DNA of 64,000 nt, from positions 3,146,501 through 3,210,500 of the forward strand of contig CP009416.1 of the NCBI GenBank assembly GCA_000818095.1. The letters are read 5' to 3'. Shown in pieces: positions 1 through 64,000 of the stretch. This stretch comes from Jeotgalibacillus malaysiensis. Its GTDB lineage: Bacteria; Bacillota; Bacilli; Bacillales; Jeotgalibacillaceae. A program made the position numbers and the translations under genes. A model generated the notes under the pieces. The model was not told where the DNA came from and ran no database searches. It worked only from the letters and a program-made list of their open reading frames with translations. The first letter of the stretch is position 1; each line of letters opens with the position of its first letter.

Positions 1-734
1 TTTTCTTCTTTTAACTTCTGATTAATCTTCTCTGCAAAAGCCAGTGCATGCGCACCATCTCCATGAATACACACTGTGTCAGCTTCAATACTGACATCAT
101 TGCCATCAACGTCACGCACCTTGCCTTCCTTCACCATTCGCACGACCTGATTAACCGCCTCATCATCATTTTCGATCAGCGCATTACTTTGTGTTCTTGG
201 CGTTAATGTACCGTCCGGCTGATACGTTCTGTCAGCGAAAACTTCTGAAGCAGTTGTGAGTCCGATTTGTTTACCTGCCCGGATCAGTTCTCCGCCTGAC
301 AAGCCGAACAGGATCAGTTCAGGATCAAAATCATATACTGCTTTTGCAATCGCACCGGCAAGCTTAGCATCCTTCGCAGCAGCATTGTATAGAGCACCGT
401 GAGGCTTTACGTGCTGAAGCGTGCCTCCCTGGACTTTGACAAAACCGGCAAGTGCACCGATCTGATAAAGTGTCATCTCATAGGCTTCGTCTGCAGAAAC
501 CGTCATCTGGCGGCGGCCGAAGCCACCGAGGTCAGGGAATCCGGGATGCGCACCAATCGCCGTCCCGTGTTCAAGCGCCAGTTTGACCGTCTGCCTCATT
601 ACAGAAGGATCACCGGCATGGTAACCGCAGGCAACATTTGCAGAAGTAATGAACTTCAAAACTTCTGCATCGTTTCCCATTTTATAAGCGCCAAAACTTT
701 CGCCCATATCACAGTTCAAGTCGATTTTAACCAT
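1..734 (-). CDS. pxpA: 5-oxoprolinase subunit A (partial)
   Basis: PxpA (LamB/YcsF family) acts with PxpB and PxpC in the cytoplasm to hydrolyse 5-oxo-L-proline to glutamate using ATP. The frame opens at ATG 734 with [15 protein letters not shown], the family N terminus, and carries [10 protein letters not shown] and [10 protein letters not shown], both typical of the family. It is still open at base 1 after about 244 codons, so only a short C-terminal tail is missing. The ATG overlaps the end of pxpC by 8 bases (ATGGTTAA), which suggests translational coupling in a pxpB-pxpC-pxpA operon. Identification is firm; substrate is assigned from the family. Confidence 0.93.
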
Positions 735-1728
735 CCAATCCCTCCAGTTTCATCTCAATCATTCGTTTTAATTCCTGCCATTCTTTTTCACGCTGCTTAA
801 ATAATTGCTGCGCTTCCTGAATTGATATTTCTTCAAAGCTGATCGCTTCACCCGGTTTTTTCTGGATTAAAGCAGGCAGATCCACTGAAGCTACCTGTCC
901 AATTTTCGGATAGCCGCCAAGCGTCTGTCTGTCTGCGAGCAGAATAATCGGCTGTCCATCTGCCGGTACCTGGACTGTTCCAAAAGCAACACCTTCTGAT
1001 AGCATATCTCCATTTAATCCGCACTCAAGATTTTCACCATCAAGACGGAAGCCCATCCGGTCAGACCGCTTGGAAATTTTATAATCCTGTTCAAAAAAGC
1101 ACGCTCTGCTGTCCTTAGTAAAATCATCATACTGTTTGCCCGGAATCACTCTCATAACAGAACGGTTGTAAATGTGGTTTGTATAAGCGCCGGATACAGA
1201 CCAGTCGATAGGAGTCTGATCAACTTTTTCAAAAATCTCCTGAGAACGGCTGCTGCGCTCTCCAATACTGAGGATGTCTTCTTTCTCAAGACCGCGCCCT
1301 TCATACCCGCCTATTTTCGCTCTGAGATAAGTTGATTTACTGCCGAGCACTTTAGGTACATCAAAGCCGCCGCCGACTGCAATCACGCCTCTGCAGCCCA
1401 CTTTAGAAAACTTCATATGTAAGGTACTGCCTTCTTTCACTACAACCGGTCGCCACAGTGGTGCAGGCTTGTCATCAATTGTGGCAGAAAAATCCGCTCC
1501 GCAAATCGCTATCAGCTGATCCTCCTGAAACTCAATTGTCGGTCCAGTCAGTGTGATCTCAAGGACCGCTTCGTCTTCTGCATTCCCCACTAAATGGTTT
1601 GCAATACGCATTGAAAATATATCCATCACGCCGGATATAATCATGCCGGATTCCTGATGTCCCCGGCGGCCATTATCCTGAATTGAAGACAGCAGCCCTG
1701 GTTCCACTACTTTCATCATGTCTGCCAC
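727..1728 (-). CDS. pxpC: 5-oxoprolinase subunit C, biotin-dependent carboxyltransferase family
   Basis: This 333-residue protein belongs to the KipA/PxpC family, the larger of the two partner subunits of the PxpABC 5-oxoprolinase. Family signatures visible are the start [46 protein letters not shown] and the C-terminal [12 protein letters not shown] segment. Length is normal for the family. It overlaps pxpB by 13 bases and pxpA by 8, so the three subunits are translated as a unit. Older annotations call such proteins allophanate hydrolase subunit 2 or KipI antagonist; the adjoining pxpA and pxpB support the oxoprolinase role. Confidence 0.92.
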
Positions 1729-2408
1729 TCCTCAAATTCTTTGTCTGTTATCGCATAAAATTCGATCCGGTCCCCTGCCCGCAAAAGGAAGGATTCCTCT
1801 CTATTTAAATCAAAAAGCTTTTCCGGCGTTCTGCCGATGATCTGCCAGCCGCCTGGTGTTTCAATTGAATACACGCCGGTCTGTTTACCTGCTATACCGA
1901 CAGATCCTGCAGGAATGGCCGTTCTCGGATTATCCTTACGGGGTGCTGCAATGGAAGGATCAAGCCCGCCTATATAAGGAAAACCCGGTGCAAAGCCAAG
2001 CATATATACCGTATAGTCACCATTTTGATGACGTTTAATCACTTCATCAGCGGAAACGCCAGCATGCTGCGCAACCTCTTCAAGATCTGGTCCAAGCTCG
2101 CCGCCATAGCAGACCGGAATTTTAACTGTACGCTGCTCGAAGCCTGCGTCCTGATTTACATTCACAGCCTTCTCCTTTAAAAAGGACACAACGTATTGAT
2201 AAGGGTCTTCTTTATGAAGCAGCTTCGTCAGGTCATAATGAACTGCTAAGGAAGCATAGGCCGGTACCGCTTCATATAACCAGTCCGGCTGTTCCTGCTG
2301 GATTTCATTTTTCAGACACTGAACCTCAGCGAGTACTTCACTGCTCACTTCCTGCCTGAAATGAATCAATACCGCCTGGTCACCAAGCGGATGATATGTG
2401 ACGTTCAT
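1716..2408 (-). CDS. pxpB: 5-oxoprolinase subunit B
   Basis: PxpB (KipI family), 230 residues, is the first gene of the pxp operon. The core YTVYMLGFAPGFPYIGGLD, the RKDNPRTAIPAGSVGIAGKQ segment and GGWQIIGRTP are hallmark stretches of the family. The ATG at 2408 is preceded by AGGAGGGG at good spacing. In B. subtilis the homologue KipI also inhibits the sporulation kinase KinA, but here the conserved pxpBCA order argues for the metabolic role. No obvious regulatory palindrome was found in the leader; upstream lies a terminator and a GC-rich repeat. Confidence 0.92.
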   Translation of the reverse strand: MNVTYHPLGDQAVLIHFRQEVSSEVLAEVQCLKNEIQQEQPDWLYEAVPAYASLAVHYDLTKLLHKEDPYQYVVSFLKEKAVNVNQDAGFEQRTVKIPVCYGGELGPDLEEVAQHAGVSADEVIKRHQNGDYTVYMLGFAPGFPYIGGLDPSIAAPRKDNPRTAIPAGSVGIAGKQTGVYSIETPGGWQIIGRTPEKLFDLNREESFLLRAGDRIEFYAITDKEFEEWQT

Positions 2409-2543
2409 CTAACCCCTCCTGTGCAATAAAATCTCATGCTGCTATTATCTGAACATTCAGCTCTTAGAAAATAGATTATCGTAATGTGGCTTTCACTGCA
2501 AACCTTCTATTATTTATAGGAGCTTATACGGGCTACTCTTCCA

Positions 2544-2576
2544 TAAAAAAAGAGATGCCTAAGCACCTCTTTTTTA
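2544..2576 (-). terminator. Rho-independent terminator downstream of the VanZ-like gene
   Basis: The arms AGAGATGC and GCACCTCT flank a four-base loop and are bordered by A and T runs on both sides, so the hairpin could work in both directions. Only leftward transcription from the VanZ-like gene reaches it as a natural end. Confidence 0.7.
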
Positions 2577-2596
2577 TGCCATTTTATTTTAGCTAT

Positions 2597-2766
2597 GTTA
2601 AAGATCAATGTTGTTTTTGCACAGCTGGTGATTGTAGCCGGATAGGGCGACTCCTGCAGGAGAAGCGTGACAGGTGAGACCCCGCAGACGCAAAGCGTCG
2701 AGGAGGCTCACCGCACGCCCTGCGGAAAGCGTCCCCCTGCAGCGGAAATCAACAGCCCACTTTAAC
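2597..2766. repeat. GC-rich palindromic repeat, copy R1
   Basis: This is one of five copies in the window. The conserved core reads GGCGACTCCTGCAGGAG, GGTGAGACCCCGCAG, GAGGAGGCTCACC and TGCGGAAAGCG. The arms specific to this copy are GCTGGTGATT (2624-2633) and AATCAACAGC (2747-2756), complementary in 9 of 10 positions, with an outer GTTAAAG/CTTTAAC pair at 2597 and 2760. The right outer arm overlaps the stop codon of the VanZ-like gene. There is no ORF and no target-site duplication, so this is not an insertion sequence. The rest of the 353-base gap between pxpB and the VanZ-like gene holds only the terminator. Confidence 0.8.
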
Positions 2767-3298
2767 AAAGCCTTATTTTTAAAATAACACGCGTCAGCAG
2801 GTAGACTAGTATTCCGCCTGCTGTATTCATGATGAGATCATCAACATTAAAGCCCCTCATCCATGTTATGCCGAAGTAAGAAAGCACAAGCTGAGTCGTT
2901 TCAATCAGCAGGCTTGTAAAAAACAGGATCACCAGTGCTTTGAAAAATCTCTTTTCAAATAAAGCTGCCAGGAAAAATCCGTACGGCATAAACATAATAA
3001 AGTTGTAGAAAGTCAGACTTGCATTTTGAAAGAATGACACACTTTGAAGGTTCCGGTAAGTAGCCCATTCATCTAAAAAGTACAGTGGTTCAAGCTGGAT
3101 TCTGAGCGGTGCGTCCGAGTTCGGCGGAAAAGAAAGTGTGCCAAGTGTTAAGTGAACAACAGCTGTCACATAGATCCAAAATAAAACGAACATGTATCTT
3201 TTTGAAGTTGATCGCTTTCTCTTTTTAATATCACGTGCTATCGCAAATAATCCGATGACTGCAGCTATGACAGCCGCCGGCAGCGCAATCGAAGTCAT
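2762..3298 (-). CDS. VanZ-like family membrane protein
   Basis: This 178-residue integral membrane protein has about five hydrophobic segments: residues 3-20, 38-55, 97-115, 120-138 and 155-172. The segments LTFYNFIMFMPYGFFLA and SLLIETTQLVL followed by GFNVDDLIMNTAGGILVY match the VanZ-like family (the N-D-x-x-x-N-T-x-G motif). Family members are linked to teicoplanin resistance in VanA operons, but most chromosomal copies have no known role. It is a single gene, with its stop codon inside the right arm of repeat R1. Confidence 0.8.
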   Translation of the reverse strand: MTSIALPAAVIAAVIGLFAIARDIKKRKRSTSKRYMFVLFWIYVTAVVHLTLGTLSFPPNSDAPLRIQLEPLYFLDEWATYRNLQSVSFFQNASLTFYNFIMFMPYGFFLAALFEKRFFKALVILFFTSLLIETTQLVLSYFGITWMRGFNVDDLIMNTAGGILVYLLTRVILKIRLC

Positions 3299-3439
3299 AT
3301 GTTTCCCTCTTTCTATTCATCTAATCCTATCCTATTTGATTTACCCGAAAAAAGAAATCAAAACATTTTTCAGAAAATACGAAACTTTTTCCTTATTTTA
3401 ACGTCTAATACATATAAGTGTATTTTAGGAGGGAGATTG

Positions 3440-3631
3440 ATGGCGGAGTTTGCAGGGAAATGGTCTGTATACATATTATTTCTTGCAGCAATATTAATTA
3501 GCATTGTACTGATTTTCGCTTTTTTGTTTCGGGGAGAATTTATGGATTTGGTGATCGGGATCTTTCAATCTCCGGTAAGTGAGGATGACCAGGGTCTAGT
3601 GGATCTGGTGAAATTCTATGTCTATGCCTGA
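3440..3631 (+). CDS. Small single-pass membrane protein, unknown
   Basis: This is a 63-residue protein. An upstream in-frame extension exists, but the ATG at 3440 is chosen because TTTAGGAGGGAG sits just before it. Residues 10-31 are strongly hydrophobic (a single transmembrane helix), followed by an amphipathic GEFMDLVIGIFQSPV stretch and an acidic tail. I recognise no family. A strong bidirectional terminator follows 7 bases after the stop, so it is a complete transcription unit. Confidence 0.65.
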   Translation: MAEFAGKWSVYILFLAAILISIVLIFAFLFRGEFMDLVIGIFQSPVSEDDQGLVDLVKFYVYA

Positions 3632-3637
3632 ACGACA

Positions 3638-3693
3638 GAAAAGCCCCTGATACCCCTCACCTGGCTGTGGTGAAGCGTATCAGGGGCTTTTTT
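3638..3693 (+). terminator. Rho-independent terminator
   Basis: The arms AAAGCCCCTGATAC and GTATCAGGGGCTTT are perfectly complementary over 14 bases, with a secondary small hairpin (CACC..GGTG) in the loop and a run of T after. A runs on the left make it able to act in both directions. Confidence 0.9.
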
Positions 3694-3749
3694 CATGTGG
3701 GGTTTGGTCGGTAATATCAGGGGGCCTTTGAAGCAGCAGCCATAATCGG

Positions 3750-3940
3750 GATTTCCTTCATTTCAAAAAGTATTGCTTCAATTTGAACTTTTATGCTTCA
3801 ATATTGAAAATGATTCACTCAATTTTAAACATGATTCCTTCAATTGCTTTAAAAATGTGATAATACCTTCAATCTGTTGAGGAATTCCATCATTCAGATG
3901 CACAATTGGATCATTCCTGCACACTTTTCCTTCACCCTGT
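3750..3940. repeat. 20/21-bp TTCAAT lattice, array A
   Basis: The array holds nine units, most of the form (C/G)CTTCAAT. The T of each TCA falls at 3758, 3778, 3798, 3819, 3840, 3869, 3890, 3911 and 3932, giving steps of 20, 20, 21, 21, 29, 21, 21 and 21. It lies between convergent genes. Array B (8706-8892) is nearly identical over about 170 bases, while array C (17345-17526) has diverged in sequence but keeps the same steps. I do not recognise the family. Confidence 0.85.
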
Positions 3941-3978
3941 CCCGCCACCTTTTGAACGGGCGTCTTACATTTTCTTAC

Positions 3979-4092
3979 GATCTAGCTTCAGGAGGCAGGT
4001 CCACGAGTCATAAGCCACCTTGAGAAAGTGGGAAAGGTCGCCAATTTCTCTCAAGGCGTCTTATGCTTGTCGGACCTAACCACCTCCTTACG
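3979..4092. repeat. Bacillales intergenic palindromic repeat
   Basis: This is a long imperfect hairpin with nested arms GGAGG/CCTCC, GGTCC/GGACC, CATAAG/CTTATG and CTTGAGAAA/TTTCTCTCAAG. The layout (…ggtcc-cgag-tCATAAGcc … cttatgc-ttgtcg-gacc…) resembles a repeat widespread in Bacillus genomes, judged from memory. It ends 6 bases before the stop of the hydroxybutyrate dehydrogenase gene and has no coding capacity. Together with array A it fills the 467-base gap. Confidence 0.7.
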
Positions 4093-4098
4093 CTTTTC

Positions 4099-4878
4099 TT
4101 ATTGCGCTGTGTATCCTCCATCCAACGCTACTGCCTGGCCTGTGATACCTTTGGCCTGATCGCTTGCGAGAAACATGGAGTAGTCTGCAATTTCCTGAAC
4201 GTCGAGCAGGCGCTTTTGCGGAACAAGCGGATAAATGACTTCTTCGATAACCTTTTCGAGAGACACGCCGCGATTTTTTGCCAGGTCTTCAAGCTGGTTG
4301 CGCACAAGTGGTGTATCAACGTATCCCGGACACACAGCATTCACTGTGATGCCGTGCTCAGCCCCTTCAAGTGCTGCTACTTTTGTCAGACCGATCACAC
4401 CGTGTTTAGCGCTGTTATAAGCAGCTTTCCCGGCGAAGCCGATCAGTCCATTGATGGAGGCCATGTTAATGATGCGGCCCCCACCCTGCTGTTTCATAAT
4501 CGGGAAGACATGCTTGGTTGCGATAAAAGGAGCAGTCAGCATGATTTTGATCAGCAGCTCAAACTTTTCTGTTGGAAAGTCTTGAATGGCTGAAACGTGC
4601 TGCATGCCTGCATTGTTGATCAGCACATCAAGTCTGCCGAAATGCGCCACTGCCTGCTCAATTGTTTCTTTAAGATGATCTTCCTTTGTTACATCACACG
4701 CTAGACCCAGGCTTTCATAGCCCTTGTTGTGAAGCTCTTCTGCCACTTTTTTAACTGCTTCCTCATTGATATCTGTTAATACAATTTTTGCACCGGCTTT
4801 CGCAAAAGCGACTGCAATCTCATAGCCAATTCCACTTGCAGCACCGGTAATATAGACAACTTTATCTTTGACCATCAC
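4099..4878 (-). CDS. 3-hydroxybutyrate dehydrogenase-like SDR
   Basis: This 259-residue classical short-chain dehydrogenase has TGAASGIGYEIA (TGxxxGxG nucleotide motif, residues 11-22), NNAGMQHVS, an active-site Ser in MASINGLIG and YNSAKHG (YxxxK, catalytic Tyr/Lys near 155-159). Family knowledge and the neighbouring scoAB genes point to NAD-dependent oxidation of 3-hydroxybutyrate to acetoacetate. It is the orthologue in position and type of B. subtilis yxjF. It is the last gene of the ketone-body operon, 15 bases after the permease. Confidence 0.85.
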   Translation of the reverse strand: MMVKDKVVYITGAASGIGYEIAVAFAKAGAKIVLTDINEEAVKKVAEELHNKGYESLGLACDVTKEDHLKETIEQAVAHFGRLDVLINNAGMQHVSAIQDFPTEKFELLIKIMLTAPFIATKHVFPIMKQQGGGRIINMASINGLIGFAGKAAYNSAKHGVIGLTKVAALEGAEHGITVNAVCPGYVDTPLVRNQLEDLAKNRGVSLEKVIEEVIYPLVPQKRLLDVQEIADYSMFLASDQAKGITGQAVALDGGYTAQ

Positions 4879-4893
4879 AATAACCTCCAGCGA

Positions 4894-6213
4894 TTAGATT
4901 CCAAGACCGATTGAGAACAGTGCAATCGCAATTGCAAGTCCGATCAGCGGTACGATAACGGATACAGCGGCTACGGGACCGTAAGCATCTTTATGCGTTT
5001 CTCCACATATACCACGGATTGTTGTTACGACATAACCATTATGAGGCAGTGAATCCAGTGCCCCTGATGAGATTGCTACTGTACGGTGTAAAGCTTCCTG
5101 ATTCACACCAGCATCGATATAGCCAGGTGCAAGCAGTGGCAGTGCAATCGTCTGACCGCCTGAAGCAGAACCCGTCATTCCTGCGATAACACTGACTGCG
5201 ACCGCGCCGCCAATCAGCGGGCTACCCGGAATACTTGCCATCGCATCAACCGCTGTTGTAAATGCAGGTACAGCTTTTGCCACGCCGCCGAAACCTACAA
5301 CTGCTGCAGTGTTACCAATCGCAATTAGAGCCCCAATTGTGCCATCAGACAGCGCTTTGCTGACATTTGAAAAGTATTTTCTGTTTAAAAGGTATGTTGA
5401 GATGATTCCACCTAAAAGGGCGATAATTAGTGCAGAAGTCCCCAGGTCGTGGTGGAAAATATAGCTGATTACTAATACAACAACTAGCGGAACTAACCCC
5501 ATAAATGGATTAGGCAAGTCGCGTTCTAGCACTGTCGGGTCATTTTCCCGCGCTTCAAACCGCTCACCTTTTCCTACTGCCTTATTAATCATTTTCTTCA
5601 GCCACCAGTAACCAAAGATCATCATGAATACAGCGACAATTAAGCTTACTTCCCAGCCTGCATACTGATTCGTATCCATATACTCTATTGGAATCCAATT
5701 CTGGATCTCCGGAGAACCTGCAGATGTCATCGTAAATGTAACTGAACCAAATGCAAGCGCAGCCGGAATGAATCGTCTCGGCAGGTCTGCTTGTTTAAAC
5801 AGGCTCAAAGCCATCGGATAAACTGAGAAAGCTACAACGAATAAGCTTACGCCTCCATATGTTAAAATGGCACAGGCTGCGACAATCGCAAGCACTGCAT
5901 ATTTCAAGCCAAGCTTACTGACAATCCATTTAGAGACACTGTCAGCTGCTCCGCTATCCTCCATGACCTTCCCAAAGATTGCACCAAGCAGGAACATCGG
6001 AAACCAGGACATAATAAAGCTTGTAAAGCCTCCCATATAGCTTGTTAAAAAGTTAATCTCCCCTTCAGCTACCATCTGTGGAAACAGTGGCAGACCACTC
6101 ATGACCGCAACAAACAATGCACATAACGGTGCTGCTACTAACAGGTTCATTCCCCTCATTGTGAACACAATCAGCAGTGTCAGTCCGACGATCAATCCAA
6201 TCATACTAAGCAT
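4894..6213 (-). CDS. GntP-family permease, likely hydroxybutyrate/short-chain acid uptake
   Basis: This 439-residue polytopic membrane protein has about 12 hydrophobic segments and GntP/AtoE-like stretches such as LTYGGVSLFVVAFSVYP, FTMTSAGSPEIQNWIP and GGQTIALPLLAPGYIDAG. It corresponds to B. subtilis yxjC in gene order. Its place between scoB and a 3-hydroxybutyrate dehydrogenase suggests it imports 3-hydroxybutyrate or acetoacetate; the substrate is inferred from context, since GntP members otherwise carry gluconate. It lies 20 bases after scoB. Confidence 0.82.
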   Translation of the reverse strand: MLSMIGLIVGLTLLIVFTMRGMNLLVAAPLCALFVAVMSGLPLFPQMVAEGEINFLTSYMGGFTSFIMSWFPMFLLGAIFGKVMEDSGAADSVSKWIVSKLGLKYAVLAIVAACAILTYGGVSLFVVAFSVYPMALSLFKQADLPRRFIPAALAFGSVTFTMTSAGSPEIQNWIPIEYMDTNQYAGWEVSLIVAVFMMIFGYWWLKKMINKAVGKGERFEARENDPTVLERDLPNPFMGLVPLVVVLVISYIFHHDLGTSALIIALLGGIISTYLLNRKYFSNVSKALSDGTIGALIAIGNTAAVVGFGGVAKAVPAFTTAVDAMASIPGSPLIGGAVAVSVIAGMTGSASGGQTIALPLLAPGYIDAGVNQEALHRTVAISSGALDSLPHNGYVVTTIRGICGETHKDAYGPVAAVSVIVPLIGLAIAIALFSIGLGI

Positions 6214-6233
6214 TTTCCATCCCCCTTAATTCT

Positions 6234-6911
6234 TTAAAATGACCCCTCTTTAAACGACTCATGAAGTGTCAGCGGTGCTTCTGTGCAGGCTTTTACTTCT
6301 TCTGCTTTCCACCCTTCTGCTGTTTCAAGCAATACAAGTCCGTTATCTGTTATATCAATGACTGCGCGGTCTGTGATAAGTCGGTTCACAACACCTTTAC
6401 CGGTGAGTGGCAGGGTGCATGATTTCAACACTTTAGACTCCCCTGTCCGGTTCACGTGCTCCATGATCACAACTGTCTTTTTCGCACCGTGTACCAGGTC
6501 CATTGCGCCACCCATGCCTTTAATCATCTTTCCTGGAATCATCCAGTTCGCAAGGTCCCCATTTTCAGCGACCTCCATCCCACCGAGAATAGCGATATCA
6601 ATGTGACCACCACGAATCATCGCGAAGGATTCAGCACTATCAAAGTAAGAAGCTCCTTTGATCGCAGTCACGGTTTCTTTACCTGCATTAATTAAATCCG
6701 GATCCAGTTCTGCTTCTGTCGGATAAGCGCCAATTCCAAGCAGTCCGTTTTCAGACTGAAGCACCACCTGCTTGTTGTCAGAAATGTGATTCGCAATCAG
6801 CGTCGGCATCCCGATCCCAAGGTTGACGTAAAACCCATCCTGAATTTCTTTTTCAGCACGCTTTGCAATTTTTTCTCTTACTGCTTTTTTATCAAGTTCA
6901 ACTGCCATCAT
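6234..6911 (-). CDS. scoB: 3-oxoacid CoA-transferase subunit B
   Basis: This 225-residue beta subunit of succinyl-CoA:3-ketoacid CoA-transferase activates acetoacetate with CoA from succinyl-CoA. [10 protein letters not shown] and SENGLLG (the family's catalytic Glu in S-E-N-G) are visible, as is [14 protein letters not shown]. Start is MM; the second Met (6908) is equally possible. It follows scoA by 9 bases and precedes the GntP permease, as in the B. subtilis yxj operon. A tandem B-A fusion, as seen in mitochondria, is absent: here the subunits are separate. Confidence 0.93.
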
Positions 6912-6920
6912 GACCCCTCC

Positions 6921-7616
6921 TTATCTCGTGGTTACACGCTCAATTCGCTTTTCCTGCTGACCTTTGATCAATCCCTGTACGTAAATGCCCGGTGTATGAA
7001 CTGCATCCGGATCAATATCACCAATCTCTTTGATCTCTTCTACTTCAGCAACTGTTACTCGTCCTGCAGCTGCGATCATCGGATTAAAATTCCGTGCCGT
7101 TTTGTTGTAAACGAGGTTTCCCGCTTTATCACCCTGCAGTGCCCTGACAAAACTGAAATCAGCAGTCAGCGCTTCTTCAAGTACGTATTCTTTACCGTTA
7201 AATGAGCGTACTTCTTTCCCTTCAGCAACCGGTGTACCAACACCCGCCGGCGTAAAAAAGGCTGGAATTCCTGCACCGCCTGCGCGGATCTTTTCAGCCA
7301 GTGTTCCCTGAGGCGTCAGCTCAACTTCGAGCTCGCCAGCTAGCACTTGTCTTTCAAACTCTTTATTCTCACCAACATAGGAGCCAACCATCTTTTTAAT
7401 CTGTTTATTTTTTAGTAACCTGCCAAGTCCCCAGTCATCAACTCCACAGTTATTTGAAATCACTGTTAAATCCTTCACACCTGATTTCTCCAGTGCAAGA
7501 ATCAAATTCTCAGGGATACCAACCAGACCAAATCCCCCAACCATTATGACAGCGCCATCCTGAACATCCTTTACTGCTTCGTCAAAGCTTTCGTAAATTG
7601 TTTTCAACACACCCAC
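6921..7616 (-). CDS. scoA: 3-oxoacid CoA-transferase subunit A
   Basis: This 231-residue alpha subunit has the glycine-rich [15 protein letters not shown] loop (residues about 26-40), [15 protein letters not shown] and NFNPMIAAA, all diagnostic of the SCOT/AtoD alpha family. It is the first gene of the four-gene ketone-body operon. A cre-like site lies immediately upstream (7624-7637), and the divergent LysR gene with its inverted repeat is 161 bases away, so both carbon catabolite control and a specific activator are plausible. Confidence 0.93.
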
Positions 7617-7623
7617 CCCTTCT

Positions 7624-7637
7624 TGTAAACGCTTACT
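7624..7637 (-). promoter_or_regulatory. Candidate cre (CcpA) site for scoA operon
   Basis: TGTAAACGCTTACT matches the B. subtilis cre consensus TGWAANCGNTNWCA at 13 of 14 positions. It lies 7 bases upstream of the scoA start codon, so bound CcpA would block elongation or initiation. Confidence 0.6.
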
Positions 7638-7700
7638 TTCTTAACTAAAAATAAAACCACTCGAATTGTGGCAAAATTTTGACTGATTCACGTTTTTCAG

Positions 7701-7727
7701 TTTACCTTGATCTTTTCGATAGGTAAA
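7701..7727. promoter_or_regulatory. Candidate LysR-type operator
   Basis: This is a perfect inverted repeat TTTACCT-N13-AGGTAAA in the divergent region between scoA and the LysR gene. Arm length and total span fit a LysR-type regulator binding site controlling both directions. Confidence 0.6.
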
Positions 7728-7777
7728 ATGAATAATAATTATAATGATCATAGATAAAAGTTATAGGAGAATGTGAA

Positions 7778-8662
7778 ATGGATATCAGACAGCTGCAATA
7801 TTTTATTGAAGTAGCCAGACAAAGGAGCTATACGAAAGCTGCTCAAACGCTTCACGTTACACAGCCAACGTTAAGTAAAATGGTGAAAAACCTTGAAGAT
7901 GAGCTTGAAGTAACGCTGATTGACCGATCCGCGAAAAAAATCGCACTAACTGACGCAGGAGAAATTGTTTTTGAGCAGGCTCAGAAGGTTGTCAACAGCA
8001 TAGAGGATTTATCGATTTCACTTTATGACACGATGAATGTCAAAAAAGGACGGATTACAATCGGTCTTCCTCCAGTCATCAGCACACTCTTTTTCCCGCG
8101 CATTATTGCTGAATTTCAACAACAGTTTCCGGATGTAACGATTTCGCTGACAGAGGTTGGCGCGCAGCGTGTGGAAGAAAAAGTACTCGAGGGAGAAGTG
8201 GATCTCGGCTTCGTTCTGCTGCCGGTTGATGAAAATAAGTTTGATTCTATCGAGTTTGTGCATCAGGAAATTAAGCTGCTTGTTCATAAATCCCATCCGC
8301 TTGCTGACAGAGAAATGATCGATCTGATTGAACTGAAACATGAGCCATTTTTACTGTTAAGCAAGGAATTCACGCTGAACAGCAGAACAGTTGAAGTGTG
8401 TATTGAGGAAGGATTTACACCGCAGATTGCTTACGAAAGCTCACAGTGGGACTTTATTGTAGGTATGGTTTCAAAAAATCTTGGGGTGACGCTAATGCCT
8501 GAGCAGATCGGACGGCGTGTTACTGATCCCGATGTAAGAATGGTCAATTTATCTAAGCCTTTTCCATGGGTGCTTGGGATTATTTCAGCTAAAAACCGAT
8601 ATATGCCTTATGCAACGAAAGAATTTATCAAAACGGTTCAGGGGCTTCATGAAGGATGGTAG
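7778..8662 (+). CDS. LysR-family transcriptional regulator
   Basis: This 294-residue protein has an N-terminal winged helix (MDIRQLQYFIEVARQRSYTK, then AAQTLHVTQPTLSKMVKNLE) and a periplasmic-binding-like effector domain from about residue 90. RBS TATAGGAGAATG precedes the ATG. It is transcribed divergently from scoA, so it probably senses a ketone body or CoA-derived intermediate and activates the sco operon; the effector is not deducible. An inverted repeat in the shared upstream region is the likely binding site. Confidence 0.9.
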   Translation: MDIRQLQYFIEVARQRSYTKAAQTLHVTQPTLSKMVKNLEDELEVTLIDRSAKKIALTDAGEIVFEQAQKVVNSIEDLSISLYDTMNVKKGRITIGLPPVISTLFFPRIIAEFQQQFPDVTISLTEVGAQRVEEKVLEGEVDLGFVLLPVDENKFDSIEFVHQEIKLLVHKSHPLADREMIDLIELKHEPFLLLSKEFTLNSRTVEVCIEEGFTPQIAYESSQWDFIVGMVSKNLGVTLMPEQIGRRVTDPDVRMVNLSKPFPWVLGIISAKNRYMPYATKEFIKTVQGLHEGW

Positions 8663-8705
8663 TGGTTGGTTATAAATTTGGACGTGGGAAGTGAGGAGGC
8701 AGGGG

Positions 8706-8892
8706 GATTTCCTTCAATTCAGGAAGTATTGCTTCAATTTGAACTTTTATGCTTCAATATTGAAAATGATTCACTCAATTTTAAACATGATTCCTTCAAT
8801 TGCTTTAAAAATGTGATAATCCCTTCAATCTGCGATGGAATTCCATCATTCAGATGCACAATTGCATCATGCTAGCCCACTTTCCCTTCACT
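8706..8892. repeat. 20/21-bp TTCAAT lattice, array B
   Basis: TCA units start at 8714, 8734, 8754, 8775, 8796, 8825, 8846, 8867 and 8888 (steps 20, 20, 21, 21, 29, 21, 21, 21). It is almost identical to array A over the first eight units and again lies between convergent genes (LysR and a small membrane protein). Confidence 0.85.
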
Positions 8893-8915
8893 AACCCACC
8901 CCCCCATTTCTCCAT

Positions 8916-8947
8916 CAAAAAAACCGGACCCACTTAAGACCCGGTTT
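8916..8947 (-). terminator. Rho-independent terminator
   Basis: The arms AAACCGG (8921-8927) and CCGGTTT (8941-8947) extend inward by G-U pairs on the minus strand and are followed by seven T on that strand. It overlaps the last codons of the small membrane protein gene. Confidence 0.75.
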
Positions 8948-9137
8948 CCCTCTCCTCTAAATACTTCTCATAAGCCTCAGCCACGCGGTCTTTAGCAGGC
9001 TTTTCTTCAAACGGTTTGGCCAGCTGGATTGTGAAAAGTAGAGCGAATGCAATGACCCCTCCTACAATCGGACCTGCAATTAAAAAGATCGTAGTCGCAA
9101 TCATGAGGCCAAACAGAAAATAGCCGATCACCTTCAT
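8934..9137 (-). CDS. Small membrane protein, unknown
   Basis: This 67-residue protein has two hydrophobic segments (residues about 4-19 and 22-38) and a charged C-terminal tail (EEKPAKDRVAEAYEKYLEERETGS in two parts: a basic/acidic helix then a short end). The ATG is preceded by AGGAGGTTTTC. I do not recognise a family. It is monocistronic, with its own terminator, and diverges from the pullulanase gene. Confidence 0.7.
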   Translation of the reverse strand: MKVIGYFLFGLMIATTIFLIAGPIVGGVIAFALLFTIQLAKPFEEKPAKDRVAEAYEKYLEERETGS

Positions 9138-9239
9138 ACCTGAAAACCTCCTATGAAAATACTCCCGTTTTCTGATCTTTCAGAACATATAGTCACAAAT
9201 TGTTCACTAGTCCAATGGATTCGTTTTGTGCAACTTTTG

Positions 9240-9253
9240 TGCAAACGCTTTCA
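9240..9253 (+). promoter_or_regulatory. Candidate cre (CcpA) site for pullulanase
   Basis: TGCAAACGCTTTCA matches the cre consensus TGWAANCGNTNWCA except at position 3. It lies about 57 bases upstream of the pullulanase start, a usual location for catabolite repression of starch enzymes. Confidence 0.6.
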
Positions 9254-9309
9254 ATCAGACTTTACTCACCTTATAATCCTAACCATACCAAACATTAGGA
9301 GGGATGTAA

Positions 9310-12216
9310 GTGAATCGCAAAAAGTTTCTTGCAGGATTTTTATCGTTATTGCTAGTCATTTCTTTATTGCCAATTGTGCAACCGTTTGCCTCAAACACTG
9401 CACAAGCAGAAAGTAATACATATTCAACACTTATTGTTCATTATGAGGAAGCACCTGAATCGACTCAGGACTGGAATCTCTGGGTCTGGCCTGAAGGTGG
9501 AGAAGGTCAGGTCCACGAATTTACAGGTGAAGATGAGTTTGGAAAGATTGCAACTGTTGACCTTGAAGGTTCACATAATCGAATCGGTTTCATTGTAAGA
9601 ACTGATGCCTGGGAAAAAGACGGCGATGACCGCTGGGCCGAAACTGAGGCTGGCGTTGCTGAAGTCTGGATTAAATCCGGTGACGACACAATCTACACTT
9701 CCCCGCCGGATGGTGAATACCGTGAGTTCCCTGAATTTAATAAAGTGGATGTCACGCTTCACTATTACCGCTTTGATGGAAACTATGAAGGCTGGAACTT
9801 ATGGGCTTGGCCTGGTGATGGCGATGGTCAGGAAATCCAGTTTACAGGTGAAGATGACTTTGGTCTGACTGCGGATTTCACTGTTTCAAGCGATGAGCTA
9901 TTTAATAAAGTCGGCTTTATTGTGAAGAAAACGGAAGGTGAAAACGCTTGGGCTGATCAGGAAAACGGCGACCGCTTCATTACAAAGATTAATGAAGACG
10001 GCACCGCTGAAATCTGGATCGTCCAAAGCGATAAAGGCGTTTACTACGATACGAAATATATTGATTCAACACCGCGGATTGTGAGCGCTACAATCGATGA
10101 AGTAAATGAAATCACATTAACGACGAACCTGCCGATTGATACGGCTGCTGATGATCCGGGTATTACGTTAAACGGACTGACGATTGCAGATATCCGCCCT
10201 TTTGATGGCACAGACCCTGTGACCAACAAAGTGACGATTGAAACGGTGGAAGATATCGATCTCACACAGACTTACACGATCGAAACAGACTTTTTCGGTG
10301 ATGCAACTGTTCAGGTTGGAAAAGTGGTTCGCTCTGAATCGTTTGATGACATGTACTTTTATGATGGTGATGATTTAGGTAACACATATACAGAGGAACA
10401 GACTGATTTCCGCCTCTGGGCACCGACTGCTAGCGAAGCACGACTTGTTCTTTATGATACGTGGGATGCTGCTGAAGGCAAAGAGATTGTCATGGATGCT
10501 GCTGAAAAAGGGACATGGACAGCATCAGTTGAAGGCGACCTTCACAATCAGCTTTACACATACAAAGTAAAGATTGGCGATGAGTGGCGTGAAGCGGTTG
10601 ACCCGTATGTACGCTCTACGTCAGTCAATGGAGATAAAGGGGCAGTGCTTGATCTTGACCGCACGAACCCTGAGGACTGGGAGACATTTTCTAAAGGAGA
10701 AAATCCTGAAGATGCGACAATCTATGAACTCCATGTAAGAGATTTATCAATCCAGCCTGAGAGCGGGATTGAAAACAAAGGAAAATACCTTGGCGTGACT
10801 GAAAAAGGAACAACTGGCCCTGAAGGCTATGCGACAGGACTTGACCACATTTTAAACCTTGGTGTGTCTCACGTTCAGTTCCTGCCAATCTATGATTACC
10901 GTACTGTAGATGAAACAAATCTGGATACACCTCAGTTTAACTGGGGATATGATCCGAAAAACTATAATACGCCGGAAGGTTCATACTCAACTGATCCATA
11001 TGATCCTGAAGTGAGAGTGACTGAACTGAAGGAAATGATTCAGACGCTGCATGATGAGGACCTTGGCGTAATTATGGACGTTGTATATAACCATATGTAT
11101 GCTGTGAATGAATCAAATTTCCATCAGCTTGTACCGGGCTACTACTTCCGCTACAACGAAGATGGCTCTCTTGCAAATGGAACCGGCGTTGGAAATGATA
11201 CAGCTTCTGAGCGTAAAATGATGCAGAAATTTATCGTGGATTCTGTTTCATACTGGGCTGAAGAATATGAAATGGACGGATTCCGCTTTGATCTGATGGG
11301 TATTCACGACACAGATACAATGAATGAGGTGCGAGAAGCTCTTGATGAAATTGACCCTTCAATCATTGTACTTGGAGAAGGATGGGACTTGAACACCCCT
11401 CTTGATGCTGAACTGAAAGCGAATCAGAAGAATGCTGAAGATATGGACCGCGTTGCACACTTCAATGACACGCTGCGCGACGGTGCAAAAGGAAGCGTAT
11501 GGGAAGATACTGACCCTGGATTCATCAATGGAAAACAGGGCATGGAAGAGATCATGCGCCAGAGTGTAGCAGGTGGAATTGATTACGACGACAGCTTTGC
11601 AACTTACCGTGACCCTGATCAGGTCGTACAATATGTTGAAGCACACGATAACCTGACACTGTGGGATAAGCTTGAGAAAACAAACCCTGATGCAACACTT
11701 GAAGAAATGAAATCGATGCACAAGCTTGGTTCTTCAATCGTGCTGACGTCTCAGGGTATCTCATTTATTCATGCAGGACAGGAATTTATGCGCACAAAGG
11801 GTGGCGACCATAACAGTTATCAGTCACCTGACAGCGTAAACCAGCTTGACTGGGAGCGCCGCGCTGCATTTAACGATGAAGTGGAATATATGGCAGGCTT
11901 AATTGATCTTCGCCAGAACTATGATGCATTCAGACTGACAAATGCCGAAGCGATCAATGAGCGCCTGACATTTGCTGCATCCCCTGCCAATACGATTGCT
12001 TACACACTTCAGGAGAAAAAGAACCGTCACCTGTTTGTCGTGCATAACGCAAATAAGGAAGCCGTTTCCGTTTCCCTGCCTGGTAAAGGCCCATGGAAAG
12101 TACTTGTGAACAGTGACGAAGCTGGAACTGAAGTATTGTCTGTGGAAAAAGGTAAAAGTGTTGAAGTAGATGGTTTGAGCAGTATGGTTTTACTGAAAAA
12201 CGGAAAAATGAAGTAA
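9310..12216 (+). CDS. pulA: Type I pullulanase, secreted
   Basis: This 968-residue GH13 debranching enzyme hydrolyses alpha-1,6 links in pullulan and starch outside the cell. The GTG start at 9310 follows TAGGAGGGATG. Residues 1-32 form a signal peptide (MNRKKFLAGFLSLLLVI…, ending near TAQA). Two similar starch-binding PUD/CBM41-type domains follow (YEEAPESTQDWNLWVWP and YRFDGNYEGWNLWAWP, about residues 40-130 and 145-240), then an Ig-like and CBM48 segment, then the catalytic barrel with FNWGYDPKNYNTPEG, DVVYNH, nucleophile Asp661 in GFRFDLMG, acid/base Glu690 in LGEGWD and Asp780 in EAHDN. There is no LPXTG or SLH anchor, so it is probably released. Confidence 0.95.
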   Translation: MNRKKFLAGFLSLLLVISLLPIVQPFASNTAQAESNTYSTLIVHYEEAPESTQDWNLWVWPEGGEGQVHEFTGEDEFGKIATVDLEGSHNRIGFIVRTDAWEKDGDDRWAETEAGVAEVWIKSGDDTIYTSPPDGEYREFPEFNKVDVTLHYYRFDGNYEGWNLWAWPGDGDGQEIQFTGEDDFGLTADFTVSSDELFNKVGFIVKKTEGENAWADQENGDRFITKINEDGTAEIWIVQSDKGVYYDTKYIDSTPRIVSATIDEVNEITLTTNLPIDTAADDPGITLNGLTIADIRPFDGTDPVTNKVTIETVEDIDLTQTYTIETDFFGDATVQVGKVVRSESFDDMYFYDGDDLGNTYTEEQTDFRLWAPTASEARLVLYDTWDAAEGKEIVMDAAEKGTWTASVEGDLHNQLYTYKVKIGDEWREAVDPYVRSTSVNGDKGAVLDLDRTNPEDWETFSKGENPEDATIYELHVRDLSIQPESGIENKGKYLGVTEKGTTGPEGYATGLDHILNLGVSHVQFLPIYDYRTVDETNLDTPQFNWGYDPKNYNTPEGSYSTDPYDPEVRVTELKEMIQTLHDEDLGVIMDVVYNHMYAVNESNFHQLVPGYYFRYNEDGSLANGTGVGNDTASERKMMQKFIVDSVSYWAEEYEMDGFRFDLMGIHDTDTMNEVREALDEIDPSIIVLGEGWDLNTPLDAELKANQKNAEDMDRVAHFNDTLRDGAKGSVWEDTDPGFINGKQGMEEIMRQSVAGGIDYDDSFATYRDPDQVVQYVEAHDNLTLWDKLEKTNPDATLEEMKSMHKLGSSIVLTSQGISFIHAGQEFMRTKGGDHNSYQSPDSVNQLDWERRAAFNDEVEYMAGLIDLRQNYDAFRLTNAEAINERLTFAASPANTIAYTLQEKKNRHLFVVHNANKEAVSVSLPGKGPWKVLVNSDEAGTEVLSVEKGKSVEVDGLSSMVLLKNGKMK

Positions 12217-12224
12217 GCATCAAG

Positions 12225-12259
12225 CCCCCTGTTCCTGATGAAGGATCAGGGGTTTTGTT
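12225..12259 (+). terminator. Rho-independent terminator
   Basis: CCCCTGTTCC and GGATCAGGGG pair with one mismatch around a short loop and are followed by TTTTG. It ends the pullulanase transcript. Confidence 0.85.
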
Positions 12260-12318
12260 TGTGACTGGTTAGCTGGGGTATGTGTGATTTAAGTATAGAG
12301 ATTAAGTAGAAAAATATA

Positions 12319-12336
12319 TTGTGAAACTATTCACAA
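12319..12336 (+). promoter_or_regulatory. Rex operator
   Basis: TTGTGAAACTATTCACAA is a perfect match to the Rex consensus TTGTGAA-N4-TTCACAA. It overlaps the -35 element of the ldh promoter, so the NADH-sensing repressor Rex would block lactate dehydrogenase expression when NADH/NAD is low. Confidence 0.9.
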
Positions 12337-12358
12337 TATCTAATTTATCGCTTATAAT
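12330..12358 (+). promoter_or_regulatory. ldh promoter (sigma-A type)
   Basis: The -35 TTCACA (12330-12335) and -10 TATAAT (12353-12358) are separated by 17 bases. The -35 lies within the Rex operator. Confidence 0.7.
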
Positions 12359-12379
12359 AAAAGCAGAACATCATTCTAA

Positions 12380-13342
<963 letters not shown>

Positions 13343-13347
13343 GATTG

Positions 13348-13384
13348 AAAAGCAGCTGTTGCGTGGGCAACAGCTGCTTTTTTG
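13348..13384 (+). terminator. Rho-independent terminator
   Basis: The perfect stem AAAGCAGCTGTTGC / GCAACAGCTGCTTT has a four-base loop and a T run. It closes ldh. Confidence 0.92.
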
Positions 13385-13433
13385 GTGGTGTTGGGTGGCT
13401 TGGCCAGAGTAGGCGGCGTAGGTCTTATTACAC

Positions 13434-13550
13434 TTTTCTAAGAACGACCCTGTTTTTTCTACGAACATTGATTATTTTCTAAGAACCATGTACGTTTTTC
13501 TACGAACACCACCAACGTTTCTAAGAACATCCTCAACTTTTCCACGAACC
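13434..13550. repeat. 20/21-bp TCTAMGAAC lattice, array D
   Basis: Six units of TTTTCTA(A/C)GAAC start (T of TCT/TCC) at 13437, 13458, 13478, 13499, 13520 and 13541, giving steps of 21, 20, 21, 21 and 21. The variable base alternates strictly A, C, A, C, A, C from unit to unit, implying a 41-42-base super-period. It lies between convergent ldh and the ABC exporter gene. There is no coding potential and no known family that I recognise. Confidence 0.85.
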
Positions 13551-13562
13551 ACCACGCCCCGG

Positions 13563-15284
13563 TCAAACCTGCTCATATTGAACCCGATGCAAATTCGCAA
13601 AAATCCCATCCTTCTCAAGCAGTTCAGCATGCGTACCGTCTTCAGCGATCCCCTCTTCAGTTACCACTACGACACGATCCGCTTTCCTGATCGTCGCAAG
13701 TCTGTGCGCGATCACAAGTGTTGTACGGCCTTTTGCCAGTTCCTCAATCGCACCCTGGATCATCGCTTCCGTTTCCGTATCAAGCGCTGACGTGGCCTCA
13801 TCAAGAATCAAAATCGAAGGATTCTTCAAAAACATTCTTGCAATGGCAATCCGCTGCTTCTGACCGCCTGAAAGCTTTAATCCGCGCTCACCAATCTGAG
13901 TATTATAGCCGAGCGGAAGTCCATCCACGACTGACTGCAGATTTGCTTTTTTCGCAGCATCCATAATCTCGTCTTCTGTCGCATCAAGCTTTCCGTACGC
14001 GATATTTTCACGCAGCGTTCCTGTGAAAAGGAAGACGTCCTGCTGCACGATGCCGATCTGACTTCTGAGCGACTCCTTCGTCATATCCCGGACGTCAATC
14101 CCATCAATCTTTATCGCACCTTCTTTTACATCATAGAACCTTGGAATCAGTGAACAGATCGTTGTTTTACCTGCACCGGACGGCCCGACGAACGCTACCG
14201 TTTCTCCGCGATTCAGTTTGAGAGAAATATCACTCAGTACGCCTTTTTGATCATCATAGCTGAAGGATACGCGGTCGAATTCAATCTCTCCTTCTAAATG
14301 CTCGACCTCTTTTGCATGCGGACGATTTGTAATGACCGGAGCCTGATCAAGTAAGTCTGTAAAACGTTTGAACCCGGCCATACCTTTTGGGTACATTTCA
14401 AGCAGTGCACTGATTTTATCAATTGGCTTAAAAAGCACATTAATGTATAGAACGAACGCAACCAGCTCTCCATATGACAGTTCGTTATTCAGGCTTAAGT
14501 ACGCACCGAATACAAGTACAACGAGTACAATCAGACGCGTCATAATATACATGCCCGACAAACTGAATGCCATCACTTTATAGGCACCGACCTTTGACTG
14601 ACGATAGTGACGGTTATCTGTCGTAAAGCGTTTAATTTCATGCTGTTCATTTGTAAATGACTGAACCACGCGGGCACCTGATACGCTGTCCTCTACCCTC
14701 GCATTTACTTCAGCGATATTACTGTACATCATTTTCCACGCTGTATTCATTTTGATATTGGCATATGTAATCAGCCAGATGAGAAACGGTACAACAATAA
14801 TGGCGATCAGCGCAAGCTTCACATTAATCGTTAGCATGATCCAGAACGCTCCAATAAATGTCATGACAGCAATAAATAAATCCTCAGGTCCATGATGCGC
14901 CATTTCACCGATATCAAACAGGTCGTTTGTGATCCGGCTCATAATATGTCCGGTTTTCGTATTATCAAAGAATGAAAACGACTGCCGCTGCACATGCTCA
15001 AACAGCTCCTGACGCATATCTGTTTCAATATTTATTCCGAGTTTATGACCCCAGTAGTTTACAACGTACTGAAGAGAGGTACTTGAGAGATAGAGAAACA
15101 GGAGCAGAAAGCTGACCAGGGTAATCGCCTGCCAATTCCCTTCCGGCAACAGGCTGTCAATAAACCATGACACCGCCAGTGGAAAGCCGAGCTCCAGAAT
15201 CCCTACAACAACAGCACAGCTGAAATCAGCAATAAATAGCTTTTTATGTGGCTTATAGTAAGAAAAGAATCTTTTTAACATCAT
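13563..15284 (-). CDS. ABC exporter, fused permease-ATPase
   Basis: This 573-residue half-transporter has six transmembrane helices (residues about 15-300) followed by an ATPase domain: Walker A GPSGAGKTT, Q-loop QQDVFLFTGT, signature LSGGQKQR, Walker B ILILDEATSALD and H-loop IAHRLAT. It resembles homodimeric multidrug exporters of the Sav1866/BmrA group; substrate is unknown. The gene is monocistronic. A 22-base palindrome (AAAATAGT…ACTATTTT, 15331-15352) lies 46 bases upstream and could be an operator for a dedicated regulator located elsewhere. Confidence 0.88.
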   Translation of the reverse strand: MMLKRFFSYYKPHKKLFIADFSCAVVVGILELGFPLAVSWFIDSLLPEGNWQAITLVSFLLLFLYLSSTSLQYVVNYWGHKLGINIETDMRQELFEHVQRQSFSFFDNTKTGHIMSRITNDLFDIGEMAHHGPEDLFIAVMTFIGAFWIMLTINVKLALIAIIVVPFLIWLITYANIKMNTAWKMMYSNIAEVNARVEDSVSGARVVQSFTNEQHEIKRFTTDNRHYRQSKVGAYKVMAFSLSGMYIMTRLIVLVVLVFGAYLSLNNELSYGELVAFVLYINVLFKPIDKISALLEMYPKGMAGFKRFTDLLDQAPVITNRPHAKEVEHLEGEIEFDRVSFSYDDQKGVLSDISLKLNRGETVAFVGPSGAGKTTICSLIPRFYDVKEGAIKIDGIDVRDMTKESLRSQIGIVQQDVFLFTGTLRENIAYGKLDATEDEIMDAAKKANLQSVVDGLPLGYNTQIGERGLKLSGGQKQRIAIARMFLKNPSILILDEATSALDTETEAMIQGAIEELAKGRTTLVIAHRLATIRKADRVVVVTEEGIAEDGTHAELLEKDGIFANLHRVQYEQV

Positions 15285-15330
15285 CTGTACTCCCTTGTGA
15301 AATATGTAACTATTATTTTACAGCAACCAA

Positions 15331-15352
15331 AAAATAGTGCCACAACTATTTT
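15331..15352. promoter_or_regulatory. Palindrome upstream of ABC exporter
   Basis: AAAATAGT-N6-ACTATTTT is a perfect 8-base inverted repeat 46 bases ahead of the exporter start codon. Its position and symmetry fit an operator (MarR/TetR size), but no regulator gene adjoins it. Confidence 0.4.
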
Positions 15353-15451
15353 CGATATACGAAACAAAATGGATTCAAAATTGTCTGATTACTCTATTTG
15401 CTCTATAATCACTCTATTAAGATTTTCTTTTTAATTTTATACGATCAACCC

Positions 15452-15573
15452 AGTAAAATCTTGTAATGTGGGGCGGAGACTCCCGCCCCGGGAAAGGACC
15501 GGTGAGACCCCGGAAGAGAAGCTGAGGAGGCTCACTGTCCGGGGGCGGGATGTTCCACACGGAAAGATTTTGC
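15452..15573. repeat. GC-rich palindromic repeat, copy R2
   Basis: This is the same family as R1. The core GGTGAGACCCCGG … GAGGAGGCTCAC is conserved, but the flanks are recoded. The copy-specific arms are AAAATCTT (15455-15462) and AAGATTTT (15564-15571), perfectly complementary, with GTGG/CCAC and GGGGCGG/CGGGGGCG pairs inside. It sits in the 505-base gap before the alpha-amylase gene. Confidence 0.78.
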
Positions 15574-15619
15574 ATTATTAAATATGAGTATATTTTCTTT
15601 TTGAAATGTATCAAGTTAA

Positions 15620-15756
15620 CCCCAGCTTTCCCTTGGAGTGAAGGACGAAGACTCCTGCGGTATAGAAGCGACAGCTGAGCCCCCGCAAAGCGAAGCTTGA
15701 GGAGGCTCAGCGCGCGACCGCGGAAAGCGAAGTCCTTCACGGAAAGGGACAGCGTT
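15620..15756. repeat. GC-rich palindromic repeat, copy R3
   Basis: The core has GACTCCTGCGG, CAGCTGAGCCCCCGC, TTGAGGAGGCTCAG and CGCGGAAAGCG. The copy-specific arms are GTGAAGGAC (15638-15646) and GTCCTTCAC (15732-15740), a perfect match, with outer CCCTT/AAGGG pairs. It ends about 34 bases before the amylase start codon and so may lie in the amylase leader. Confidence 0.8.
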
Positions 15757-15789
15757 ATTTAAAACCATTTACTCAGAGGAGGAATTCAC

Positions 15790-17247
15790 GTGGAAAGAAA
15801 TCATACAATGCTTCAATTCTTCGAGTGGCACGTCGCTGCAGACGGTGACCACTGGAAACGACTAAAGGATGCCGCACCCGAACTGAAAGCCAGCGGAATT
15901 GACGCAGTCTGGATTCCTCCTGTTACAAAAGGTGAATCACCTGATGATAACGGCTATGGCGTATACGACCTTTATGACCTTGGAGAATTCGATCAAAAAG
16001 GTGACGTCAGAACCAAATACGGAACGAAAGACGAGCTTCATGAAGCCATCCAGGCCTGCCATGAAAACGACATTCAGGTATACGTAGATGTGGTCATGAA
16101 CCATAAAGCAGGCGCAGATGAAAAAGAAACGTTTCAGGTCATTGAAGTAGACGCTGAAAACCGCCTTGAAGAGATCTCTGAACCATTTGAGATTGAAGGC
16201 TGGACGAAGTTTACTTTCCCAGGACGTGATGGCAAGTACTCCGATTTCCAGTGGAACTTTGACCATTTCAACGGCACAGACTATGATGCCCGTGAAGAAA
16301 GAACAGGCTTTTTCAAAATTGTCGGTGAGGGAAAAGACTGGAATGATCAGGTCGACGATGAGTTTGGAAATTATGATTACCTCATGTTTGCAAACATTGA
16401 TTATAATCACCCTGAAGTCCGTGATGAGATGATCAATTGGGGTAAATGGATGTCAGATACACTTGATGCAGACGGCTACCGCCTTGATGCAATCAAACAT
16501 ATCAGCCATGAATTTATCAATGAATTTATCAGACAGATAAAAGAGCATCGTGATGGCAATTTTTATATGGTCGGCGAATACTGGAATGAAGATATTGAAG
16601 CCTGCGGAAACTTCCTTGAGGCGACGGATTATCAGCTTGATTTATTCGATGTTCAGCTGCATTATAAGCTTCACCGCATTTCAGAAGAAGGCCGTGATGC
16701 AGACCTTTCAACCCTTTTTGAAGGGACACTTGTCGAAGAATTCCCGATGAATGCTGTAACGTTTGTTGATAACCATGATTCTCAGCCTGGTGAGTCACTT
16801 GAATCGTGGGTACAGGATTGGTTTAAGCAGAGTGCCTATGCGCTTGTGCTGCTTCGTGCAGATGGCTACCCTTGCGTATTTTACGGGGATTACTTCGGTA
16901 TTGATGGAGAAGATCCGATTGAGGATAAACGTGAAGCGATTGATCCGCTGATTTACGCGCGCTATCATCGTGCTTATGGTGAGCAGGACGATTATTTCGA
17001 TCATCCTGCCACGATTGGCTGGGTCAGACGCGGTGTTGAAGAAATTGAAGGTTCAGGCTGTGCAGTCGTTGTCACAGTTGGTGATGAGGGTGAAAAGAGA
17101 ATGTTTGTTGGTGAACATCGCGCAGGCGAAGAATGGACGGATTACACGAATTCGATTGATGAGCCTGTTGTGATTGATGATGAAGGATATGGGACTTTCC
17201 CAGTTCAGGCGGGCAGTGTGTCGGTTTGGGCTTTGCCGGCTGAATAA
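15790..17247 (+). CDS. Alpha-amylase, cytoplasmic GH13
   Basis: This 485-residue enzyme hydrolyses internal alpha-1,4 bonds of starch-type glucans. The GTG start follows AGAGGAGGAATTCAC. The four GH13 blocks are YVDVVMNH, GYRLDAIKHIS (nucleophile Asp233), MVGEYWN (acid/base Glu263) and FVDNHDS (Asp330); the N-terminal MLQFFEWH is typical of the B. licheniformis-type and cytoplasmic bacterial amylases. There is no signal peptide, so it should act inside the cell on imported maltodextrins or glycogen, complementing the secreted pullulanase. It is monocistronic with its own terminator. Confidence 0.93.
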   Translation: MERNHTMLQFFEWHVAADGDHWKRLKDAAPELKASGIDAVWIPPVTKGESPDDNGYGVYDLYDLGEFDQKGDVRTKYGTKDELHEAIQACHENDIQVYVDVVMNHKAGADEKETFQVIEVDAENRLEEISEPFEIEGWTKFTFPGRDGKYSDFQWNFDHFNGTDYDAREERTGFFKIVGEGKDWNDQVDDEFGNYDYLMFANIDYNHPEVRDEMINWGKWMSDTLDADGYRLDAIKHISHEFINEFIRQIKEHRDGNFYMVGEYWNEDIEACGNFLEATDYQLDLFDVQLHYKLHRISEEGRDADLSTLFEGTLVEEFPMNAVTFVDNHDSQPGESLESWVQDWFKQSAYALVLLRADGYPCVFYGDYFGIDGEDPIEDKREAIDPLIYARYHRAYGEQDDYFDHPATIGWVRRGVEEIEGSGCAVVVTVGDEGEKRMFVGEHRAGEEWTDYTNSIDEPVVIDDEGYGTFPVQAGSVSVWALPAE

Positions 17248-17261
17248 TAAGAGATAAAAAT

Positions 17262-17295
17262 GACCGGAGACAGTGGATGTCTCCGGCTTTTATTT
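17262..17295 (+). terminator. Rho-independent terminator
   Basis: The arms CCGGAGACA and TGTCTCCGG flank a five-base loop and are followed by CTTTTATTT. It ends the amylase transcript. Confidence 0.88.
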
Positions 17296-17344
17296 AGTGT
17301 GGCTATTTTGGGGTGTAATTCGGGTTGAAGGTAGGATATGGTTT

Positions 17345-17526
17345 TTCGATCAATCTGGTGGAAAAAGCGTCAATTTTGTATATGATTGCTTCAATCCTGA
17401 AATGATTCATTCAATATGAGAATTAATTCCTTCATTTCACTTCAAATTGATTTTTATCCTTCAATTCAGACCGTTATTCCCTCAACTTAAGATTATTCCC
17501 ATCAACGACAAACACTTTTCCATCAG
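17345..17526. repeat. 20/21-bp TTCAAT lattice, array C (diverged)
   Basis: TCA units start at 17350, 17370, 17391, 17411, 17432, 17461, 17482, 17502 and 17523, giving steps of 20, 21, 20, 21, 29, 21, 20 and 21. Between the units the sequence no longer aligns with arrays A and B, yet unit number and the 29-base step after unit five are kept. It lies between the convergent amylase and aspartokinase genes and fills most of that 332-base gap. Confidence 0.8.
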
Positions 17527-17579
17527 CCGCTCCTTATCCTTTTCGCCGGTCACTTATCAAAGGCCAGGGGTACTAAACG

Positions 17580-18950
17580 TTATGCCTTCTGCCCAACCTC
17601 AGCCGGAAAATAGATATGATACAAACTCCTTACCGCTTTTTCAACGTCTGCCACATTTACACCGAACATCATGCTGACCTCGCTTGAGCCCTGGTTAATC
17701 ATTTTGATGTTAGCGCCAGCCTGAGCGAGTGCCTGTGTCGCTTTTGAGGCGATACCGATTGTCTGGTTCATGCCTTCGCCAACAACCATGATCATCGCAA
17801 GGTCACGCTCTACATAAAGATCCTCAACCTGAAGCTCTTCACGAATGCGATTTAACACGCGGGCTTCCTGTCCATTGTAAAGCTGGTGAGAGCGCAAAAT
17901 GACAGACATATTATCAATTCCTGATGGCGTATGCTCATAGGACACACCTTCATCTTCTAAAATCGCGAGCAGCTTACGGCCGAAACCTAGCTCTCTGTTC
18001 ATCAGATACTTTGTCATGTTAATGCTGCAGAATCCTTCATCGCTGGCAATCCCGATTACAGGATGACCATCGAGTTCACGGCTTGCTACAATTCTCGTCC
18101 CTTTTGCTTCAGGACGGTTTGTATTTTTTACGCAAACCGGAATTTTTTTATGAACAACGGGTTGCAGGGCTTCATCATGAAAAACGGAGAAGCCAGAGTA
18201 TGCGAGCTCCCGCATTTCGCGGTACGTCAGCTCTTTTAATTCACGTGGCTGGTCGACCATTTTCGGGCTGACGCAGTAAATAGAATCTACATCCGTAAAG
18301 TTCTCATATTCTGTTGCATCGAGCCCGGCTGCAATGATGGACCCTGTGATATCAGAGCCGCCACGCGGGAACGTGACGATATTTCCTTCATAGGAATATC
18401 CGAAGAATCCAGGTATCACAAGCACACCCTCAACACCTCTCAGTTTTGCAATCTCAGGGTAGGATTCCGGCAGAATCTGCGCGTTACCCGGTTCATCCGT
18501 TACAATCATTCCTGCTCTTTTTGGCGAAATGTAAGTTGCTTTTCTGCCAAGCGATGTTAAGTAAGCAGCCATCACTTTGGCGTTCAGGTCTTCCCCGCTC
18601 GCTTTCAATCCATCAAGCAGACGGTCCTTCGACTGCCTGTACATCGAAATGACTTCATGAAGATGCCCTTCTACTTCTGTCATTAAAGAGGAATCAAGCT
18701 CTAACTCATCGATAATGTCCTGGTATCTTTTCAAAACTGCCTGAAAAGCAGACTCATCAAAATCCCGCTCTCCTACGCTTTCAGCAAGACGAATGAGTAA
18801 ATCGGTTGTTTTTGTATCTCCTTCATGGCGTTTACCAGGCGCTGAGACAATCACTGCTTTACGCTCAGGATCTGCTGCTAAGATAGAGGCGACTTTTTTA
18901 TACTGAGTGGCACTTGCGACTGAACTGCCGCCAAATTTTACTACTTTCAT
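17580..18950 (-). CDS. lysC: Aspartate kinase (class III, YclM type)
   Basis: This 456-residue monofunctional aspartokinase phosphorylates aspartate at the head of lysine, threonine, methionine and diaminopimelate synthesis. The N-terminal VVKFGGSSVA, FPRGGSDITGS and FTDVDSIYCVSP are family signatures; two C-terminal ACT domains (about residues 310-450) would mediate amino-acid feedback. Length matches B. subtilis YclM rather than the shorter DapG/LysC subunit pair. No lysine riboswitch was seen upstream; repeat R4 begins close to the start codon. No clear terminator follows. Confidence 0.9.
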   Translation of the reverse strand: MKVVKFGGSSVASATQYKKVASILAADPERKAVIVSAPGKRHEGDTKTTDLLIRLAESVGERDFDESAFQAVLKRYQDIIDELELDSSLMTEVEGHLHEVISMYRQSKDRLLDGLKASGEDLNAKVMAAYLTSLGRKATYISPKRAGMIVTDEPGNAQILPESYPEIAKLRGVEGVLVIPGFFGYSYEGNIVTFPRGGSDITGSIIAAGLDATEYENFTDVDSIYCVSPKMVDQPRELKELTYREMRELAYSGFSVFHDEALQPVVHKKIPVCVKNTNRPEAKGTRIVASRELDGHPVIGIASDEGFCSINMTKYLMNRELGFGRKLLAILEDEGVSYEHTPSGIDNMSVILRSHQLYNGQEARVLNRIREELQVEDLYVERDLAMIMVVGEGMNQTIGIASKATQALAQAGANIKMINQGSSEVSMMFGVNVADVEKAVRSLYHIYFPAEVGQKA

Positions 18951-18979
18951 GAAGGCAAAACTCCTTTTGTTTTAGCTCT

Positions 18980-19120
18980 GTTAGATTGGCTGATGATCTC
19001 CGCTGCAGGGGGACGCTTTCCGCGGCCGGGCGGTGAGCCAGCAGGCTTCGCCATGCACTGTCTCACCTGTCCCTTCCTGCCGCAGGAGTCGCCCCCTTAC
19101 GCTTCGATCATCAGCTTTGC
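18980..19120. repeat. GC-rich palindromic repeat, copy R4 (reverse orientation)
   Basis: The core CGCTTTCCGCGGCCGGGCGGTGAGCC … GTCTCACCTGTC … CCGCAGGAGTCGCC is in the opposite orientation to R1-R3. The copy-specific arms GCTGATGAT (18989-18997) and ATCATCAGC (19107-19115) are perfectly complementary, with TCTG/CAGA outside and GGGGG/CCCCC inside. The remainder of the 18951-19392 gap is AT-rich and holds the cre-like site listed separately. Confidence 0.82.
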
Positions 19121-19296
19121 AGATACAATAATGGTTTTAATAAAACTTCTGATTAATATTTTGCAACTGTATTTCTATTAAAGTCAAAACATAAATGTCT
19201 TTTCTATAAAAACACTTGTATTTTCTAGAAAGATTTTAATGACAAGTATACAAGGTTCCCATCACCGTGTCACCCTTATTTGCTGAATATTTAAAT

Positions 19297-19310
19297 TGAT
19301 AACGCTTACA
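19297..19310 (+). promoter_or_regulatory. Candidate cre (CcpA) site
   Basis: TGATAACGCTTACA matches the cre consensus at 13 of 14 positions and lies 83 bases upstream of the uronate-dehydrogenase-like gene, consistent with repression of a sugar-acid catabolic gene by glucose. Confidence 0.5.
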
Positions 19311-19392
19311 AATAATATTTTTTCTAAATTTGGGTTGTATGGCGTTAAAAAGGGAAAGGTACAAGCATGACTTGATACAGAAAGGCAGTGAA

Positions 19393-20190
19393 ATGAATAT
19401 GGGTAAAGTATTGTTAACGGGTGCTTCAGGCGGACTTGGGACTGTGTTGGCTCATGCGTTGAAAGATGATTTTGAACTGGTACTTACAAACCGTTCAACA
19501 TCTGATGAACTGCCGGAGGAGCTGCCGTTTATTGAGGCGGACCTGAACGATTATGAAGCGATCGAAGAGATTTTCAAGGAACATGATATAGAAACGGTTT
19601 TGCATTTTGGCGGGCTGCCTGTGGAAAATGAGTTTGAAGAGATTCTGGATGCAAATATTCGTGGAACGTACCACATTTATGAAGCGGCCAGAACGCATGG
19701 TGTGAAGCGGATTGTGTATGCGAGCAGCATCCATGCTGTAGGGTTCCTGCCAGCGGATGGTGCGCCTTATAATACGACGACAGAGACGCGTCCTGACACC
19801 TTTTATGGGCTGAGCAAGGTATATAATGAAGACCTTGGTAAGCTTTATCATGATAAGTTCGGTATGGAGGTTGTCAATCTGCGGATTTGCGGATGTGTGG
19901 AAAAGCCTGACTCCAGAGAGCATCTGATGATTTGGTTGAGCTATGCAGACCTGACACAGCTTGTGCAGAAATCAATTACAGCTGATATCAATGAGGTTGT
20001 CACGATTTATGGAATTTCTAACAATAAGCAGAGCTTCTTTACAGTAGATCCTGATAATCCGCTTGGCTATGCGCCTGTTGATGATGCGAATGAATATTTG
20101 GATGAACTGCCGGATTCATTTGGGCACCCGGATGATTATAAATATGTAGGCGGGCATGAGTTCGTCAAGAAGGATGCTGCTGAGGATTAA
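19393..20190 (+). CDS. NAD-dependent epimerase/dehydratase, uronate-dehydrogenase-like
   Basis: This 265-residue extended SDR begins at ATG 19393, 7 bases after AGAAAGG; a longer in-frame opening at 19330 has no ribosome binding site. It shows GASGGLGTVLA (NAD-binding Rossmann), HFGGLPVE, YASSIHAVGF (catalytic Ser) and TFYGLSKVYNEDL (YxxxK). The small size, the SSIHAVGF block and the YGLSK block resemble uronate dehydrogenase (Udh), which oxidises glucuronate/galacturonate to the aldarolactone; a sugar epimerase is the alternative. A cre-like site upstream fits a catabolic role. Confidence 0.75.
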   Translation: MNMGKVLLTGASGGLGTVLAHALKDDFELVLTNRSTSDELPEELPFIEADLNDYEAIEEIFKEHDIETVLHFGGLPVENEFEEILDANIRGTYHIYEAARTHGVKRIVYASSIHAVGFLPADGAPYNTTTETRPDTFYGLSKVYNEDLGKLYHDKFGMEVVNLRICGCVEKPDSREHLMIWLSYADLTQLVQKSITADINEVVTIYGISNNKQSFFTVDPDNPLGYAPVDDANEYLDELPDSFGHPDDYKYVGGHEFVKKDAAED

Positions 20191-20193
20191 AAT

Positions 20194-20229
20194 AAACGGT
20201 GCGGGATCAGCTGTGATCCAGCACCGTTT
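20194..20229. terminator. Bidirectional terminator
   Basis: The perfect arms AAACGGTGC and GCACCGTTT enclose a second inverted repeat GGATCA/TGATCC. It separates the convergent SDR and metallopeptidase genes, whose stops are 43 bases apart. Confidence 0.85.
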
Positions 20230-20233
20230 CTCA

Positions 20234-21433
20234 TTAATTTGCTAACATCAGTCTGAGCTTTTTCCCATCTTCAATCATACTTCCCCGAAAATCCCCGATT
20301 CCCGGTATGTTAACAGTTTTCTCATTTACCAGCGGCTTTTCAGTTAAATTCAGCTGCAGTCGATCCGCATGTAAAATAGACTCTGAGTAATGCGTCAGTG
20401 CAGGCTGATTAATCAAATATTCCTGCTCCTGAATCTGCATCGTGACAAAATACTGATGCAACAGCTGATGGTCTACATTCACCATATTCATTGGATCAAA
20501 GAACACCGCTCTCATCGGACCTTCGATGGTAAGCTGATAACCATCATAATCTGAAAATGTCTGGATCGTTTTCAACCTTGACTCCTGCACCATACGGTAA
20601 ATTCTCGACGCTTCCCCCTGCATGCTGTATTCACACTGTGAACCGGTTCCGTCGCATAGCCCCGCTTTTTCTTTAATACATTCATATAACGTACATTCTT
20701 CATGAAAATAACGGTGCTTCCATTCAGGATACAATTCATCAAGCAGCAGACACAGCGCGAGTCCCGAACTGTAGCAGCTCTTTCTTAAATGCAGCTCAGC
20801 CTCTTCATGCTGAAGCAGCTTTTCTTTATAAACCCCTTCTGCATCAGCTCCTGTTTGAAGCGATGCATACGCCTTCATTTCTGCGTACCAGGCAGGACCT
20901 TCAACTGTCTCAATTAGATTTTCATAATGAAGCGATTCACCAAGCAGCTCTCTTCTTTGTTCTCTAAGCAAGACAAAGTGCTTTAAGTGAGACAGCATCT
21001 CATTCTTTGAGGTGGTATCTACTGCTGCACGCAAAACGGTGCGCTCTTCCAGACGGAGACTGATATTCTCTTCAAGAAGCGGGTACTGAACGCCCAGTAA
21101 TTCATCAGGAAACCTCTTCTCATCCATTAATGTCTGGTAACCGTGAAAAAGTTCATGCATTAAAATTGCATAGTTTCCTTCAAAAGAACCTGGTTTTTCA
21201 ACATTTACAATCGCAGTTGGAACATCCTCAAATAAAATTAGTGTATTTCCGACAAATCGCTTATCCCACTCAAACACAAGTGGTTCATCTTCCCCCTGGC
21301 AAATTGGATGATTGAATAAATACACATACTCTCGATTATAAAGTGCATAGGCAGTCAGCCTAAAGCCTGGCCATATCTGATCCAGGTCTGCCATCTCAAG
21401 CTTTTCTTTGAGCCTTCTTGTAAAAGAAATCAT
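20234..21433 (-). CDS. Putative zinc metallopeptidase with HELFH motif
   Basis: This 399-residue soluble protein contains MHELFHGYQ (HExxH zinc signature, about residue 118) followed by EENISLRLEERTVL, whose downstream Glu could be the third zinc ligand. I do not recognise a named family. The ATG at 21433 is chosen because GGAGGTG precedes it; an upstream in-frame start at 21463 lies inside the previous gene. It is likely co-transcribed with the 76-residue DNA-binding protein directly upstream. No signal peptide is visible, so a cytoplasmic role is inferred. Confidence 0.7.
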   Translation of the reverse strand: MISFTRRLKEKLEMADLDQIWPGFRLTAYALYNREYVYLFNHPICQGEDEPLVFEWDKRFVGNTLILFEDVPTAIVNVEKPGSFEGNYAILMHELFHGYQTLMDEKRFPDELLGVQYPLLEENISLRLEERTVLRAAVDTTSKNEMLSHLKHFVLLREQRRELLGESLHYENLIETVEGPAWYAEMKAYASLQTGADAEGVYKEKLLQHEEAELHLRKSCYSSGLALCLLLDELYPEWKHRYFHEECTLYECIKEKAGLCDGTGSQCEYSMQGEASRIYRMVQESRLKTIQTFSDYDGYQLTIEGPMRAVFFDPMNMVNVDHQLLHQYFVTMQIQEQEYLINQPALTHYSESILHADRLQLNLTEKPLVNEKTVNIPGIGDFRGSMIEDGKKLRLMLAN

Positions 21434-21452
21434 CTGGACACCTCCGTTTCTC

Positions 21453-21683
21453 TCAATCTTCATCTTTTACATCATAACTCTCCGGAATCGGTTCGTTCTT
21501 CCACTCCTCAATGAGTTCCTTTACCTTTTCCACCTGTTTTAAATGCTGGTTGAATTGCTCTTTATTAATCAAATACTGCTGTCCGTCATGAACAGCTTTA
21601 ATTTTATTTTCATAGATCAGCTGTATAATAAACTGTTCAGACATATCCAGATAGGCTGCTAATTCTTTTGTTGTAAGATACAT
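21453..21683 (-). CDS. Excisionase/MerR-like small DNA-binding protein
   Basis: This 76-residue protein opens MYLTTKELAAYLDMSEQFI and continues QLIYENKIKAV, YLINKEQFNQHL: the HTH_17 (excisionase-family) winged-helix pattern. The C-terminal part is a charged helix with an acidic end. It precedes the metallopeptidase gene by 19 bases and is presumably in one operon with it. No phage or integrase genes are nearby, so it is more likely a small regulator than a true excisionase. Confidence 0.72.
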   Translation of the reverse strand: MYLTTKELAAYLDMSEQFIIQLIYENKIKAVHDGQQYLINKEQFNQHLKQVEKVKELIEEWKNEPIPESYDVKDED

Positions 21684-21825
21684 TCTCTACACCCTTCATA
21701 TGTCACGTATATTTCTATCATTTACATAGGTAATTATACACTCAAACCCTATAAATATCACGTTTTAAATTTCTACGTTAAATGACATTCACATGACAAA
21801 TTCACTATTTTCCCACAATTTTAAA

Positions 21826-21864
21826 GCAGAGGCGCACTGCATAAACCGTAACAGTGCCCTCTGC
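21826..21864 (-). terminator. Hairpin after the HTH-TPR regulator gene
   Basis: GCAGAGGCGCACTG and CAGTGCCCTCTGC pair almost completely. On the minus strand the stem is followed by only a short weak T stretch, so termination is probable but not certain. Confidence 0.6.
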
Positions 21865-21896
21865 CTGTATTTCCGCTATTTAAAATCATAACAGTC

Positions 21897-23171
21897 TTAT
21901 GATTTGTTATTCAAATTTGCTTTGGTTTTTTCCCATGTTTCCTGAATAAAATGATGGTACGGCGTTTCAGGTAAATCAGCGACTCTTGCTTTTGCTTTCT
22001 CTGCATGCACCAACGCTGTTTCAGGATCACCTTTTTCAATGAGACACAGTGCCATATAGGCATCTGCAGTGGCAAGCATTGAAATATCGAATGGATGATG
22101 GGCGAATGATGGGAATTCAAACTGTTTTAGTTCCTCATACGCCTGATCAATATTTCCAAGACCGTAGTTTCCACTTCCCCGCTCTAAATAAATATAGCCG
22201 CTTTCCTCCATCTCAGCAAACTCTTCGTTCTGCCTGATATCATTTAGCATCTGAAGAGCTTCTTCATGCTGCTTCAAATAAATGTTTTTATAATGAATTT
22301 CCATGAACATTGTGCTGGTGATGCCATCATATCGCTCAGTGAACTCTGCGAACTGCCTTGATTTTTTTAACGCATAACGTCTTTTCTCCTCATCACCTTT
22401 TAATAACGAATAAAATGAAACCAGACGATAAACATCATCCATTAAATAATATATATTTTTACGCTTTGAAAACGAAATAATACTATCAAGGATACCTGCT
22501 GCTTCTTCATATCTTCCCACCGCAAATAACAAAACGGCTTCTAAGTGATCTGATTCAATCTGAACAAGCGGATCCGCCAGCAACTCTTTTTTGTAGTAAG
22601 CTTCTTTGTAAATTAAAAGCTGCTCAAGTGCTTCCTTGTATTCGTGCTGAATAAACTTATTCAAAACTATTCTCATTTGTGCTTTATAAACGCTGTGGTT
22701 CAAAGACAAATGTTCATAGCACTCAATCGCCTGACTGATATGGTTCAATCCACTCTCAATTTTTTCATCATTTAAATCAATTCGTCCTGCAATTTCATAA
22801 AAACGTCCAGTCTCATATGTTTTCGGCAACTCCTGATCGAGGATCTGCTTCAAGATTTTTCTGATCTCCCGTTGTAACCGGTTATATTCTTTTAAGGTTT
22901 TTGACTGATATACTTCCTGCAGCATTTCTTCTATCTCAACCAGCTTCTGCTTCATCTCTTCACTCGACTCTTCGGCCAGCAGCACCTGCACATTTACACC
23001 AAGCTGACTGGCAATATGTTGAAGACTTTCCATTGAAGGGTTTGACCGGCCGTTTTCGATCAGGCTCAGCATCCCTTTAGACATCGCATCTCCTGCAACA
23101 TCCACCAGCGTCATCTTTTTTTCTTTTCGTAATTTTCTAATACGATCGCCCAGACTGCTCATGCTTTTCAC
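21897..23171 (-). CDS. HTH-TPR transcriptional regulator (PlcR/Rgg-like)
   Basis: This 424-residue protein has an XRE-type helix-turn-helix at residues 7-62 (LGDRIRKLRKEKKMTLVDVAG, then MLSLIENGRSNPSMESLQHIA) followed by a long all-helical region with TPR-like pairs (residues about 120-410, for example YEEAAGILDSIISF and YLERGSGNYGLGNIDQAYEEL). This architecture is shared with PlcR/Rgg/AimR-type regulators, many of which sense peptides; no pheromone gene is seen next to it. It diverges from an MFS transporter, and two 17-base palindromes between them are likely its operators. Confidence 0.85.
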   Translation of the reverse strand: MKSMSSLGDRIRKLRKEKKMTLVDVAGDAMSKGMLSLIENGRSNPSMESLQHIASQLGVNVQVLLAEESSEEMKQKLVEIEEMLQEVYQSKTLKEYNRLQREIRKILKQILDQELPKTYETGRFYEIAGRIDLNDEKIESGLNHISQAIECYEHLSLNHSVYKAQMRIVLNKFIQHEYKEALEQLLIYKEAYYKKELLADPLVQIESDHLEAVLLFAVGRYEEAAGILDSIISFSKRKNIYYLMDDVYRLVSFYSLLKGDEEKRRYALKKSRQFAEFTERYDGITSTMFMEIHYKNIYLKQHEEALQMLNDIRQNEEFAEMEESGYIYLERGSGNYGLGNIDQAYEELKQFEFPSFAHHPFDISMLATADAYMALCLIEKGDPETALVHAEKAKARVADLPETPYHHFIQETWEKTKANLNNKS

Positions 23172-23187
23172 CCTCTAATTTCTTTTT

Positions 23188-23204
23188 GTTTAATTATATT
23201 AAAC
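23188..23204. promoter_or_regulatory. Operator 1 of HTH-TPR regulator (candidate)
   Basis: GTTTAATTATATTAAAC is a near-perfect 17-base palindrome located between the start codon of the HTH-TPR gene and the -35 of the MFS promoter. It is the first of a pair with centres 55 bases apart. Confidence 0.65.
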
Positions 23205-23211
23205 TTTTCTG

Positions 23212-23240
23212 TTGATTACAAAGAAAAGGCATGTTATGAT
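23212..23240 (+). promoter_or_regulatory. MFS transporter promoter
   Basis: The -35 TTGATT (23212-23217) and -10 TATGAT (23235-23240) have a 17-base spacer. The element is flanked by the two GTTTAATT…AAC palindromes. Confidence 0.65.
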
Positions 23241-23242
23241 TT

Positions 23243-23259
23243 GTTTAATTAAATTAAAC
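23243..23259. promoter_or_regulatory. Operator 2 of HTH-TPR regulator (candidate)
   Basis: GTTTAATTAAATTAAAC differs from operator 1 at one central base. It begins 3 bases after the -10 of the MFS promoter, so binding would cover the transcription start. Confidence 0.68.
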
Positions 23260-23279
23260 TTTTGAAAAGAGGGGTTTAT

Positions 23280-24575
23280 ATGACTGACCAGCAGCGACTG
23301 CAAAAAGCCACCCGGAATTTGTTTTTCTTCACAGGCGGCGAGTTTATCGGCACGATTGGTGCACATATTTTTATGTTCGGGATCAGTTTTTTCGTATTAA
23401 CGTTAACAGGTTCTGCCTCAAGTTTTGCTCTGACATTTCTATGTTCAATGGTGCCAAGAATTATACTCTCGCCGATTGCCGGTCATATCGTCGATCGCCT
23501 GCCAAGAAAAAAGGTGGTTGTAACCGCTCATGCCCTGATGACTATGACAATGCTGCTGGTCTTTTTCTATACGCTTTCTTACGGATTGAGTATGCCGGTC
23601 ATTTATATCACTGCTTTTCTATTAGCGGTTTTTGCAACATTTGCCGGGATTGGACTGACGGCATCGATTGCCAGCTTTGTTGACGGTCCCCGTATACAGA
23701 GAGCTGTTTCATTAACGCAGTCTTCTACTTCACTGGCAACCATTTTGGGCCCTGTAATTGGTGGGATCATGTATGGCTTTTTATCAATTGAGATGTTTTT
23801 CTTAGTTCATGCAACTGCCTATGCGATCGCATTGCTTTGTGAAATCAATATTGATTTTTCTCTTTATAAAGAAGAGCTTCCTGAAGATACTCAACAGAAT
23901 GAACCGATGATAACCAGTCTGAAAGCGGGCATTGCTTTTGTAAAAGGACATCGTGTGCTGCTCCCGATTATGCTTGTGGCGCTTTGGGTAAACTTCTTTT
24001 TCATGGCAGCTGTCGTAGGACTACCTTATATCATCATTGAGGTACTTGGTGCCACGTCCAGTCAGTTCGGATTGGTCGAAGCGATGATTGGTGCCGGGAC
24101 GCTGGCTCTGTCAGTCTTCCTTTCCATCCGTAAAGAGTTTCAAAAACCGATCCGCACCATGCGTTTTGGCATGATCAGCATTGGCTTTCTTTTCGCACTA
24201 TTAGCCCTTCCACTGATGATCTCAATGGGTTCGCCGACATTTATCATTTATTATATGGCTGTTAACTTCCTGTTTGGTGCTGCGATGATCATTATCAACA
24301 CGCCGATATTGGTACTTATGCAGAAAACCACACCTGAACATTACCGCGGAAGAGTATTCGGTCTCCTTGAAATGGTGGCTTCAGGTATTTCACCAATCGG
24401 ACTGGTCTTATTCGGGTTTCTGTATGACATTGTATCTCCAGCTCTGATTATTCTCATTACAGCCGTTTTGTTAATTGGTGTTACAGTCATTGGCCTGCGT
24501 CCTTCTAAGGTGGATGACGAAGCTGCTGCTGAAGAAGTCGTTGAGGAAAAGTCAGTGAAGGTTGCTGAAGCTTAA
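23280..24575 (+). CDS. MFS transporter, probable drug efflux
   Basis: This 431-residue transporter has 12 predicted transmembrane segments. GHIVDRLPRKKVVV is the conserved cytoplasmic loop between helices 2 and 3, and HYRGRVFGLLEM lies in the second half; both fit the MFS_3/enterobactin-exporter-like (MefA/YfmO) group. ATG 23280 follows AAGAGGGG; the upstream in-frame TTG at 23262 would start within the ribosome binding site region. The acidic Ala/Glu/Val-rich C-terminal tail is unusual but short. Context suggests repression by the divergent HTH-TPR regulator. Confidence 0.85.
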   Translation: MTDQQRLQKATRNLFFFTGGEFIGTIGAHIFMFGISFFVLTLTGSASSFALTFLCSMVPRIILSPIAGHIVDRLPRKKVVVTAHALMTMTMLLVFFYTLSYGLSMPVIYITAFLLAVFATFAGIGLTASIASFVDGPRIQRAVSLTQSSTSLATILGPVIGGIMYGFLSIEMFFLVHATAYAIALLCEINIDFSLYKEELPEDTQQNEPMITSLKAGIAFVKGHRVLLPIMLVALWVNFFFMAAVVGLPYIIIEVLGATSSQFGLVEAMIGAGTLALSVFLSIRKEFQKPIRTMRFGMISIGFLFALLALPLMISMGSPTFIIYYMAVNFLFGAAMIIINTPILVLMQKTTPEHYRGRVFGLLEMVASGISPIGLVLFGFLYDIVSPALIILITAVLLIGVTVIGLRPSKVDDEAAAEEVVEEKSVKVAEA

Positions 24576-24595
24576 AATAGATAATGTATTCAATC

Positions 24596-24624
24596 AAAAA
24601 AGCCGGGAAATCTCCCGGCTTTTT
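24596..24624. terminator. Bidirectional terminator
   Basis: AAAAAGCCGGGA and TCCCGGCTTTTT form a perfect stem between the convergent MFS and FAD-oxidoreductase genes. Confidence 0.92.
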
Positions 24625-24629
24625 CACAC

Positions 24630-25838
24630 TCAATCTCTTCCCGGATCCACAATCGCCGCTTCATCCGGATCATGCTCTTCAAACAGCATTTCACGCAGCA
24701 GCTTTGCACCAAGCTTACTGTATACAGTGCCATTTCCACCAAACCCAAGACAATAATAAATGCCTTCATGCTTTGGATCTTTACCGATAAACGGAAGACC
24801 GTCTTCAGATTCCCCGAAGGCTGCTGACCATACGTAATCAGCGTGAAGCTCAAGTTCCGGGAAGTGCTCCTTAATTCGGTTAATCAGCCGTTCTCCGCGG
24901 TCTCGGAGCTTTTCATCACTTACGTCAGCATCCATTTTATCCTCGTCCAGTCCACCGGCAATAATTCTGCCGTCTTCTGTTGTTCTCATATAAAAGTAGG
25001 GGCGTTTCGTCTCCCAGATCAGCGCACGATAGATCCATGATTCCAGATCCTCTACCGGATTGGTTGCAATCGCATAGGTCCTGTTTAATTCACCGCCAAA
25101 TCTGTCAGCAAAAGATTTTGCTTCATATCCCGTACAATAAATAACGCGTTCTGCAGTAATTTTGCCATCAGCCGTTTCAAGCACATGCTGCCCGTCAACA
25201 GTCTGTAAGTTTTCAAGCGGCGTATGCTCATAGATCTGAACTCCACGCGTCTGCGCGCTTTCGAACAGTGATCTAATCAGCCTGAAGGGATTCACCTCTG
25301 CATCTCCGTGTGTCATCAGTGCTGCAGGCTTTCTGAACCCATACAGCTCCTCAATTTTATCCGCATCAAAATACTCCACTTCAAAGCCATGCTCCGATAG
25401 CGCTTCATATTCATTCTTCAGTTTTTCAATATCAGATTCATCTGAAGCATAATAGAGACTCGGTCTTCTGATAAAATCCACCTTACCAGGTAAAGTACCC
25501 GCAACCTTTTGCAGCTCTTCAACAGCATCCAGGCACATTTTATAAAAGGTGACTGCCTTTTCTTCACCGATCTCTTCTATAAATTCATGCAGCATTTTAT
25601 CATTTGAATACTGAAGCAGGCCGGTATTAGCAGATGAACTGCCTTCTCCTACACCACCTTTATCTACTACAGCGATCTTCAACTGGGTATGTGACAGCTC
25701 TTCTGCACATAGTGCTCCGGCCATCCCTCCACCGACGATCAACACATCAACATGCTGCTCTTCTTTTAACGCCGGGAATGAGACATCTCTTTCTGCAGTC
25801 TCCGGCCAGTATAATTTCCCATTATGTAATTCTGTCAT
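24630..25838 (-). CDS. FAD-dependent amino acid/amine oxidoreductase (DAO family)
   Basis: This 402-residue flavoprotein begins at ATG 25838 after AGAGGGAGTG; the longer open frame to 25898 has no ribosome binding site. VLIVGGGMAGALCAEEL (residues 31-47) is the dinucleotide-binding fold, and DKGGVGEGSSSANTGLLQYS and the C-terminal YYCLGFGGNGTVYSKLGAKLL fit the DAO/gamma-glutamylputrescine-oxidase-like (OrdL) subgroup. The substrate is probably an N-alkyl amine or amino acid; it cannot be narrowed from sequence. It is monocistronic, following the GGDEF gene and its terminator. Confidence 0.82.
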   Translation of the reverse strand: MTELHNGKLYWPETAERDVSFPALKEEQHVDVLIVGGGMAGALCAEELSHTQLKIAVVDKGGVGEGSSSANTGLLQYSNDKMLHEFIEEIGEEKAVTFYKMCLDAVEELQKVAGTLPGKVDFIRRPSLYYASDESDIEKLKNEYEALSEHGFEVEYFDADKIEELYGFRKPAALMTHGDAEVNPFRLIRSLFESAQTRGVQIYEHTPLENLQTVDGQHVLETADGKITAERVIYCTGYEAKSFADRFGGELNRTYAIATNPVEDLESWIYRALIWETKRPYFYMRTTEDGRIIAGGLDEDKMDADVSDEKLRDRGERLINRIKEHFPELELHADYVWSAAFGESEDGLPFIGKDPKHEGIYYCLGFGGNGTVYSKLGAKLLREMLFEEHDPDEAAIVDPGRD

Positions 25839-25901
25839 GTTCTGCACTCCCTCTCTGTGTTTATTTATACCCTGCTCAATCGTCCGGCAAAACCGCACAA
25901 A

Positions 25902-25929
25902 AAAATAAGCACTTCAACGTGCTTATTTT
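25902..25929 (-). terminator. Rho-independent terminator of the GGDEF gene
   Basis: AAAATAAGCAC and GTGCTTATTTT form a perfect stem with a six-base loop and T run on the minus strand. It overlaps the last codons of the diguanylate cyclase gene. Confidence 0.85.
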
Positions 25930-27566
25930 CCGTAAAGCCTCAGCATATTTTTGCCATTATCCTTTGCGCTATAAAGGGCTTCATCAGCCTGCTTCATCAG
26001 CTCACGTTTGTTTTTACCGTGCCGCGGGTAAATCGAGATCCCCATACTTGATGTGACATCAAGCTGCTGACCGCTGATTCTGTAAGGCTTGCTAAGCGCA
26101 CTCAACACTTCACCCGCTTTATTGACTGCATCTGCTTCGTCTGTAATATTTGGCAGCAGGACAAGAAACTCATCTCCACCAAGTCGTGCCACCAGCTGAT
26201 CTTCATTCATTTCATTGCGGATCCGATTTGCGAAAAGCTTAAGCAAGTCATCACCTGCATCATGGCCAAACGAGTCGTTGATTTCTTTAAAGTGATCCAT
26301 ATCAATATAAAGAATCGCAAACTCCCTGTGATTTTCTTTTGCATCTGCAATAATCTCATCAATTTTTTCAGTAATGTGGCGGCGGTTTGGAAGTCCTGTC
26401 AGGCTGTCAGTGAACGCCATCTTTTTTAGCGCTCTTTCCGCTCTGTTACGCTGCGTCATATCCTGCCCGACTTCATAGATTCCGATTGTCTCACCATTGA
26501 CCCTGATCGGAAGTGTTTTAATTTTGAGCTCCACTTTGTTCCCTTTTTTATGAAACATATCAGTCATGTATTCAACTGATTCACCTTTTAGCGTACGCTT
26601 CACGACATCTTCATATCGAATCCTCTGTTCATCTGTATAATTCATTAAATGCTTCCGGCCGAGCTGAAGCATTTCTTCTTTTGTATAGCCCAAAATATCC
26701 GTAACTGCTCCATTTACATTTTCAACGCGGCCCTTTTTATCAATTGCCCAGATAATATCGGGGTTTGCATCAAACAGGGATTTAAATCTCTCTTCACGTT
26801 CTCTCGCCTGCTTTTCAACCTCTTTTAAATGGGTGATGTCTTTATACATGACAATCGCATAGGAACGGTTGTTCAATTTCACCGGACGATAGGAAGCAAG
26901 TACTTCAATGATACTTCCATCCTTGCGCTTTCTCTGACGTTCCATATTTTCGTAGGCTTTACCACCGAACAAACTTGAAAGAAAAGCTTCGTGCTTTTCC
27001 TGATGATGTGCTGTAAAAAAAGGTGGAATCATAACGCCTTTAATTTCTTCTTCCTTATAGCCAAGCATTTCTTCAAATGCACGATTGACCCTATAAATCG
27101 AACCGTCTTCATTCATAAAGAAAATAGCGTCAGAAGCATGATCCCATACGAGCCCAAGCTCAGCAGATGTTTTCGCAAGGTCATCTTCAAGCGTTTTACG
27201 TTCTGTCATGTCACGTGTAATAGATAAAACATGAGTGACGTCGCCATCTTCATTCAAAATAGGATTAAGTGTCGTTTCTCCAATCCAACTATCTTCTCCG
27301 AGAAGCTCAAAATGAGTATGAGACTTTGTATGCAGGATCTCCAGATATTTTTCCTTAATAAATGCAGCATGTTCCGGATCATATATATCCTCGAAACTTC
27401 TTCCAAGGATTGTTTCATTTAAACCAAGGATGTCTTTTCCCTGTTCATTAATAAATTCATATATAAATTCAGGACCCGGTATTACTTCAAGTATTAAAAC
27501 AATGTCAGATATCCTGTCCATCATCGTAATAAATGGGTGTATATTATTCTCATATCGCTGTTTCAT
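25923..27566 (-). CDS. PAS-PAS-PAS-GGDEF diguanylate cyclase
   Basis: This 547-residue soluble protein has three PAS domains with PAC motifs (about residues 10-125, 130-250 and 258-375) and a C-terminal GGDEF domain (about 380-545). The active-site loop RLGGDEFLVLL is intact, as are DSLTGLPNRRH and IDMDHFKEINDSFGHDAGD, so it should make cyclic di-GMP from GTP. No RxxD inhibitory site is obvious immediately before GGDEF and no EAL domain is present. There is no transmembrane segment; the ligand or redox signal for the PAS domains is unknown. It is monocistronic. Confidence 0.92.
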   Translation of the reverse strand: MKQRYENNIHPFITMMDRISDIVLILEVIPGPEFIYEFINEQGKDILGLNETILGRSFEDIYDPEHAAFIKEKYLEILHTKSHTHFELLGEDSWIGETTLNPILNEDGDVTHVLSITRDMTERKTLEDDLAKTSAELGLVWDHASDAIFFMNEDGSIYRVNRAFEEMLGYKEEEIKGVMIPPFFTAHHQEKHEAFLSSLFGGKAYENMERQRKRKDGSIIEVLASYRPVKLNNRSYAIVMYKDITHLKEVEKQAREREERFKSLFDANPDIIWAIDKKGRVENVNGAVTDILGYTKEEMLQLGRKHLMNYTDEQRIRYEDVVKRTLKGESVEYMTDMFHKKGNKVELKIKTLPIRVNGETIGIYEVGQDMTQRNRAERALKKMAFTDSLTGLPNRRHITEKIDEIIADAKENHREFAILYIDMDHFKEINDSFGHDAGDDLLKLFANRIRNEMNEDQLVARLGGDEFLVLLPNITDEADAVNKAGEVLSALSKPYRISGQQLDVTSSMGISIYPRHGKNKRELMKQADEALYSAKDNGKNMLRLYGK

Positions 27567-27692
27567 TACTTAAACCTCCGTCCATCCGACATAGTACTTT
27601 TATCATACCACGATTACACAAAAGTTAAGCGTGTCGATAGGCTCAAAAGCAGAAATTTCAAATATTTTTCACTTATTTACATATTATAACTG

Positions 27693-27723
27693 AAAAAGAC
27701 GCCCTATTAAAAGGACGTCTTTT
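27693..27723 (-). terminator. Rho-independent terminator of aceA
   Basis: AAAAAGACGCCC and GGACGTCTTTT pair with one wobble around an AT loop and end in a T run on the minus strand, 9 bases after the aceA stop. Confidence 0.88.
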
Positions 27724-27731
27724 ATCATTTA

Positions 27732-29018
27732 TTATGCTTTTTGAAATTGCTCTGCTTCTGTTGATCCTGACAGTGCAGTTGTTGAGGAGGTTCCGCCCGA
27801 GATGACCATAGACACTTCATCAAAATAGCCTGTGCCAACCTCACGCTGGTGACGTGTTGCTGTGTAGCCGTTTTCTTCTGCATCAAACTCAGCCTGCTGC
27901 AATTCAGAGTATGCACCCATACCGCGTGCTTTATAGCCTCTAGCCAGTTCAAACATACCGTAATTCAGTGAGTGGAAGCCTGCAAGTGTAACGAACTGGA
28001 ATTTATAGCCCATTTTACCCAGTTCCTGCTGGAATGTTTCAATCGTTTCATCATCCAGTTTCTTTTTCCAGTTAAATGAAGGTGAACAGTTATAAGCAAG
28101 CAGCTTGCCAGGGAATTTCTCATGAATCGCTTCAGCAAATCTGCGTGCTTCATCAAGGTTCGGTTCAGATGTCTCACACCAGATCAGATCTGCATAAGGT
28201 GCATATGCAAGACCTCTTGCAATCGCCTGGTCAAGCCCATCATTTGTGCGGAAGAACCCTTCAGGTGTACGCTCGCCTGTAATAAACTGATGATCATATG
28301 GATCAACATCACTTGTAATCAGGTTCGCTGCATTTGCATCGGTGCGCGCAATGATCACAGTTGGCACGCCCATCACATCTGCTGCCAGTCTTGCTGAGAT
28401 CAGGTTTTTAACAGCTGTCTGCGTTGGAAGAAGCACTTTTCCGCCTAAGTGACCGCATTTCTTTTCTGAAGAAAGCTGATCCTCTAAGTGAACGCCGCCT
28501 GCTCCTGCTTCGATCATAGCTTTTGTTAATTCAAATACGTTCAGGTTACCCCCAAAGCCAGCTTCCATATCTGCTACGATTGGGGCGAACCAGTATGTAT
28601 CGCCCGTTCCTTCAGCCTGCTGAATTTGATCTGCACGCTGAAGCGTCTGGTTAATTCTTTTTACGACCTGCGGCACACTGTTTGCCGGATATAAGCTTTG
28701 ATCCGGATACATATGACCTGAAAGGTTTGCATCAGCTGCAACCTGCCAGCCGCTTAGATAAATGGCTTTCAGTCCTGCTTTTACCTGCTGCATTGCCTGA
28801 TTTCCTGTGAGTGCGCCAAGTGCGTTAATATAATCTTCTTCATGCATCAGCTTCCATAGTCGTTCAGCTCCCATTCTTGCTAGCGTCTGTTCTATGACAA
28901 CTGATCCCCTTAATTTGATAACATCTTCCGGCGTATAAGGGCGCTGAACCCCTTCCCAGCGCTCCCCCTGCCAGTTCTGTTGTAGCTCTTCAACCTGCTG
29001 ATTGTTTGTGTTTGTCAT
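27732..29018 (-). CDS. aceA: Isocitrate lyase
   Basis: This 428-residue enzyme of the glyoxylate shunt cleaves isocitrate to glyoxylate and succinate. The catalytic [11 protein letters not shown], the LEDQLSSEK and the [12 protein letters not shown] segments are intact. ATG 29018 is used because AAAAGGGG is 9 bases upstream; ATG 29027 would directly abut it. It lies downstream of a 99-residue gene but has its own palindrome TGTTATATAACA in the 73-base gap. Together with glcB it lets the cell grow on acetate or fatty acids. Confidence 0.95.
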
Positions 29019-29064
29019 GATTTCCATCCCCTTTTGTATTATTACACTTCATTTACTTTAAATT

Positions 29065-29076
29065 TGTTATATAACA
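29065..29076. promoter_or_regulatory. TGTTATATAACA palindrome upstream of aceA
   Basis: This perfect 12-base palindrome is 47 bases ahead of the aceA start codon. The same motif is found upstream of the 99-residue gene (29465-29476) and of glcB (31881-31892), suggesting one regulator for the glyoxylate genes. Confidence 0.6.
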
Positions 29077-29091
29077 CAGCGTCCAAAAAAA

Positions 29092-29391
29092 TTAGTCTAC
29101 ATCAGAGCAGCATTCAATTGCATCCTTGAAAGTATCGTATTCCATCCCGCATGCTCTGCAATGATTCAGTTCAATCGGCTCTTCACGCTTTCTGAATACA
29201 ACAACGTCTGAGATCTGCTCTGGTACAATTTCAATTTCGCCTGTCGGGTGGTGGTGAAGGCGGTGCGCTTCATTTCCATAAACGAATAGCGTGCCGTCCA
29301 TCTCACGGTTTGTTTTACCGTTCATCAATTGCTGGGTTACCCACTTTTCGATCAGTTCCTGATTAGATGTGCCTGTCATTTGTGTTTGCAT
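29092..29391 (-). CDS. Hypothetical 99-residue protein with C-terminal Cys pairs
   Basis: The ATG follows TTGGAGGGATGACAA. The protein has an amphipathic N-terminal half and ends with LNHCRACGMEYDTFKDAIECC, a CxxC…CC arrangement that could bind zinc or iron. I recognise no family. Its place directly upstream of aceA and the shared TGTTATATAACA-type palindrome ahead of it suggest a role connected with acetate or fatty acid growth, but this rests on context only. Confidence 0.7.
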   Translation of the reverse strand: MQTQMTGTSNQELIEKWVTQQLMNGKTNREMDGTLFVYGNEAHRLHHHPTGEIEIVPEQISDVVVFRKREEPIELNHCRACGMEYDTFKDAIECCSDVD

Positions 29392-29464
29392 TTGTCATCC
29401 CTCCAAATGGTTTTGATTTCCTTTGATTGATATTAATATATTACAGGGTATTTTATTTTGCAAC

Positions 29465-29476
29465 TGTTTTATAACA
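29465..29476. promoter_or_regulatory. TGTT-TTAT-AACA palindrome upstream of the 99-residue gene
   Basis: TGTTTTATAACA sits in the context CTGTTTTATAACAG, a 14-base near-palindrome differing from the aceA motif at one central base. It is 74 bases ahead of the start codon. Confidence 0.5.
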
Positions 29477-29514
29477 GAAAATTTAATTTTTTTTAAAATG
29501 GGTGTTTCTTTGTA

Positions 29515-29650
29515 GTTTGGCGCAGATCACATCTCCAGGCGGACGCTTTCCGCGGCCGGGCGGTGAGCCCGCAGGCTTCGCCATGCCCGGTCTCACACGT
29601 CCCTTCCTGCCGCAGGAGTCGCCGCCTTCCGATGCGATCCGCGCTGCATT
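29515..29650. repeat. GC-rich palindromic repeat, copy R5 (reverse orientation)
   Basis: The core is nearly identical to R4 (GGACGCTTTCCGCGGCCGG, GCGGTGAGCCCGCAGGC, CGCAGGAGTCGCCG). The arms are GCGCAGATCACATC (29520-29533) and GATGCGATCCGCGC (29631-29644), complementary at 12 of 14 positions, the other two being G-U if the minus strand is transcribed. It occupies the 310-base gap between malate synthase and the 99-residue gene. Confidence 0.82.
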
Positions 29651-29701
29651 TAATAAGAAGTTTAAATTGATACACTGTAAAAAAACTTATAATCTCTAAC
29701 T

Positions 29702-31864
29702 TTATGATTCCTTCAAAGCCATCATTTTCTCTTTATACTCTAACCGTCTCTTATGAAGAATCGGTTCTGTGTAGCCGCTTGGTTGTTTTGTGCCTTCAAA
29801 AATCAGTTCTTTGGCTGCCTGGAAAGCGACGGATTCCTCGAAGTTAGCACTCATCGGCTGGTAGACAGGGTCTGATGCATTTTGCTGGTCAACGACTTTT
29901 GCCATTTTTTCTAATACCTGCAGAATCTGCTGTTCTGTTACAATGCCATGCTGGAGCCAGTTGGACATGTGCTGACTTGAGATCCGCAGTGTTGCGCGGT
30001 CTTCCATCAGGCCTACGTTATGAATATCCGGTACTTTTGAACAGCCAATACCATGTTCAACCCAGCGGACGACATATCCGAGGAGACCCTGAGCATTATT
30101 TTCAAGCTCCTGCTCGATTTCTTCAGCCGTCCATTGCTTTGATGCTATTGGAATTGTAAGCAATGCTTCTTTACGGTCTGTAATCTGACTGCGCAGAGAC
30201 TCCTGAATGTTTTTCACTTTCAGCTGATGGTAGTGGAGTGCATGTAGAGTGGCTGCAGTCGGTGATGGCACCCATGCAGTGTTACCCCCGGCTTCTAAAT
30301 GAGCGGTTTTTTGCTCCATCATTTCCTTCATTCTGTCAGGCATCGCCCACATCCCTTTTCCAATCTGCGCTTTGCCTGGCAAACCGCATAACAGACCATT
30401 GTCTACATTTGATTTTTCATAAGCATTCAGCCAATCAGACTGTTTCATTTCACCTTTTCTAATCACTGCACCTGCCTGCATAGATGTATGAATTTCATCT
30501 CCTGTTCGGTCCAAAAAGCCTGTATTAATAAACACAATCCGGTCTTTTACCGCATGAATACAGTTTTTCAGGTTCAAGGTTGTTCTTCTTTCTTCATCCA
30601 TGACACCGATTTTAATCGTATGACGCTCAAGGCCAAGCAGGTCTTCAACTGCATTGAACAGACGGTTTGAAAATGCGACTTCTGCTGAGCCATGCATTTT
30701 CGGTTTTACGATATATACTGAGCCCTGTTCAGAATTTCTGCGGCTTCCGTTGATATCATGAAGTGCAATCAGACTTGTGATAACTGCATCAGCAATACCT
30801 TCAGGAACCTCATTTCCATCGCGGTCAAGAATCATGCTATTTGTCATGAGATGGCCTACATTTCTGATTAAAAGCAGTGAACGTCCTCGGAGCTTCAGAT
30901 CGCCACCATCGCTGGATGTATAATAACGATCATCAGAAAGCGTCCGGTGAATCGTCTCTCCGCCTTTTACAAACCTTTCTGAGAGCGTACCCTTCATCAG
31001 CCCGAGCCAGTTACGGTAGACAACCACCTTATCCTCAGCATCAACTGCTGTAACTGAATCTTCACAGTCCATAATCGTTGTCAGTGCTGACTCAATGCAT
31101 ACATCTTTTACGCCGGCCGGATCTGTCTGACCGATTGGATGCTTATGATTAATTCTAATATCAATGTGCAGGTCATTATGCTGTAGTAGTACAGCTGTAG
31201 GGTGATCAGCTGAGCCCTGGTGTCCCTTGAATGCATCAGGATGCGCAAGACCTGTTTTCCCATTAGCAGTTTCGACTGCCAGCTTGCCATGTTCAATCAC
31301 ATATTTCGTTGCGTCAGCATGAGATCCTTTTTCAAGCGGCACTGCCTGATCCAGGAATTGCTTTGCCCGCTCAATGACCAGCCGGCCACGTTCAGGATTA
31401 TAGGAAGAGCCTTTTTCAGCACCATTATCCTCACTGATTACATCTGTTCCATAAAGTGCGTCGTACAGGCTGCCCCACCTTGCATTTGCAGCATTAATTG
31501 CATATCTGGCATTGTTTACAGGTACAACCAGCTGAGGACCGGCCTGAATCGCAATTTCGTTATCAACGTTTTGAGTCGTGATTTGAAAATCCTCTACTTC
31601 ATCTTCAAGATAACCAATTTCTTTTAAAAACTGCTCATAATCTTCACGCTGATTCTGCCAGCTGTGTGACTGATGCCACCCATCAATTTTCTGCTGCAGC
31701 TCTTCTCTCTTATGTAATAGCCGGTTATTTTCAAGTGCGAACGCATGAATAATCTCACTGAATCCATTCCAGAAATCCTCACTTTTAATGCCCGTACCCG
31801 GCAGCGCTTCTCTTTCAATAAACTCATATAGCTCTGGGTTAATCTGCAATCCATTCTTATTCAT
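29702..31864 (-). CDS. glcB: Malate synthase G
   Basis: This 720-residue single-chain malate synthase condenses glyoxylate with acetyl-CoA. Length and the segments [25 protein letters not shown], split by the catalytic DCEDS, plus [16 protein letters not shown] and the late [20 protein letters not shown] are those of isoform G rather than the shorter isoform A (AceB) common in bacilli. It is monocistronic, and two TGTTATATAACA-type motifs 30 bases apart lie just upstream, one adjoining the ribosome binding site. Confidence 0.95.
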
Positions 31865-31880
31865 CTTAGCTTCCTCCTTT

Positions 31881-31922
31881 TGTTATATAACAGTTTATTT
31901 AATTATTTATTATTATATAACA
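31881..31922. promoter_or_regulatory. Paired TGTTATATAACA motifs upstream of glcB
   Basis: A perfect TGTTATATAACA at 31881-31892 and TATTATATAACA at 31911-31922 are exactly 30 bases apart (about three helical turns) in the divergent glcB-bioY region. The first is 17 bases ahead of the glcB start. Confidence 0.6.
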
Positions 31923-31986
31923 AAAGATTTCAATTTCAACTGTTTTCTAAAATTTCTAAAAGTAGTAGCTTTTTTTAATTTATTTG

Positions 31987-32015
31987 TGTAAACTATATTT
32001 TGTTATAAGTTAACT
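31987..32015 (+). promoter_or_regulatory. Candidate BirA box for bioY
   Basis: TGTAAAC-N15-GTTAACT has half-sites and 15-base spacing like the biotin repressor consensus (GTTAAC-type halves), located 19 bases ahead of the bioY start codon. The left half is degenerate. Confidence 0.45.
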
Positions 32016-32033
32016 CATTTGGGAGGAATTCAA

Positions 32034-32588
32034 ATGTCATCAGACCGTTTAAGAATGTATTTATTCAGCAGTATGCTTGCAGCAGTTACCGCTATTTTTG
32101 CACAGATTGAAATACCGCTCCCGCTTGTGCCCATCAGCGGACAGACGCTTGCAGTCGGCATTGCTGCAACCATTTTAGGCAGCAGATACGGTGCTTTTTC
32201 AATGGTGATCTATATGATGCTTGGGGTTATTGGGCTTCCAGTATTCGCAGGATTTGCAGGGGGCGCACATATCGTAGCAGGTCCGACAGGCGGCTACATC
32301 GTAGGATTTATTGCAGCAGCATTTTTCACAGGACTATTTTTAGAAAAAACAGCATTTACATATAAAATGGCGATCATCGCTAACCTGATAGGGATGCTTG
32401 TCACACTAACATTCGGTACGATCTGGCTGAAGATCCTGCTTGACCTGTCATGGCCGGCAGCACTGGCAGCAGGTGTGACACCGTTTTTAGCAGTAGGTGT
32501 GATTAAGGCATTGCTTGCAGCGTGGATTGGGATTGCTGTGAGGGAGAGGTTGAAGAGCTCGCAGATGAGTTTTGGGAAGGCAGCATAA
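32034..32588 (+). CDS. bioY: Biotin transporter substrate-binding subunit BioY
   Basis: This 184-residue membrane protein has about six transmembrane segments. IPLPLVPISGQTLAVGIAA, GLPVFAGFAGGAHIVAGPTGGY and the AARGR-like tail region are characteristic of BioY, the S component that captures biotin for an ECF transporter. ATG 32034 follows GGGAGGAATTCAA. No ecfA/T genes are adjacent, so it would use the shared housekeeping ECF module. A terminator follows. Confidence 0.92.
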   Translation: MSSDRLRMYLFSSMLAAVTAIFAQIEIPLPLVPISGQTLAVGIAATILGSRYGAFSMVIYMMLGVIGLPVFAGFAGGAHIVAGPTGGYIVGFIAAAFFTGLFLEKTAFTYKMAIIANLIGMLVTLTFGTIWLKILLDLSWPAALAAGVTPFLAVGVIKALLAAWIGIAVRERLKSSQMSFGKAA

Positions 32589-32593
32589 TAAAC

Positions 32594-32629
32594 GCAGCAT
32601 CTCAGTTAGTTTGAGATGCTGCGCTTTTT
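32594..32629. terminator. Bidirectional terminator
   Basis: GCAGCATCTCA and TGAGATGCTGC are perfect arms with a seven-base loop and a T run after. It lies between bioY and the convergent phosphoesterase gene and overlaps the latter's stop codon. Confidence 0.9.
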
Positions 32630-33603
32630 AATGTGATCAGGTTAATTTCAGGCGGATTAAACATTCGAAAGTTTAAGAATGACACTGCATTACTGCTCCC
32701 AAGACCAGTGCTGACATACTGCTTGATACCATGGGATTCCCACAAGCCTTTAACCCGGTCCTGCGGCGGGAGTACGGCATTTTGATACCACGGTTCAGGA
32801 ACAAAAAGAGCACCGATAAATGGCAGTCTGATTTGTCCACCATGATAATGTCCTGCAAGGATTAAATCGTAATCTCTGAATACATAGCGACCGCTTTCCT
32901 TCTCAATATGTTCAAATTGCGGATCGGCTACCGGATAATGAGTAACAGAAATCACCGTCTGGTCGGTCTCACTCAGCATTTGTGAAACCTGATTTAGCTG
33001 CTGTTGTTTATATTCCTTATAGGCAGGCGCATTTTCGTAGGGAATTTTAGGCTTCCCCTCAACATAGGTATAAGGTTCATCTGGATTCAGTACAGAAAGT
33101 TCATGATCAGTCAGCACAAGAGTCTGATTGTTTATATTAATCTCCTCTATACTTTCAAGATACTTTACACCGAGACTTTCCATCTCCTGAATATATGCTG
33201 CTTTTTCGATTGAGGACTCAGTTACCTCATATGGATAAGGATCTGTATTTCCTGTAACAAAATAAGCACGATCCTTGTTTTCAATGCCTCTGATCAAATC
33301 AAAAAAGGGCGCAGTGTCCCCATTTTCAATCGAATTCATCATATCTCCTGTGAAAAGGAGGATGTCATATTCAAGTTCATTAATTCGCCCTGCTAAATCA
33401 GATTGGTTTTCTCCAAACACTTCTTCATGAAGGTCTGAAATCTGCAGAATGCGGATGTCATCCGTCAGATTCCCCTCCATCTCAATTTCCTGTTCAGTCA
33501 CGATAAAGCGCTGATTATCCCAATAAACATAGAGCGCAAATAACAGGATGAAAAGAGGTGTGCATAACAAAAAGATCTTAACAGCTTTCTTCACACCTTT
33601 CAC
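32602..33603 (-). CDS. Membrane-anchored calcineurin-like metallophosphoesterase
   Basis: This 333-residue protein has one N-terminal transmembrane helix (residues about 9-27) and an extracytoplasmic metallophosphoesterase domain. The metal-site motifs are QISDLHEE (DxH), LLFTGDMMN (GD), FVTGNTDPY in place of the usual GNHD/E, VTHYP and LAGHYHGGQ. It resembles YkuE/YkoQ-type enzymes. It starts 10 bases after the second nucleotidyltransferase gene, so it may be the last gene of the RiPP transcription unit, though such genes also occur alone. Substrate is unknown. Confidence 0.82.
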   Translation of the reverse strand: MKGVKKAVKIFLLCTPLFILLFALYVYWDNQRFIVTEQEIEMEGNLTDDIRILQISDLHEEVFGENQSDLAGRINELEYDILLFTGDMMNSIENGDTAPFFDLIRGIENKDRAYFVTGNTDPYPYEVTESSIEKAAYIQEMESLGVKYLESIEEININNQTLVLTDHELSVLNPDEPYTYVEGKPKIPYENAPAYKEYKQQQLNQVSQMLSETDQTVISVTHYPVADPQFEHIEKESGRYVFRDYDLILAGHYHGGQIRLPFIGALFVPEPWYQNAVLPPQDRVKGLWESHGIKQYVSTGLGSSNAVSFLNFRMFNPPEINLITLKSAASQTN

Positions 33604-33613
33604 CCACCTTCAA

Positions 33614-34660
33614 CTATTTCAATACACCAGTCAGACGTTTTTGGTACAGCTCCCTGATCCCTTTTAAATAGGAGGCTGCTTTGTACTCAAGTTCCATATT
33701 TAAATCTGTTTGGTTTGGAATGAGCCATCTTTTTAATTCATTTAAAGTATGCTTCGGATGATCATAGCTGAAAAACTGATACTGAATAAATGCACGATAC
33801 GTATCATGCGGGTAAAGCTTTTGTTTAATAGAAAATGATTCAAGAAACCCGATTTCAAAGAAAAACGGTGTTTCGTTGACCAGATGATTCAATACAAACG
33901 TTATACGTTTATACGTCCGCTCCCGCTTAGCCCTCTCCAACAACTGCTGGAAATTGATCGGCTCTTTGGCCTCCTGCAACACCTGAATAAGGTCAATAAA
34001 ATATTTCGGAGAATCCATATTATGACGCCAGCCGTGAAGACATGTGAAATAGAATGTATCTTCATCTGACAGCTGATACATGTAAGGAAGGATACTTGCT
34101 ACTGCATTCTCCCAAATGTTTTCCATATCAATACCCGTTGTATCCCCTCTCATAAACCCCCAGTGAACTTCAACACTGAATGGAATCGCAGAACCTTTCA
34201 CAGGACGGTAAAAGGATGTATGGAAATGACCGTCGATTTCTTCTTCATTTTTAAGAAATCCTGCTGCTTGAAGTAGTGCGGAAGTTTTTTCAATATCCTG
34301 CGGCAATATCAGGAGATCCAGGTCAGATGTTGCTCTTGCGCAGGCATCTCCAAAATAACGTTCAGCAAAAAAACCGCCTTTTAATGGAATGACCTTTATT
34401 TCTTCATCACTTATCCGCTTCACGACCTTTTGACTTTCAATGGACAGCCATTTTAAGAGAAACATATTTTTCTTATATGATTGCTTAAGCGCATCTTGCG
34501 CAAACCCAGGCAGTTCATTGTACTTTTCCGATCGCTGAAGCAGTGTGTAAACCTGAGGCAGTATCCCTTCAGATTCAGCGAATTCCGTCAGGCGGCTGTA
34601 TTGCTGCCACTGGAGATGATCTTCTGTGTAGAGCAGTCTCAGTACTTGTCTTACATCCAT
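33614..34660 (-). CDS. RiPP cassette 2: nucleotidyltransferase-family protein N2
   Basis: This 348-residue protein has the minimal nucleotidyltransferase motif in PLKGGFFAERYFGDACARAT followed by SDLDLLI (GG…SDLDL, residues about 100-130), and later FYFTCLHGWRHNMDSPKY. It belongs to the same family (NTP_transf_5 type) as N1 of the lasso cassette. In the pseudomycoidin lasso system a relative modifies the kinase-phosphorylated peptide with sugar; a similar tailoring role is inferred here. It is 18 bases downstream of the second ABC gene. Confidence 0.8.
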   Translation of the reverse strand: MDVRQVLRLLYTEDHLQWQQYSRLTEFAESEGILPQVYTLLQRSEKYNELPGFAQDALKQSYKKNMFLLKWLSIESQKVVKRISDEEIKVIPLKGGFFAERYFGDACARATSDLDLLILPQDIEKTSALLQAAGFLKNEEEIDGHFHTSFYRPVKGSAIPFSVEVHWGFMRGDTTGIDMENIWENAVASILPYMYQLSDEDTFYFTCLHGWRHNMDSPKYFIDLIQVLQEAKEPINFQQLLERAKRERTYKRITFVLNHLVNETPFFFEIGFLESFSIKQKLYPHDTYRAFIQYQFFSYDHPKHTLNELKRWLIPNQTDLNMELEYKAASYLKGIRELYQKRLTGVLK

Positions 34661-34678
34661 TTTACTGCCTCCCTTCTA

Positions 34679-36487
34679 TTAGATAACGTCCTGACGTTGA
34701 ATACTTCTTTGTGTGAATTGATCTGCCTGTATCAGCTCTTTATACAGTCCTTCTCTCTTCAACTCTGCATGCGTGCCGGCCTGAACTAGCTGGCCTTCTT
34801 TGAATACGAGAATCTGATCTGCATGCTGAATCGTTGAAAGCCTGTGCGCAATGATAATCGTTGTTCTGCCCTTCATCAATCGCTGAAGCGCCGACTTCAC
34901 AAGCATTTCTGTTTCACTATCGAGTGCTGAAGTCGCTTCATCAAGAAGCAGGATCGGCGCATCCTTCAATAGTGCTCTGGCAATCGCGATCCGCTGACGC
35001 TGACCCCCGGATAACCTGACGCCTCTTTCACCAAGCTCTGTCTGATATCCTTCAGGAAGACTCATAATAAACTCATGAATATTTGCATCCCTTGCAGCCT
35101 GCACCATTTTTTCAAAAGTTGCATTTGGTGCAGCGATTTTCAGGTTTTCCTCTACAGAACCACTGAAAAGGAAGGTATCCTGAGGGACGTAGGAGATGGC
35201 GCTTCTTAGCACTGCAACATCCATTTCATTTATCGGCTTCCCATCCAGCTCAATCGATCCATCATTCACTTCATAAAACCGCATAATCAATTGAAACAAC
35301 GTTGATTTCCCTGCCCCGCTCGGACCGACAAATGCCGTTACCTGTCCAGCCGGCAGCTTAAATGAAAGATCCTGAAACAGCGGGCTGTATTCCTGATATG
35401 AAAAGTGAATATTTTTAACGTCAATTCCCTGACTGATTTGAATCACATCTTTTCTAAAAGGTAACTCCTCAGCTGTTTTCGTCTGGTCAAAAACTTTCAC
35501 TACCCGTTCAAGGGCTGTCATTGACCGCTGATATCCTGCCCACTGCCCTGCAAAGCCTGTAAGTGGAGAGACAAGTAAATTAACGAGATTCACAAAGGTT
35601 AGCAGCATACCGGCTGTAATGGACCCCTGACTCACAAAAAAGGCACCCATCAGTAAACTCGCAAGAAATGTTAAGCTTGCTACAGCCTGACCCCCGGCAT
35701 AGAAGGTTCCCTGAATTTTTGCTTCTTTTAATTCCAATCTATATAAATCTTCCGTTTGTTTTCGATATTGGTTATGAAACAGATTCTCGAGTGTAAATGA
35801 TTTAATCACAGTCATACCGTGAAATGTATCATTCAGCTTTTTGGTTAACTCGCTGATTGTTTCATGAATGATAGTGCCATTTCTTTTCAGCAGTAGGCCG
35901 AATACAGCCCCTGCAACAATTGCAAGCGGTGCAACGGATAAACTGATAAGAGAAAGCTTCCAGCTGATAGACATCAGGTAAATTAAAGCAGCAGTAATCA
36001 TAATCGGGAACCGGATCAGATTTAACAATCCACTTCCAACGACTGCATTGACGCTATGAATATCATTCGTAAAATGCGACATCCACTTACCTGAATGATC
36101 TTTATTCAGATCAGATGAAGATAATGTAAGAATATGAGCATATAAATCCTGATTTAAATCTTTTTTAATGTTGTTCATTGAAGTTGTTTCAACATAGGTC
36201 CATACAAAGTTTGATACAATTTGATAGATAACCAGCAGCAGCCCGATTATTAAAAGGAATCTCAGCCTTTCGAAATTTCCATTGATCGCAGCATCAATGA
36301 CATTTCCCATAAACCATGCAAATGCCAGTGTAACGCCTATTCCAATCAACAGCATGACGATCATTGCCAGGTAGGACATCTTATATCGCCAGACATAAGG
36401 AGCAAGGAGCCGGAATATCTTTTTAAAGTTTTTCACAGATAAATATTGTCTGATTTCCTCCTTCCGTTCCACAGTCAGCCAGTTCAT
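34679..36487 (-). CDS. RiPP cassette 2: ABC exporter D2
   Basis: This 602-residue fused permease-ATPase has six transmembrane helices (about residues 38-320) and an ATPase domain with GPSGAGKST, YVPQDTFLFSGS, LSGGQRQR, ILLLDEATSALD and IAHRLST. There is no N-terminal C39 peptidase domain, so leader removal must be done by another enzyme, plausibly the adjacent S24/S26-type peptidase. It sits 12 bases after that gene. It is inferred to export the product of the 67-residue precursor, also giving self-immunity. Confidence 0.85.
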   Translation of the reverse strand: MNWLTVERKEEIRQYLSVKNFKKIFRLLAPYVWRYKMSYLAMIVMLLIGIGVTLAFAWFMGNVIDAAINGNFERLRFLLIIGLLLVIYQIVSNFVWTYVETTSMNNIKKDLNQDLYAHILTLSSSDLNKDHSGKWMSHFTNDIHSVNAVVGSGLLNLIRFPIMITAALIYLMSISWKLSLISLSVAPLAIVAGAVFGLLLKRNGTIIHETISELTKKLNDTFHGMTVIKSFTLENLFHNQYRKQTEDLYRLELKEAKIQGTFYAGGQAVASLTFLASLLMGAFFVSQGSITAGMLLTFVNLVNLLVSPLTGFAGQWAGYQRSMTALERVVKVFDQTKTAEELPFRKDVIQISQGIDVKNIHFSYQEYSPLFQDLSFKLPAGQVTAFVGPSGAGKSTLFQLIMRFYEVNDGSIELDGKPINEMDVAVLRSAISYVPQDTFLFSGSVEENLKIAAPNATFEKMVQAARDANIHEFIMSLPEGYQTELGERGVRLSGGQRQRIAIARALLKDAPILLLDEATSALDSETEMLVKSALQRLMKGRTTIIIAHRLSTIQHADQILVFKEGQLVQAGTHAELKREGLYKELIQADQFTQRSIQRQDVI

Positions 36488-36499
36488 CCGGTCCCCTCC

Positions 36500-36928
36500 T
36501 CACCTTTTCTTTTTTGATAAACGTACAATACATTTTCTGTACCAATGACGTTGAAGCAAATGTGCATGTACTTTCCACATCCCGTCGTTTGGACCAACCC
36601 ATTTAGACTGCTTCTTTACTTTCATTAACTCACCAATGACCTGATCCGCTTTAATCACCGGATCCATTCCGAGATTTGCGTCTCCTTTAAGATAAAGGCC
36701 GGATTGCTTTTCATAGATCAGACGATGAACGACAAAACGCCCCTGATCATCCGCATAAAGATAAATGCTTCCTGGTGTAAACACTTGTCCGCTGACTGAT
36801 TTAAATACACACCGCTCACCTTCAATAATCAAAGGGAACATGCTTGTACCCTTACCGGACATTTCAAAGGTTCCACTCACATCCAAATGCTTTCTAAAGA
36901 GCTCCAGCCCCGCTTCACTGAGATTCAT
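36500..36928 (-). CDS. RiPP cassette 2: S24/S26-type (SipW-like) peptidase
   Basis: This 142-residue protein starts at ATG 36928, preceded by AAAAGGA; a longer in-frame opening would overlap the PqqD gene by 92 bases. Motifs of the Ser-His signal peptidase type are visible: GKGTSMFPLI (Ser29), VVHRLIY (His68) and LKGDANLGMD (KGDAN, residues 81-85). Unlike SipW it has no clear transmembrane helix, so it is probably soluble. In a RiPP setting it is the best candidate for cutting the precursor 2 leader; this is inferred from position and motifs. The C-terminal basic tail ends RLSKKKR. Confidence 0.8.
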   Translation of the reverse strand: MNLSEAGLELFRKHLDVSGTFEMSGKGTSMFPLIIEGERCVFKSVSGQVFTPGSIYLYADDQGRFVVHRLIYEKQSGLYLKGDANLGMDPVIKADQVIGELMKVKKQSKWVGPNDGMWKVHAHLLQRHWYRKCIVRLSKKKR

Positions 36929-37181
36929 TTCCGACCAATCCTTTTTGCTGCATATCTCTGAAGAATACTTCGAGATCTCGCTCAATGACTTCAGGTGGTG
37001 CGTCATAAACCGCTAATAGTTGCTGCCTGATCTCATCGATGGTCTTCCCTTGGCTTAATAGTTCCCAGCAGAATAATCCGGTTTCATTCAATGTGGTAAC
37101 CGTAAACTGTTCAGCATGTAAAATCACTGCTTCATCGTTAAATTCCATCTTTTCCTGCTCACCTGTTAATATCAGTTTCAT
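36915..37181 (-). CDS. RiPP cassette 2: PqqD-like leader-binding protein
   Basis: This 88-residue PqqD-fold protein has LNETGLFCWELLSQGKTIDEI (the [N/S]xxxxxxWxLL pattern) and a C-terminal helix pair. Such RiPP recognition elements hold the leader peptide for the tailoring enzymes. ATG 37181 overlaps the kinase stop (ATGA), so the TTG at 37199 is less likely. It overlaps the peptidase gene by 14 bases. It is clearly distinct from the lasso B1 protein, implying recognition of a different leader, presumably that of the 67-residue precursor. Confidence 0.82.
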   Translation of the reverse strand: MKLILTGEQEKMEFNDEAVILHAEQFTVTTLNETGLFCWELLSQGKTIDEIRQQLLAVYDAPPEVIERDLEVFFRDMQQKGLVGNESQ

Positions 37182-37963
37182 GATGTCATCAACTCCCAAA
37201 AAGTAGGATCTTTCTTAAAATACAAATGATAGACTTCTGTTTGTGAAATCATCTGCTGAAGCATGGAAGTAATTTTTTTCACGTCTTCTTTATTCATAGA
37301 CCAGTAAAAAACTTTATCCATTAACAAGATAAAGGCCTGGGCCTTGCCCATTTCCATTCTGTGATTGTCAGGAGACTGGTGCAGCAGGTTAAGGCTTTTT
37401 AGACTGTATGGTCCTGCACCTGCTGTTTCCATTAGTTCACTTCTGAAGGGAGAGTGATAAATAAATACACCTTCTTCAGGATGGATTTTAATGAGTGTTG
37501 CTTCATCAGATAATAAAGGCCTCGGCATGGAAAGCTGTGCGGCTGTTGATTTTCCCGCTCCGGATCTGCCAGTGAAAATGTGTGCATTCTGATCATCAAG
37601 TACACAAGACGAATGGAGCAGAATTCCCCAATTTTGATGAGCGATTAAACCGCTGTATAAGGTCATGATTGAATGTTTAAGTGCAAGGGGGCTGTGTACA
37701 GTGACTTCAGCACGTGTATAGCTCGGATCAACAGTAATTGTGAAATCATCCCTCTGGTAAATGATACTTCCGCTTTTGCCATTCACCTTCACGTCGTATG
37801 AAGTAAAAGGCTTTTCGTGTCCTCTGAAAATCGTAATTTCAAGGTCATGCTGATCAGTTTTGAATGGCATGAAAGAAAATACAGTGCTGCATTCTCTAAT
37901 CACTTCTTGATCTGTTGAATAGATTCTGATTGAATGTGTTCCGATTTTAGTTTGAATCTCCAT
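37178..37963 (-). CDS. RiPP cassette 2: HPr-kinase-like protein K2
   Basis: This 261-residue protein has the HPr kinase/phosphorylase-like core: LLHSSCVL (117-124), Walker A GRSGAGKST (132-140), LLSDEATLI and a C-terminal helical part. Lasso kinases such as PadeK/ThcoK of the paeninodin group have the same fold and phosphorylate the peptide's C-terminal Ser. Precursor 2 ends Asn-Arg-Pro, with no terminal Ser, so the acceptor here must be elsewhere (Ser23, Ser43, Thr20 or Thr34 are possible). RBS AAAGGATGATGTCC precedes the ATG. Confidence 0.8.
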   Translation of the reverse strand: MEIQTKIGTHSIRIYSTDQEVIRECSTVFSFMPFKTDQHDLEITIFRGHEKPFTSYDVKVNGKSGSIIYQRDDFTITVDPSYTRAEVTVHSPLALKHSIMTLYSGLIAHQNWGILLHSSCVLDDQNAHIFTGRSGAGKSTAAQLSMPRPLLSDEATLIKIHPEEGVFIYHSPFRSELMETAGAGPYSLKSLNLLHQSPDNHRMEMGKAQAFILLMDKVFYWSMNKEDVKKITSMLQQMISQTEVYHLYFKKDPTFWELMTS

Positions 37964-37989
37964 TGGACATCATCCTTTAATTTGTATGG

Positions 37990-38041
37990 TCCGGTTACCC
38001 GTTTTACAAAAAACAGCTCAGGATAACCGGACTGGAGAGCT
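37990..38041 (-). promoter_or_regulatory. Overlapping hairpins between precursor 2 and K2
   Basis: On the minus strand, AGCTC…GAGCT (38037-38041 with 38015-38019) is followed by a six-base T run, like a weak terminator. TCCGGTTA/TAACCGGA (38024-38031 with 37990-37997) forms an alternative stem that uses the terminator's loop. The arrangement could limit read-through so that the precursor mRNA exceeds enzyme mRNA. Confidence 0.45.
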
Positions 38042-38045
38042 TTTG

Positions 38046-38249
38046 TTATGGTCTATTCCCATTTCCGTTTCCATTGCCGTTGCCATTATTATTACCAGGA
38101 CCGCAGTTATTAGGGAAGTTAGATCCATTCCCATTGTTATCCGGGATCGTAGCATTAGGATTGTCTTTGGCACAGTTCCAGCTCTGAGCCGTCTCAAACT
38201 GAATCATCTGATGCTCTTTCACTTCTGGTGCTACATACGCCATTTTCAT
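38046..38249 (-). CDS. RiPP cassette 2: candidate precursor peptide (67 residues)
   Basis: ATG 38249 follows GGAGGTGAGATAT. The start MKMAYVAPEVKEHQ has Tyr5, Pro8 and Val10, the same spacing as the YxxPxL leader motif bound by lasso B1 proteins. FETAQSWNCAKDNPN follows, then a tail with a second Cys (Cys49) and five consecutive Asn-Gly pairs ending NRP. Two Cys (26 and 49), a leader motif and placement ahead of kinase, PqqD, peptidase and ABC genes all point to a RiPP precursor. If Ala21 were core residue 1, Asp29 would be residue 9, as in the paeninodin ring; a lasso fold is possible but unproven. Confidence 0.72.
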   Translation of the reverse strand: MKMAYVAPEVKEHQMIQFETAQSWNCAKDNPNATIPDNNGNGSNFPNNCGPGNNNGNGNGNGNGNRP

Positions 38250-38286
38250 ATATCTCACCTCCATCCCCATAAAGTTATCTCAATTA

Positions 38287-38300
38287 TTCTCAATTGAGAA
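38287..38300. promoter_or_regulatory. Palindrome upstream of precursor 2
   Basis: TTCTCAATTGAGAA is a perfect 14-base palindrome, 38 bases ahead of the precursor 2 start. With flanking bases it reads ATTCTCAATTGAGAAC and fits the pattern RTTCTYWWWWRAGAAY shared with the two lasso-promoter palindromes, so it may be a weaker SinR-type site. No good -10/-35 pair was found beside it. Confidence 0.45.
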
Positions 38301-38314
38301 CAAATTGATTCGAG

Positions 38315-40105
38315 TTAAGATGCACCCATCTGCTTTTGCAGAAGATGACTGAATAAATTGGTTTTTTCCTGGGCCAGCTGCTTAAAGCCTCCCTGTTGAA
38401 TGACTTCTCCCTGATCGAGCACAATGACCTGATCAGCGTTTCGGATCGTCGAGAGTCTGTGAGCAATTACCAGGATTGTCATTTTGCCCTTCAGCTTTTC
38501 TATTGCCTGCTGAATGCTTGCTTCACTGTCAGCGTCAAGCGAACTTGTTGCTTCATCCAGGACGAGTACAGATGGTTTTCTTAAAATCGCTCTTGCCAGA
38601 ACAATTCTTTGGCGTTCTCCACCTGACAATTTAATACCACGGTCACCAATCAGTGTATCCAATCCCTCAGGAAGCCTGCTCACAAAACCATCTGCTGATG
38701 CAAAAGTCAGTGCTTCCCACAGCTCTTCATCTGTTGCATTGCCTTTTACAAGCAATAAATTACTGCGGATTGAAGTGTTAAAGAGAAATGGATCCTGGGG
38801 CACATAGCTGATTGTCTTTCTGAGTGACTGGATCTTTTCGGGCGTTAAAGTTTCACCATCTACAAGAATCCGACCCTCATCTGGAATATTTAGTCCCATT
38901 AGCAAGTCAACCAGTGTACTCTTACCTGCACCTGACCGACCGACAAACGCGGTCATTTCATTCGCCCTGACTGTAATAGAAATATTTTGCAGCGTAAATG
39001 CTGCCTGATCAGTCTGATATTTAAATGATACGTCCTCGACTTTCATTGATTCTTTTACAGTCAATGCCGGATAGTCAGCTAAAGCTGCTTCCACTTCTGC
39101 ACTGGCATGGCATTTCTGCTGCAGGTTTTGAATGCCTTTAAATGATGGCAGTACTGTTGCAATCTGTTCAAGCGAAGCCTGAATGCCAGCTACTCTTGGC
39201 CACAGCCTCGAGAATATCACCATGATCAGCATAAGCTGTGCGAGCTGCGCGCTGAACACCATAATCGCTACATAAATGAAAATCGCAATTAACACGGAAG
39301 ATGCAATTTTATAATACGTCTGTGATGTGGCTCTCAGACGCGAATAATCTGTCTGTTCTTTTTTCATACGCTCTGTCAGGTCTTCAAACCAATTTAGTCT
39401 CGATGATTCCAAAGAATTACTTTTAATTTCCTTCATCCCGTTCATCTGATCAGTAATCCCGGCCATATATTCCCTTTGAAGTTCATAGTTTCTTTTCCCG
39501 AGTGCTAATGATTTCTTTAAAAACTTTCGGTTAAAGAATACCAATGCGCCTCCAAAGAGTAGGACAAAGGCTGTAATGACTGGTGCAAGAATGAATGCAA
39601 GAACCACTTGGAATGCAGTTGTGATAATTGATGACGCAAACTGCAGAACCGCCTGCGTTCCGCTGCTAGCTTTCATGACCTCACCTGCTAACGCATTCAC
39701 CAGATCCGACCGTCTGTTACTGATAAAAAACAGCCAGTTTGAGCGAATCAGCTCCCGGTATGTTTTAACACGTAAATGCTTTAAAAACCCCTGGTAAATG
39801 ACCGCATTTCTTACGCCCACTTCCCTGTGCAGCAGATACTGAGAAGCCGCCAGTACCAGAAACGCGCTTAAAATAAGTAAGAGTGATGTACCGATTGGCA
39901 TATTTCCTAAAAAATCAAACCATCCGGCAAATGGAATGACAGATGAGTCAAATGGGATAATCCCTGTCAGACCAATCATCGGGATCAGCATGACGATCGC
40001 TGCGCCTTCAAGGAGTCCAATGATAATCATGGCGCTAATATTAATATATAGTGTGCGACCTGCAAATCTCTTCATTTCCTTTAGAAAATAAAGCATTTCC
40101 TTCAT
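38315..40105 (-). CDS. Lasso cassette: ABC exporter D1
   Basis: This 596-residue fused permease-ATPase has six transmembrane helices (about residues 18-310) and an ATPase domain with GRSGAGKST, YVPQDPFLFNTS, LSGGERQR, VLVLDEATSSLD and IAHRLST. It is the D component of paeninodin-type lasso clusters, exporting the mature lasso peptide and protecting the producer. It overlaps the nucleotidyltransferase gene by 4 bases, so it is firmly in the lasso operon. No peptidase domain is present, as expected since B2 cuts the leader. Confidence 0.88.
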   Translation of the reverse strand: MKEMLYFLKEMKRFAGRTLYINISAMIIIGLLEGAAIVMLIPMIGLTGIIPFDSSVIPFAGWFDFLGNMPIGTSLLLILSAFLVLAASQYLLHREVGVRNAVIYQGFLKHLRVKTYRELIRSNWLFFISNRRSDLVNALAGEVMKASSGTQAVLQFASSIITTAFQVVLAFILAPVITAFVLLFGGALVFFNRKFLKKSLALGKRNYELQREYMAGITDQMNGMKEIKSNSLESSRLNWFEDLTERMKKEQTDYSRLRATSQTYYKIASSVLIAIFIYVAIMVFSAQLAQLMLIMVIFSRLWPRVAGIQASLEQIATVLPSFKGIQNLQQKCHASAEVEAALADYPALTVKESMKVEDVSFKYQTDQAAFTLQNISITVRANEMTAFVGRSGAGKSTLVDLLMGLNIPDEGRILVDGETLTPEKIQSLRKTISYVPQDPFLFNTSIRSNLLLVKGNATDEELWEALTFASADGFVSRLPEGLDTLIGDRGIKLSGGERQRIVLARAILRKPSVLVLDEATSSLDADSEASIQQAIEKLKGKMTILVIAHRLSTIRNADQVIVLDQGEVIQQGGFKQLAQEKTNLFSHLLQKQMGAS

Positions 40106-41265
40106 GTCTTCACCCCTTCAGCAACTGTCGGTCCCTTACTTTTCCTCCAGATCCAAAGTGCCGGCCTGAGCGGAAAATACAGCAGGTGCAGTTGCTTTGG
40201 CAGTGGAAGCGTATGAACATCCTCCGGGTAAGGGTAAAGCGTGCTCGCCGCAAAAAACAGCTTTTGCTTCAACGGCATTAGTGAGTAAAGGTGTTTCCGG
40301 TGATAGTCTGATACTTCTTTTTCTAAAGGCAGCGTATGCAGGTTGACCATCCGCTCCAAATAAAACATCGCCTCGTCTGCGAGCTTCTTAGCGTGATCAG
40401 AAACAGTAAATGCCTCAGCCCCATCAGGCAGCGAAGTATGAAACAGATGATTCACCAAAATCAGTGCCTGACCTGCAACCTCCGGTGAATAGCATTGATA
40501 AGTCCTCGAGCGCATGCTGACCCAGTCTGGATGAAGATCTAAAAATTGTCTGATATCCGCCAGCCATCGCAGCCTGGACCACCCATGTCTTGCTCCGTGA
40601 TGTACTAAAAAATAGAAATAATCTTCCTTGCCAAGAAGGTGTGCGTGATCACTAATGGATTGCCTACGCGCCCATAAGTTTTCAAATCCCGGTTCTTTTC
40701 CGGGCCCCGGATTAAGTCGCCAGTGCAATTCAACCTTCATATTCTTTTCAGGATGAAGGTAGGCGACGTGATGATGACGCCACTTCCAGTCCCCGAGCAC
40801 TGTTTCGATATAATCGTCCTTGATATATCCTGCCTGTAATAAAAGTTGTTCTGATTGCTCGAGGTCCTTCAGTGATACAAGCACATCCAGATCTCCTGAA
40901 GTTCTCAGTGAAAGATCACCATATAGATAGCTGCCCATTTCCGGTCCTTTCAACTGAATCATCCGGATTCTTTGTTCATGAAACATATGATTTAACTGTT
41001 CCATTTCCGCTCCGAGACGAAGCATTTTAAAGATGTTTTGCTTGTATAGTGCTTCTAGTCTGCGTACGACATCAACAGGTATATCCGTCCGATTTTGATC
41101 AGTAACTTCTTTATATAAAAGGGGAAACACTCTATGATGCTTTGCCTGTTTAGCAAACAGCTCCCAATCGATTTTCCGGGTTAAATCGAGCGGCTCCCCG
41201 TTTAAAACAGCAAGTACTGCATTAAATTCCGGTGTACATGTATCAAGCTTTACCATCCGTCGCAC
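40102..41265 (-). CDS. Lasso cassette: nucleotidyltransferase-family protein N1
   Basis: This 387-residue protein has QLKGPEMGSYLYGDLSLRTS followed by GDLDVLV (nucleotidyltransferase core, residues about 107-135) and FYFLVHHGARHGWSRLRW. It is a relative of N2 and of the PsmN-type proteins in Bacillus lasso clusters, which act on the phosphorylated peptide. The exact chemistry here is unknown. It lies 11 bases after B2 and overlaps D1, supporting a tailoring role in the lasso pathway. Confidence 0.82.
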   Translation of the reverse strand: MRRMVKLDTCTPEFNAVLAVLNGEPLDLTRKIDWELFAKQAKHHRVFPLLYKEVTDQNRTDIPVDVVRRLEALYKQNIFKMLRLGAEMEQLNHMFHEQRIRMIQLKGPEMGSYLYGDLSLRTSGDLDVLVSLKDLEQSEQLLLQAGYIKDDYIETVLGDWKWRHHHVAYLHPEKNMKVELHWRLNPGPGKEPGFENLWARRQSISDHAHLLGKEDYFYFLVHHGARHGWSRLRWLADIRQFLDLHPDWVSMRSRTYQCYSPEVAGQALILVNHLFHTSLPDGAEAFTVSDHAKKLADEAMFYLERMVNLHTLPLEKEVSDYHRKHLYSLMPLKQKLFFAASTLYPYPEDVHTLPLPKQLHLLYFPLRPALWIWRKSKGPTVAEGVKT

Positions 41266-41276
41266 CTCCCTTCATA

Positions 41277-41723
41277 TTAAGTCAGCTCTTTCGCAAACTT
41301 TCCAACAACCGTATATCGTTTTCTCCCTTTTGCGCCTGTGATAATGAATGGGCCGCTGCGCAGCCACGCATGTGCCGCAAATTGATCCTTTTCATCCTTA
41401 CCAGTACCTAAATACAAGGTACTTGAAATCTTTCTTCTCGAGAGCATATTCATTGCGGCGACAGCCTGTACAAGACACATACTTTCCCAGGGAGTGTAAC
41501 GGCTCATCAGCTGGACGGCTTGAGAAACAGCTGCTACTGTCTGACGATCTTCCGGCCTGATCTCCTCAGAGGTCTCAGCCATGCTTTCACCTAACTGTTT
41601 AGATACCTTTTTAAAAGGAAGGGCTTTGAAGATCCGGCCATATGCAAGCTGTATCATTGCTTCAGGCAACATTTTTCTGACTGCCGGATCCATTGACCGG
41701 TATAAGTGAAGCTTTGCAATCAT
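41277..41723 (-). CDS. Lasso cassette: B2 leader peptidase (transglutaminase-like)
   Basis: This 148-residue lasso biosynthesis B2 protein is the cysteine protease that removes the leader before ring closure. The catalytic Cys83 is in WESMCLVQAVAAMNML and His118 in FAAHAWLRSG, the usual C…H arrangement of the family. Length is normal for a stand-alone B2. It begins 15 bases after B1 with its own ribosome binding site (AGGGAGG). This is the only B2 in the window, so if precursor 2 were also a lasso peptide it would have to share it. Confidence 0.9.
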   Translation of the reverse strand: MIAKLHLYRSMDPAVRKMLPEAMIQLAYGRIFKALPFKKVSKQLGESMAETSEEIRPEDRQTVAAVSQAVQLMSRYTPWESMCLVQAVAAMNMLSRRKISSTLYLGTGKDEKDQFAAHAWLRSGPFIITGAKGRKRYTVVGKFAKELT

Positions 41724-41738
41724 CTAAGACCCTCCCTG

Positions 41739-42029
41739 TTATTCATGCTGAATGAGATTTTCTTTCATGAGTTCATCCACAAAATTAAGCACTTCCATCT
41801 CACATTTTCCCCGGTCAACTTCATACCGTGATTCCAGTTCAGTTACTACTGCTTCAACGGTTACAGGCTTTTCAATCAGCGACCAGATCTCTCCCCCGAT
41901 TGCACCAAGGTTGTAGTACTTTCCGTTTTTGATACTCAGCATGACCTTTTCACCGTTCATATCACTGACCATGTGGCCGGGCTGTTGTGAAATAACTGTT
42001 TGTGTTGTGAGTTCATTCTGCTTTTGCAT
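41739..42029 (-). CDS. Lasso cassette: B1 leader-binding protein (PqqD family)
   Basis: This 96-residue RiPP recognition element has SIKNGKYYNLGAIGGEIWSLI (in two parts: NGKYYNL strand and GGEIWSLI helix) and a C-terminal winged-helix-like bundle, the standard lasso B1 pattern. It binds the leader and delivers it to B2. It overlaps the kinase gene by 17 bases. The lasso leader here has Trp5 and Ile8 where the common motif has Tyr and Pro, so this B1 may have an adapted pocket. Confidence 0.9.
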   Translation of the reverse strand: MQKQNELTTQTVISQQPGHMVSDMNGEKVMLSIKNGKYYNLGAIGGEIWSLIEKPVTVEAVVTELESRYEVDRGKCEMEVLNFVDELMKENLIQHE

Positions 42030-42942
42030 AGGTTAGATCCTCCTTCATGACAGTATTGATGATCATATTTGAAAGTTCATCTGCTGTAGACTTTTTTTCA
42101 GGTCTTCTTAGCTGATAAACATCTACCTGACCTGCAAGTCCTGCTGTCGTATTAAAATGCCAGTCTGCAAGACCCATTCGATTGATAAAAGATTTTCTAT
42201 AAGTATGTTGAAAGAATAATGGTAATTTACCAATCCCTTGAATACTGTTTATAGTCGGTTGTGGAAGATCTGCTTTGGATAATTCAAAAACACCTGCCAG
42301 CTCAACCTCTCCATCAAAATAAAACTGTTTTACAGGAACGTTGAACTTCGTTTCCCTCAGCATGATAGATTCATAGCGCTCGGCATCCATACTGAACATA
42401 TCCAGACTCTCCATCCACAGCTTCTGCTGAGCATATGAAGATGACAGATATGGAACACCTTCTTTAAAACTGACTGCAAGAACATCATCACTGATCAGCT
42501 TATAGCCTTTTTCCATCAGTGCTCTGGCTAATGTGGATTTCCCGGCCCCTGAGTCTCCGACAATCGCGTACGCTTTGCCATTGATTAATACTGCGCTGCC
42601 GTGGAGTGGAAGTACTTTTCTTTGGAGAAGGATTGCACCCACGCAAGTGCCTAAAAGATATAACTTAATTTGTTTTAGTTCAGCTGATTTTGTAGGTTGA
42701 TATTGAATATAGTTACCACCTGTAATTTTGAACCACCCTATTTCATCTACTTCGAACATGACATAATCTTTATCAACAACACTTCTTACATTGAATTTAC
42801 TAATGCGTTCCCATTCTGCAGCTAAAAGCTTATTTAGTTCTATTTTGATTTGCGGTTGTCTATATGTGACTGTTAATTCAGAAAGCTCAATATCACTGCA
42901 AATAGTTAATCCAAAAGATTTATAGTAAAACGGACTATTCAT
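42013..42942 (-). CDS. Lasso cassette: HPr-kinase-like peptide kinase K1
   Basis: This 309-residue protein has an N-terminal domain and an HPr-kinase-like core: LPLHGSAVLI (111-120), Walker A GDSGAGKST (129-137), LISDDVLAV and a C-terminal helical tail. Homologues in the paeninodin family phosphorylate the side chain of the precursor's C-terminal Ser. The precursor here indeed ends in Tyr-Ser, so Ser41 (core Ser22) is the expected acceptor. ATG 42942 follows GAGGGGGG. It is separated from the precursor by an attenuating terminator. Confidence 0.88.
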   Translation of the reverse strand: MNSPFYYKSFGLTICSDIELSELTVTYRQPQIKIELNKLLAAEWERISKFNVRSVVDKDYVMFEVDEIGWFKITGGNYIQYQPTKSAELKQIKLYLLGTCVGAILLQRKVLPLHGSAVLINGKAYAIVGDSGAGKSTLARALMEKGYKLISDDVLAVSFKEGVPYLSSSYAQQKLWMESLDMFSMDAERYESIMLRETKFNVPVKQFYFDGEVELAGVFELSKADLPQPTINSIQGIGKLPLFFQHTYRKSFINRMGLADWHFNTTAGLAGQVDVYQLRRPEKKSTADELSNMIINTVMKEDLTYAKAE

Positions 42943-42960
42943 TTAAACCCCCCTCTATAT

Positions 42961-42996
42961 AAAAAGCCCTTACATCACTATTAAGCATATAAGGGC
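42961..42996 (-). terminator. Attenuating terminator between lasso precursor and K1
   Basis: On the minus strand GCCCTTATAT and ATGTAAGGGC form a 10-base stem (one U-G pair) with an 11-base loop, followed by TTTTTATA. It lies 26 bases after the precursor stop and 19 bases ahead of the kinase start. Partial read-through would give more precursor than enzyme mRNA, a common layout in RiPP operons. Confidence 0.82.
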
Positions 42997-43021
42997 AGGG
43001 ATAAGTAGATAATAAATAAGA

Positions 43022-43147
43022 TTAACTGTAATTCACTGTCTCATCTGGATCACACTGGTATTCGTCTGCAATTCTTTTCCCTGGACCGGCAAATGTTTTA
43101 TCAACTTCAATAGATTCTAACGAAATCGTTGTCCATTTTTTCTTCAT
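43022..43147 (-). CDS. Lasso peptide precursor A (paeninodin family)
   Basis: A 41-residue precursor. ATG 43147 follows GGGGGTGAGAGTT, a strong ribosome binding site that lies inside the end of the cyclase gene (41-base overlap). The leader is MKKKWTTISLESIEVDKTF, with Thr at -2 as lasso maturation requires. The predicted core is 22 residues: ring AGPGKRIAD, closed between the Ala1 amine and the Asp9 side chain, then a 13-residue tail containing Cys13, an acidic DPDE stretch and C-terminal Tyr-Ser. Ring size, AGPG start, acidic tail and terminal Ser match paeninodin closely; Lys5-Arg6 and Cys13 differ. Ser22 is the expected K1 phosphorylation site. Confidence 0.92.
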   Translation of the reverse strand: MKKKWTTISLESIEVDKTFAGPGKRIADEYQCDPDETVNYS

Positions 43148-45074
43148 AACTCTCACCCCCTTTCAATCTACTTAAAAACCTTGTAAAAACAATTAAGTTC
43201 ATTAGTACTTTAAAATTGTAATCTACAGCTAAAGCCTTGTCAGGAGTATCTCCCAATTGATTTAATAGCATTTTTGCTTTTTCAATATCTAACATTGAAG
43301 CTATCTCATTATTTTCTAATGCTAAATTGACTTCTTTTTTTAATTTGTGCCAGTCATCAAGTAATCTATAATTTAAATCTGCGCTCTGAAGACCTCTTAC
43401 CTGATGGTTAAGTCGAACTTTTTCTGGAAGCACTTTCTTTGTTGAAAGTCTAATTAGAGCCCTATCCATACCACTCTTGAAAAATTGCTCTTCAGGTATA
43501 GATAAACAAAACCTGACTACTCTTAAATCATTTGTAGGATCCCGTGTCCAAACTTTGTACTTTAAAGAAAGCTTAGAAGAGGCATTATAATTTAGTAATG
43601 GAAATAGTTCATTAAAGTATTTGTTTCTCCATTTGCTATAGTCTATAGTTTGATCCCAGTGAGTAATTAATGACGTTTGTTGCATTTTAGAATGCAGGTT
43701 ATATTTTCTAAAGTATTTTTCATTTAATAATGTAGTTAAACGCTCACCTTTTTTACTGTCACCTTTTAACTTTTTCAAAGTTTTTTTAAGAATATCCTTT
43801 CTGCCATGTCCAGTTATCAAATGATATTCCTGCACTTCATTAATTAATGTCCTTATTTTCATTTTTGTTAATCTTTTTACAAAATGATCGAATGCATTTC
43901 CCCAAGAGACAGTAAAATTCCCTCTAGATCCACTTAATAAAACGTTTACACCTTCCTGTGAGGCTCTTTCATTGATCCCTCTGATCCAGTAAGAATTTTC
44001 AAAGAACTTATAAGGTGTCTCCATAATGTTTAACCATTGTTCAATATCTTTGTAACTACTCTTATCTGGAAACGATTCGTAGTGATGGATAATATTCTTA
44101 TGAGATTTTAATATTTCCTCAATGTATTCTTCTTCGTTTGCAATACGACTTTTAGGTGTCCAGTCTGAAAAACCTTTTAATGGGATTGAACTAAAAGAAT
44201 GAAGAAACTCTTCTTCTTTACTTAATTGCTTAGCGGCGATACTCGTTACCGAGCCTGAATCTAAACCTCCACTTAAAAAAGAACCCACTTTACCAACCGT
44301 TCTTAATCGATCTTGGACTGCTCTCTCAAAAATGGTTTTAAACGCCTGAACATATTCTTCATCAGTTTCAAATCTGATTTTTTCGTCTTCAGGCAATGTA
44401 ATATATCTATGCTGTTGGTAAACACCATTTTTAATAAAAAAATAATGAGCCGGTGGTAACTGTTTCACTTGTTTAAAAGGTGTCAAATCTACACTTACTC
44501 CTGGTGCGTATCCTGGCACTCCCATAAATTCAGCAAGCCATTCTTCATCTAATTCTTTTCCATTAGGTATAACGTTCTGAATAGCTTTAATAGTACTGGC
44601 CATATAAAATTTTTCATTAACAATACTATAATAGAGTGTTCTCAAACCTGAGAAGTCCCTTGCCCCTAAAAGCTGTGATTTTTCGGGATCCCAAATAACA
44701 AATGAAAAATCTCCTATTAAGTGATTGAACGCCTTCTCTTCCCATTTCAAATAAGCTTTTAAAATGAGTTGTGAATCAGGCATGTTAGCTCTTTGATATT
44801 CAGGAATATTTAAAAGTGAAAAAAGTTCTTGTCGATTATCAATAATTGCATCTGCTGAAATTACACAACCAGATTCCCTACAATAAAATGGTTGAATTTC
44901 ACCTACTGATTCTGGTGTGATCCATTGTGCATGATTACCAAGTAGAACATAATTTTTAAGATAGATTTGTTTATCATCAGCAGGAAAGTCTTCAAAGGCT
45001 TGCATCATTCTATGCCCTTCTTCTAATAACACATGCTTTTTATTTATGCTTAGGATGCCAACTAACGCACTCAT
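43107..45074 (-). CDS. Lasso cassette: cyclase C (asparagine-synthetase-like)
   Basis: This 655-residue protein has an N-terminal Ntn-like domain (residues 1-200) and a C-terminal ATP-binding synthetase domain with FLSGGLDSGSVTS (PP-loop, about residue 265). Residue 2 is Ser (MSALVGIL), not the Cys of glutamine-using asparagine synthetases, so it cannot use glutamine and instead adenylates the peptide's ring Asp for macrolactam formation. Start ATG 45074 follows GAGAGGGGAGTGATCC. Here the cyclase precedes the precursor, whereas paeninodin-type clusters usually begin with the precursor. Confidence 0.9.
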   Translation of the reverse strand: MSALVGILSINKKHVLLEEGHRMMQAFEDFPADDKQIYLKNYVLLGNHAQWITPESVGEIQPFYCRESGCVISADAIIDNRQELFSLLNIPEYQRANMPDSQLILKAYLKWEEKAFNHLIGDFSFVIWDPEKSQLLGARDFSGLRTLYYSIVNEKFYMASTIKAIQNVIPNGKELDEEWLAEFMGVPGYAPGVSVDLTPFKQVKQLPPAHYFFIKNGVYQQHRYITLPEDEKIRFETDEEYVQAFKTIFERAVQDRLRTVGKVGSFLSGGLDSGSVTSIAAKQLSKEEEFLHSFSSIPLKGFSDWTPKSRIANEEEYIEEILKSHKNIIHHYESFPDKSSYKDIEQWLNIMETPYKFFENSYWIRGINERASQEGVNVLLSGSRGNFTVSWGNAFDHFVKRLTKMKIRTLINEVQEYHLITGHGRKDILKKTLKKLKGDSKKGERLTTLLNEKYFRKYNLHSKMQQTSLITHWDQTIDYSKWRNKYFNELFPLLNYNASSKLSLKYKVWTRDPTNDLRVVRFCLSIPEEQFFKSGMDRALIRLSTKKVLPEKVRLNHQVRGLQSADLNYRLLDDWHKLKKEVNLALENNEIASMLDIEKAKMLLNQLGDTPDKALAVDYNFKVLMNLIVFTRFLSRLKGGESYEEKMDNDFVRIY

Positions 45075-45087
45075 GGATCACTCCCCT

Positions 45088-45117
45088 CTCTATCGTTCTT
45101 TTTAAAGAACAATAGAG
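45088..45117. promoter_or_regulatory. SinR-type palindrome 1 in the lasso leader region
   Basis: GTTCTTTTTAAAGAAC (45095-45110) is two inverted GTTCTTT half-sites with a 2-base spacer, the arrangement of SinR operators (half-site GTTCTYT). Flanking CTCTAT and ATAGAG extend the symmetry to 30 bases. It ends 14 bases from the cyclase start codon, abutting its ribosome binding site, so it might also fold as an RNA hairpin. Confidence 0.7.
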
Positions 45118-45165
45118 TTATTTTTTTGAGATGCAGCTACATAATTAGCTACATCCCAATTTTTC

Positions 45166-45181
45166 GTTCTTTATAAAGAAT
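45166..45181. promoter_or_regulatory. SinR-type palindrome 2 at the lasso promoter
   Basis: GTTCTTTATAAAGAAT has the same inverted half-sites and 2-base spacer as palindrome 1; centres are 71 bases apart. It lies about 12 bases downstream of the predicted -10 element, where bound repressor would block the initiating polymerase. Confidence 0.7.
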
Positions 45182-45192
45182 ATCATATCTAA

Positions 45193-45220
45193 ATATTACC
45201 TCTTATTTTTAAAAAGTCAA
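45193..45220 (-). promoter_or_regulatory. Lasso operon promoter
   Basis: On the minus strand, -35 TTGACT (45215-45220) and -10 TAATAT (45193-45198) are 16 bases apart, in the gap between ugd and the cyclase gene. It gives the RiPP region its own transcription start next to two SinR-type palindromes. Confidence 0.62.
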
Positions 45221-45224
45221 TACG

Positions 45225-46586
45225 TTAGGAGATATTTTTTTTAGCAACTGAAACTGTGTTTATACTATATTCGACATTCGCAAATTCAGTTTCTTCAGAT
45301 GCTTTACCAACCTGGACAAGCCGTATATCTGAATTCAATTTAATACGCTCTAAACAGTTCCTACCGTCTATAATTACAGGTTTGCTAATCATGCTATTAA
45401 TAGCCGCTGGAAGATGTTTGATAATAACTTCCCATTCTGTCAATACCAACACAATATCAGTGTTTTCAACGGCAGCTTCTACTGTTTCATGGTAAGAAAG
45501 TGTTGTTCCATACTGATTTTTAGTATTGGGCATGGCTTTAGGATCGAAAACTTGCACTTCTGCTTTTCTTTGCAATAAATAATCGATTACTCTCAGTGCT
45601 GGAGACTCACGAATATCGTCTGTCTCCGGTTTAAATGCCAGCCCAAGCACTGCAATTTTTGCATGCTCAATTTGCGTAGCGGATTGATTAATATGATCTA
45701 GCATCCAGTTAATTTGACGATCATTTACTTCCTTTGCAGCCTGCACAATTTTCATTTCTTTGTTATATTGACTTGCCAGATATATTAAAGCCTCAGTGTC
45801 TTTAGGGAAACAGGATCCACCATACCCAATACCCGCACGTAAAAAGCTTGATCCAATCCGCTTGTCTTTCCCAACACCCAAGGCAACTTCTTCGACATCT
45901 GCACCAACTTCTTCACATAACAAAGCTACTTCATTAATAAACGAAATCTTAACGGCTAAAAGTGCATTAGAGGCATATTTAATCATCTCTGCACTTTCAG
46001 GGGTGGTCAGACAATATTCTGTTTCAATCAGAGCATATAAGCTTTTTATTTTCTCATGAATCACATCATTATTCGCACCAATAACAATTCTATCCGGTTT
46101 ATAAAAGTCTTTTACAGCAGAACCTTCCCTTAAAAATTCCGGATTAGATGCAACTGTAAGATTTTTATTAGGAACAAGTTTTTTGCACAATGAATTTAGT
46201 TTTTCTGTTGTTCCAGCCGGAACGGTACTTTTTACAATAATGATACTGTTTTCTTTCATATAAGATGATGCGTTCTGTACTGCTCGAAATACATAAGTTA
46301 AGTCTGCCTCTCCATCCAGGCCGGGAGGAGTCCCGACAGCTATGAAGACTATATCTGTATCAGCAAATGCAAATCGCTCTTGTGAGGTGAAGAAAAGATT
46401 GTTCTTTTTTACGTTTCTTTTTAAAATTTTTTCGAGTCCCGGCTCATAAAAAGGTACTTGTCCCGATTCCAGCATTTTAATTTTATGCTGGTTAATATCA
46501 AAAATCTTTACCTCATGTCCAATATCAGAAAGGCACACACCTGTGACCAGACCTACATAACCACTTCCGATAACTGTTACCTTCAT
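45225..46586 (-). CDS. ugd: UDP-glucose 6-dehydrogenase
   Basis: This 453-residue enzyme oxidises UDP-glucose to UDP-glucuronate with two NAD. It shows GSGYVGLVTGVCLSDIGHEV (NAD fold), SNPEFLREGSAV, and the catalytic Cys in GYGGSCFPKDTEAL (about residue 260), then LGLAFKPETDDIRESPAL. It is 12 bases after the UDP-xylose synthase gene, which uses its product, and is the last gene of the glycan operon before the lasso promoter. Confidence 0.95.
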   Translation of the reverse strand: MKVTVIGSGYVGLVTGVCLSDIGHEVKIFDINQHKIKMLESGQVPFYEPGLEKILKRNVKKNNLFFTSQERFAFADTDIVFIAVGTPPGLDGEADLTYVFRAVQNASSYMKENSIIIVKSTVPAGTTEKLNSLCKKLVPNKNLTVASNPEFLREGSAVKDFYKPDRIVIGANNDVIHEKIKSLYALIETEYCLTTPESAEMIKYASNALLAVKISFINEVALLCEEVGADVEEVALGVGKDKRIGSSFLRAGIGYGGSCFPKDTEALIYLASQYNKEMKIVQAAKEVNDRQINWMLDHINQSATQIEHAKIAVLGLAFKPETDDIRESPALRVIDYLLQRKAEVQVFDPKAMPNTKNQYGTTLSYHETVEAAVENTDIVLVLTEWEVIIKHLPAAINSMISKPVIIDGRNCLERIKLNSDIRLVQVGKASEETEFANVEYSINTVSVAKKNIS

Positions 46587-46598
46587 ATCATTGACCTC

Positions 46599-47555
46599 CT
46601 AAGCCCTGATTTGATAATCTTTTAGCGCTTTAAAATACTCTATCGTTTTCGAAATACCTTCATCAACTGAAATCTCAGGCTCCCAATTTAATATGGCTTT
46701 AGCAAGGTCTATGTTAGGTTTTCTTAACTGCGGGTCATCTGATGGTAACGGCTGATAAATCCTCTCTGAACGTGATCCCGTCATACGAATAATTTTCTTT
46801 GCAAAATCATCAATCGAATATTCGACAGGGTTTCCAAGGTTTATTGGACCTATAACTGTATCAGATGAATTCATCATCAGAATAAAACCCCTCACCAAAT
46901 CTTCCACATAACAAAAAGATCTGGTTTGATTACCACTTCCATATATAGTGATATCTTCGTTTCTGATCGCCTGGTTTATAAAATTACTTACTACTCTTCC
47001 ATCATTCACATCCATATAAGGTCCATACGTATTAAAGATCCTGACTATTTTCACTTTGACCTGATGGGCACGATGATAGTCAATAAATAATGTTTCAGCA
47101 CAGCGCTTCCCCTCATCATAACAACTTCTTGTTCCAACGGGATTAACATTACCAAAGTAACCTTCCGGCTGGGGATGCTGTAAAGGATCTCCATACACTT
47201 CTGATGTAGACGCCTGAAGTATTTTGGCATCATGTTTTTTTGCTAATTCAAGTAAATTGATTGCTCCAAGTACGCTTGTTTTCATTGTGTGTATAGGGTC
47301 CTTTTGATATAAAGGTGGGCTTGCCGGACACGCTAGGTTATAAATCTCATCCACTCTGCCAGTCACATCTATAGGATTAATTACATCATGTTCAATAAAA
47401 CTGTAGTTAGGGTTAGTTAGAAATGCATAAATATTATCCTTGCTACCTGTCATAAGATTGTCAACGCAAATTACTTTGTGGCCCTCCTCTAATAATTTCT
47501 TTACTAAGTGCACGCCAATAAAACCTGCTCCACCAGCTACTAGAATTCTTTTCAT
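46599..47555 (-). CDS. UDP-glucuronate decarboxylase (UDP-xylose synthase)
   Basis: This 318-residue extended SDR has [59 protein letters not shown], and the catalytic [14 protein letters not shown] (YxxxK). These UXS-specific blocks separate it from dTDP-glucose dehydratases. It converts UDP-glucuronate to UDP-xylose, so with ugd it supplies xylose for the polymer. UDP-xylose synthesis is not common in bacilli, which makes the glycan somewhat unusual. Confidence 0.92.
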
Positions 47556-47566
47556 GATTTTTCCCC

Positions 47567-48631
47567 CTATACAATTTCAAGTTTTTCTATTACCTTCATT
47601 ACATAGCGCTTGCTTCTGCCAGCCCTGTATAATCTCCAACCTAACTGATCAAGATATTGAATATCTCTGTTTTCAATGGCATATAAAAAAGAAGCATCAA
47701 AATAAGTCTGCACCGACTTGTTTTTTAATGCTTCCTTTATTGTAGGATTATCTAGATAACCTCCAATAACCGCTTGCCTTATAGGAGTGCTTTTATAAGC
47801 TTCATTTTTATATAAATTACTTAAACACGTCTTAAAGGTATTAAGCAGCATAATAGAAATGCCGTTATAATGGTGTTGGTCATCATGAAAATATTCATTT
47901 ATTATTTCTTTTTGAATTATATATCCACTTACCATATCATCAAATAAATATGACATATACTTACTAGTTAACCCCCCTGCTCTGTAATAATAAAGAGATT
48001 CGGGTATGGTGACAACTTTTTTTGAATGAAGCAAAACTTCGATATTATAGTATAAATCTTCTCCAAGAAAGATTATGGAGTCTAAGTACTTCCCTGAATC
48101 CAGAAGTAATTCCTTTTTATATAATTTAGCAAATAACGACGCTGGAAAAGGATGTCCGTGAAAATAAGCAGCAGCAAGCTTTTCACGCACTTCATGGTCA
48201 TTGTATACCTTTTTCACATCAAAAAAATGACTATTATTCGACTTTTTTATGATAGCAGCATTGTCAAAAACCTTATAAGTATTACAAACCACTACGTCTG
48301 CGTCTTCTAGCACCATTTGTTCATATAACTTTGTGCATATAGAATGATCCACCCAGTCATCTGCATCTACAAACATCACATACTTAGAAGACGCTTCAAT
48401 GACACCTCTTCTTCTTGTCTTGATGCTCCCTTCATTGTTTTTATTAATAATCTTTATTCTTCCATCTTGCTTCGCATATTTTTTGCATATATTCAGGCTC
48501 TTATCCGTGGATCCGTCATTTACTAAAATAATCTCAAGCTCTTTCATATCCTGTGCAATTAAAGACAAAATACATTTCTCTAGTTTTTTTCCGGCATTAT
48601 AAACAGGTACTACAATGCTCATCTGCACCAC
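47567..48631 (-). CDS. Family 2 glycosyltransferase
   Basis: This 354-residue GT-A enzyme begins [19 protein letters not shown], with [13 protein letters not shown] and [10 protein letters not shown] (DxD-type metal site) in the N-terminal 100 residues, then [19 protein letters not shown]. The GTG start follows AAGGAGG. It is a clear paralogue of the next gene upstream (48645-49703): both carry the same [10 protein letters not shown] and SKYM blocks. Donor and acceptor are unknown. Strongly AT-rich compared with the start of the operon. Confidence 0.88.
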
Positions 48632-48644
48632 TGTATAGCCCTCC

Positions 48645-49703
48645 TTAACTAACGGGAATTTTATCGATCATTTTCATAACTCTATGCTTTAGATATTTCT
48701 TTCTATAATAAGCCTGTCCTATTCTATAAAAATAAGTACTGTCTTTTTCCTCGAGTGCCTTTTTTAGTTCCTCTGGAAAAAATTTCTTAACCCCCTGATT
48801 TATAGTGGCTTCCTGAATATATTTGTTAGATAAGTACTTGTTAATTTCATTCATTATTTCTTTTTGACTCAGTGAACCTAAAAATAGACCATAGACCGTT
48901 CTGTTTAACATATTAATGAGCATAATACTCGATCCATTCAACTGACTTTGAAGAGAGTCTTGGTAATATTGATGTGCCACTTGTTTTTGAACTTCATAGC
49001 CTCGGACTACATCATTGAATAAATTCGGCATATACTTGCTTGTAGTACCACCTAGACGATAATAGTATAATGGTTCTTTTAATACTTTTATTTTTTTGGA
49101 ATGAAGAAGTATTTCCATGTTATAGAATAGATCGTCTCCTAAGATGGTAAATCCTTTTAAGAGGTTATCGTGCTGTAAAAGCAAATCTCTTCTATAGATT
49201 TTCCCATGTAAGGCAGCGGGAAAAGGATGCCCGTGAAAGTAAGCAGTAATAATATCTTTTTTAATTTCTTCCCCTTCATATACTTTATCTTCATCAAAAT
49301 ACCAGCCATTATTCCGCTGTTTAACGAGTCTCCCTTCTCCAAGTACTCTAAACGTGTTGCACACAACAACATCGTATTCTGACTGCTTAAGTTCGTTAGC
49401 GAAAATCTCAAGCATTTTTGGATGAATCCAGTCATCAGAATCAACAAATGTAACAAACTCTGAAGCGGCCAATTCAATTCCTTTTCTACGGGTAGGGATA
49501 GTACCTTCATTAGATTTATGAAATGCCTTCACTCTAAAATCTTTTCTTGAAAAATCATCTATCAACTCTGCTGATCCATCTGTAGACCCGTCATTTACCA
49601 AAATTAACTCTAAATCTGTATGCGATTGATTGAGTATGGACTTAACACACTTTTTAAACTTCACACCTGGATTATATACAGGAACCACTACACTAATTTT
49701 CAT
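48645..49703 (-). CDS. Family 2 glycosyltransferase (paralogue)
   Basis: This 352-residue GT-A enzyme begins KISVVVPVYNPGVKFKKCV, with [15 protein letters not shown] and FVDSDDWIHPKM, then [19 protein letters not shown]. Conserved blocks along the whole length with the 47567-48631 protein indicate tandem duplication. Both lack transmembrane segments and should act on lipid-linked intermediates at the inner face of the membrane. Only 2 bases separate it from the next upstream gene. Confidence 0.88.
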   Translation of the reverse strand: MKISVVVPVYNPGVKFKKCVKSILNQSHTDLELILVNDGSTDGSAELIDDFSRKDFRVKAFHKSNEGTIPTRRKGIELAASEFVTFVDSDDWIHPKMLEIFANELKQSEYDVVVCNTFRVLGEGRLVKQRNNGWYFDEDKVYEGEEIKKDIITAYFHGHPFPAALHGKIYRRDLLLQHDNLLKGFTILGDDLFYNMEILLHSKKIKVLKEPLYYYRLGGTTSKYMPNLFNDVVRGYEVQKQVAHQYYQDSLQSQLNGSSIMLINMLNRTVYGLFLGSLSQKEIMNEINKYLSNKYIQEATINQGVKKFFPEELKKALEEKDSTYFYRIGQAYYRKKYLKHRVMKMIDKIPVS

Positions 49704-49705
49704 GA

Positions 49706-50659
49706 TTACCCCACCTTTTTCCGTAAAAAGTATGCGCTCTTGCTTGCTTTAGGGAATAATATAATGCTCCAGCCGAATACCTTTTCTTTTGAAGATAACT
49801 TATCGAAACCTGAATTTCTATATAGCTTTTTCATATATTTTTGGATTTTCTGCAAAGTTTCCTGTTTTTCATAATCACTATTTAAATAGTCAATCATGAG
49901 GTTTCTAAGTGTATAATAAAAATCTACATTGATAATGGGTATTAATTCAGGAGCTATTTTCTTCAAATACTCTATTGTTTCATCATAGTTGATTAATACA
50001 TCTATTCTTTTACTTGAAAAACCACTTCTCGTTATACTTTCATTTTCTGTTCGATAAAAGTATAAAAAAGTATCAAAGTGAACAATCGTATCTGCATTCA
50101 GCAATAACTTATACATAACCGCAGCATCTTCATAATCCCTATTTTCAGGAAATTTAATGTGATTGAAGATATGTTTTTTAAATAGTTTATTCATTAAACA
50201 AAAATTGAACCGGGACTCAGTATATAAACTTTTAACAGCTTTTATTTTGCCATAAGTCATATAATTTGTTGAATTGTACCCGTTTAATTTCTCGATTTTA
50301 GATGTCATATTACAAACCACAATATCTGCATCAGATTCAACTTGAATTCCCATAAGCTTTTCGTACATATTATTGACAACCCAATCATCACTGTCTACAA
50401 ACGTAATAAAGTCGCCAGTTACCATTTTTAAGCCACTGTTTCTGGCAGAAGCGACGCCTTGATTGTTTTGCGTATAATATTTAATACGGTCATCTTGTTT
50501 ACTAAATCGTTGGATAATTTCTAACGATTGATCTGTTGAACCATCGTCAACTAGTATAATCTCTAAATTTGAATATGATTGATTTATAACAGATGTTAAA
50601 CATTCACTTAAGTATTTTTCACGGTTGTATATCGGTATAATGACACTGATTTTTTTCAA
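49706..50659 (-). CDS. Family 2 glycosyltransferase
   Basis: This 317-residue enzyme has KKISVIIPIYNREKYLSEC, IILVDDGSTDQSLEI and FVDSDDWVVNNM. I place the start at TTG 50659, which overlaps the preceding stop as TTGA and lies 8 bases after AAGGAGA; the longer open frame would run 49 bases into the upstream gene. The third GT2 in a row. Substrate unknown. AT-rich codon use like its neighbours. Confidence 0.82.
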   Translation of the reverse strand: MKKISVIIPIYNREKYLSECLTSVINQSYSNLEIILVDDGSTDQSLEIIQRFSKQDDRIKYYTQNNQGVASARNSGLKMVTGDFITFVDSDDWVVNNMYEKLMGIQVESDADIVVCNMTSKIEKLNGYNSTNYMTYGKIKAVKSLYTESRFNFCLMNKLFKKHIFNHIKFPENRDYEDAAVMYKLLLNADTIVHFDTFLYFYRTENESITRSGFSSKRIDVLINYDETIEYLKKIAPELIPIINVDFYYTLRNLMIDYLNSDYEKQETLQKIQKYMKKLYRNSGFDKLSSKEKVFGWSIILFPKASKSAYFLRKKVG

Positions 50660-51720
50660 ATTTGACACTCTCCTTTTAGCACTTGTTTGAATTTTTCTGT
50701 CCAATCGAAAGCAATTTTCAATGCTTCATCTCCTATCTCATCTTTGTATTTAAGTCTGCTGATTATTAACTCGAGCATGAATAGAAAGTGGTAGACTTTG
50801 ATTTTTTCAATAGGAATGGAATAGATGTTTGACAATTGATTTAATTCTTTATCAATACTTCTTGAGCCTGTACCATTCCACTGTTTGTTTTGAGTATTAA
50901 TTTTAACGACTGAATATATAGAAGTTATATGGTCGAAAAAAATAGAACGATTACCAAAGTCATGCCAGTCAATTAAAGAAATAGATTTTTTATTTCTTAT
51001 AATATTTCCTACCCATGCATCTCCGTGAGAATAATTAATATAAATTTTTTGATCAGTTATTGATTTCTTCACAAAATCCATCATTTCTTTAATCTTTTCT
51101 ACTTCGTTGCTTAAATGTGCAAAATGTTTTAATTGGGACTCTATATCTCTAACTAAGGCATCAGAATAAACATAAGAGTCCATTTTTTCATTCATTTTTT
51201 TCAGGTGTAAGTCATCAAAGCTTTGATAAATTAATTTTTTATATTTCTCCCACTTTTCAGGTTCTGTTTTAAACAATTTTTTGTTTATATACTGCTCTTT
51301 ATAATAGGATCCTTTTTTAATCTCTAAAATCTTAGGCATTTGATAAAAGTCCAGCTCTTTTAAATTCTCTAGTAAAATCGCATCAAACTCAGTATCATAC
51401 GGTAAACAACAGATATATCCTGCTTCTAGATCAATGCATTTGTAGGAATTGTTTTTTAACCTTAAAATAATTAATTCTTTTTGATTATCAACATCTAGAG
51501 TTAATGGGCTCTTCGTTATTTTTTTATATTTCCACCCTATTTGAGCAATTCTAAAGACTTTTACTGCATTAGAATTATGGATGGGAAACCTTCCTTGTAA
51601 ATAAAGATCTTCCAACGCATTCCCTTTCAACCATAATGTCTTTAATAGTTTGTATACACTGAAATTCGCTGTAATATAAAAATTTTCTCTTATAGGAACA
51701 CAGGTAACATTCGTTTTCAT
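50656..51720 (-). CDS. Aminoglycoside-phosphotransferase-like kinase
   Basis: This 354-residue protein has a protein-kinase-like small-molecule kinase fold: YINYSHGDAWVGNIIRN contains the HGDxxxxN catalytic loop and SLIDWHDFGN the metal-binding D. CotS, choline kinase and MTR kinase share this fold. In a glycan operon it might phosphorylate a sugar or alcohol substituent or a lipid carrier; drug resistance is unlikely. It ends in overlap with the downstream GT2 and starts 1 base after the ABC gene's stop. Confidence 0.72.
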   Translation of the reverse strand: MKTNVTCVPIRENFYITANFSVYKLLKTLWLKGNALEDLYLQGRFPIHNSNAVKVFRIAQIGWKYKKITKSPLTLDVDNQKELIILRLKNNSYKCIDLEAGYICCLPYDTEFDAILLENLKELDFYQMPKILEIKKGSYYKEQYINKKLFKTEPEKWEKYKKLIYQSFDDLHLKKMNEKMDSYVYSDALVRDIESQLKHFAHLSNEVEKIKEMMDFVKKSITDQKIYINYSHGDAWVGNIIRNKKSISLIDWHDFGNRSIFFDHITSIYSVVKINTQNKQWNGTGSRSIDKELNQLSNIYSIPIEKIKVYHFLFMLELIISRLKYKDEIGDEALKIAFDWTEKFKQVLKGECQI

Positions 51721-53484
51721 CTATACACTTACCTTTTTCCGTTTATCCTGCACGTGCTTTAGATGGCCTTTTTCCATTGTAAAAATCACATCACAATTTT
51801 CAATCGTAGATAAACGATGAGCAATAATAATAATTGTTTTATCTCCTTTCAGTAAATCAATAGACTTCATAATTTCTTTCTCAGTATTATGATCAAGTGC
51901 TGACGTTGCTTCATCCATAAACAAAATTTCGGGATCATGGTATAAAGCTCTTGCTATACCTATTCTTTGTCTTTGACCACCTGACAATCTTACTCCACGC
52001 TCACCAACAGAAGTATCTAGACCTTCTGGCAAACTTAAAACAAACTCTTTCAGCTGTGATTTTTCCAATGCGTTCCAAACCATTTCATCACTCACATCTT
52101 TTTCGGGAAGGCCAAATGCAACATTTGCACGAATCGTGTCATCCGATAAAAAAATGAATTGTGGAATATAACCAATATTCTTTTGCCAATACGATATTTG
52201 TTTTGATAATTGATGCTGATTTACTTTCACCTCTCCTTTAAATGGTTCTAACAATCCAAGCATGATATCTACTATTGTTGTTTTCCCTGCGCCAGATGTA
52301 CCAATAAATGCTACTGATTGCCCTCTTAAGATTTCTAATGAAACTCCCTGTATAGTTGGAGCAGCTTGATCGGGATACGAAAAAAACACATTATTTAGCG
52401 TAATGTGTTTAAAAGATGATTTATTGACTTCCTGCTTTTTATTATGTTTTTGTATATCTTCGGTTCCAAACTGTTTTAAATCGTCGTATATTGCATCTAA
52501 TGCGGGCTGACTATACCTGATCGTAGCAATCAAAGCAACAACTCTTGTGATTGAAGGCATTAGTCTGAAGGCCGCCATAGCAAATAATGCCATTATTGAA
52601 ATTAGTTCTGCAGTATTTTTACCCTGAAACACGATAATTAACAATGTCACAAGAACAACCGCTACTAACATACTCTCTATAAAAAGTCTTGGCACCTGTT
52701 CTAAAACTTTCATATACAAACTATTAGACGCTTTTATTTTACTTTGTTCCCGATATTTACTTACAAAAAAACCTTCACGACCAGATACTTTAACTTCTTT
52801 TGCAGCACCTAGTCCTTGATTAACCCATTGAATCAAACTACCATTTACTATCTGTTGCTCTTTACCAAGACTTGAGATTTTTTGGCGAAATGTAAAGTGA
52901 AAAATTATCATGCTTCCACCTAGTAAAATTCCTGCTGCAATGGTCGCGACTGGAGAAGTATACAATAATAAAGAGAGAATACAAATAATAACAAGTGCTT
53001 CTGTGGCCAATTGAAAGGATGACAACAAAATTCCTTGAAGTACCTTTGGAACTTCTTCATTAACATTTCTCAGAAGAATAGAAGTATTTCTTTGCAAATG
53101 GAAAGTATACGGCTTTGTTAAATAATTTTTAAATAAGTTTTTAGAAAGTTTAACTTGAAAATTAAGGATCATTTTGAATTGAAAATATTGATAAAGTAAA
53201 AGGTACAGATTCTTTCCAAAGAACACACTTAACATAAAACCGACTGAAGCAAGCACAAAAAACTCATAACTTTGAAAGCCAAACTGCTGATATATCCAAC
53301 TAAGTACAGCATTCTCTTCGACAATCGCTGGATCTGTTATGATTCCGATAAGAGGGATAATTAAACCTATTCCTAGTGTTTCAAAAAATGCAGCAACGAT
53401 CATCATAAATAACAGAAAATAAAATTTCTTTTTTTCTTTTTTAGTAAACAATCCGATAATTTTCTTTAATGATTGCCTCATCAT
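51721..53484 (-). CDS. ABC transporter, PglK/MsbA-like glycan flippase candidate
   Basis: This 587-residue fused transporter has six transmembrane helices (about residues 20-310) and an ATPase domain with GTSGAGKTT, YIPQFIFLSDDT, LSGGQRQR, EILFMDEATSALD and IAHRLST. The N-terminal half resembles PglK-type flippases of lipid-linked oligosaccharides. No Wzx or Wzy homologue is seen in the window, so this is the best candidate for moving the glycan across the membrane. Confidence 0.82.
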   Translation of the reverse strand: MMRQSLKKIIGLFTKKEKKKFYFLLFMMIVAAFFETLGIGLIIPLIGIITDPAIVEENAVLSWIYQQFGFQSYEFFVLASVGFMLSVFFGKNLYLLLYQYFQFKMILNFQVKLSKNLFKNYLTKPYTFHLQRNTSILLRNVNEEVPKVLQGILLSSFQLATEALVIICILSLLLYTSPVATIAAGILLGGSMIIFHFTFRQKISSLGKEQQIVNGSLIQWVNQGLGAAKEVKVSGREGFFVSKYREQSKIKASNSLYMKVLEQVPRLFIESMLVAVVLVTLLIIVFQGKNTAELISIMALFAMAAFRLMPSITRVVALIATIRYSQPALDAIYDDLKQFGTEDIQKHNKKQEVNKSSFKHITLNNVFFSYPDQAAPTIQGVSLEILRGQSVAFIGTSGAGKTTIVDIMLGLLEPFKGEVKVNQHQLSKQISYWQKNIGYIPQFIFLSDDTIRANVAFGLPEKDVSDEMVWNALEKSQLKEFVLSLPEGLDTSVGERGVRLSGGQRQRIGIARALYHDPEILFMDEATSALDHNTEKEIMKSIDLLKGDKTIIIIAHRLSTIENCDVIFTMEKGHLKHVQDKRKKVSV

Positions 53485-53497
53485 ACCTATCGCTCCT

Positions 53498-54634
53498 TTA
53501 AGATACGCTATATTGCTTTTTTATTAACACTTCAGATACAAACTGGGAAACTTGAGTTACCATGTCATCATCCTTATTTAAGATAAGTGAATTCGGATAG
53601 TTTATTAATTGTTCCTTTGACCCGGTGAAATCAGTTGTAATGATTGGTTTTTCGAATGTAATAGCCTCAGCAAGTGTGATGCAGTACCCTTCATGTCTTG
53701 AAAGCTGAATATAAACATCGCAGTCGTTAAAATAAGGATAAGGATTTAATTGTGTACCAAGGAATTCAATATGTTCTTCTAATTGAAGTGTTTTTGCCAT
53801 CTCTTTTAATTTAACCTTCTCTTCTCCATCACCTACAAAATACCATTTAACTGGTAAATTTTGTTGATAGATCAACTTATAAAGAAGCTGAAGTGCAATA
53901 TCCTGTCCTTTTTCGTATGTTAACCTTCCTACAGTTAAGATTCGAATACCTTTAAACTTATCGTGAAACCCACCCTCAAGCGCTTGTTTTTTTAAATCAG
54001 TTACATTAATAGTGGTATTCCATAATTTAGTGATATTCGATAACTCAGGAAATTTTTTTTCGAATTTATGTTTCCCCTGTTTGGATACAATTTTTATTTC
54101 ATCAAAATCAGGGTATAGTGTTTGAACTAAATAACGATTGAATTGAATGTGATCTATATCAAAATGAATAAATTGTATTTTTTTATCAGCATTAATTTTT
54201 TTCAGAACGTAATAAGTTATAAAATCCATAGGCCCTGCAAATGCTACAGCTATATTATACTTTTTAAGTTCCTTACCGAGATTTCCAGCTACTTGCTCTA
54301 GGATATATAAATTATTGTTTGCGATTTTTTGAATAACTTTATTAGATGTATATCGTAAAAGACTTCTATAGTCTTTTTTATCCCATAAATACAGCAAGTT
54401 TTTCTTAAAGCTATTATGGTAATATCGGATTTCATTTCGATATTCTGTTAATTCTTTTATGCTGATATTAGAAGGAAGCATCTTCATCAACTGTCCTTTT
54501 GCCTGGAGTAATAGGAGCGTAATATTATATTCACTAGGATCAAACTCGTTCAAATAATTTAATAGTGCCTTTTCAGTTCCTCCTACTTCCATTGAAATTC
54601 CCATAATAATTACTTCCTTCTTCAACATCTTCAT
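53498..54634 (-). CDS. Family 4 glycosyltransferase
   Basis: This 378-residue GT-B enzyme opens KKEVIIMGISMEVGGTEKALLNYL and carries RILTVGRLTYEKGQDIA and, near the C terminus, YIQLSRHEGYCITLAEAI (the EGxxxxxxE donor-binding block of GT4). It belongs to the same subgroup as the genes at 54641 and 58487 (all with a GG.EKxLxxL start). It retains a nucleotide-sugar, probably retaining, transferase role; the sugar is unknown. Confidence 0.86.
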   Translation of the reverse strand: MKMLKKEVIIMGISMEVGGTEKALLNYLNEFDPSEYNITLLLLQAKGQLMKMLPSNISIKELTEYRNEIRYYHNSFKKNLLYLWDKKDYRSLLRYTSNKVIQKIANNNLYILEQVAGNLGKELKKYNIAVAFAGPMDFITYYVLKKINADKKIQFIHFDIDHIQFNRYLVQTLYPDFDEIKIVSKQGKHKFEKKFPELSNITKLWNTTINVTDLKKQALEGGFHDKFKGIRILTVGRLTYEKGQDIALQLLYKLIYQQNLPVKWYFVGDGEEKVKLKEMAKTLQLEEHIEFLGTQLNPYPYFNDCDVYIQLSRHEGYCITLAEAITFEKPIITTDFTGSKEQLINYPNSLILNKDDDMVTQVSQFVSEVLIKKQYSVS

Positions 54635-54640
54635 CTCCTC

Positions 54641-55837
54641 TCATTCAGCGATTAGGTCATATATTTTAATCAACTCTTCAGCGTTTCCCTTTTTTTCTTT
54701 TTTAAGATTGTTAATGATTGTGTTTCTTAAAATCGGATCTTCTATTAGCAATGAGATCTTATCAGCTATATCTGCTCCGTTCATTTTTGAAATTAAACCA
54801 TTATGCCTGTCAATAATTTGATCATATGCGGTTTGAAAATTTGTCGAGACGACTGGAGTATTTAACATCCTTGCTTCAGCAATTGCTAAACCAAACCCTT
54901 CATCTCTTGATGTCTGAACATAAATATCTGCTTTTTTAATATAAGGATAAGGGTTAGGATCAACACCAAGCAAAACAAAGTGATCTTTCAAACCTTTACG
55001 CAGAATCACTTCTTCAATTTCTAATTTCAAAGGACCTTTCCCCAATACATACCATTTGAAATTATGCCCTTTTTTCATTAATATCTCACATGCATCTATT
55101 GCAAGATCAAAACCTTTCAGTTTAGATAATCTTCCAATCGTCAAAATCGTTATTTCATTCTTTTTTGCAAGCATTATTTCTTTATCCGCCATTGTGTTTA
55201 TGATTTCTGCATCTATCAAATCATAAATTACTTTTATTTTATTTTTATACTCAGGGTAATTTTGCATAAAAGCGTTCATAGCTGCATCAGACACTGTAAC
55301 AATTGCATCTACTGAATCATAAAATGGCTTTTGAAAAACTTTTTCTTTGCTCTCAAGCTCATAAATTGCATTAACCCATACTATCTTTTTTCTTGCTATA
55401 ACTTTATCAACAACAAAGAATGTAGGTGCGCCCTGCGCATAAGCAATTGCTATATCATATTCATTGTTAATTTGCTCAATGGTGGATGAAGAAGAATTCC
55501 AAAATAATCTTGCTTTCTTAATATTTCCCCCTTGGAAAACTCTCATTTTAAGTGAGTAACTGATTCTTGATCTTAAATGAAGTAAGTCTTCTTTATTTTT
55601 CACTTCTTTTATTGATTGTATAATTGGTGTTCCAGCCTTTAGAAAATAGTTTAGTTGTTTCATAACATTAACCTCTTTTGGAATAAGCGGTTCAAGTTCT
55701 CCTCCTCTTGAAAATAAAAGTAAATCGACTTCAAAGCGACTGTAGTCAATCTTATTCAGTAAAGTAATTAAACTTTTCTCAGCCCCTGCACATGCTAAAG
55801 AATCTATTGTAAAAAAAAGTTTTTTCTTCATCTTCAT
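54641..55837 (-). CDS. Family 4 glycosyltransferase
   Basis: This 398-residue GT-B enzyme has FTIDSLACAGAEKSLITLLNK, ILTIGRLSKLKGFDLAI and YVQTSRDEGFGLAIAEARML. It lies 6 bases upstream of its relative at 53498 and shares the AGAEKS/GGTEKA start, indicating an expanded subgroup in this operon. Soluble or membrane-associated, acting at the cytoplasmic face. AT-rich. Confidence 0.87.
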   Translation of the reverse strand: MKMKKKLFFTIDSLACAGAEKSLITLLNKIDYSRFEVDLLLFSRGGELEPLIPKEVNVMKQLNYFLKAGTPIIQSIKEVKNKEDLLHLRSRISYSLKMRVFQGGNIKKARLFWNSSSSTIEQINNEYDIAIAYAQGAPTFFVVDKVIARKKIVWVNAIYELESKEKVFQKPFYDSVDAIVTVSDAAMNAFMQNYPEYKNKIKVIYDLIDAEIINTMADKEIMLAKKNEITILTIGRLSKLKGFDLAIDACEILMKKGHNFKWYVLGKGPLKLEIEEVILRKGLKDHFVLLGVDPNPYPYIKKADIYVQTSRDEGFGLAIAEARMLNTPVVSTNFQTAYDQIIDRHNGLISKMNGADIADKISLLIEDPILRNTIINNLKKEKKGNAEELIKIYDLIAE

Positions 55838-55845
55838 AACCTCTC

Positions 55846-56268
55846 TTAAGTTAATATTTTCACCTTGTTTTTAACTTGTGTTGTAGATATGTTCGCCGTA
55901 TACGGAAAATAAACAACCTCAACCCCCAGCTCATGAAACATCCGCTCTGTCTTCGTAAAGAGATTACTGCCCTTCCAGTCATCCCCTACGAACATGGCAT
56001 CAAATCTCAGCTCCTGCCAGGCCGCTACTTTATCACGTGATACCTGAGGGACGACTTCATCTACATATTTGATGCTTTCCACGATTGCGACACGATCTTC
56101 AAAGCTGATCACAGGCGTTTTCTTTTTATATTGTTTTACAAGCTCATCAGTGCTGACACCAACGATTAGATAATCGCAGTGCTCTTTCGCTTTTCTCAAA
56201 ATGTTTAAGTGTCCTACGTGAAACAGATCAAATACCCCTGTTGTATATCCAATGCTATATGGCTTCAT
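55846..56268 (-). CDS. tagD: Glycerol-3-phosphate cytidylyltransferase
   Basis: This 140-residue enzyme makes CDP-glycerol from CTP and glycerol 3-phosphate. ATG 56268 after GGAGCG gives the correct family N terminus MKPYSIGYTTGVFDLFHVGH; the longer open frame up to 56508 is out of register with family length and overlaps the upstream gene. The HxGH motif (FHVGHLNIL) and the closing ISTTQVK are present. It overlaps the glycerophosphotransferase gene by 14 bases, which uses its product. Confidence 0.93.
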   Translation of the reverse strand: MKPYSIGYTTGVFDLFHVGHLNILRKAKEHCDYLIVGVSTDELVKQYKKKTPVISFEDRVAIVESIKYVDEVVPQVSRDKVAAWQELRFDAMFVGDDWKGSNLFTKTERMFHELGVEVVYFPYTANISTTQVKNKVKILT

Positions 56269-57427
56269 TCCATTCGCTCCTTTTTGCCCGAAAGCAGATA
56301 TTATCGATATGCTCGTACACCTGTCTGGCTGCGGTTCCATCATCATAAGATCCGACGCTGTCAGTAAACTGCTGGACTTTTTTTCTGTATTGATTTTGAT
56401 CGAATTCTTGAAGAAGTCCGAGTAGATCCTCTGCTTTTTTAAAAATTGGAAACGGTAGCTCTTCAGGTGTGAAATATAGTCCTCTGTCATCCTTTTTATA
56501 CGTTTCAAGATCCGGCACGAAGAGGAAGCATGGTTTTTTCGTGATCATATAATCGAACATGAGTGAAGAATAATCAGTTATACATATATCTGCTACTGCG
56601 AGCAGCTCCTGAATATCCGGGTAAGCTGTAGCATCTATGACATCTTTCCCTGAAAGGATGTCCTTAGAGTGCTGAATCAAATGCGGATGCAGTCTGACCA
56701 GAATTGTCCACTTATCACCCGTTTTCTGCTCCATAATGTGTTGAATCATTGAATAATCCAGTTTATAGTCTTCAGCTTTGAATGTTTTTCTGAAGGTCGG
56801 TGCATAAAGTAAAAGCTTTGCTTCATTGCTTGCGCCTATTTGAAGTTTAATTTCTTTCTTTTTCAATTCGTTTTGTTGCAATAACATGTCATTTCTTGGC
56901 ATACCTGACTCAAGAATGTCACCTTTATACCAGAATGCACGCCTGATTGTTTCAGTGCTGAACCTGCTTCCTGAAAGAATCAGGTCTGTATGCTTTGAAT
57001 CTCTTTTCGCCATTTTTACGTAACTTGCAGGCAGTGCAGCTTCTGCATCTTTTTCGACCTTTTTCAGTCTCAGTGAGCTGTGCCACGTCTGAATGTAGTG
57101 CTGACCTTCCCGCTTAATAAAGTAATCAGGTAAACGGTAATTCGTAATAATGACCTTTGAGGTGGCAAGCATTCTTAACGTTTTAAATGAAAACAGTCGG
57201 ACTTTTTTAATTCTTGGCGGCAGTATAAATTCAGTGGTTTTTGATACACCCCACACGAGATCGAATCGCTGAAAACGGTCATTTTTGATGAAATAATCAC
57301 TAATATACTTGGGGTTCCCACCATACTGTTGTCCATAATAGCTCATAAAAAAAATCCGATTTTGTTTAATCGGATAGAGACGCAATACGTACAAAACTAA
57401 TTTAATTGCTACATGTTTCAAATTCAC
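56255..57427 (-). CDS. CDP-glycerol glycerophosphotransferase
   Basis: This 390-residue TagB/TagF-type enzyme transfers glycerol phosphate from CDP-glycerol to a glycan or lipid-linked acceptor at the inner membrane face. Visible blocks are IQTWHSSLRLKK, SGMPRNDMLL, LLYAPTFRKTF and CITDYSSLMFDYM. It is single-domain and short like TagB, so it probably adds one or few glycerol phosphates rather than a long polymer. Paired with tagD, it implies a phosphoglycerol-decorated glycan. Confidence 0.9.
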   Translation of the reverse strand: MNLKHVAIKLVLYVLRLYPIKQNRIFFMSYYGQQYGGNPKYISDYFIKNDRFQRFDLVWGVSKTTEFILPPRIKKVRLFSFKTLRMLATSKVIITNYRLPDYFIKREGQHYIQTWHSSLRLKKVEKDAEAALPASYVKMAKRDSKHTDLILSGSRFSTETIRRAFWYKGDILESGMPRNDMLLQQNELKKKEIKLQIGASNEAKLLLYAPTFRKTFKAEDYKLDYSMIQHIMEQKTGDKWTILVRLHPHLIQHSKDILSGKDVIDATAYPDIQELLAVADICITDYSSLMFDYMITKKPCFLFVPDLETYKKDDRGLYFTPEELPFPIFKKAEDLLGLLQEFDQNQYRKKVQQFTDSVGSYDDGTAARQVYEHIDNICFRAKRSEWNEAI

Positions 57428-57431
57428 TCCG

Positions 57432-58475
57432 TCACCCCCTCTTTATTTTCACGCGTTCAAGTCGCGCAGGTGCAGGCAGCAACCTTACCCTTCTTAGACT
57501 TTTTCTGACTAATAAGAAGCCGAGATTAAGGGAAGGGTGTCTGTAAAAAAACTTCAACTGCTTTGCCAATACAGGCTCATCTTCAACAGATCCTTCGAAT
57601 GTTTGGTAATTTTCTTTGATACTTCTCTCCAGTTTCTCTCGATGAATACCCTGCTGATCTTTTTCCCGGTTAAAATACAACAGCTGATGATGCAGTAAGG
57701 TCGCCCTTAGAATCTCTTTATTAGACAATGAAATGAGTTTAGGAAAATCTGTCTTAATCAATTGATGCCGCTCTTTCAACCCTTTAATAAAATCAAGGTT
57801 TCTTGGTGAGTAGTCTGCTGTAATGCTTGTCTCTCTTTGTAAATAGTAAAACAGTGGCTCTGCATCAAGCACCACGCGTTCAGTTTTTTTAATGACGAGA
57901 TATGCCCAAAAAACGTCTTCAAACAATCTGCCTTCCTGAAATGGTATATCTTTGATGAGCTCCGTTTTATAAAGCTTTCCCCATGCGAAGTTTTTCAGCT
58001 TCTGATTGATAATAAGTGCTTCAATTGCCTGCTCCCGACTCAGCAAAAGGGGACGGTCATCAGCCTGTTGATAACGATAATCTACCAGCTGCTCATGCTC
58101 ATAGGCATAATAAAAATTTGACTGGACAAGATCTGCCTCGTATTTCTCTGCAAGCCATACAAGCTTTTCAATCGCAAACTGCTCAAGCCAGTCATCACTG
58201 TCCAGATAAACTGTATATTCACCTGTTGCATACTGAATACCCGTATTTCTAGCACCCGAAAGTCCTTTATTCTCCTGATGAATCACCTGGATTCTGCTAT
58301 CCTGCTTTGCATACTGATCTGCGATATCTCCGCTCCGGTCCGGTGAGCCATCATCTACAATAATAATTTGAAGATGCGGGTAAGTCTGCTCCAGAATACT
58401 GTCCAGACATTTCCGGAGATACTGCTCAACCTTGTAGACCGGAACAACAATACTGACGGTAACCGGCTGATTCAT
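57432..58475 (-). CDS. Family 2 glycosyltransferase
   Basis: This 347-residue GT-A enzyme has VSIVVPVYKVEQYLRKCLD, IIIVDDGSPDRSGDI and YLDSDDWLEQFA, with LKNFAWGKLYKTEL in the middle, a pattern of EpsH/EpsJ-like and teichoic-acid-type transferases. It lies 4 bases upstream of the glycerophosphotransferase gene. The specific sugar is unknown. Confidence 0.88.
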   Translation of the reverse strand: MNQPVTVSIVVPVYKVEQYLRKCLDSILEQTYPHLQIIIVDDGSPDRSGDIADQYAKQDSRIQVIHQENKGLSGARNTGIQYATGEYTVYLDSDDWLEQFAIEKLVWLAEKYEADLVQSNFYYAYEHEQLVDYRYQQADDRPLLLSREQAIEALIINQKLKNFAWGKLYKTELIKDIPFQEGRLFEDVFWAYLVIKKTERVVLDAEPLFYYLQRETSITADYSPRNLDFIKGLKERHQLIKTDFPKLISLSNKEILRATLLHHQLLYFNREKDQQGIHREKLERSIKENYQTFEGSVEDEPVLAKQLKFFYRHPSLNLGFLLVRKSLRRVRLLPAPARLERVKIKRG

Positions 58476-58486
58476 CGCTGTTCCCC

Positions 58487-59656
58487 CTATACGAGCTGAT
58501 ACAGTTTTTCAAGTTCAGCTGCATTATGATAATTACTGTTTTGGCAATTTTGACTAAGCTGTGCTCTCTTTTCGGGCTGCTGGTATAAAGAAATAATGGC
58601 TTTAGTCAGTCCTTCCTCAGACTGCTCACAAATCACACCATCATATCCATCCTTCACCTGACTGACTGCTGTCGGGTAATTTGTGATAATGACCGGCTTC
58701 CCGAGAATCTGCGCTTCTCCCACGGTGACTGCTTTTCCTTCATATCGTGAAGGCTGGATGTAGAGATCTGCTTTTCTCATATAAGGATATGGATTGATTT
58801 TCTTTCCAAGTAAAATGAATGAATCCTCAAGTCCTTTTTCCTTAATTAGCATCCGGATCATTTCTTCATCTCCGCCATAGCCGACGATGTACCATTTGAT
58901 ATCACTAAACCCTTGTTGGTGCAGACTATGCAGTACTTTAACTGCCCGATCGATTCCCTTGGCATGTGACAGCCTCGCAACGGTTACAAGGCTGAAGCCC
59001 GGCTGTATTTCTGGTGCTTCTTCATTTGCCAGTGACTTGACCATTTCTGGAGATGTAATGTTCTCGATCATTTTGACCTTTTCAGTAAGTTCAGGATAAA
59101 TCCTGACAAATGCTTTTGCGCACTCTTCAGATATTGCAATGATTGACTGGTAGGATGACCAAACCTTTAAATCCTCTTTTTTATCAGTTGTGATGGATGA
59201 AAAATCTGTGTGAATCCAGGCTATTTTTATATCCGCCTGCACTTTGTCTGCTACAAAGTTGTGTGGCCACAGGTAACTGATTGCAACATCGTAGGTCTGT
59301 TCGAGTGCCGGTAAAAATGGCGTACTGTATTTCCACATATACTGCATTTGCCGGACACCTTTTTCATCCCCCTTAGAAAAAGAGGCCCGGAGTTTGGCAA
59401 ATGTCCTTGCAACTGCAAGCTTTAGCTGTCCATTTACAGCAGTTTCTTTAATCGACATCCTGAAGGTCCGGTAGTAGCGGTTCTCTTCAAGCAGTGTGAC
59501 TGATTCAGGCAGCATTGTTAAAAATTCACCCTGATGACGGTATAGAAGGAGATCTACATGAAATCTGCTGTAATCCAGCTTTTCAAGCAGGCTGATCAGA
59601 CTGCGCTCAACTCCTCCAATTTCGAGGTCATACGTAGCGATTAACAGCTTTTTCAT
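58487..59656 (-). CDS. Family 4 glycosyltransferase
   Basis: This 389-residue GT-B enzyme starts at ATG 59656 after GAGAGGAGA with MKKLLIATYDLEIGGVERSL; a longer open frame to 59806 lacks a start signal and overlaps the upstream gene. LVTVARLSHAKGIDRAV and YIQPSRYEGKAVTVGEAQIL are the GT4 donor blocks. It overlaps the preceding gene by 29 bases. Related to the 53498 and 54641 enzymes. Confidence 0.88.
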   Translation of the reverse strand: MKKLLIATYDLEIGGVERSLISLLEKLDYSRFHVDLLLYRHQGEFLTMLPESVTLLEENRYYRTFRMSIKETAVNGQLKLAVARTFAKLRASFSKGDEKGVRQMQYMWKYSTPFLPALEQTYDVAISYLWPHNFVADKVQADIKIAWIHTDFSSITTDKKEDLKVWSSYQSIIAISEECAKAFVRIYPELTEKVKMIENITSPEMVKSLANEEAPEIQPGFSLVTVARLSHAKGIDRAVKVLHSLHQQGFSDIKWYIVGYGGDEEMIRMLIKEKGLEDSFILLGKKINPYPYMRKADLYIQPSRYEGKAVTVGEAQILGKPVIITNYPTAVSQVKDGYDGVICEQSEEGLTKAIISLYQQPEKRAQLSQNCQNSNYHNAAELEKLYQLV

Positions 59657-60743
59657 GGCGGGTCTCCTCTCTTTGATAGATATTAAGTAGCTGATCAAGG
59701 GCTTGCTGAACACTGTACCGTTCATTGATAAACGCCCGTTCAATATCTGTTTTGCTGACCTGTGCTGCCTCTGAGTGAAGCACTTCTTCGACCCAGCGCT
59801 TCTCATCTGACAGAGAAACCGTAGAGATTAAACCAAGCTTTAAATCCGCTTCAGGCTGCACTGCTTCTGACACAATACACTTTTTACCGGCTGCCTGCGC
59901 TTCAAGTAAGACAAGTCCCAGTCCCTCATATATAGACGGAAATGCAAATACATCGAACGTTTGGAAGACACTTTCCATATCTTCTCTCAGACCAAGAAAA
60001 GTGATGTCTTTTGCATAATCTGATTGCAGAACCTGATTTTCAAGTTCCCCTCTTAGATCTCCATCTCCGACAAGCAGTAATTTTGCATTCGGATTTCTCT
60101 TTTTTATTTCAGGAAAAAGTTTAATTAGAAATTGCTGATTTTTAGCTGGAATAAACCTGCCTGCATGTCCAACCACAAAGCTCTGTTCAAGTCCGAGCTC
60201 TTTTCGCAGCTCAGCTCTTTCAGCTTCATTCTTAAGAAAACCTTCCCATTGAATGGCATTTGGTAAAAATAAAAAAGACGCTTCTTTGCCAAACAGATAT
60301 ACTGCTGCTGCTTTGCTGCAGGCCAGCCTTTCTGTTGATAGCATCAGAATCGTTCTTCTCATTGCATGCATGTAAGTTTTTCTAACGAATGTATCTGCAT
60401 GATCCATTGTGGTATGTGCATGGGCAATTCTATTTTTCACTCCGGCCATTTTTGCAGCCGCTAGTGCAATACCACATTGAAATAATGTATGCGCATGAAC
60501 AGCTTCATAGGGACCGTTATGTTTGATTGCCTTTATATGTTCAGTCAGCGACCCCGGATGAGTGATATGAATAATCCGGCCTCCCATCGCCTGAATCTCT
60601 TTATCATATGCGGCATGATCTTTACTGTATGAGACGAAATCAAATTGCCACTTTGTTTTATCGAGCTTTCTGTAAAGATTCATGAGCATTGTTTCAGTCC
60701 CGCCTCTGTTCATCGCCCCCGTAATATGAAGTATTCTTTTCAC
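59628..60743 (-). CDS. Family 4 glycosyltransferase, EpsF-like
   Basis: This 371-residue enzyme starts at GTG 60743, 5 bases after GAAGGGG; the longer open frame to 60812 would run into the sinR-like gene. RILHITGAMNRGGTETMLMN and LYRKLDKTKWQFDFVSY match B. subtilis EpsF well, and FAFPSIYEGLGLVLLEAQ is the GT4 signature. Probably adds one sugar in repeat-unit assembly of the matrix polysaccharide. Confidence 0.87.
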   Translation of the reverse strand: MKRILHITGAMNRGGTETMLMNLYRKLDKTKWQFDFVSYSKDHAAYDKEIQAMGGRIIHITHPGSLTEHIKAIKHNGPYEAVHAHTLFQCGIALAAAKMAGVKNRIAHAHTTMDHADTFVRKTYMHAMRRTILMLSTERLACSKAAAVYLFGKEASFLFLPNAIQWEGFLKNEAERAELRKELGLEQSFVVGHAGRFIPAKNQQFLIKLFPEIKKRNPNAKLLLVGDGDLRGELENQVLQSDYAKDITFLGLREDMESVFQTFDVFAFPSIYEGLGLVLLEAQAAGKKCIVSEAVQPEADLKLGLISTVSLSDEKRWVEEVLHSEAAQVSKTDIERAFINERYSVQQALDQLLNIYQREETRHEKAVNRYV

Positions 60744-60762
60744 TGCAACCCCTTCTTCCACT

Positions 60763-61107
60763 TCAGGATTCCGTTCCGTTGCGATGCTCATTTTTCCATT
60801 TAATAAATTCAAGAATCATGCGATATTCTTCAAGCTGTCTTTTGTTAATCCCCTGACTTTCCAGTTCATTGATGAATTCATTCCATTCTTTATTTCCCCG
60901 GCGCTCTTCTGTAACATTCAATAACCGCTTCATATCTACTTCGAGTACATTGGCGATCTTTTCAATCACCTGAATAGAGGGATTCTGCTTCAGGTTACGC
61001 TCAATATTACTGAGATAGGATTTTGATACGCCTGCTCTGTCAGCAAGCTCTGATAACGTCAGTCCTTTTTCACGTCTGATTTTATAAATGTTTTCACCTA
61101 TCATCAT
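60763..61107 (-). CDS. SinR-like transcriptional regulator
   Basis: This 114-residue protein has an XRE helix-turn-helix (IGENIYKIRREKGLTLSEL, then AGVSKSYLSNIERN, residues 3-60) and a C-terminal SinI/SinR-type dimerisation helix pair (WNEFINELESQGINKRQLEEY). The DNA-binding half is close to B. subtilis SinR, including the SKSYLSxIERNLxxNPSIQ block. In B. subtilis SinR represses matrix genes and lies outside the eps operon; here a homologue is embedded in the operon with no sinI next to it. The GTTCTTT palindromes at the lasso promoter are likely targets. Confidence 0.88.
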   Translation of the reverse strand: MMIGENIYKIRREKGLTLSELADRAGVSKSYLSNIERNLKQNPSIQVIEKIANVLEVDMKRLLNVTEERRGNKEWNEFINELESQGINKRQLEEYRMILEFIKWKNEHRNGTES

Positions 61108-61128
61108 CGCTCCCTCGTCTCTTATAAT

Positions 61129-62289
61129 TTAAAGAACTTTCTTATTCACAACGGCATATTCAGCCGTCTGTCTGATTGTTTCAATTACGCGATGCTGATC
61201 CTCCTGCTGGAGGTTTGAGCCTGATGGCAGGCAGACACCTCTTTTAAACAAATCTGCTGCAATATCTTCCCCCTTGCGATGAGAATAATAAGCGGCTTCC
61301 TTGAAAAGCGGCTGTAAATGAAGCGGTTTCCATACTCTTCTTGATTCGATCTGTTCAGCTTCGAGAGCATGAATGAGATCTTCAGGTAGAAGATTGCTTT
61401 CTCTTTTGATGGTGAAAGCTGTAAGCCACCGGTTGGATCTTGTTCCCTGTAATTCAGGCATCATGATCAGGTCAAGGTCCTTTAAAGCCTGCTCGTATCG
61501 CTTATAAACTTCTCTTCTTGCGGTTACTCTTTGATCCAGCGCTTTCAGCTGAGCGCGCCCTACACCCGCCAGGACATTACTCATCCGGTAGTTATACCCT
61601 TTCAAGGAATGCTGATAATATGGTGCCGGATCCTTCGCCTGTGTGGCGAAAAATCTTGCCCGCTCTATTGCAATTTCATTATCTGACACCAGCATACCGC
61701 CACCTGATGTAGTAATGATTTTATTTCCGTTAAAGGAATAAATGCCAAACGCGCCATGTGTTCCACTTGATTTTAATTCATACATTGACCCAAGTGATTC
61801 AGCAGCATCTTCAACAATTGGTACTTCGTATTGATCCGCAAGCTTTTTTAATGCATTCATTTTTGCCGGTTGTCCGTATAAATGAACAATGATAATCGCC
61901 TTTGGCAGCCTGTTCAGCTGAGCTGCTTCTTTCAAGGCTCTTTCAAGCGCTTCAGGTGACATGTTCCACGTGTCCGGTTCTGAATCAATAAAAACCGGTA
62001 CAGCACCCTGATATAAAATCGGGTTAGCGCTTGCAACGAATGTCAGCGATGAGCAAAAAACGATGTCATCTTTCCCGACACCCAGCAGTTCAAGCGCCAG
62101 GTGGATCGCTGCTGTGCCTGACTGAACAGCAAGCGCTGCTTTTACACCGATCAGTTGTGCCACTTCTTTTTCAAATGCATCTACATTCGGTCCAAGCGGT
62201 GCGATCCAATTTGTGCGGAACGCTTCTTCTATATACGCTTCTTCCTGGCCGGTCATATGCGGAGGTGATAAGAATATTTTTTGTGCCAA
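61129..62289 (-). CDS. epsN: PLP-dependent sugar aminotransferase (DegT/EpsN)
   Basis: This 386-residue DegT/DnrJ/EryC1 aminotransferase has VQSGTAAIHLALELLGVG, VEDAAESLGS and the PLP-binding Lys in YSFNGNKIITTSGGG, with YNYRMSNVLAG after. EpsN converts a 4-keto sugar to the 4-amino sugar ahead of acetylation by EpsM, giving an N-acetylated bacillosamine-type sugar in B. subtilis. The needed 4,6-dehydratase (EpsC) is not in the window and may lie upstream. Confidence 0.9.
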   Translation of the reverse strand: MAQKIFLSPPHMTGQEEAYIEEAFRTNWIAPLGPNVDAFEKEVAQLIGVKAALAVQSGTAAIHLALELLGVGKDDIVFCSSLTFVASANPILYQGAVPVFIDSEPDTWNMSPEALERALKEAAQLNRLPKAIIIVHLYGQPAKMNALKKLADQYEVPIVEDAAESLGSMYELKSSGTHGAFGIYSFNGNKIITTSGGGMLVSDNEIAIERARFFATQAKDPAPYYQHSLKGYNYRMSNVLAGVGRAQLKALDQRVTARREVYKRYEQALKDLDLIMMPELQGTRSNRWLTAFTIKRESNLLPEDLIHALEAEQIESRRVWKPLHLQPLFKEAAYYSHRKGEDIAADLFKRGVCLPSGSNLQQEDQHRVIETIRQTAEYAVVNKKVL

Positions 62290-62302
62290 TGAAAGTTCCT
62301 CC

Positions 62303-62944
62303 TTATCCGTTTAACTGAATTGGTGTATATGTCTTCACAACCCTCCCTGGATTGCCAACGACTGTTTCATAATTACCTGTGTTGCGTATGATCACTGCAC
62401 CTGCTCCAACTGTTGACCATTCACCAACGATGATCCCTGGAATGACCACCGCTGAAGCACCAACATGAGTGCCGGTACCAATTGTGACATTACCTGTCAT
62501 TGTGGCTTTTGGTGATAAATGAACAAAGGGTTCAATTTTGTTATCATGCTCTACGATTGCACCTGTATTGATGATCACATGCCGCCCGACTACTGACCCC
62601 TGATTAATGACGGTGTGCGGCATACAAACTGTGCCGGCTCTGACTTCTGCCTGTTTACTGATCACTGCTGATGGATGGATCACCGTAGCGTAGTGTTCAT
62701 CGTCAAGGTTCAGCTGATTAACGATTGACTGTCTGACTGTGTTACTTCCAATCCCTATTATCAATTGATTTCCTTTTCCGATAAAGTACTGTGCTGCACT
62801 CACTGGACCCTTCAATACATCACGCTCAAAAGTCACTTCTTTATAGCGGTCATCCAGGATCGCTGAGACGCTCCAGCCGGCTGCTTCTGCTATATCCTTG
62901 ATGACTTTCCCATGGCCGCCATCACCGATAATCACAAGCTTCAT
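62303..62944 (-). CDS. epsM: Sugar O/N-acetyltransferase (EpsM)
   Basis: This 213-residue protein has an N-terminal Rossmann-like PglD domain (KLVIIGDGGHGKVIKDI) and a C-terminal left-handed beta-helix with hexapeptide repeats (VHLSPKATMTGNVTIGTGTH and GVGASAVV-like turns, residues about 95-200). It acetylates the 4-amino group made by EpsN using acetyl-CoA. It overlaps epsL by 4 bases and precedes epsN by 13, as in the B. subtilis epsLMN order. Confidence 0.9.
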   Translation of the reverse strand: MKLVIIGDGGHGKVIKDIAEAAGWSVSAILDDRYKEVTFERDVLKGPVSAAQYFIGKGNQLIIGIGSNTVRQSIVNQLNLDDEHYATVIHPSAVISKQAEVRAGTVCMPHTVINQGSVVGRHVIINTGAIVEHDNKIEPFVHLSPKATMTGNVTIGTGTHVGASAVVIPGIIVGEWSTVGAGAVIIRNTGNYETVVGNPGRVVKTYTPIQLNG

Positions 62945-63540
62945 TTAGCCACCTCTTTTCTGCTGAACTTTTCAACAGTGGCATAGCCTTCCTGAGAGAT
63001 TCCTTCTTTTTTGACCACTTTTTTGATTGTCATCAACAGGATTTTCAAATCAAGCCGTGTACTGATGTGCTTGACATACCAGGTATCAAGCTTGAACTTT
63101 TCTTCCCAGCTCAGGGTATTACGGCCATGGATTTGAGCCCATCCGGTAATGCCGGGCTTTACAAGATGCCTTTTCATTTGCTCCGGCGTATAGTACGCGA
63201 GATACTCTATGAGCAATGGCCTTGGTCCGACAAGGCTCATATCACCTTTGAATACATTGATGAGCTGAGGTAATTCATCCAGGCTTAATTCTCTGAGCAG
63301 GTTGCCAAAGGGTGTAAGCCTTTCTTCATCCGGCAGCAGCTCTCCTTTTCCATCTGTCTCAGCAGTCATGGTTCTGAATTTATAAAGTGTGAAGGCCGTT
63401 CCGTTTAGTCCAGCCCGTTCCTGTTTAAATAACACAGGAGATCCAAGCTTCACTTTAATTAGCACATATAAAGTCAGAAATAATGGGCTTAGCAGGATGA
63501 ATACGACAGATGCTGCAGTCAGATCGATCAGTCTCTTCAT
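62941..63540 (-). CDS. epsL: Initiating sugar-phosphate transferase (EpsL)
   Basis: This 199-residue small WcaJ/PglC-type phosphoglycosyl transferase has one N-terminal hydrophobic (re-entrant) segment KRLIDLTAASVVFILLSPLF, then FKQERAGLNG, FYKFRTM-like LYKFRTMTAE, LRELSLDELPQLINVFKGDM and VKPGITGWAQIHGRN. It transfers a sugar phosphate to undecaprenyl phosphate, starting repeat-unit synthesis. Length matches B. subtilis EpsL. Confidence 0.93.
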   Translation of the reverse strand: MKRLIDLTAASVVFILLSPLFLTLYVLIKVKLGSPVLFKQERAGLNGTAFTLYKFRTMTAETDGKGELLPDEERLTPFGNLLRELSLDELPQLINVFKGDMSLVGPRPLLIEYLAYYTPEQMKRHLVKPGITGWAQIHGRNTLSWEEKFKLDTWYVKHISTRLDLKILLMTIKKVVKKEGISQEGYATVEKFSRKEVAK

Positions 63541-63557
63541 CTCTTTCCCCTCCAGTC

Positions 63558-64000
63558 TTATGCACCGGATCGTTCTGTCTTATGAACCTCAGCCGGCTGC
63601 TGATAACCATCCGGGTTATGTCGCTGCCATCTCCAGGTATCACGGCACATATCATCAATTGTTTTAACTGTTTTCCATCCAAGTTCTTTTTCAGCTTTTG
63701 TGGGATCGGCATAACATACTGCAATATCTCCAGCTCTTCTGTCAGTAAATCTGTATGGCACCTTACGCCCACTCGCTTTTTCAAATGCAGCGACCATTTC
63801 CAGCACGCTGAAGCCTTTTCCAGTTCCAAGGTTAAAGGCATGTGCCCCTTTATTTTTGAGCATGTAATCCAGTGCTTTCACGTGACCTGTCGCAAGGTCT
63901 GTTACGTGAATATAATCTCTGATACCGGTTCCGTCACGGGTTGGATAATCACTACCGAAAACCGATAGCACTGCTCTTTTCCCTGTAGCAACCTGTGAAA
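63558..64000 (-). CDS. galE: UDP-glucose 4-epimerase (partial)
   Basis: The C-terminal 147 codons are present; the 5' part lies beyond base 64000, so the start is not visible. [51 protein letters not shown], and [18 protein letters not shown] with AEKELGWK are GalE signatures. It interconverts UDP-glucose and UDP-galactose and probably opens this stretch of the glycan operon, 17 bases ahead of epsL. Confidence 0.93.

Follow-up and report, generated by a model that had tools for sequence, protein, structure and literature searches.

The window analyzed here, a 64,000-nucleotide stretch of the Jeotgalibacillus malaysiensis genome (contig CP009416.1, positions 3,146,501 to 3,210,500), carries lasso peptide, linear polyphosphorylated peptide (LPP) and polysaccharide genes in one array on its minus strand (Table 1). 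The six-gene cassette considered below is immediately preceded by a paeninodin-type lasso cluster, which itself comes after a surface-polysaccharide locus. Its genes are tightly packed and all their frames are open; the open reading frames confirm the place given to them by a first-pass annotation made from the sequence alone.

Table 1. Features of the cassette and of the neighboring loci in the window
Feature	Position	Strand	Description
Surface-polysaccharide locus	45225..63540	-	10 of its proteins scanned; UDP-sugar dehydrogenase, epimerase, glycosyltransferases, cytidylyltransferase, CDP-glycerol glycerophosphotransferase, DegT, PglD-like, Bac_transf
Paeninodin-type lasso cluster	38315..45074	-	lasso_PadeA_fam 42.4 bits (cut-off 27); lasso_biosyn_B2 99.8 bits (cut-off 33)
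Lasso C	43107..45074	-	
Lasso A	43022..43156	-	
Lasso K	42013..42942	-	
Lasso B1	41739..42029	-	
Lasso B2	41277..41723	-	
Lasso N	40102..41265	-	
Lasso D	38315..40105	-	
LPP cassette	33614..38249	-	six genes
lppA	38046..38249	-	precursor, 67 aa, Asn/Gly-rich; ORF, alignment with P. alginolyticus LppA
lppA leader	38190..38249	-	20 aa
lppA core	38049..38189	-	47 aa
Hairpin in lppA-lppK gap	37989..38032	-	
lppK	37178..37963	-	HprK/PEPCK-fold kinase, 261 aa; H117, K138 (P-loop), D153, E154
lppB	36915..37181	-	discrete RRE, PqqD-like, 88 aa; PqqD PF05402, 66.9 bits (cut-off 23.4)
lppS	36500..36928	-	SipW-like Ser-His-Asp leader peptidase, 142 aa
lppD	34679..36487	-	MsbA-like ABC exporter, 602 aa; ABC_membrane 141.8 bits, ABC_tran 121.4 bits
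lppN	33614..34660	-	NTP_transf_5 protein, 348 aa; PF14907, 123 bits (cut-off 31.2)

The precursor ATG at 38249 is preceded by a GGAGGTGA ribosome-binding site, the lppB start at 37181 shares an ATGA with the stop codon of lppK, and lppS starts at 36928, inside the end of lppB, so that intergenic gaps are short or negative. The 82-nt gap between lppA and lppK is predicted to form a hairpin (MFE -23.7, z -2.94); z is -2 or lower in 35 of the 61 gaps analyzed and only -0.86 in the genus relative L004. A terminator was rejected as its role, given that no T-run lies 3' of it in the window and that the value in L004 is not significant; an attenuator, a processing element or a 3'-end stabilizer may be considered as a weak lead. 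The matches of LppK to HprK_rel_A (27.5 bits, curated cut-off 200) and of LppS to archaeal-type signal peptidase I (TIGR02228, 31.0 bits, curated cut-off 51.85) are weak and below the cut-offs, and the kinase fold was therefore modelled. The model (mean pLDDT 92.4) has 75 PDB matches at E <= 0.001, and 49 of the 50 matches listed are PEP carboxykinases, with no HPr kinase entry among these 50. PEP carboxykinases belong to the superfamily of HPr kinase. As modelled, LppK has the PEPCK fold, which supports its naming as an HprK/PEPCK-fold kinase.

The LPP class (lppAKBSDN) was described by Popov et al. (Nat Commun, 20 May 2026; PMC13381572), and a full-text literature search on linear polyphosphorylated peptides returned no other paper. 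The view of the first-pass annotation that no characterized peptide class is made by this gene set has thus been overtaken. For the Paenibacillus alginolyticus cluster, the paper describes binding of the leader by the RRE, phosphorylation of Ser3 by LppK with multiple phosphates, RRE-dependent cleavage by LppS after T-1, and crystal structures of the RRE with the leader. The locus of the published strain, DSM 5050, was recovered among the relatives (L059), with the order A-K-B-S-D-N followed by lasso genes and with a precursor of a 27-residue leader and a 45-residue core, as published; its kinase is 43% identical to LppK of the window. The core gene set of the class, comprising an SpI-like peptidase, a discrete RRE, an HprK-like kinase, an NTP transferase and an MsbA-like exporter, is complete in the window, which matches LPP in genes, order, motifs and catalytic residues. 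The same annotation had proposed a phosphorylated and glycosylated RiPP: phosphorylation stands as the expected modification, while glycosylation is unproven, the deletion of lppN in a B. subtilis host having left the detected products unchanged, with no final product found (PMC13381572).

The kinase was used as a query against 101 genomes, yielding eight strong matches (E < 1e-60, window included) and weak P-loop matches in three further genomes. In the genus, the cassette, as judged by its kinase, is present in two of 12 genomes and altogether absent from the other ten; for the lasso cyclase, full-length relatives (E < 1e-148) occur in seven of the 12. A collection of named genomes contained 112 kinase relatives, of which the best 80 (L016-L095) were analyzed together with the window and L004; L005-L010, some of which repeat named loci, were left out. 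All counts over 82 loci, and over the 87 precursors found in them, refer to this set (best 80 of 112 plus two). By title, the best 80 are mostly Bacillales and Paenibacillaceae, with a few Alicyclobacillus, Sporolactobacillus and others. Two loci titled Chryseobacterium (L034) and Pseudomonas (L067) are placed within Bacillota branches of the RRE tree and, given this position, are probably mislabelled.

The kinase and the peptidase are present in all 82 loci, the RRE in 81, the N protein in 79 and the exporter in 78, while 81 encode a precursor whose leader is the same; on the basis of this co-occurrence, the association of the cassette genes is not due to chance. Enzyme sets regularly lacking a small peptide, or a peptide disrupted in close relatives, had been named as evidence against a RiPP cassette. 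Only one locus (L084) lacks a recognizable precursor, and the peptide is intact in the only genus relative that carries the cassette (G009, L004); in this nearest relative of the window, the leader is identical but for one residue and both core cysteines are kept. The places of LppK H117, K138, D153 and E154 and of LppS Ser29, His68, Asp93 and Phe42 are each conserved in 82 of 82 loci. Lasso kinases are reported to have His-Lys-Asp-Asp (PMC9266682), and in the lasso kinase of the window the sequence is SDD; the Asp-Glu found in all 82 LPP kinases (best 80 of 112 plus two) is an addition of this work.

The leader YVAPEVKEHQMIQFET together with the core start AQSWN fits the published pattern YxxPxVLxHQxIxFETxxS, with Y-16, P-13 and V-11 in the YxxP motif and FET at the end; in the segment YVAPEVKEHQMIQFETAQS, one consensus position is off, K for L at -10. 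Aligning the precursor to the published LppA of P. alginolyticus gave the predicted cleavage after T-1 and the putative acceptor S3. Precursors were searched for with P at -13, [FY][EQD][TS], and [STGC] at core position 3 as requirements, so the presence of FET in 87 of 87 precursors is partly due to selection by the search pattern. Within these 87 (best 80 of 112 loci plus two), position -11 is always V or I, L-10 is found in 77, H-8 in 68 and Y-16 in 63, and core positions 1-5 read AQSWN in 39; Lys at -10 is confined to two, the window and G009.

Core position 3, Ser in the window, is Ser in 83 of the 87 precursors and Cys in four (L030, L031, L056 from P. phytorum, L080; best 80 of 112 loci plus two), with neither of the other residues allowed by the search, Thr and Gly, found in any. 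The Cys3 state requires at least three changes on a quick kinase tree, and where neighbors were compared the codons differ by one base (AGC or AGT to TGC or TGT). The remaining cysteines of these precursors still number 0 or 2. In the published cluster, S3A, S3T and S3Y abolished phosphorylation; Cys is not mentioned, and the string "S3C" is absent from the main text (PMC13381572). The Ser3-to-Cys replacements with an intact kinase motif are an addition of this work.

The window's cassette has no cyclase, yet its core holds two cysteines, C6 and C29. Among 86 complete precursors (one cut by the end of the L071 stretch was dropped from the 87; best 80 of 112 loci plus two), the number of cysteines outside core position 3 is 0 in 54, 1 in 2, 2 in 26, 3 in 1, 4 in 1 and 8 in 2, whereas equal and independent use of Cys predicts approximately 37, 30, 13, 4 and 1 precursors for counts 0 to 4. 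The largest core group, of 66 precursors, consists of 52 with no Cys and 14 with two, and no other count; over 78 loci of the quick kinase tree, at least ten changes between the pair and none are required. This statistical pattern among related rows is most simply read as a disulfide whose two cysteines are acquired and lost together. It further suggests a disulfide-looped subclass of LPP, about a third of the set and including the window, in which C6 and C29 probably form a disulfide that closes a loop after export; for this subclass the class name "linear" may be wrong. The word "disulfide" is absent from the main text of PMC13381572, and Cys parity across the family is a small, testable observation new to this work.

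Against the disulfide stand four precursors with odd numbers of cysteines, one of them cut by its stretch end, and the relatedness of the rows.

We consider it very likely that the cassette is an lpp gene cluster working by the following route, inferred steps included. LppB would hold LppA by the YxxPxV motif in its leader and present the peptide, LppK would place one or more phosphates on core Ser3, and LppS would cut after FET to free the 47-residue core. LppD probably exports the core peptide, LppN, assisted from outside the cluster, probably extends the phosphate by a further group such as a sugar or nucleotide, and closure of the C6-C29 loop would follow export. For the window, we infer that its own proteins are active at all, that the peptide is exported, that LppN acts on it and that the disulfide forms.

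The LppN step might reach further, with LppN and the polysaccharide genes linking the Ser3 phosphate, as a phosphodiester, to a sugar or to glycerol-phosphate and the exported peptide being tied to, or helping to build, a surface polymer. Ahead of the cassette, on the same strand, lie 18 kb of polysaccharide genes that include one for a CDP-glycerol glycerophosphotransferase, the authors of the class note capsule or polysaccharide loci beside clusters in other genomes (PMC13381572), and the homologous N protein of pseudomycoidin adds one or two hexoses to a phosphorylated Ser (PMC9266682). However, only 27 of 80 loci (best 80 of 112) have in their flanks any homologue of the 11 polysaccharide proteins of the window that were compared, a count without background control, and no report of polymer attachment was found in the literature consulted; such a conjugate is, in our view, unlikely. 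More doubtful still is a combined scheme, in which a disulfide-looped subclass including the window uses Ser or Cys at position 3 as the nucleophile, the kinase charges the thiol as well, and the charged residue carries a sugar or glycerol-phosphate added by LppN and the polysaccharide enzymes, giving a peptide-polymer surface conjugate.

Compared with the published numbering, LppB of the window keeps T30, L32, N33, C39, Y60, D70, F74, M78 and L83 and departs at K31 (Thr), V35 (Thr) and V63 (Pro); LppS keeps S29, M30, P32, F42, H68, R69 and D93 and departs at E6 (Ala), I10 (Leu), K17 (Val) and R18 (Ser). Both modelled LppB-LppS hydrogen-bond locks are thereby absent (K31 to Thr; in LppS, E6 to Ala and K17/R18 to Val/Ser), and replacement of L-10, the position of Lys in the window, markedly reduced leader cleavage in the published system (PMC13381572). 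These departures, and the ten genus genomes without a cassette, could mean that LppS no longer cuts LppA and that the cassette is decayed or inactive in the genus. This is very improbable: the six frames are open and all catalytic residues are kept, the same changes are shared by two species of the genus whose kinases are 64% identical, which suggests selection rather than decay, and LppB Thr31 with a non-acidic LppS residue 6 occurs in other genera too. Basic LppB 31 and acidic LppS 6 are found together in 36 loci, basic only in 34, acidic only in 0 and neither in 11 (Fisher p 0.0009), and the counts for Y-16 with D70 are 55, 4, 12 and 9 (Fisher p 0.0005; best 80 of 112 loci plus two). Once kinship is allowed for, supported branches leave 3 to 4 independent pairs and a median p of 1; neither candidate holds, and therefore no covariation is claimed.

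As the first-pass annotation had noted, the cassette parallels the lasso set C, A, K, B1, B2, N and D, a single Ser-His peptidase standing in for the cyclase and B2; cyclase and B2 lie in the neighboring cluster and neither within the cassette. The two homologous sets stand side by side and lasso C or B2 homologues occur in the flanks of 30 of 82 loci (best 80 of 112 plus two), so the second kinase, RRE, exporter and N protein could conceivably serve the lasso peptide, with the 67-residue peptide as a second lasso precursor. Yet the flanks of the other 52 (8 kb at most, some shorter) contain no lasso C or B2, and the leader ends FET-AQSWN, unlike a lasso precursor. LppB has Asn and Asp at the places of N33 and D70, and the lasso RRE of the window has Gly and Glu, the Gly at the first discriminating place agreeing with the published model. 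In a tree of few columns, with rows labelled by their best match to the window's two RREs, LppB groups with 81 LPP RREs apart from 28 lasso RREs on a 100/100 branch (best 80 of 112 plus two), and its best PDB match is the LppB-leader complex 9x8z (E 1.2e-12; next TbiB1, 4.8e-8). Published cross-binding tests show that LPP and lasso RREs discriminate, and the published cluster yields phosphorylated, processed LppA without lasso genes (PMC13381572). We therefore reject the accessory-lasso reading as hardly credible. A mobile element was also rejected, the precursor, kinase and N protein having no PHROG match, the peptidase only a weak repressor match (21.3 bits), and the kinase no match in a plasmid collection.

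Read as an lpp cluster, the cassette belongs to a class published only months ago, in which it stands out by its short core, its probable disulfide and the altered contact between RRE and peptidase. What is known of the class is extended, in ways that can be tested, by Cys parity and by the Ser3-to-Cys replacements. With the LPP of P. alginolyticus DSM 5050, the window shares the gene set and order, the lasso neighbor, the YxxP...FETxxS leader with S3, RRE N33 and D70, and the peptidase Ser-His-Asp residues; it differs in having Lys instead of Leu at -10, altered LppB-LppS contact residues and two cysteines in a core that has none in P. alginolyticus. SipW-type signal peptidase I has the same Ser-His-Asp catalytic residues as LppS but cuts the signal peptide of a secreted protein, whereas LppS in the LPP pathway cuts an RRE-bound cytoplasmic leader (PMC13381572). 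Paeninodin-type lasso systems, such as the window's own neighbor and pseudomycoidin, have in common with LPP the RRE, the HprK-like kinase, the ABC exporter and the NTP_transf_5 protein; the window's LPP differs from them in the lack of a cyclase and of the B2 cysteine peptidase, in a leader motif with Tyr rather than Trp, and in the expected site of the phosphate, which is core Ser3 in LPP and the C-terminal Ser in paeninodin-type lasso peptides.

In two of the loci fetched from other genomes (L021 and L028), a CFI-box-CTERM domain is preceded by a leader of the type found in linear polyphosphorylated peptide (LPP) precursors (HQTISFETTISG), and each of the genes encoding these fusions adjoins an LPP cluster of the ordinary kind. 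Here an entire domain may be delivered by the leader. Elsewhere, LPP leaders are followed by very long cores (L039 and L071), and the phosphate-accepting Ser at core position 3 is replaced by Cys in L030, L031, L056 and L080.

Unusual features of LPP and lasso peptide loci
Feature	Locus	Position	Strand	Details
LPP-type leader + CFI-box-CTERM domain	L021	6997-7437	-	NF041770, 50.6 bits (cut-off 40)
LPP-type leader + CFI-box-CTERM domain	L028	6914-7390	-	NF041770, 48.0 bits (cut-off 40)
Very long core	L039	13269-13994	-	~178 residues, Asp/Pro/Thr-rich
Very long core	L071	16367-16786	+	Cys-rich repeat, extends past stretch end
Hairpin	window	37989-38032		stable
Lasso precursor	window	43022-43156	-	leader motif WTTISL

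The gap between the precursor and kinase genes of the window contains a hairpin, and 35 of the 61 such gaps analysed across the LPP family have z <= -2. LPP genes in records titled Chryseobacterium (L034) and Pseudomonas (L067) place among Bacillota, and these records are probably mislabelled or mixed assemblies.

In the lasso precursor of the window, the Pro of the WxxP motif is replaced by Ile. Among the 11 lasso precursors compared, those matching one search pattern in the fetched loci, only this one lacks the Pro, which is present in a relative from the same genus (L097).
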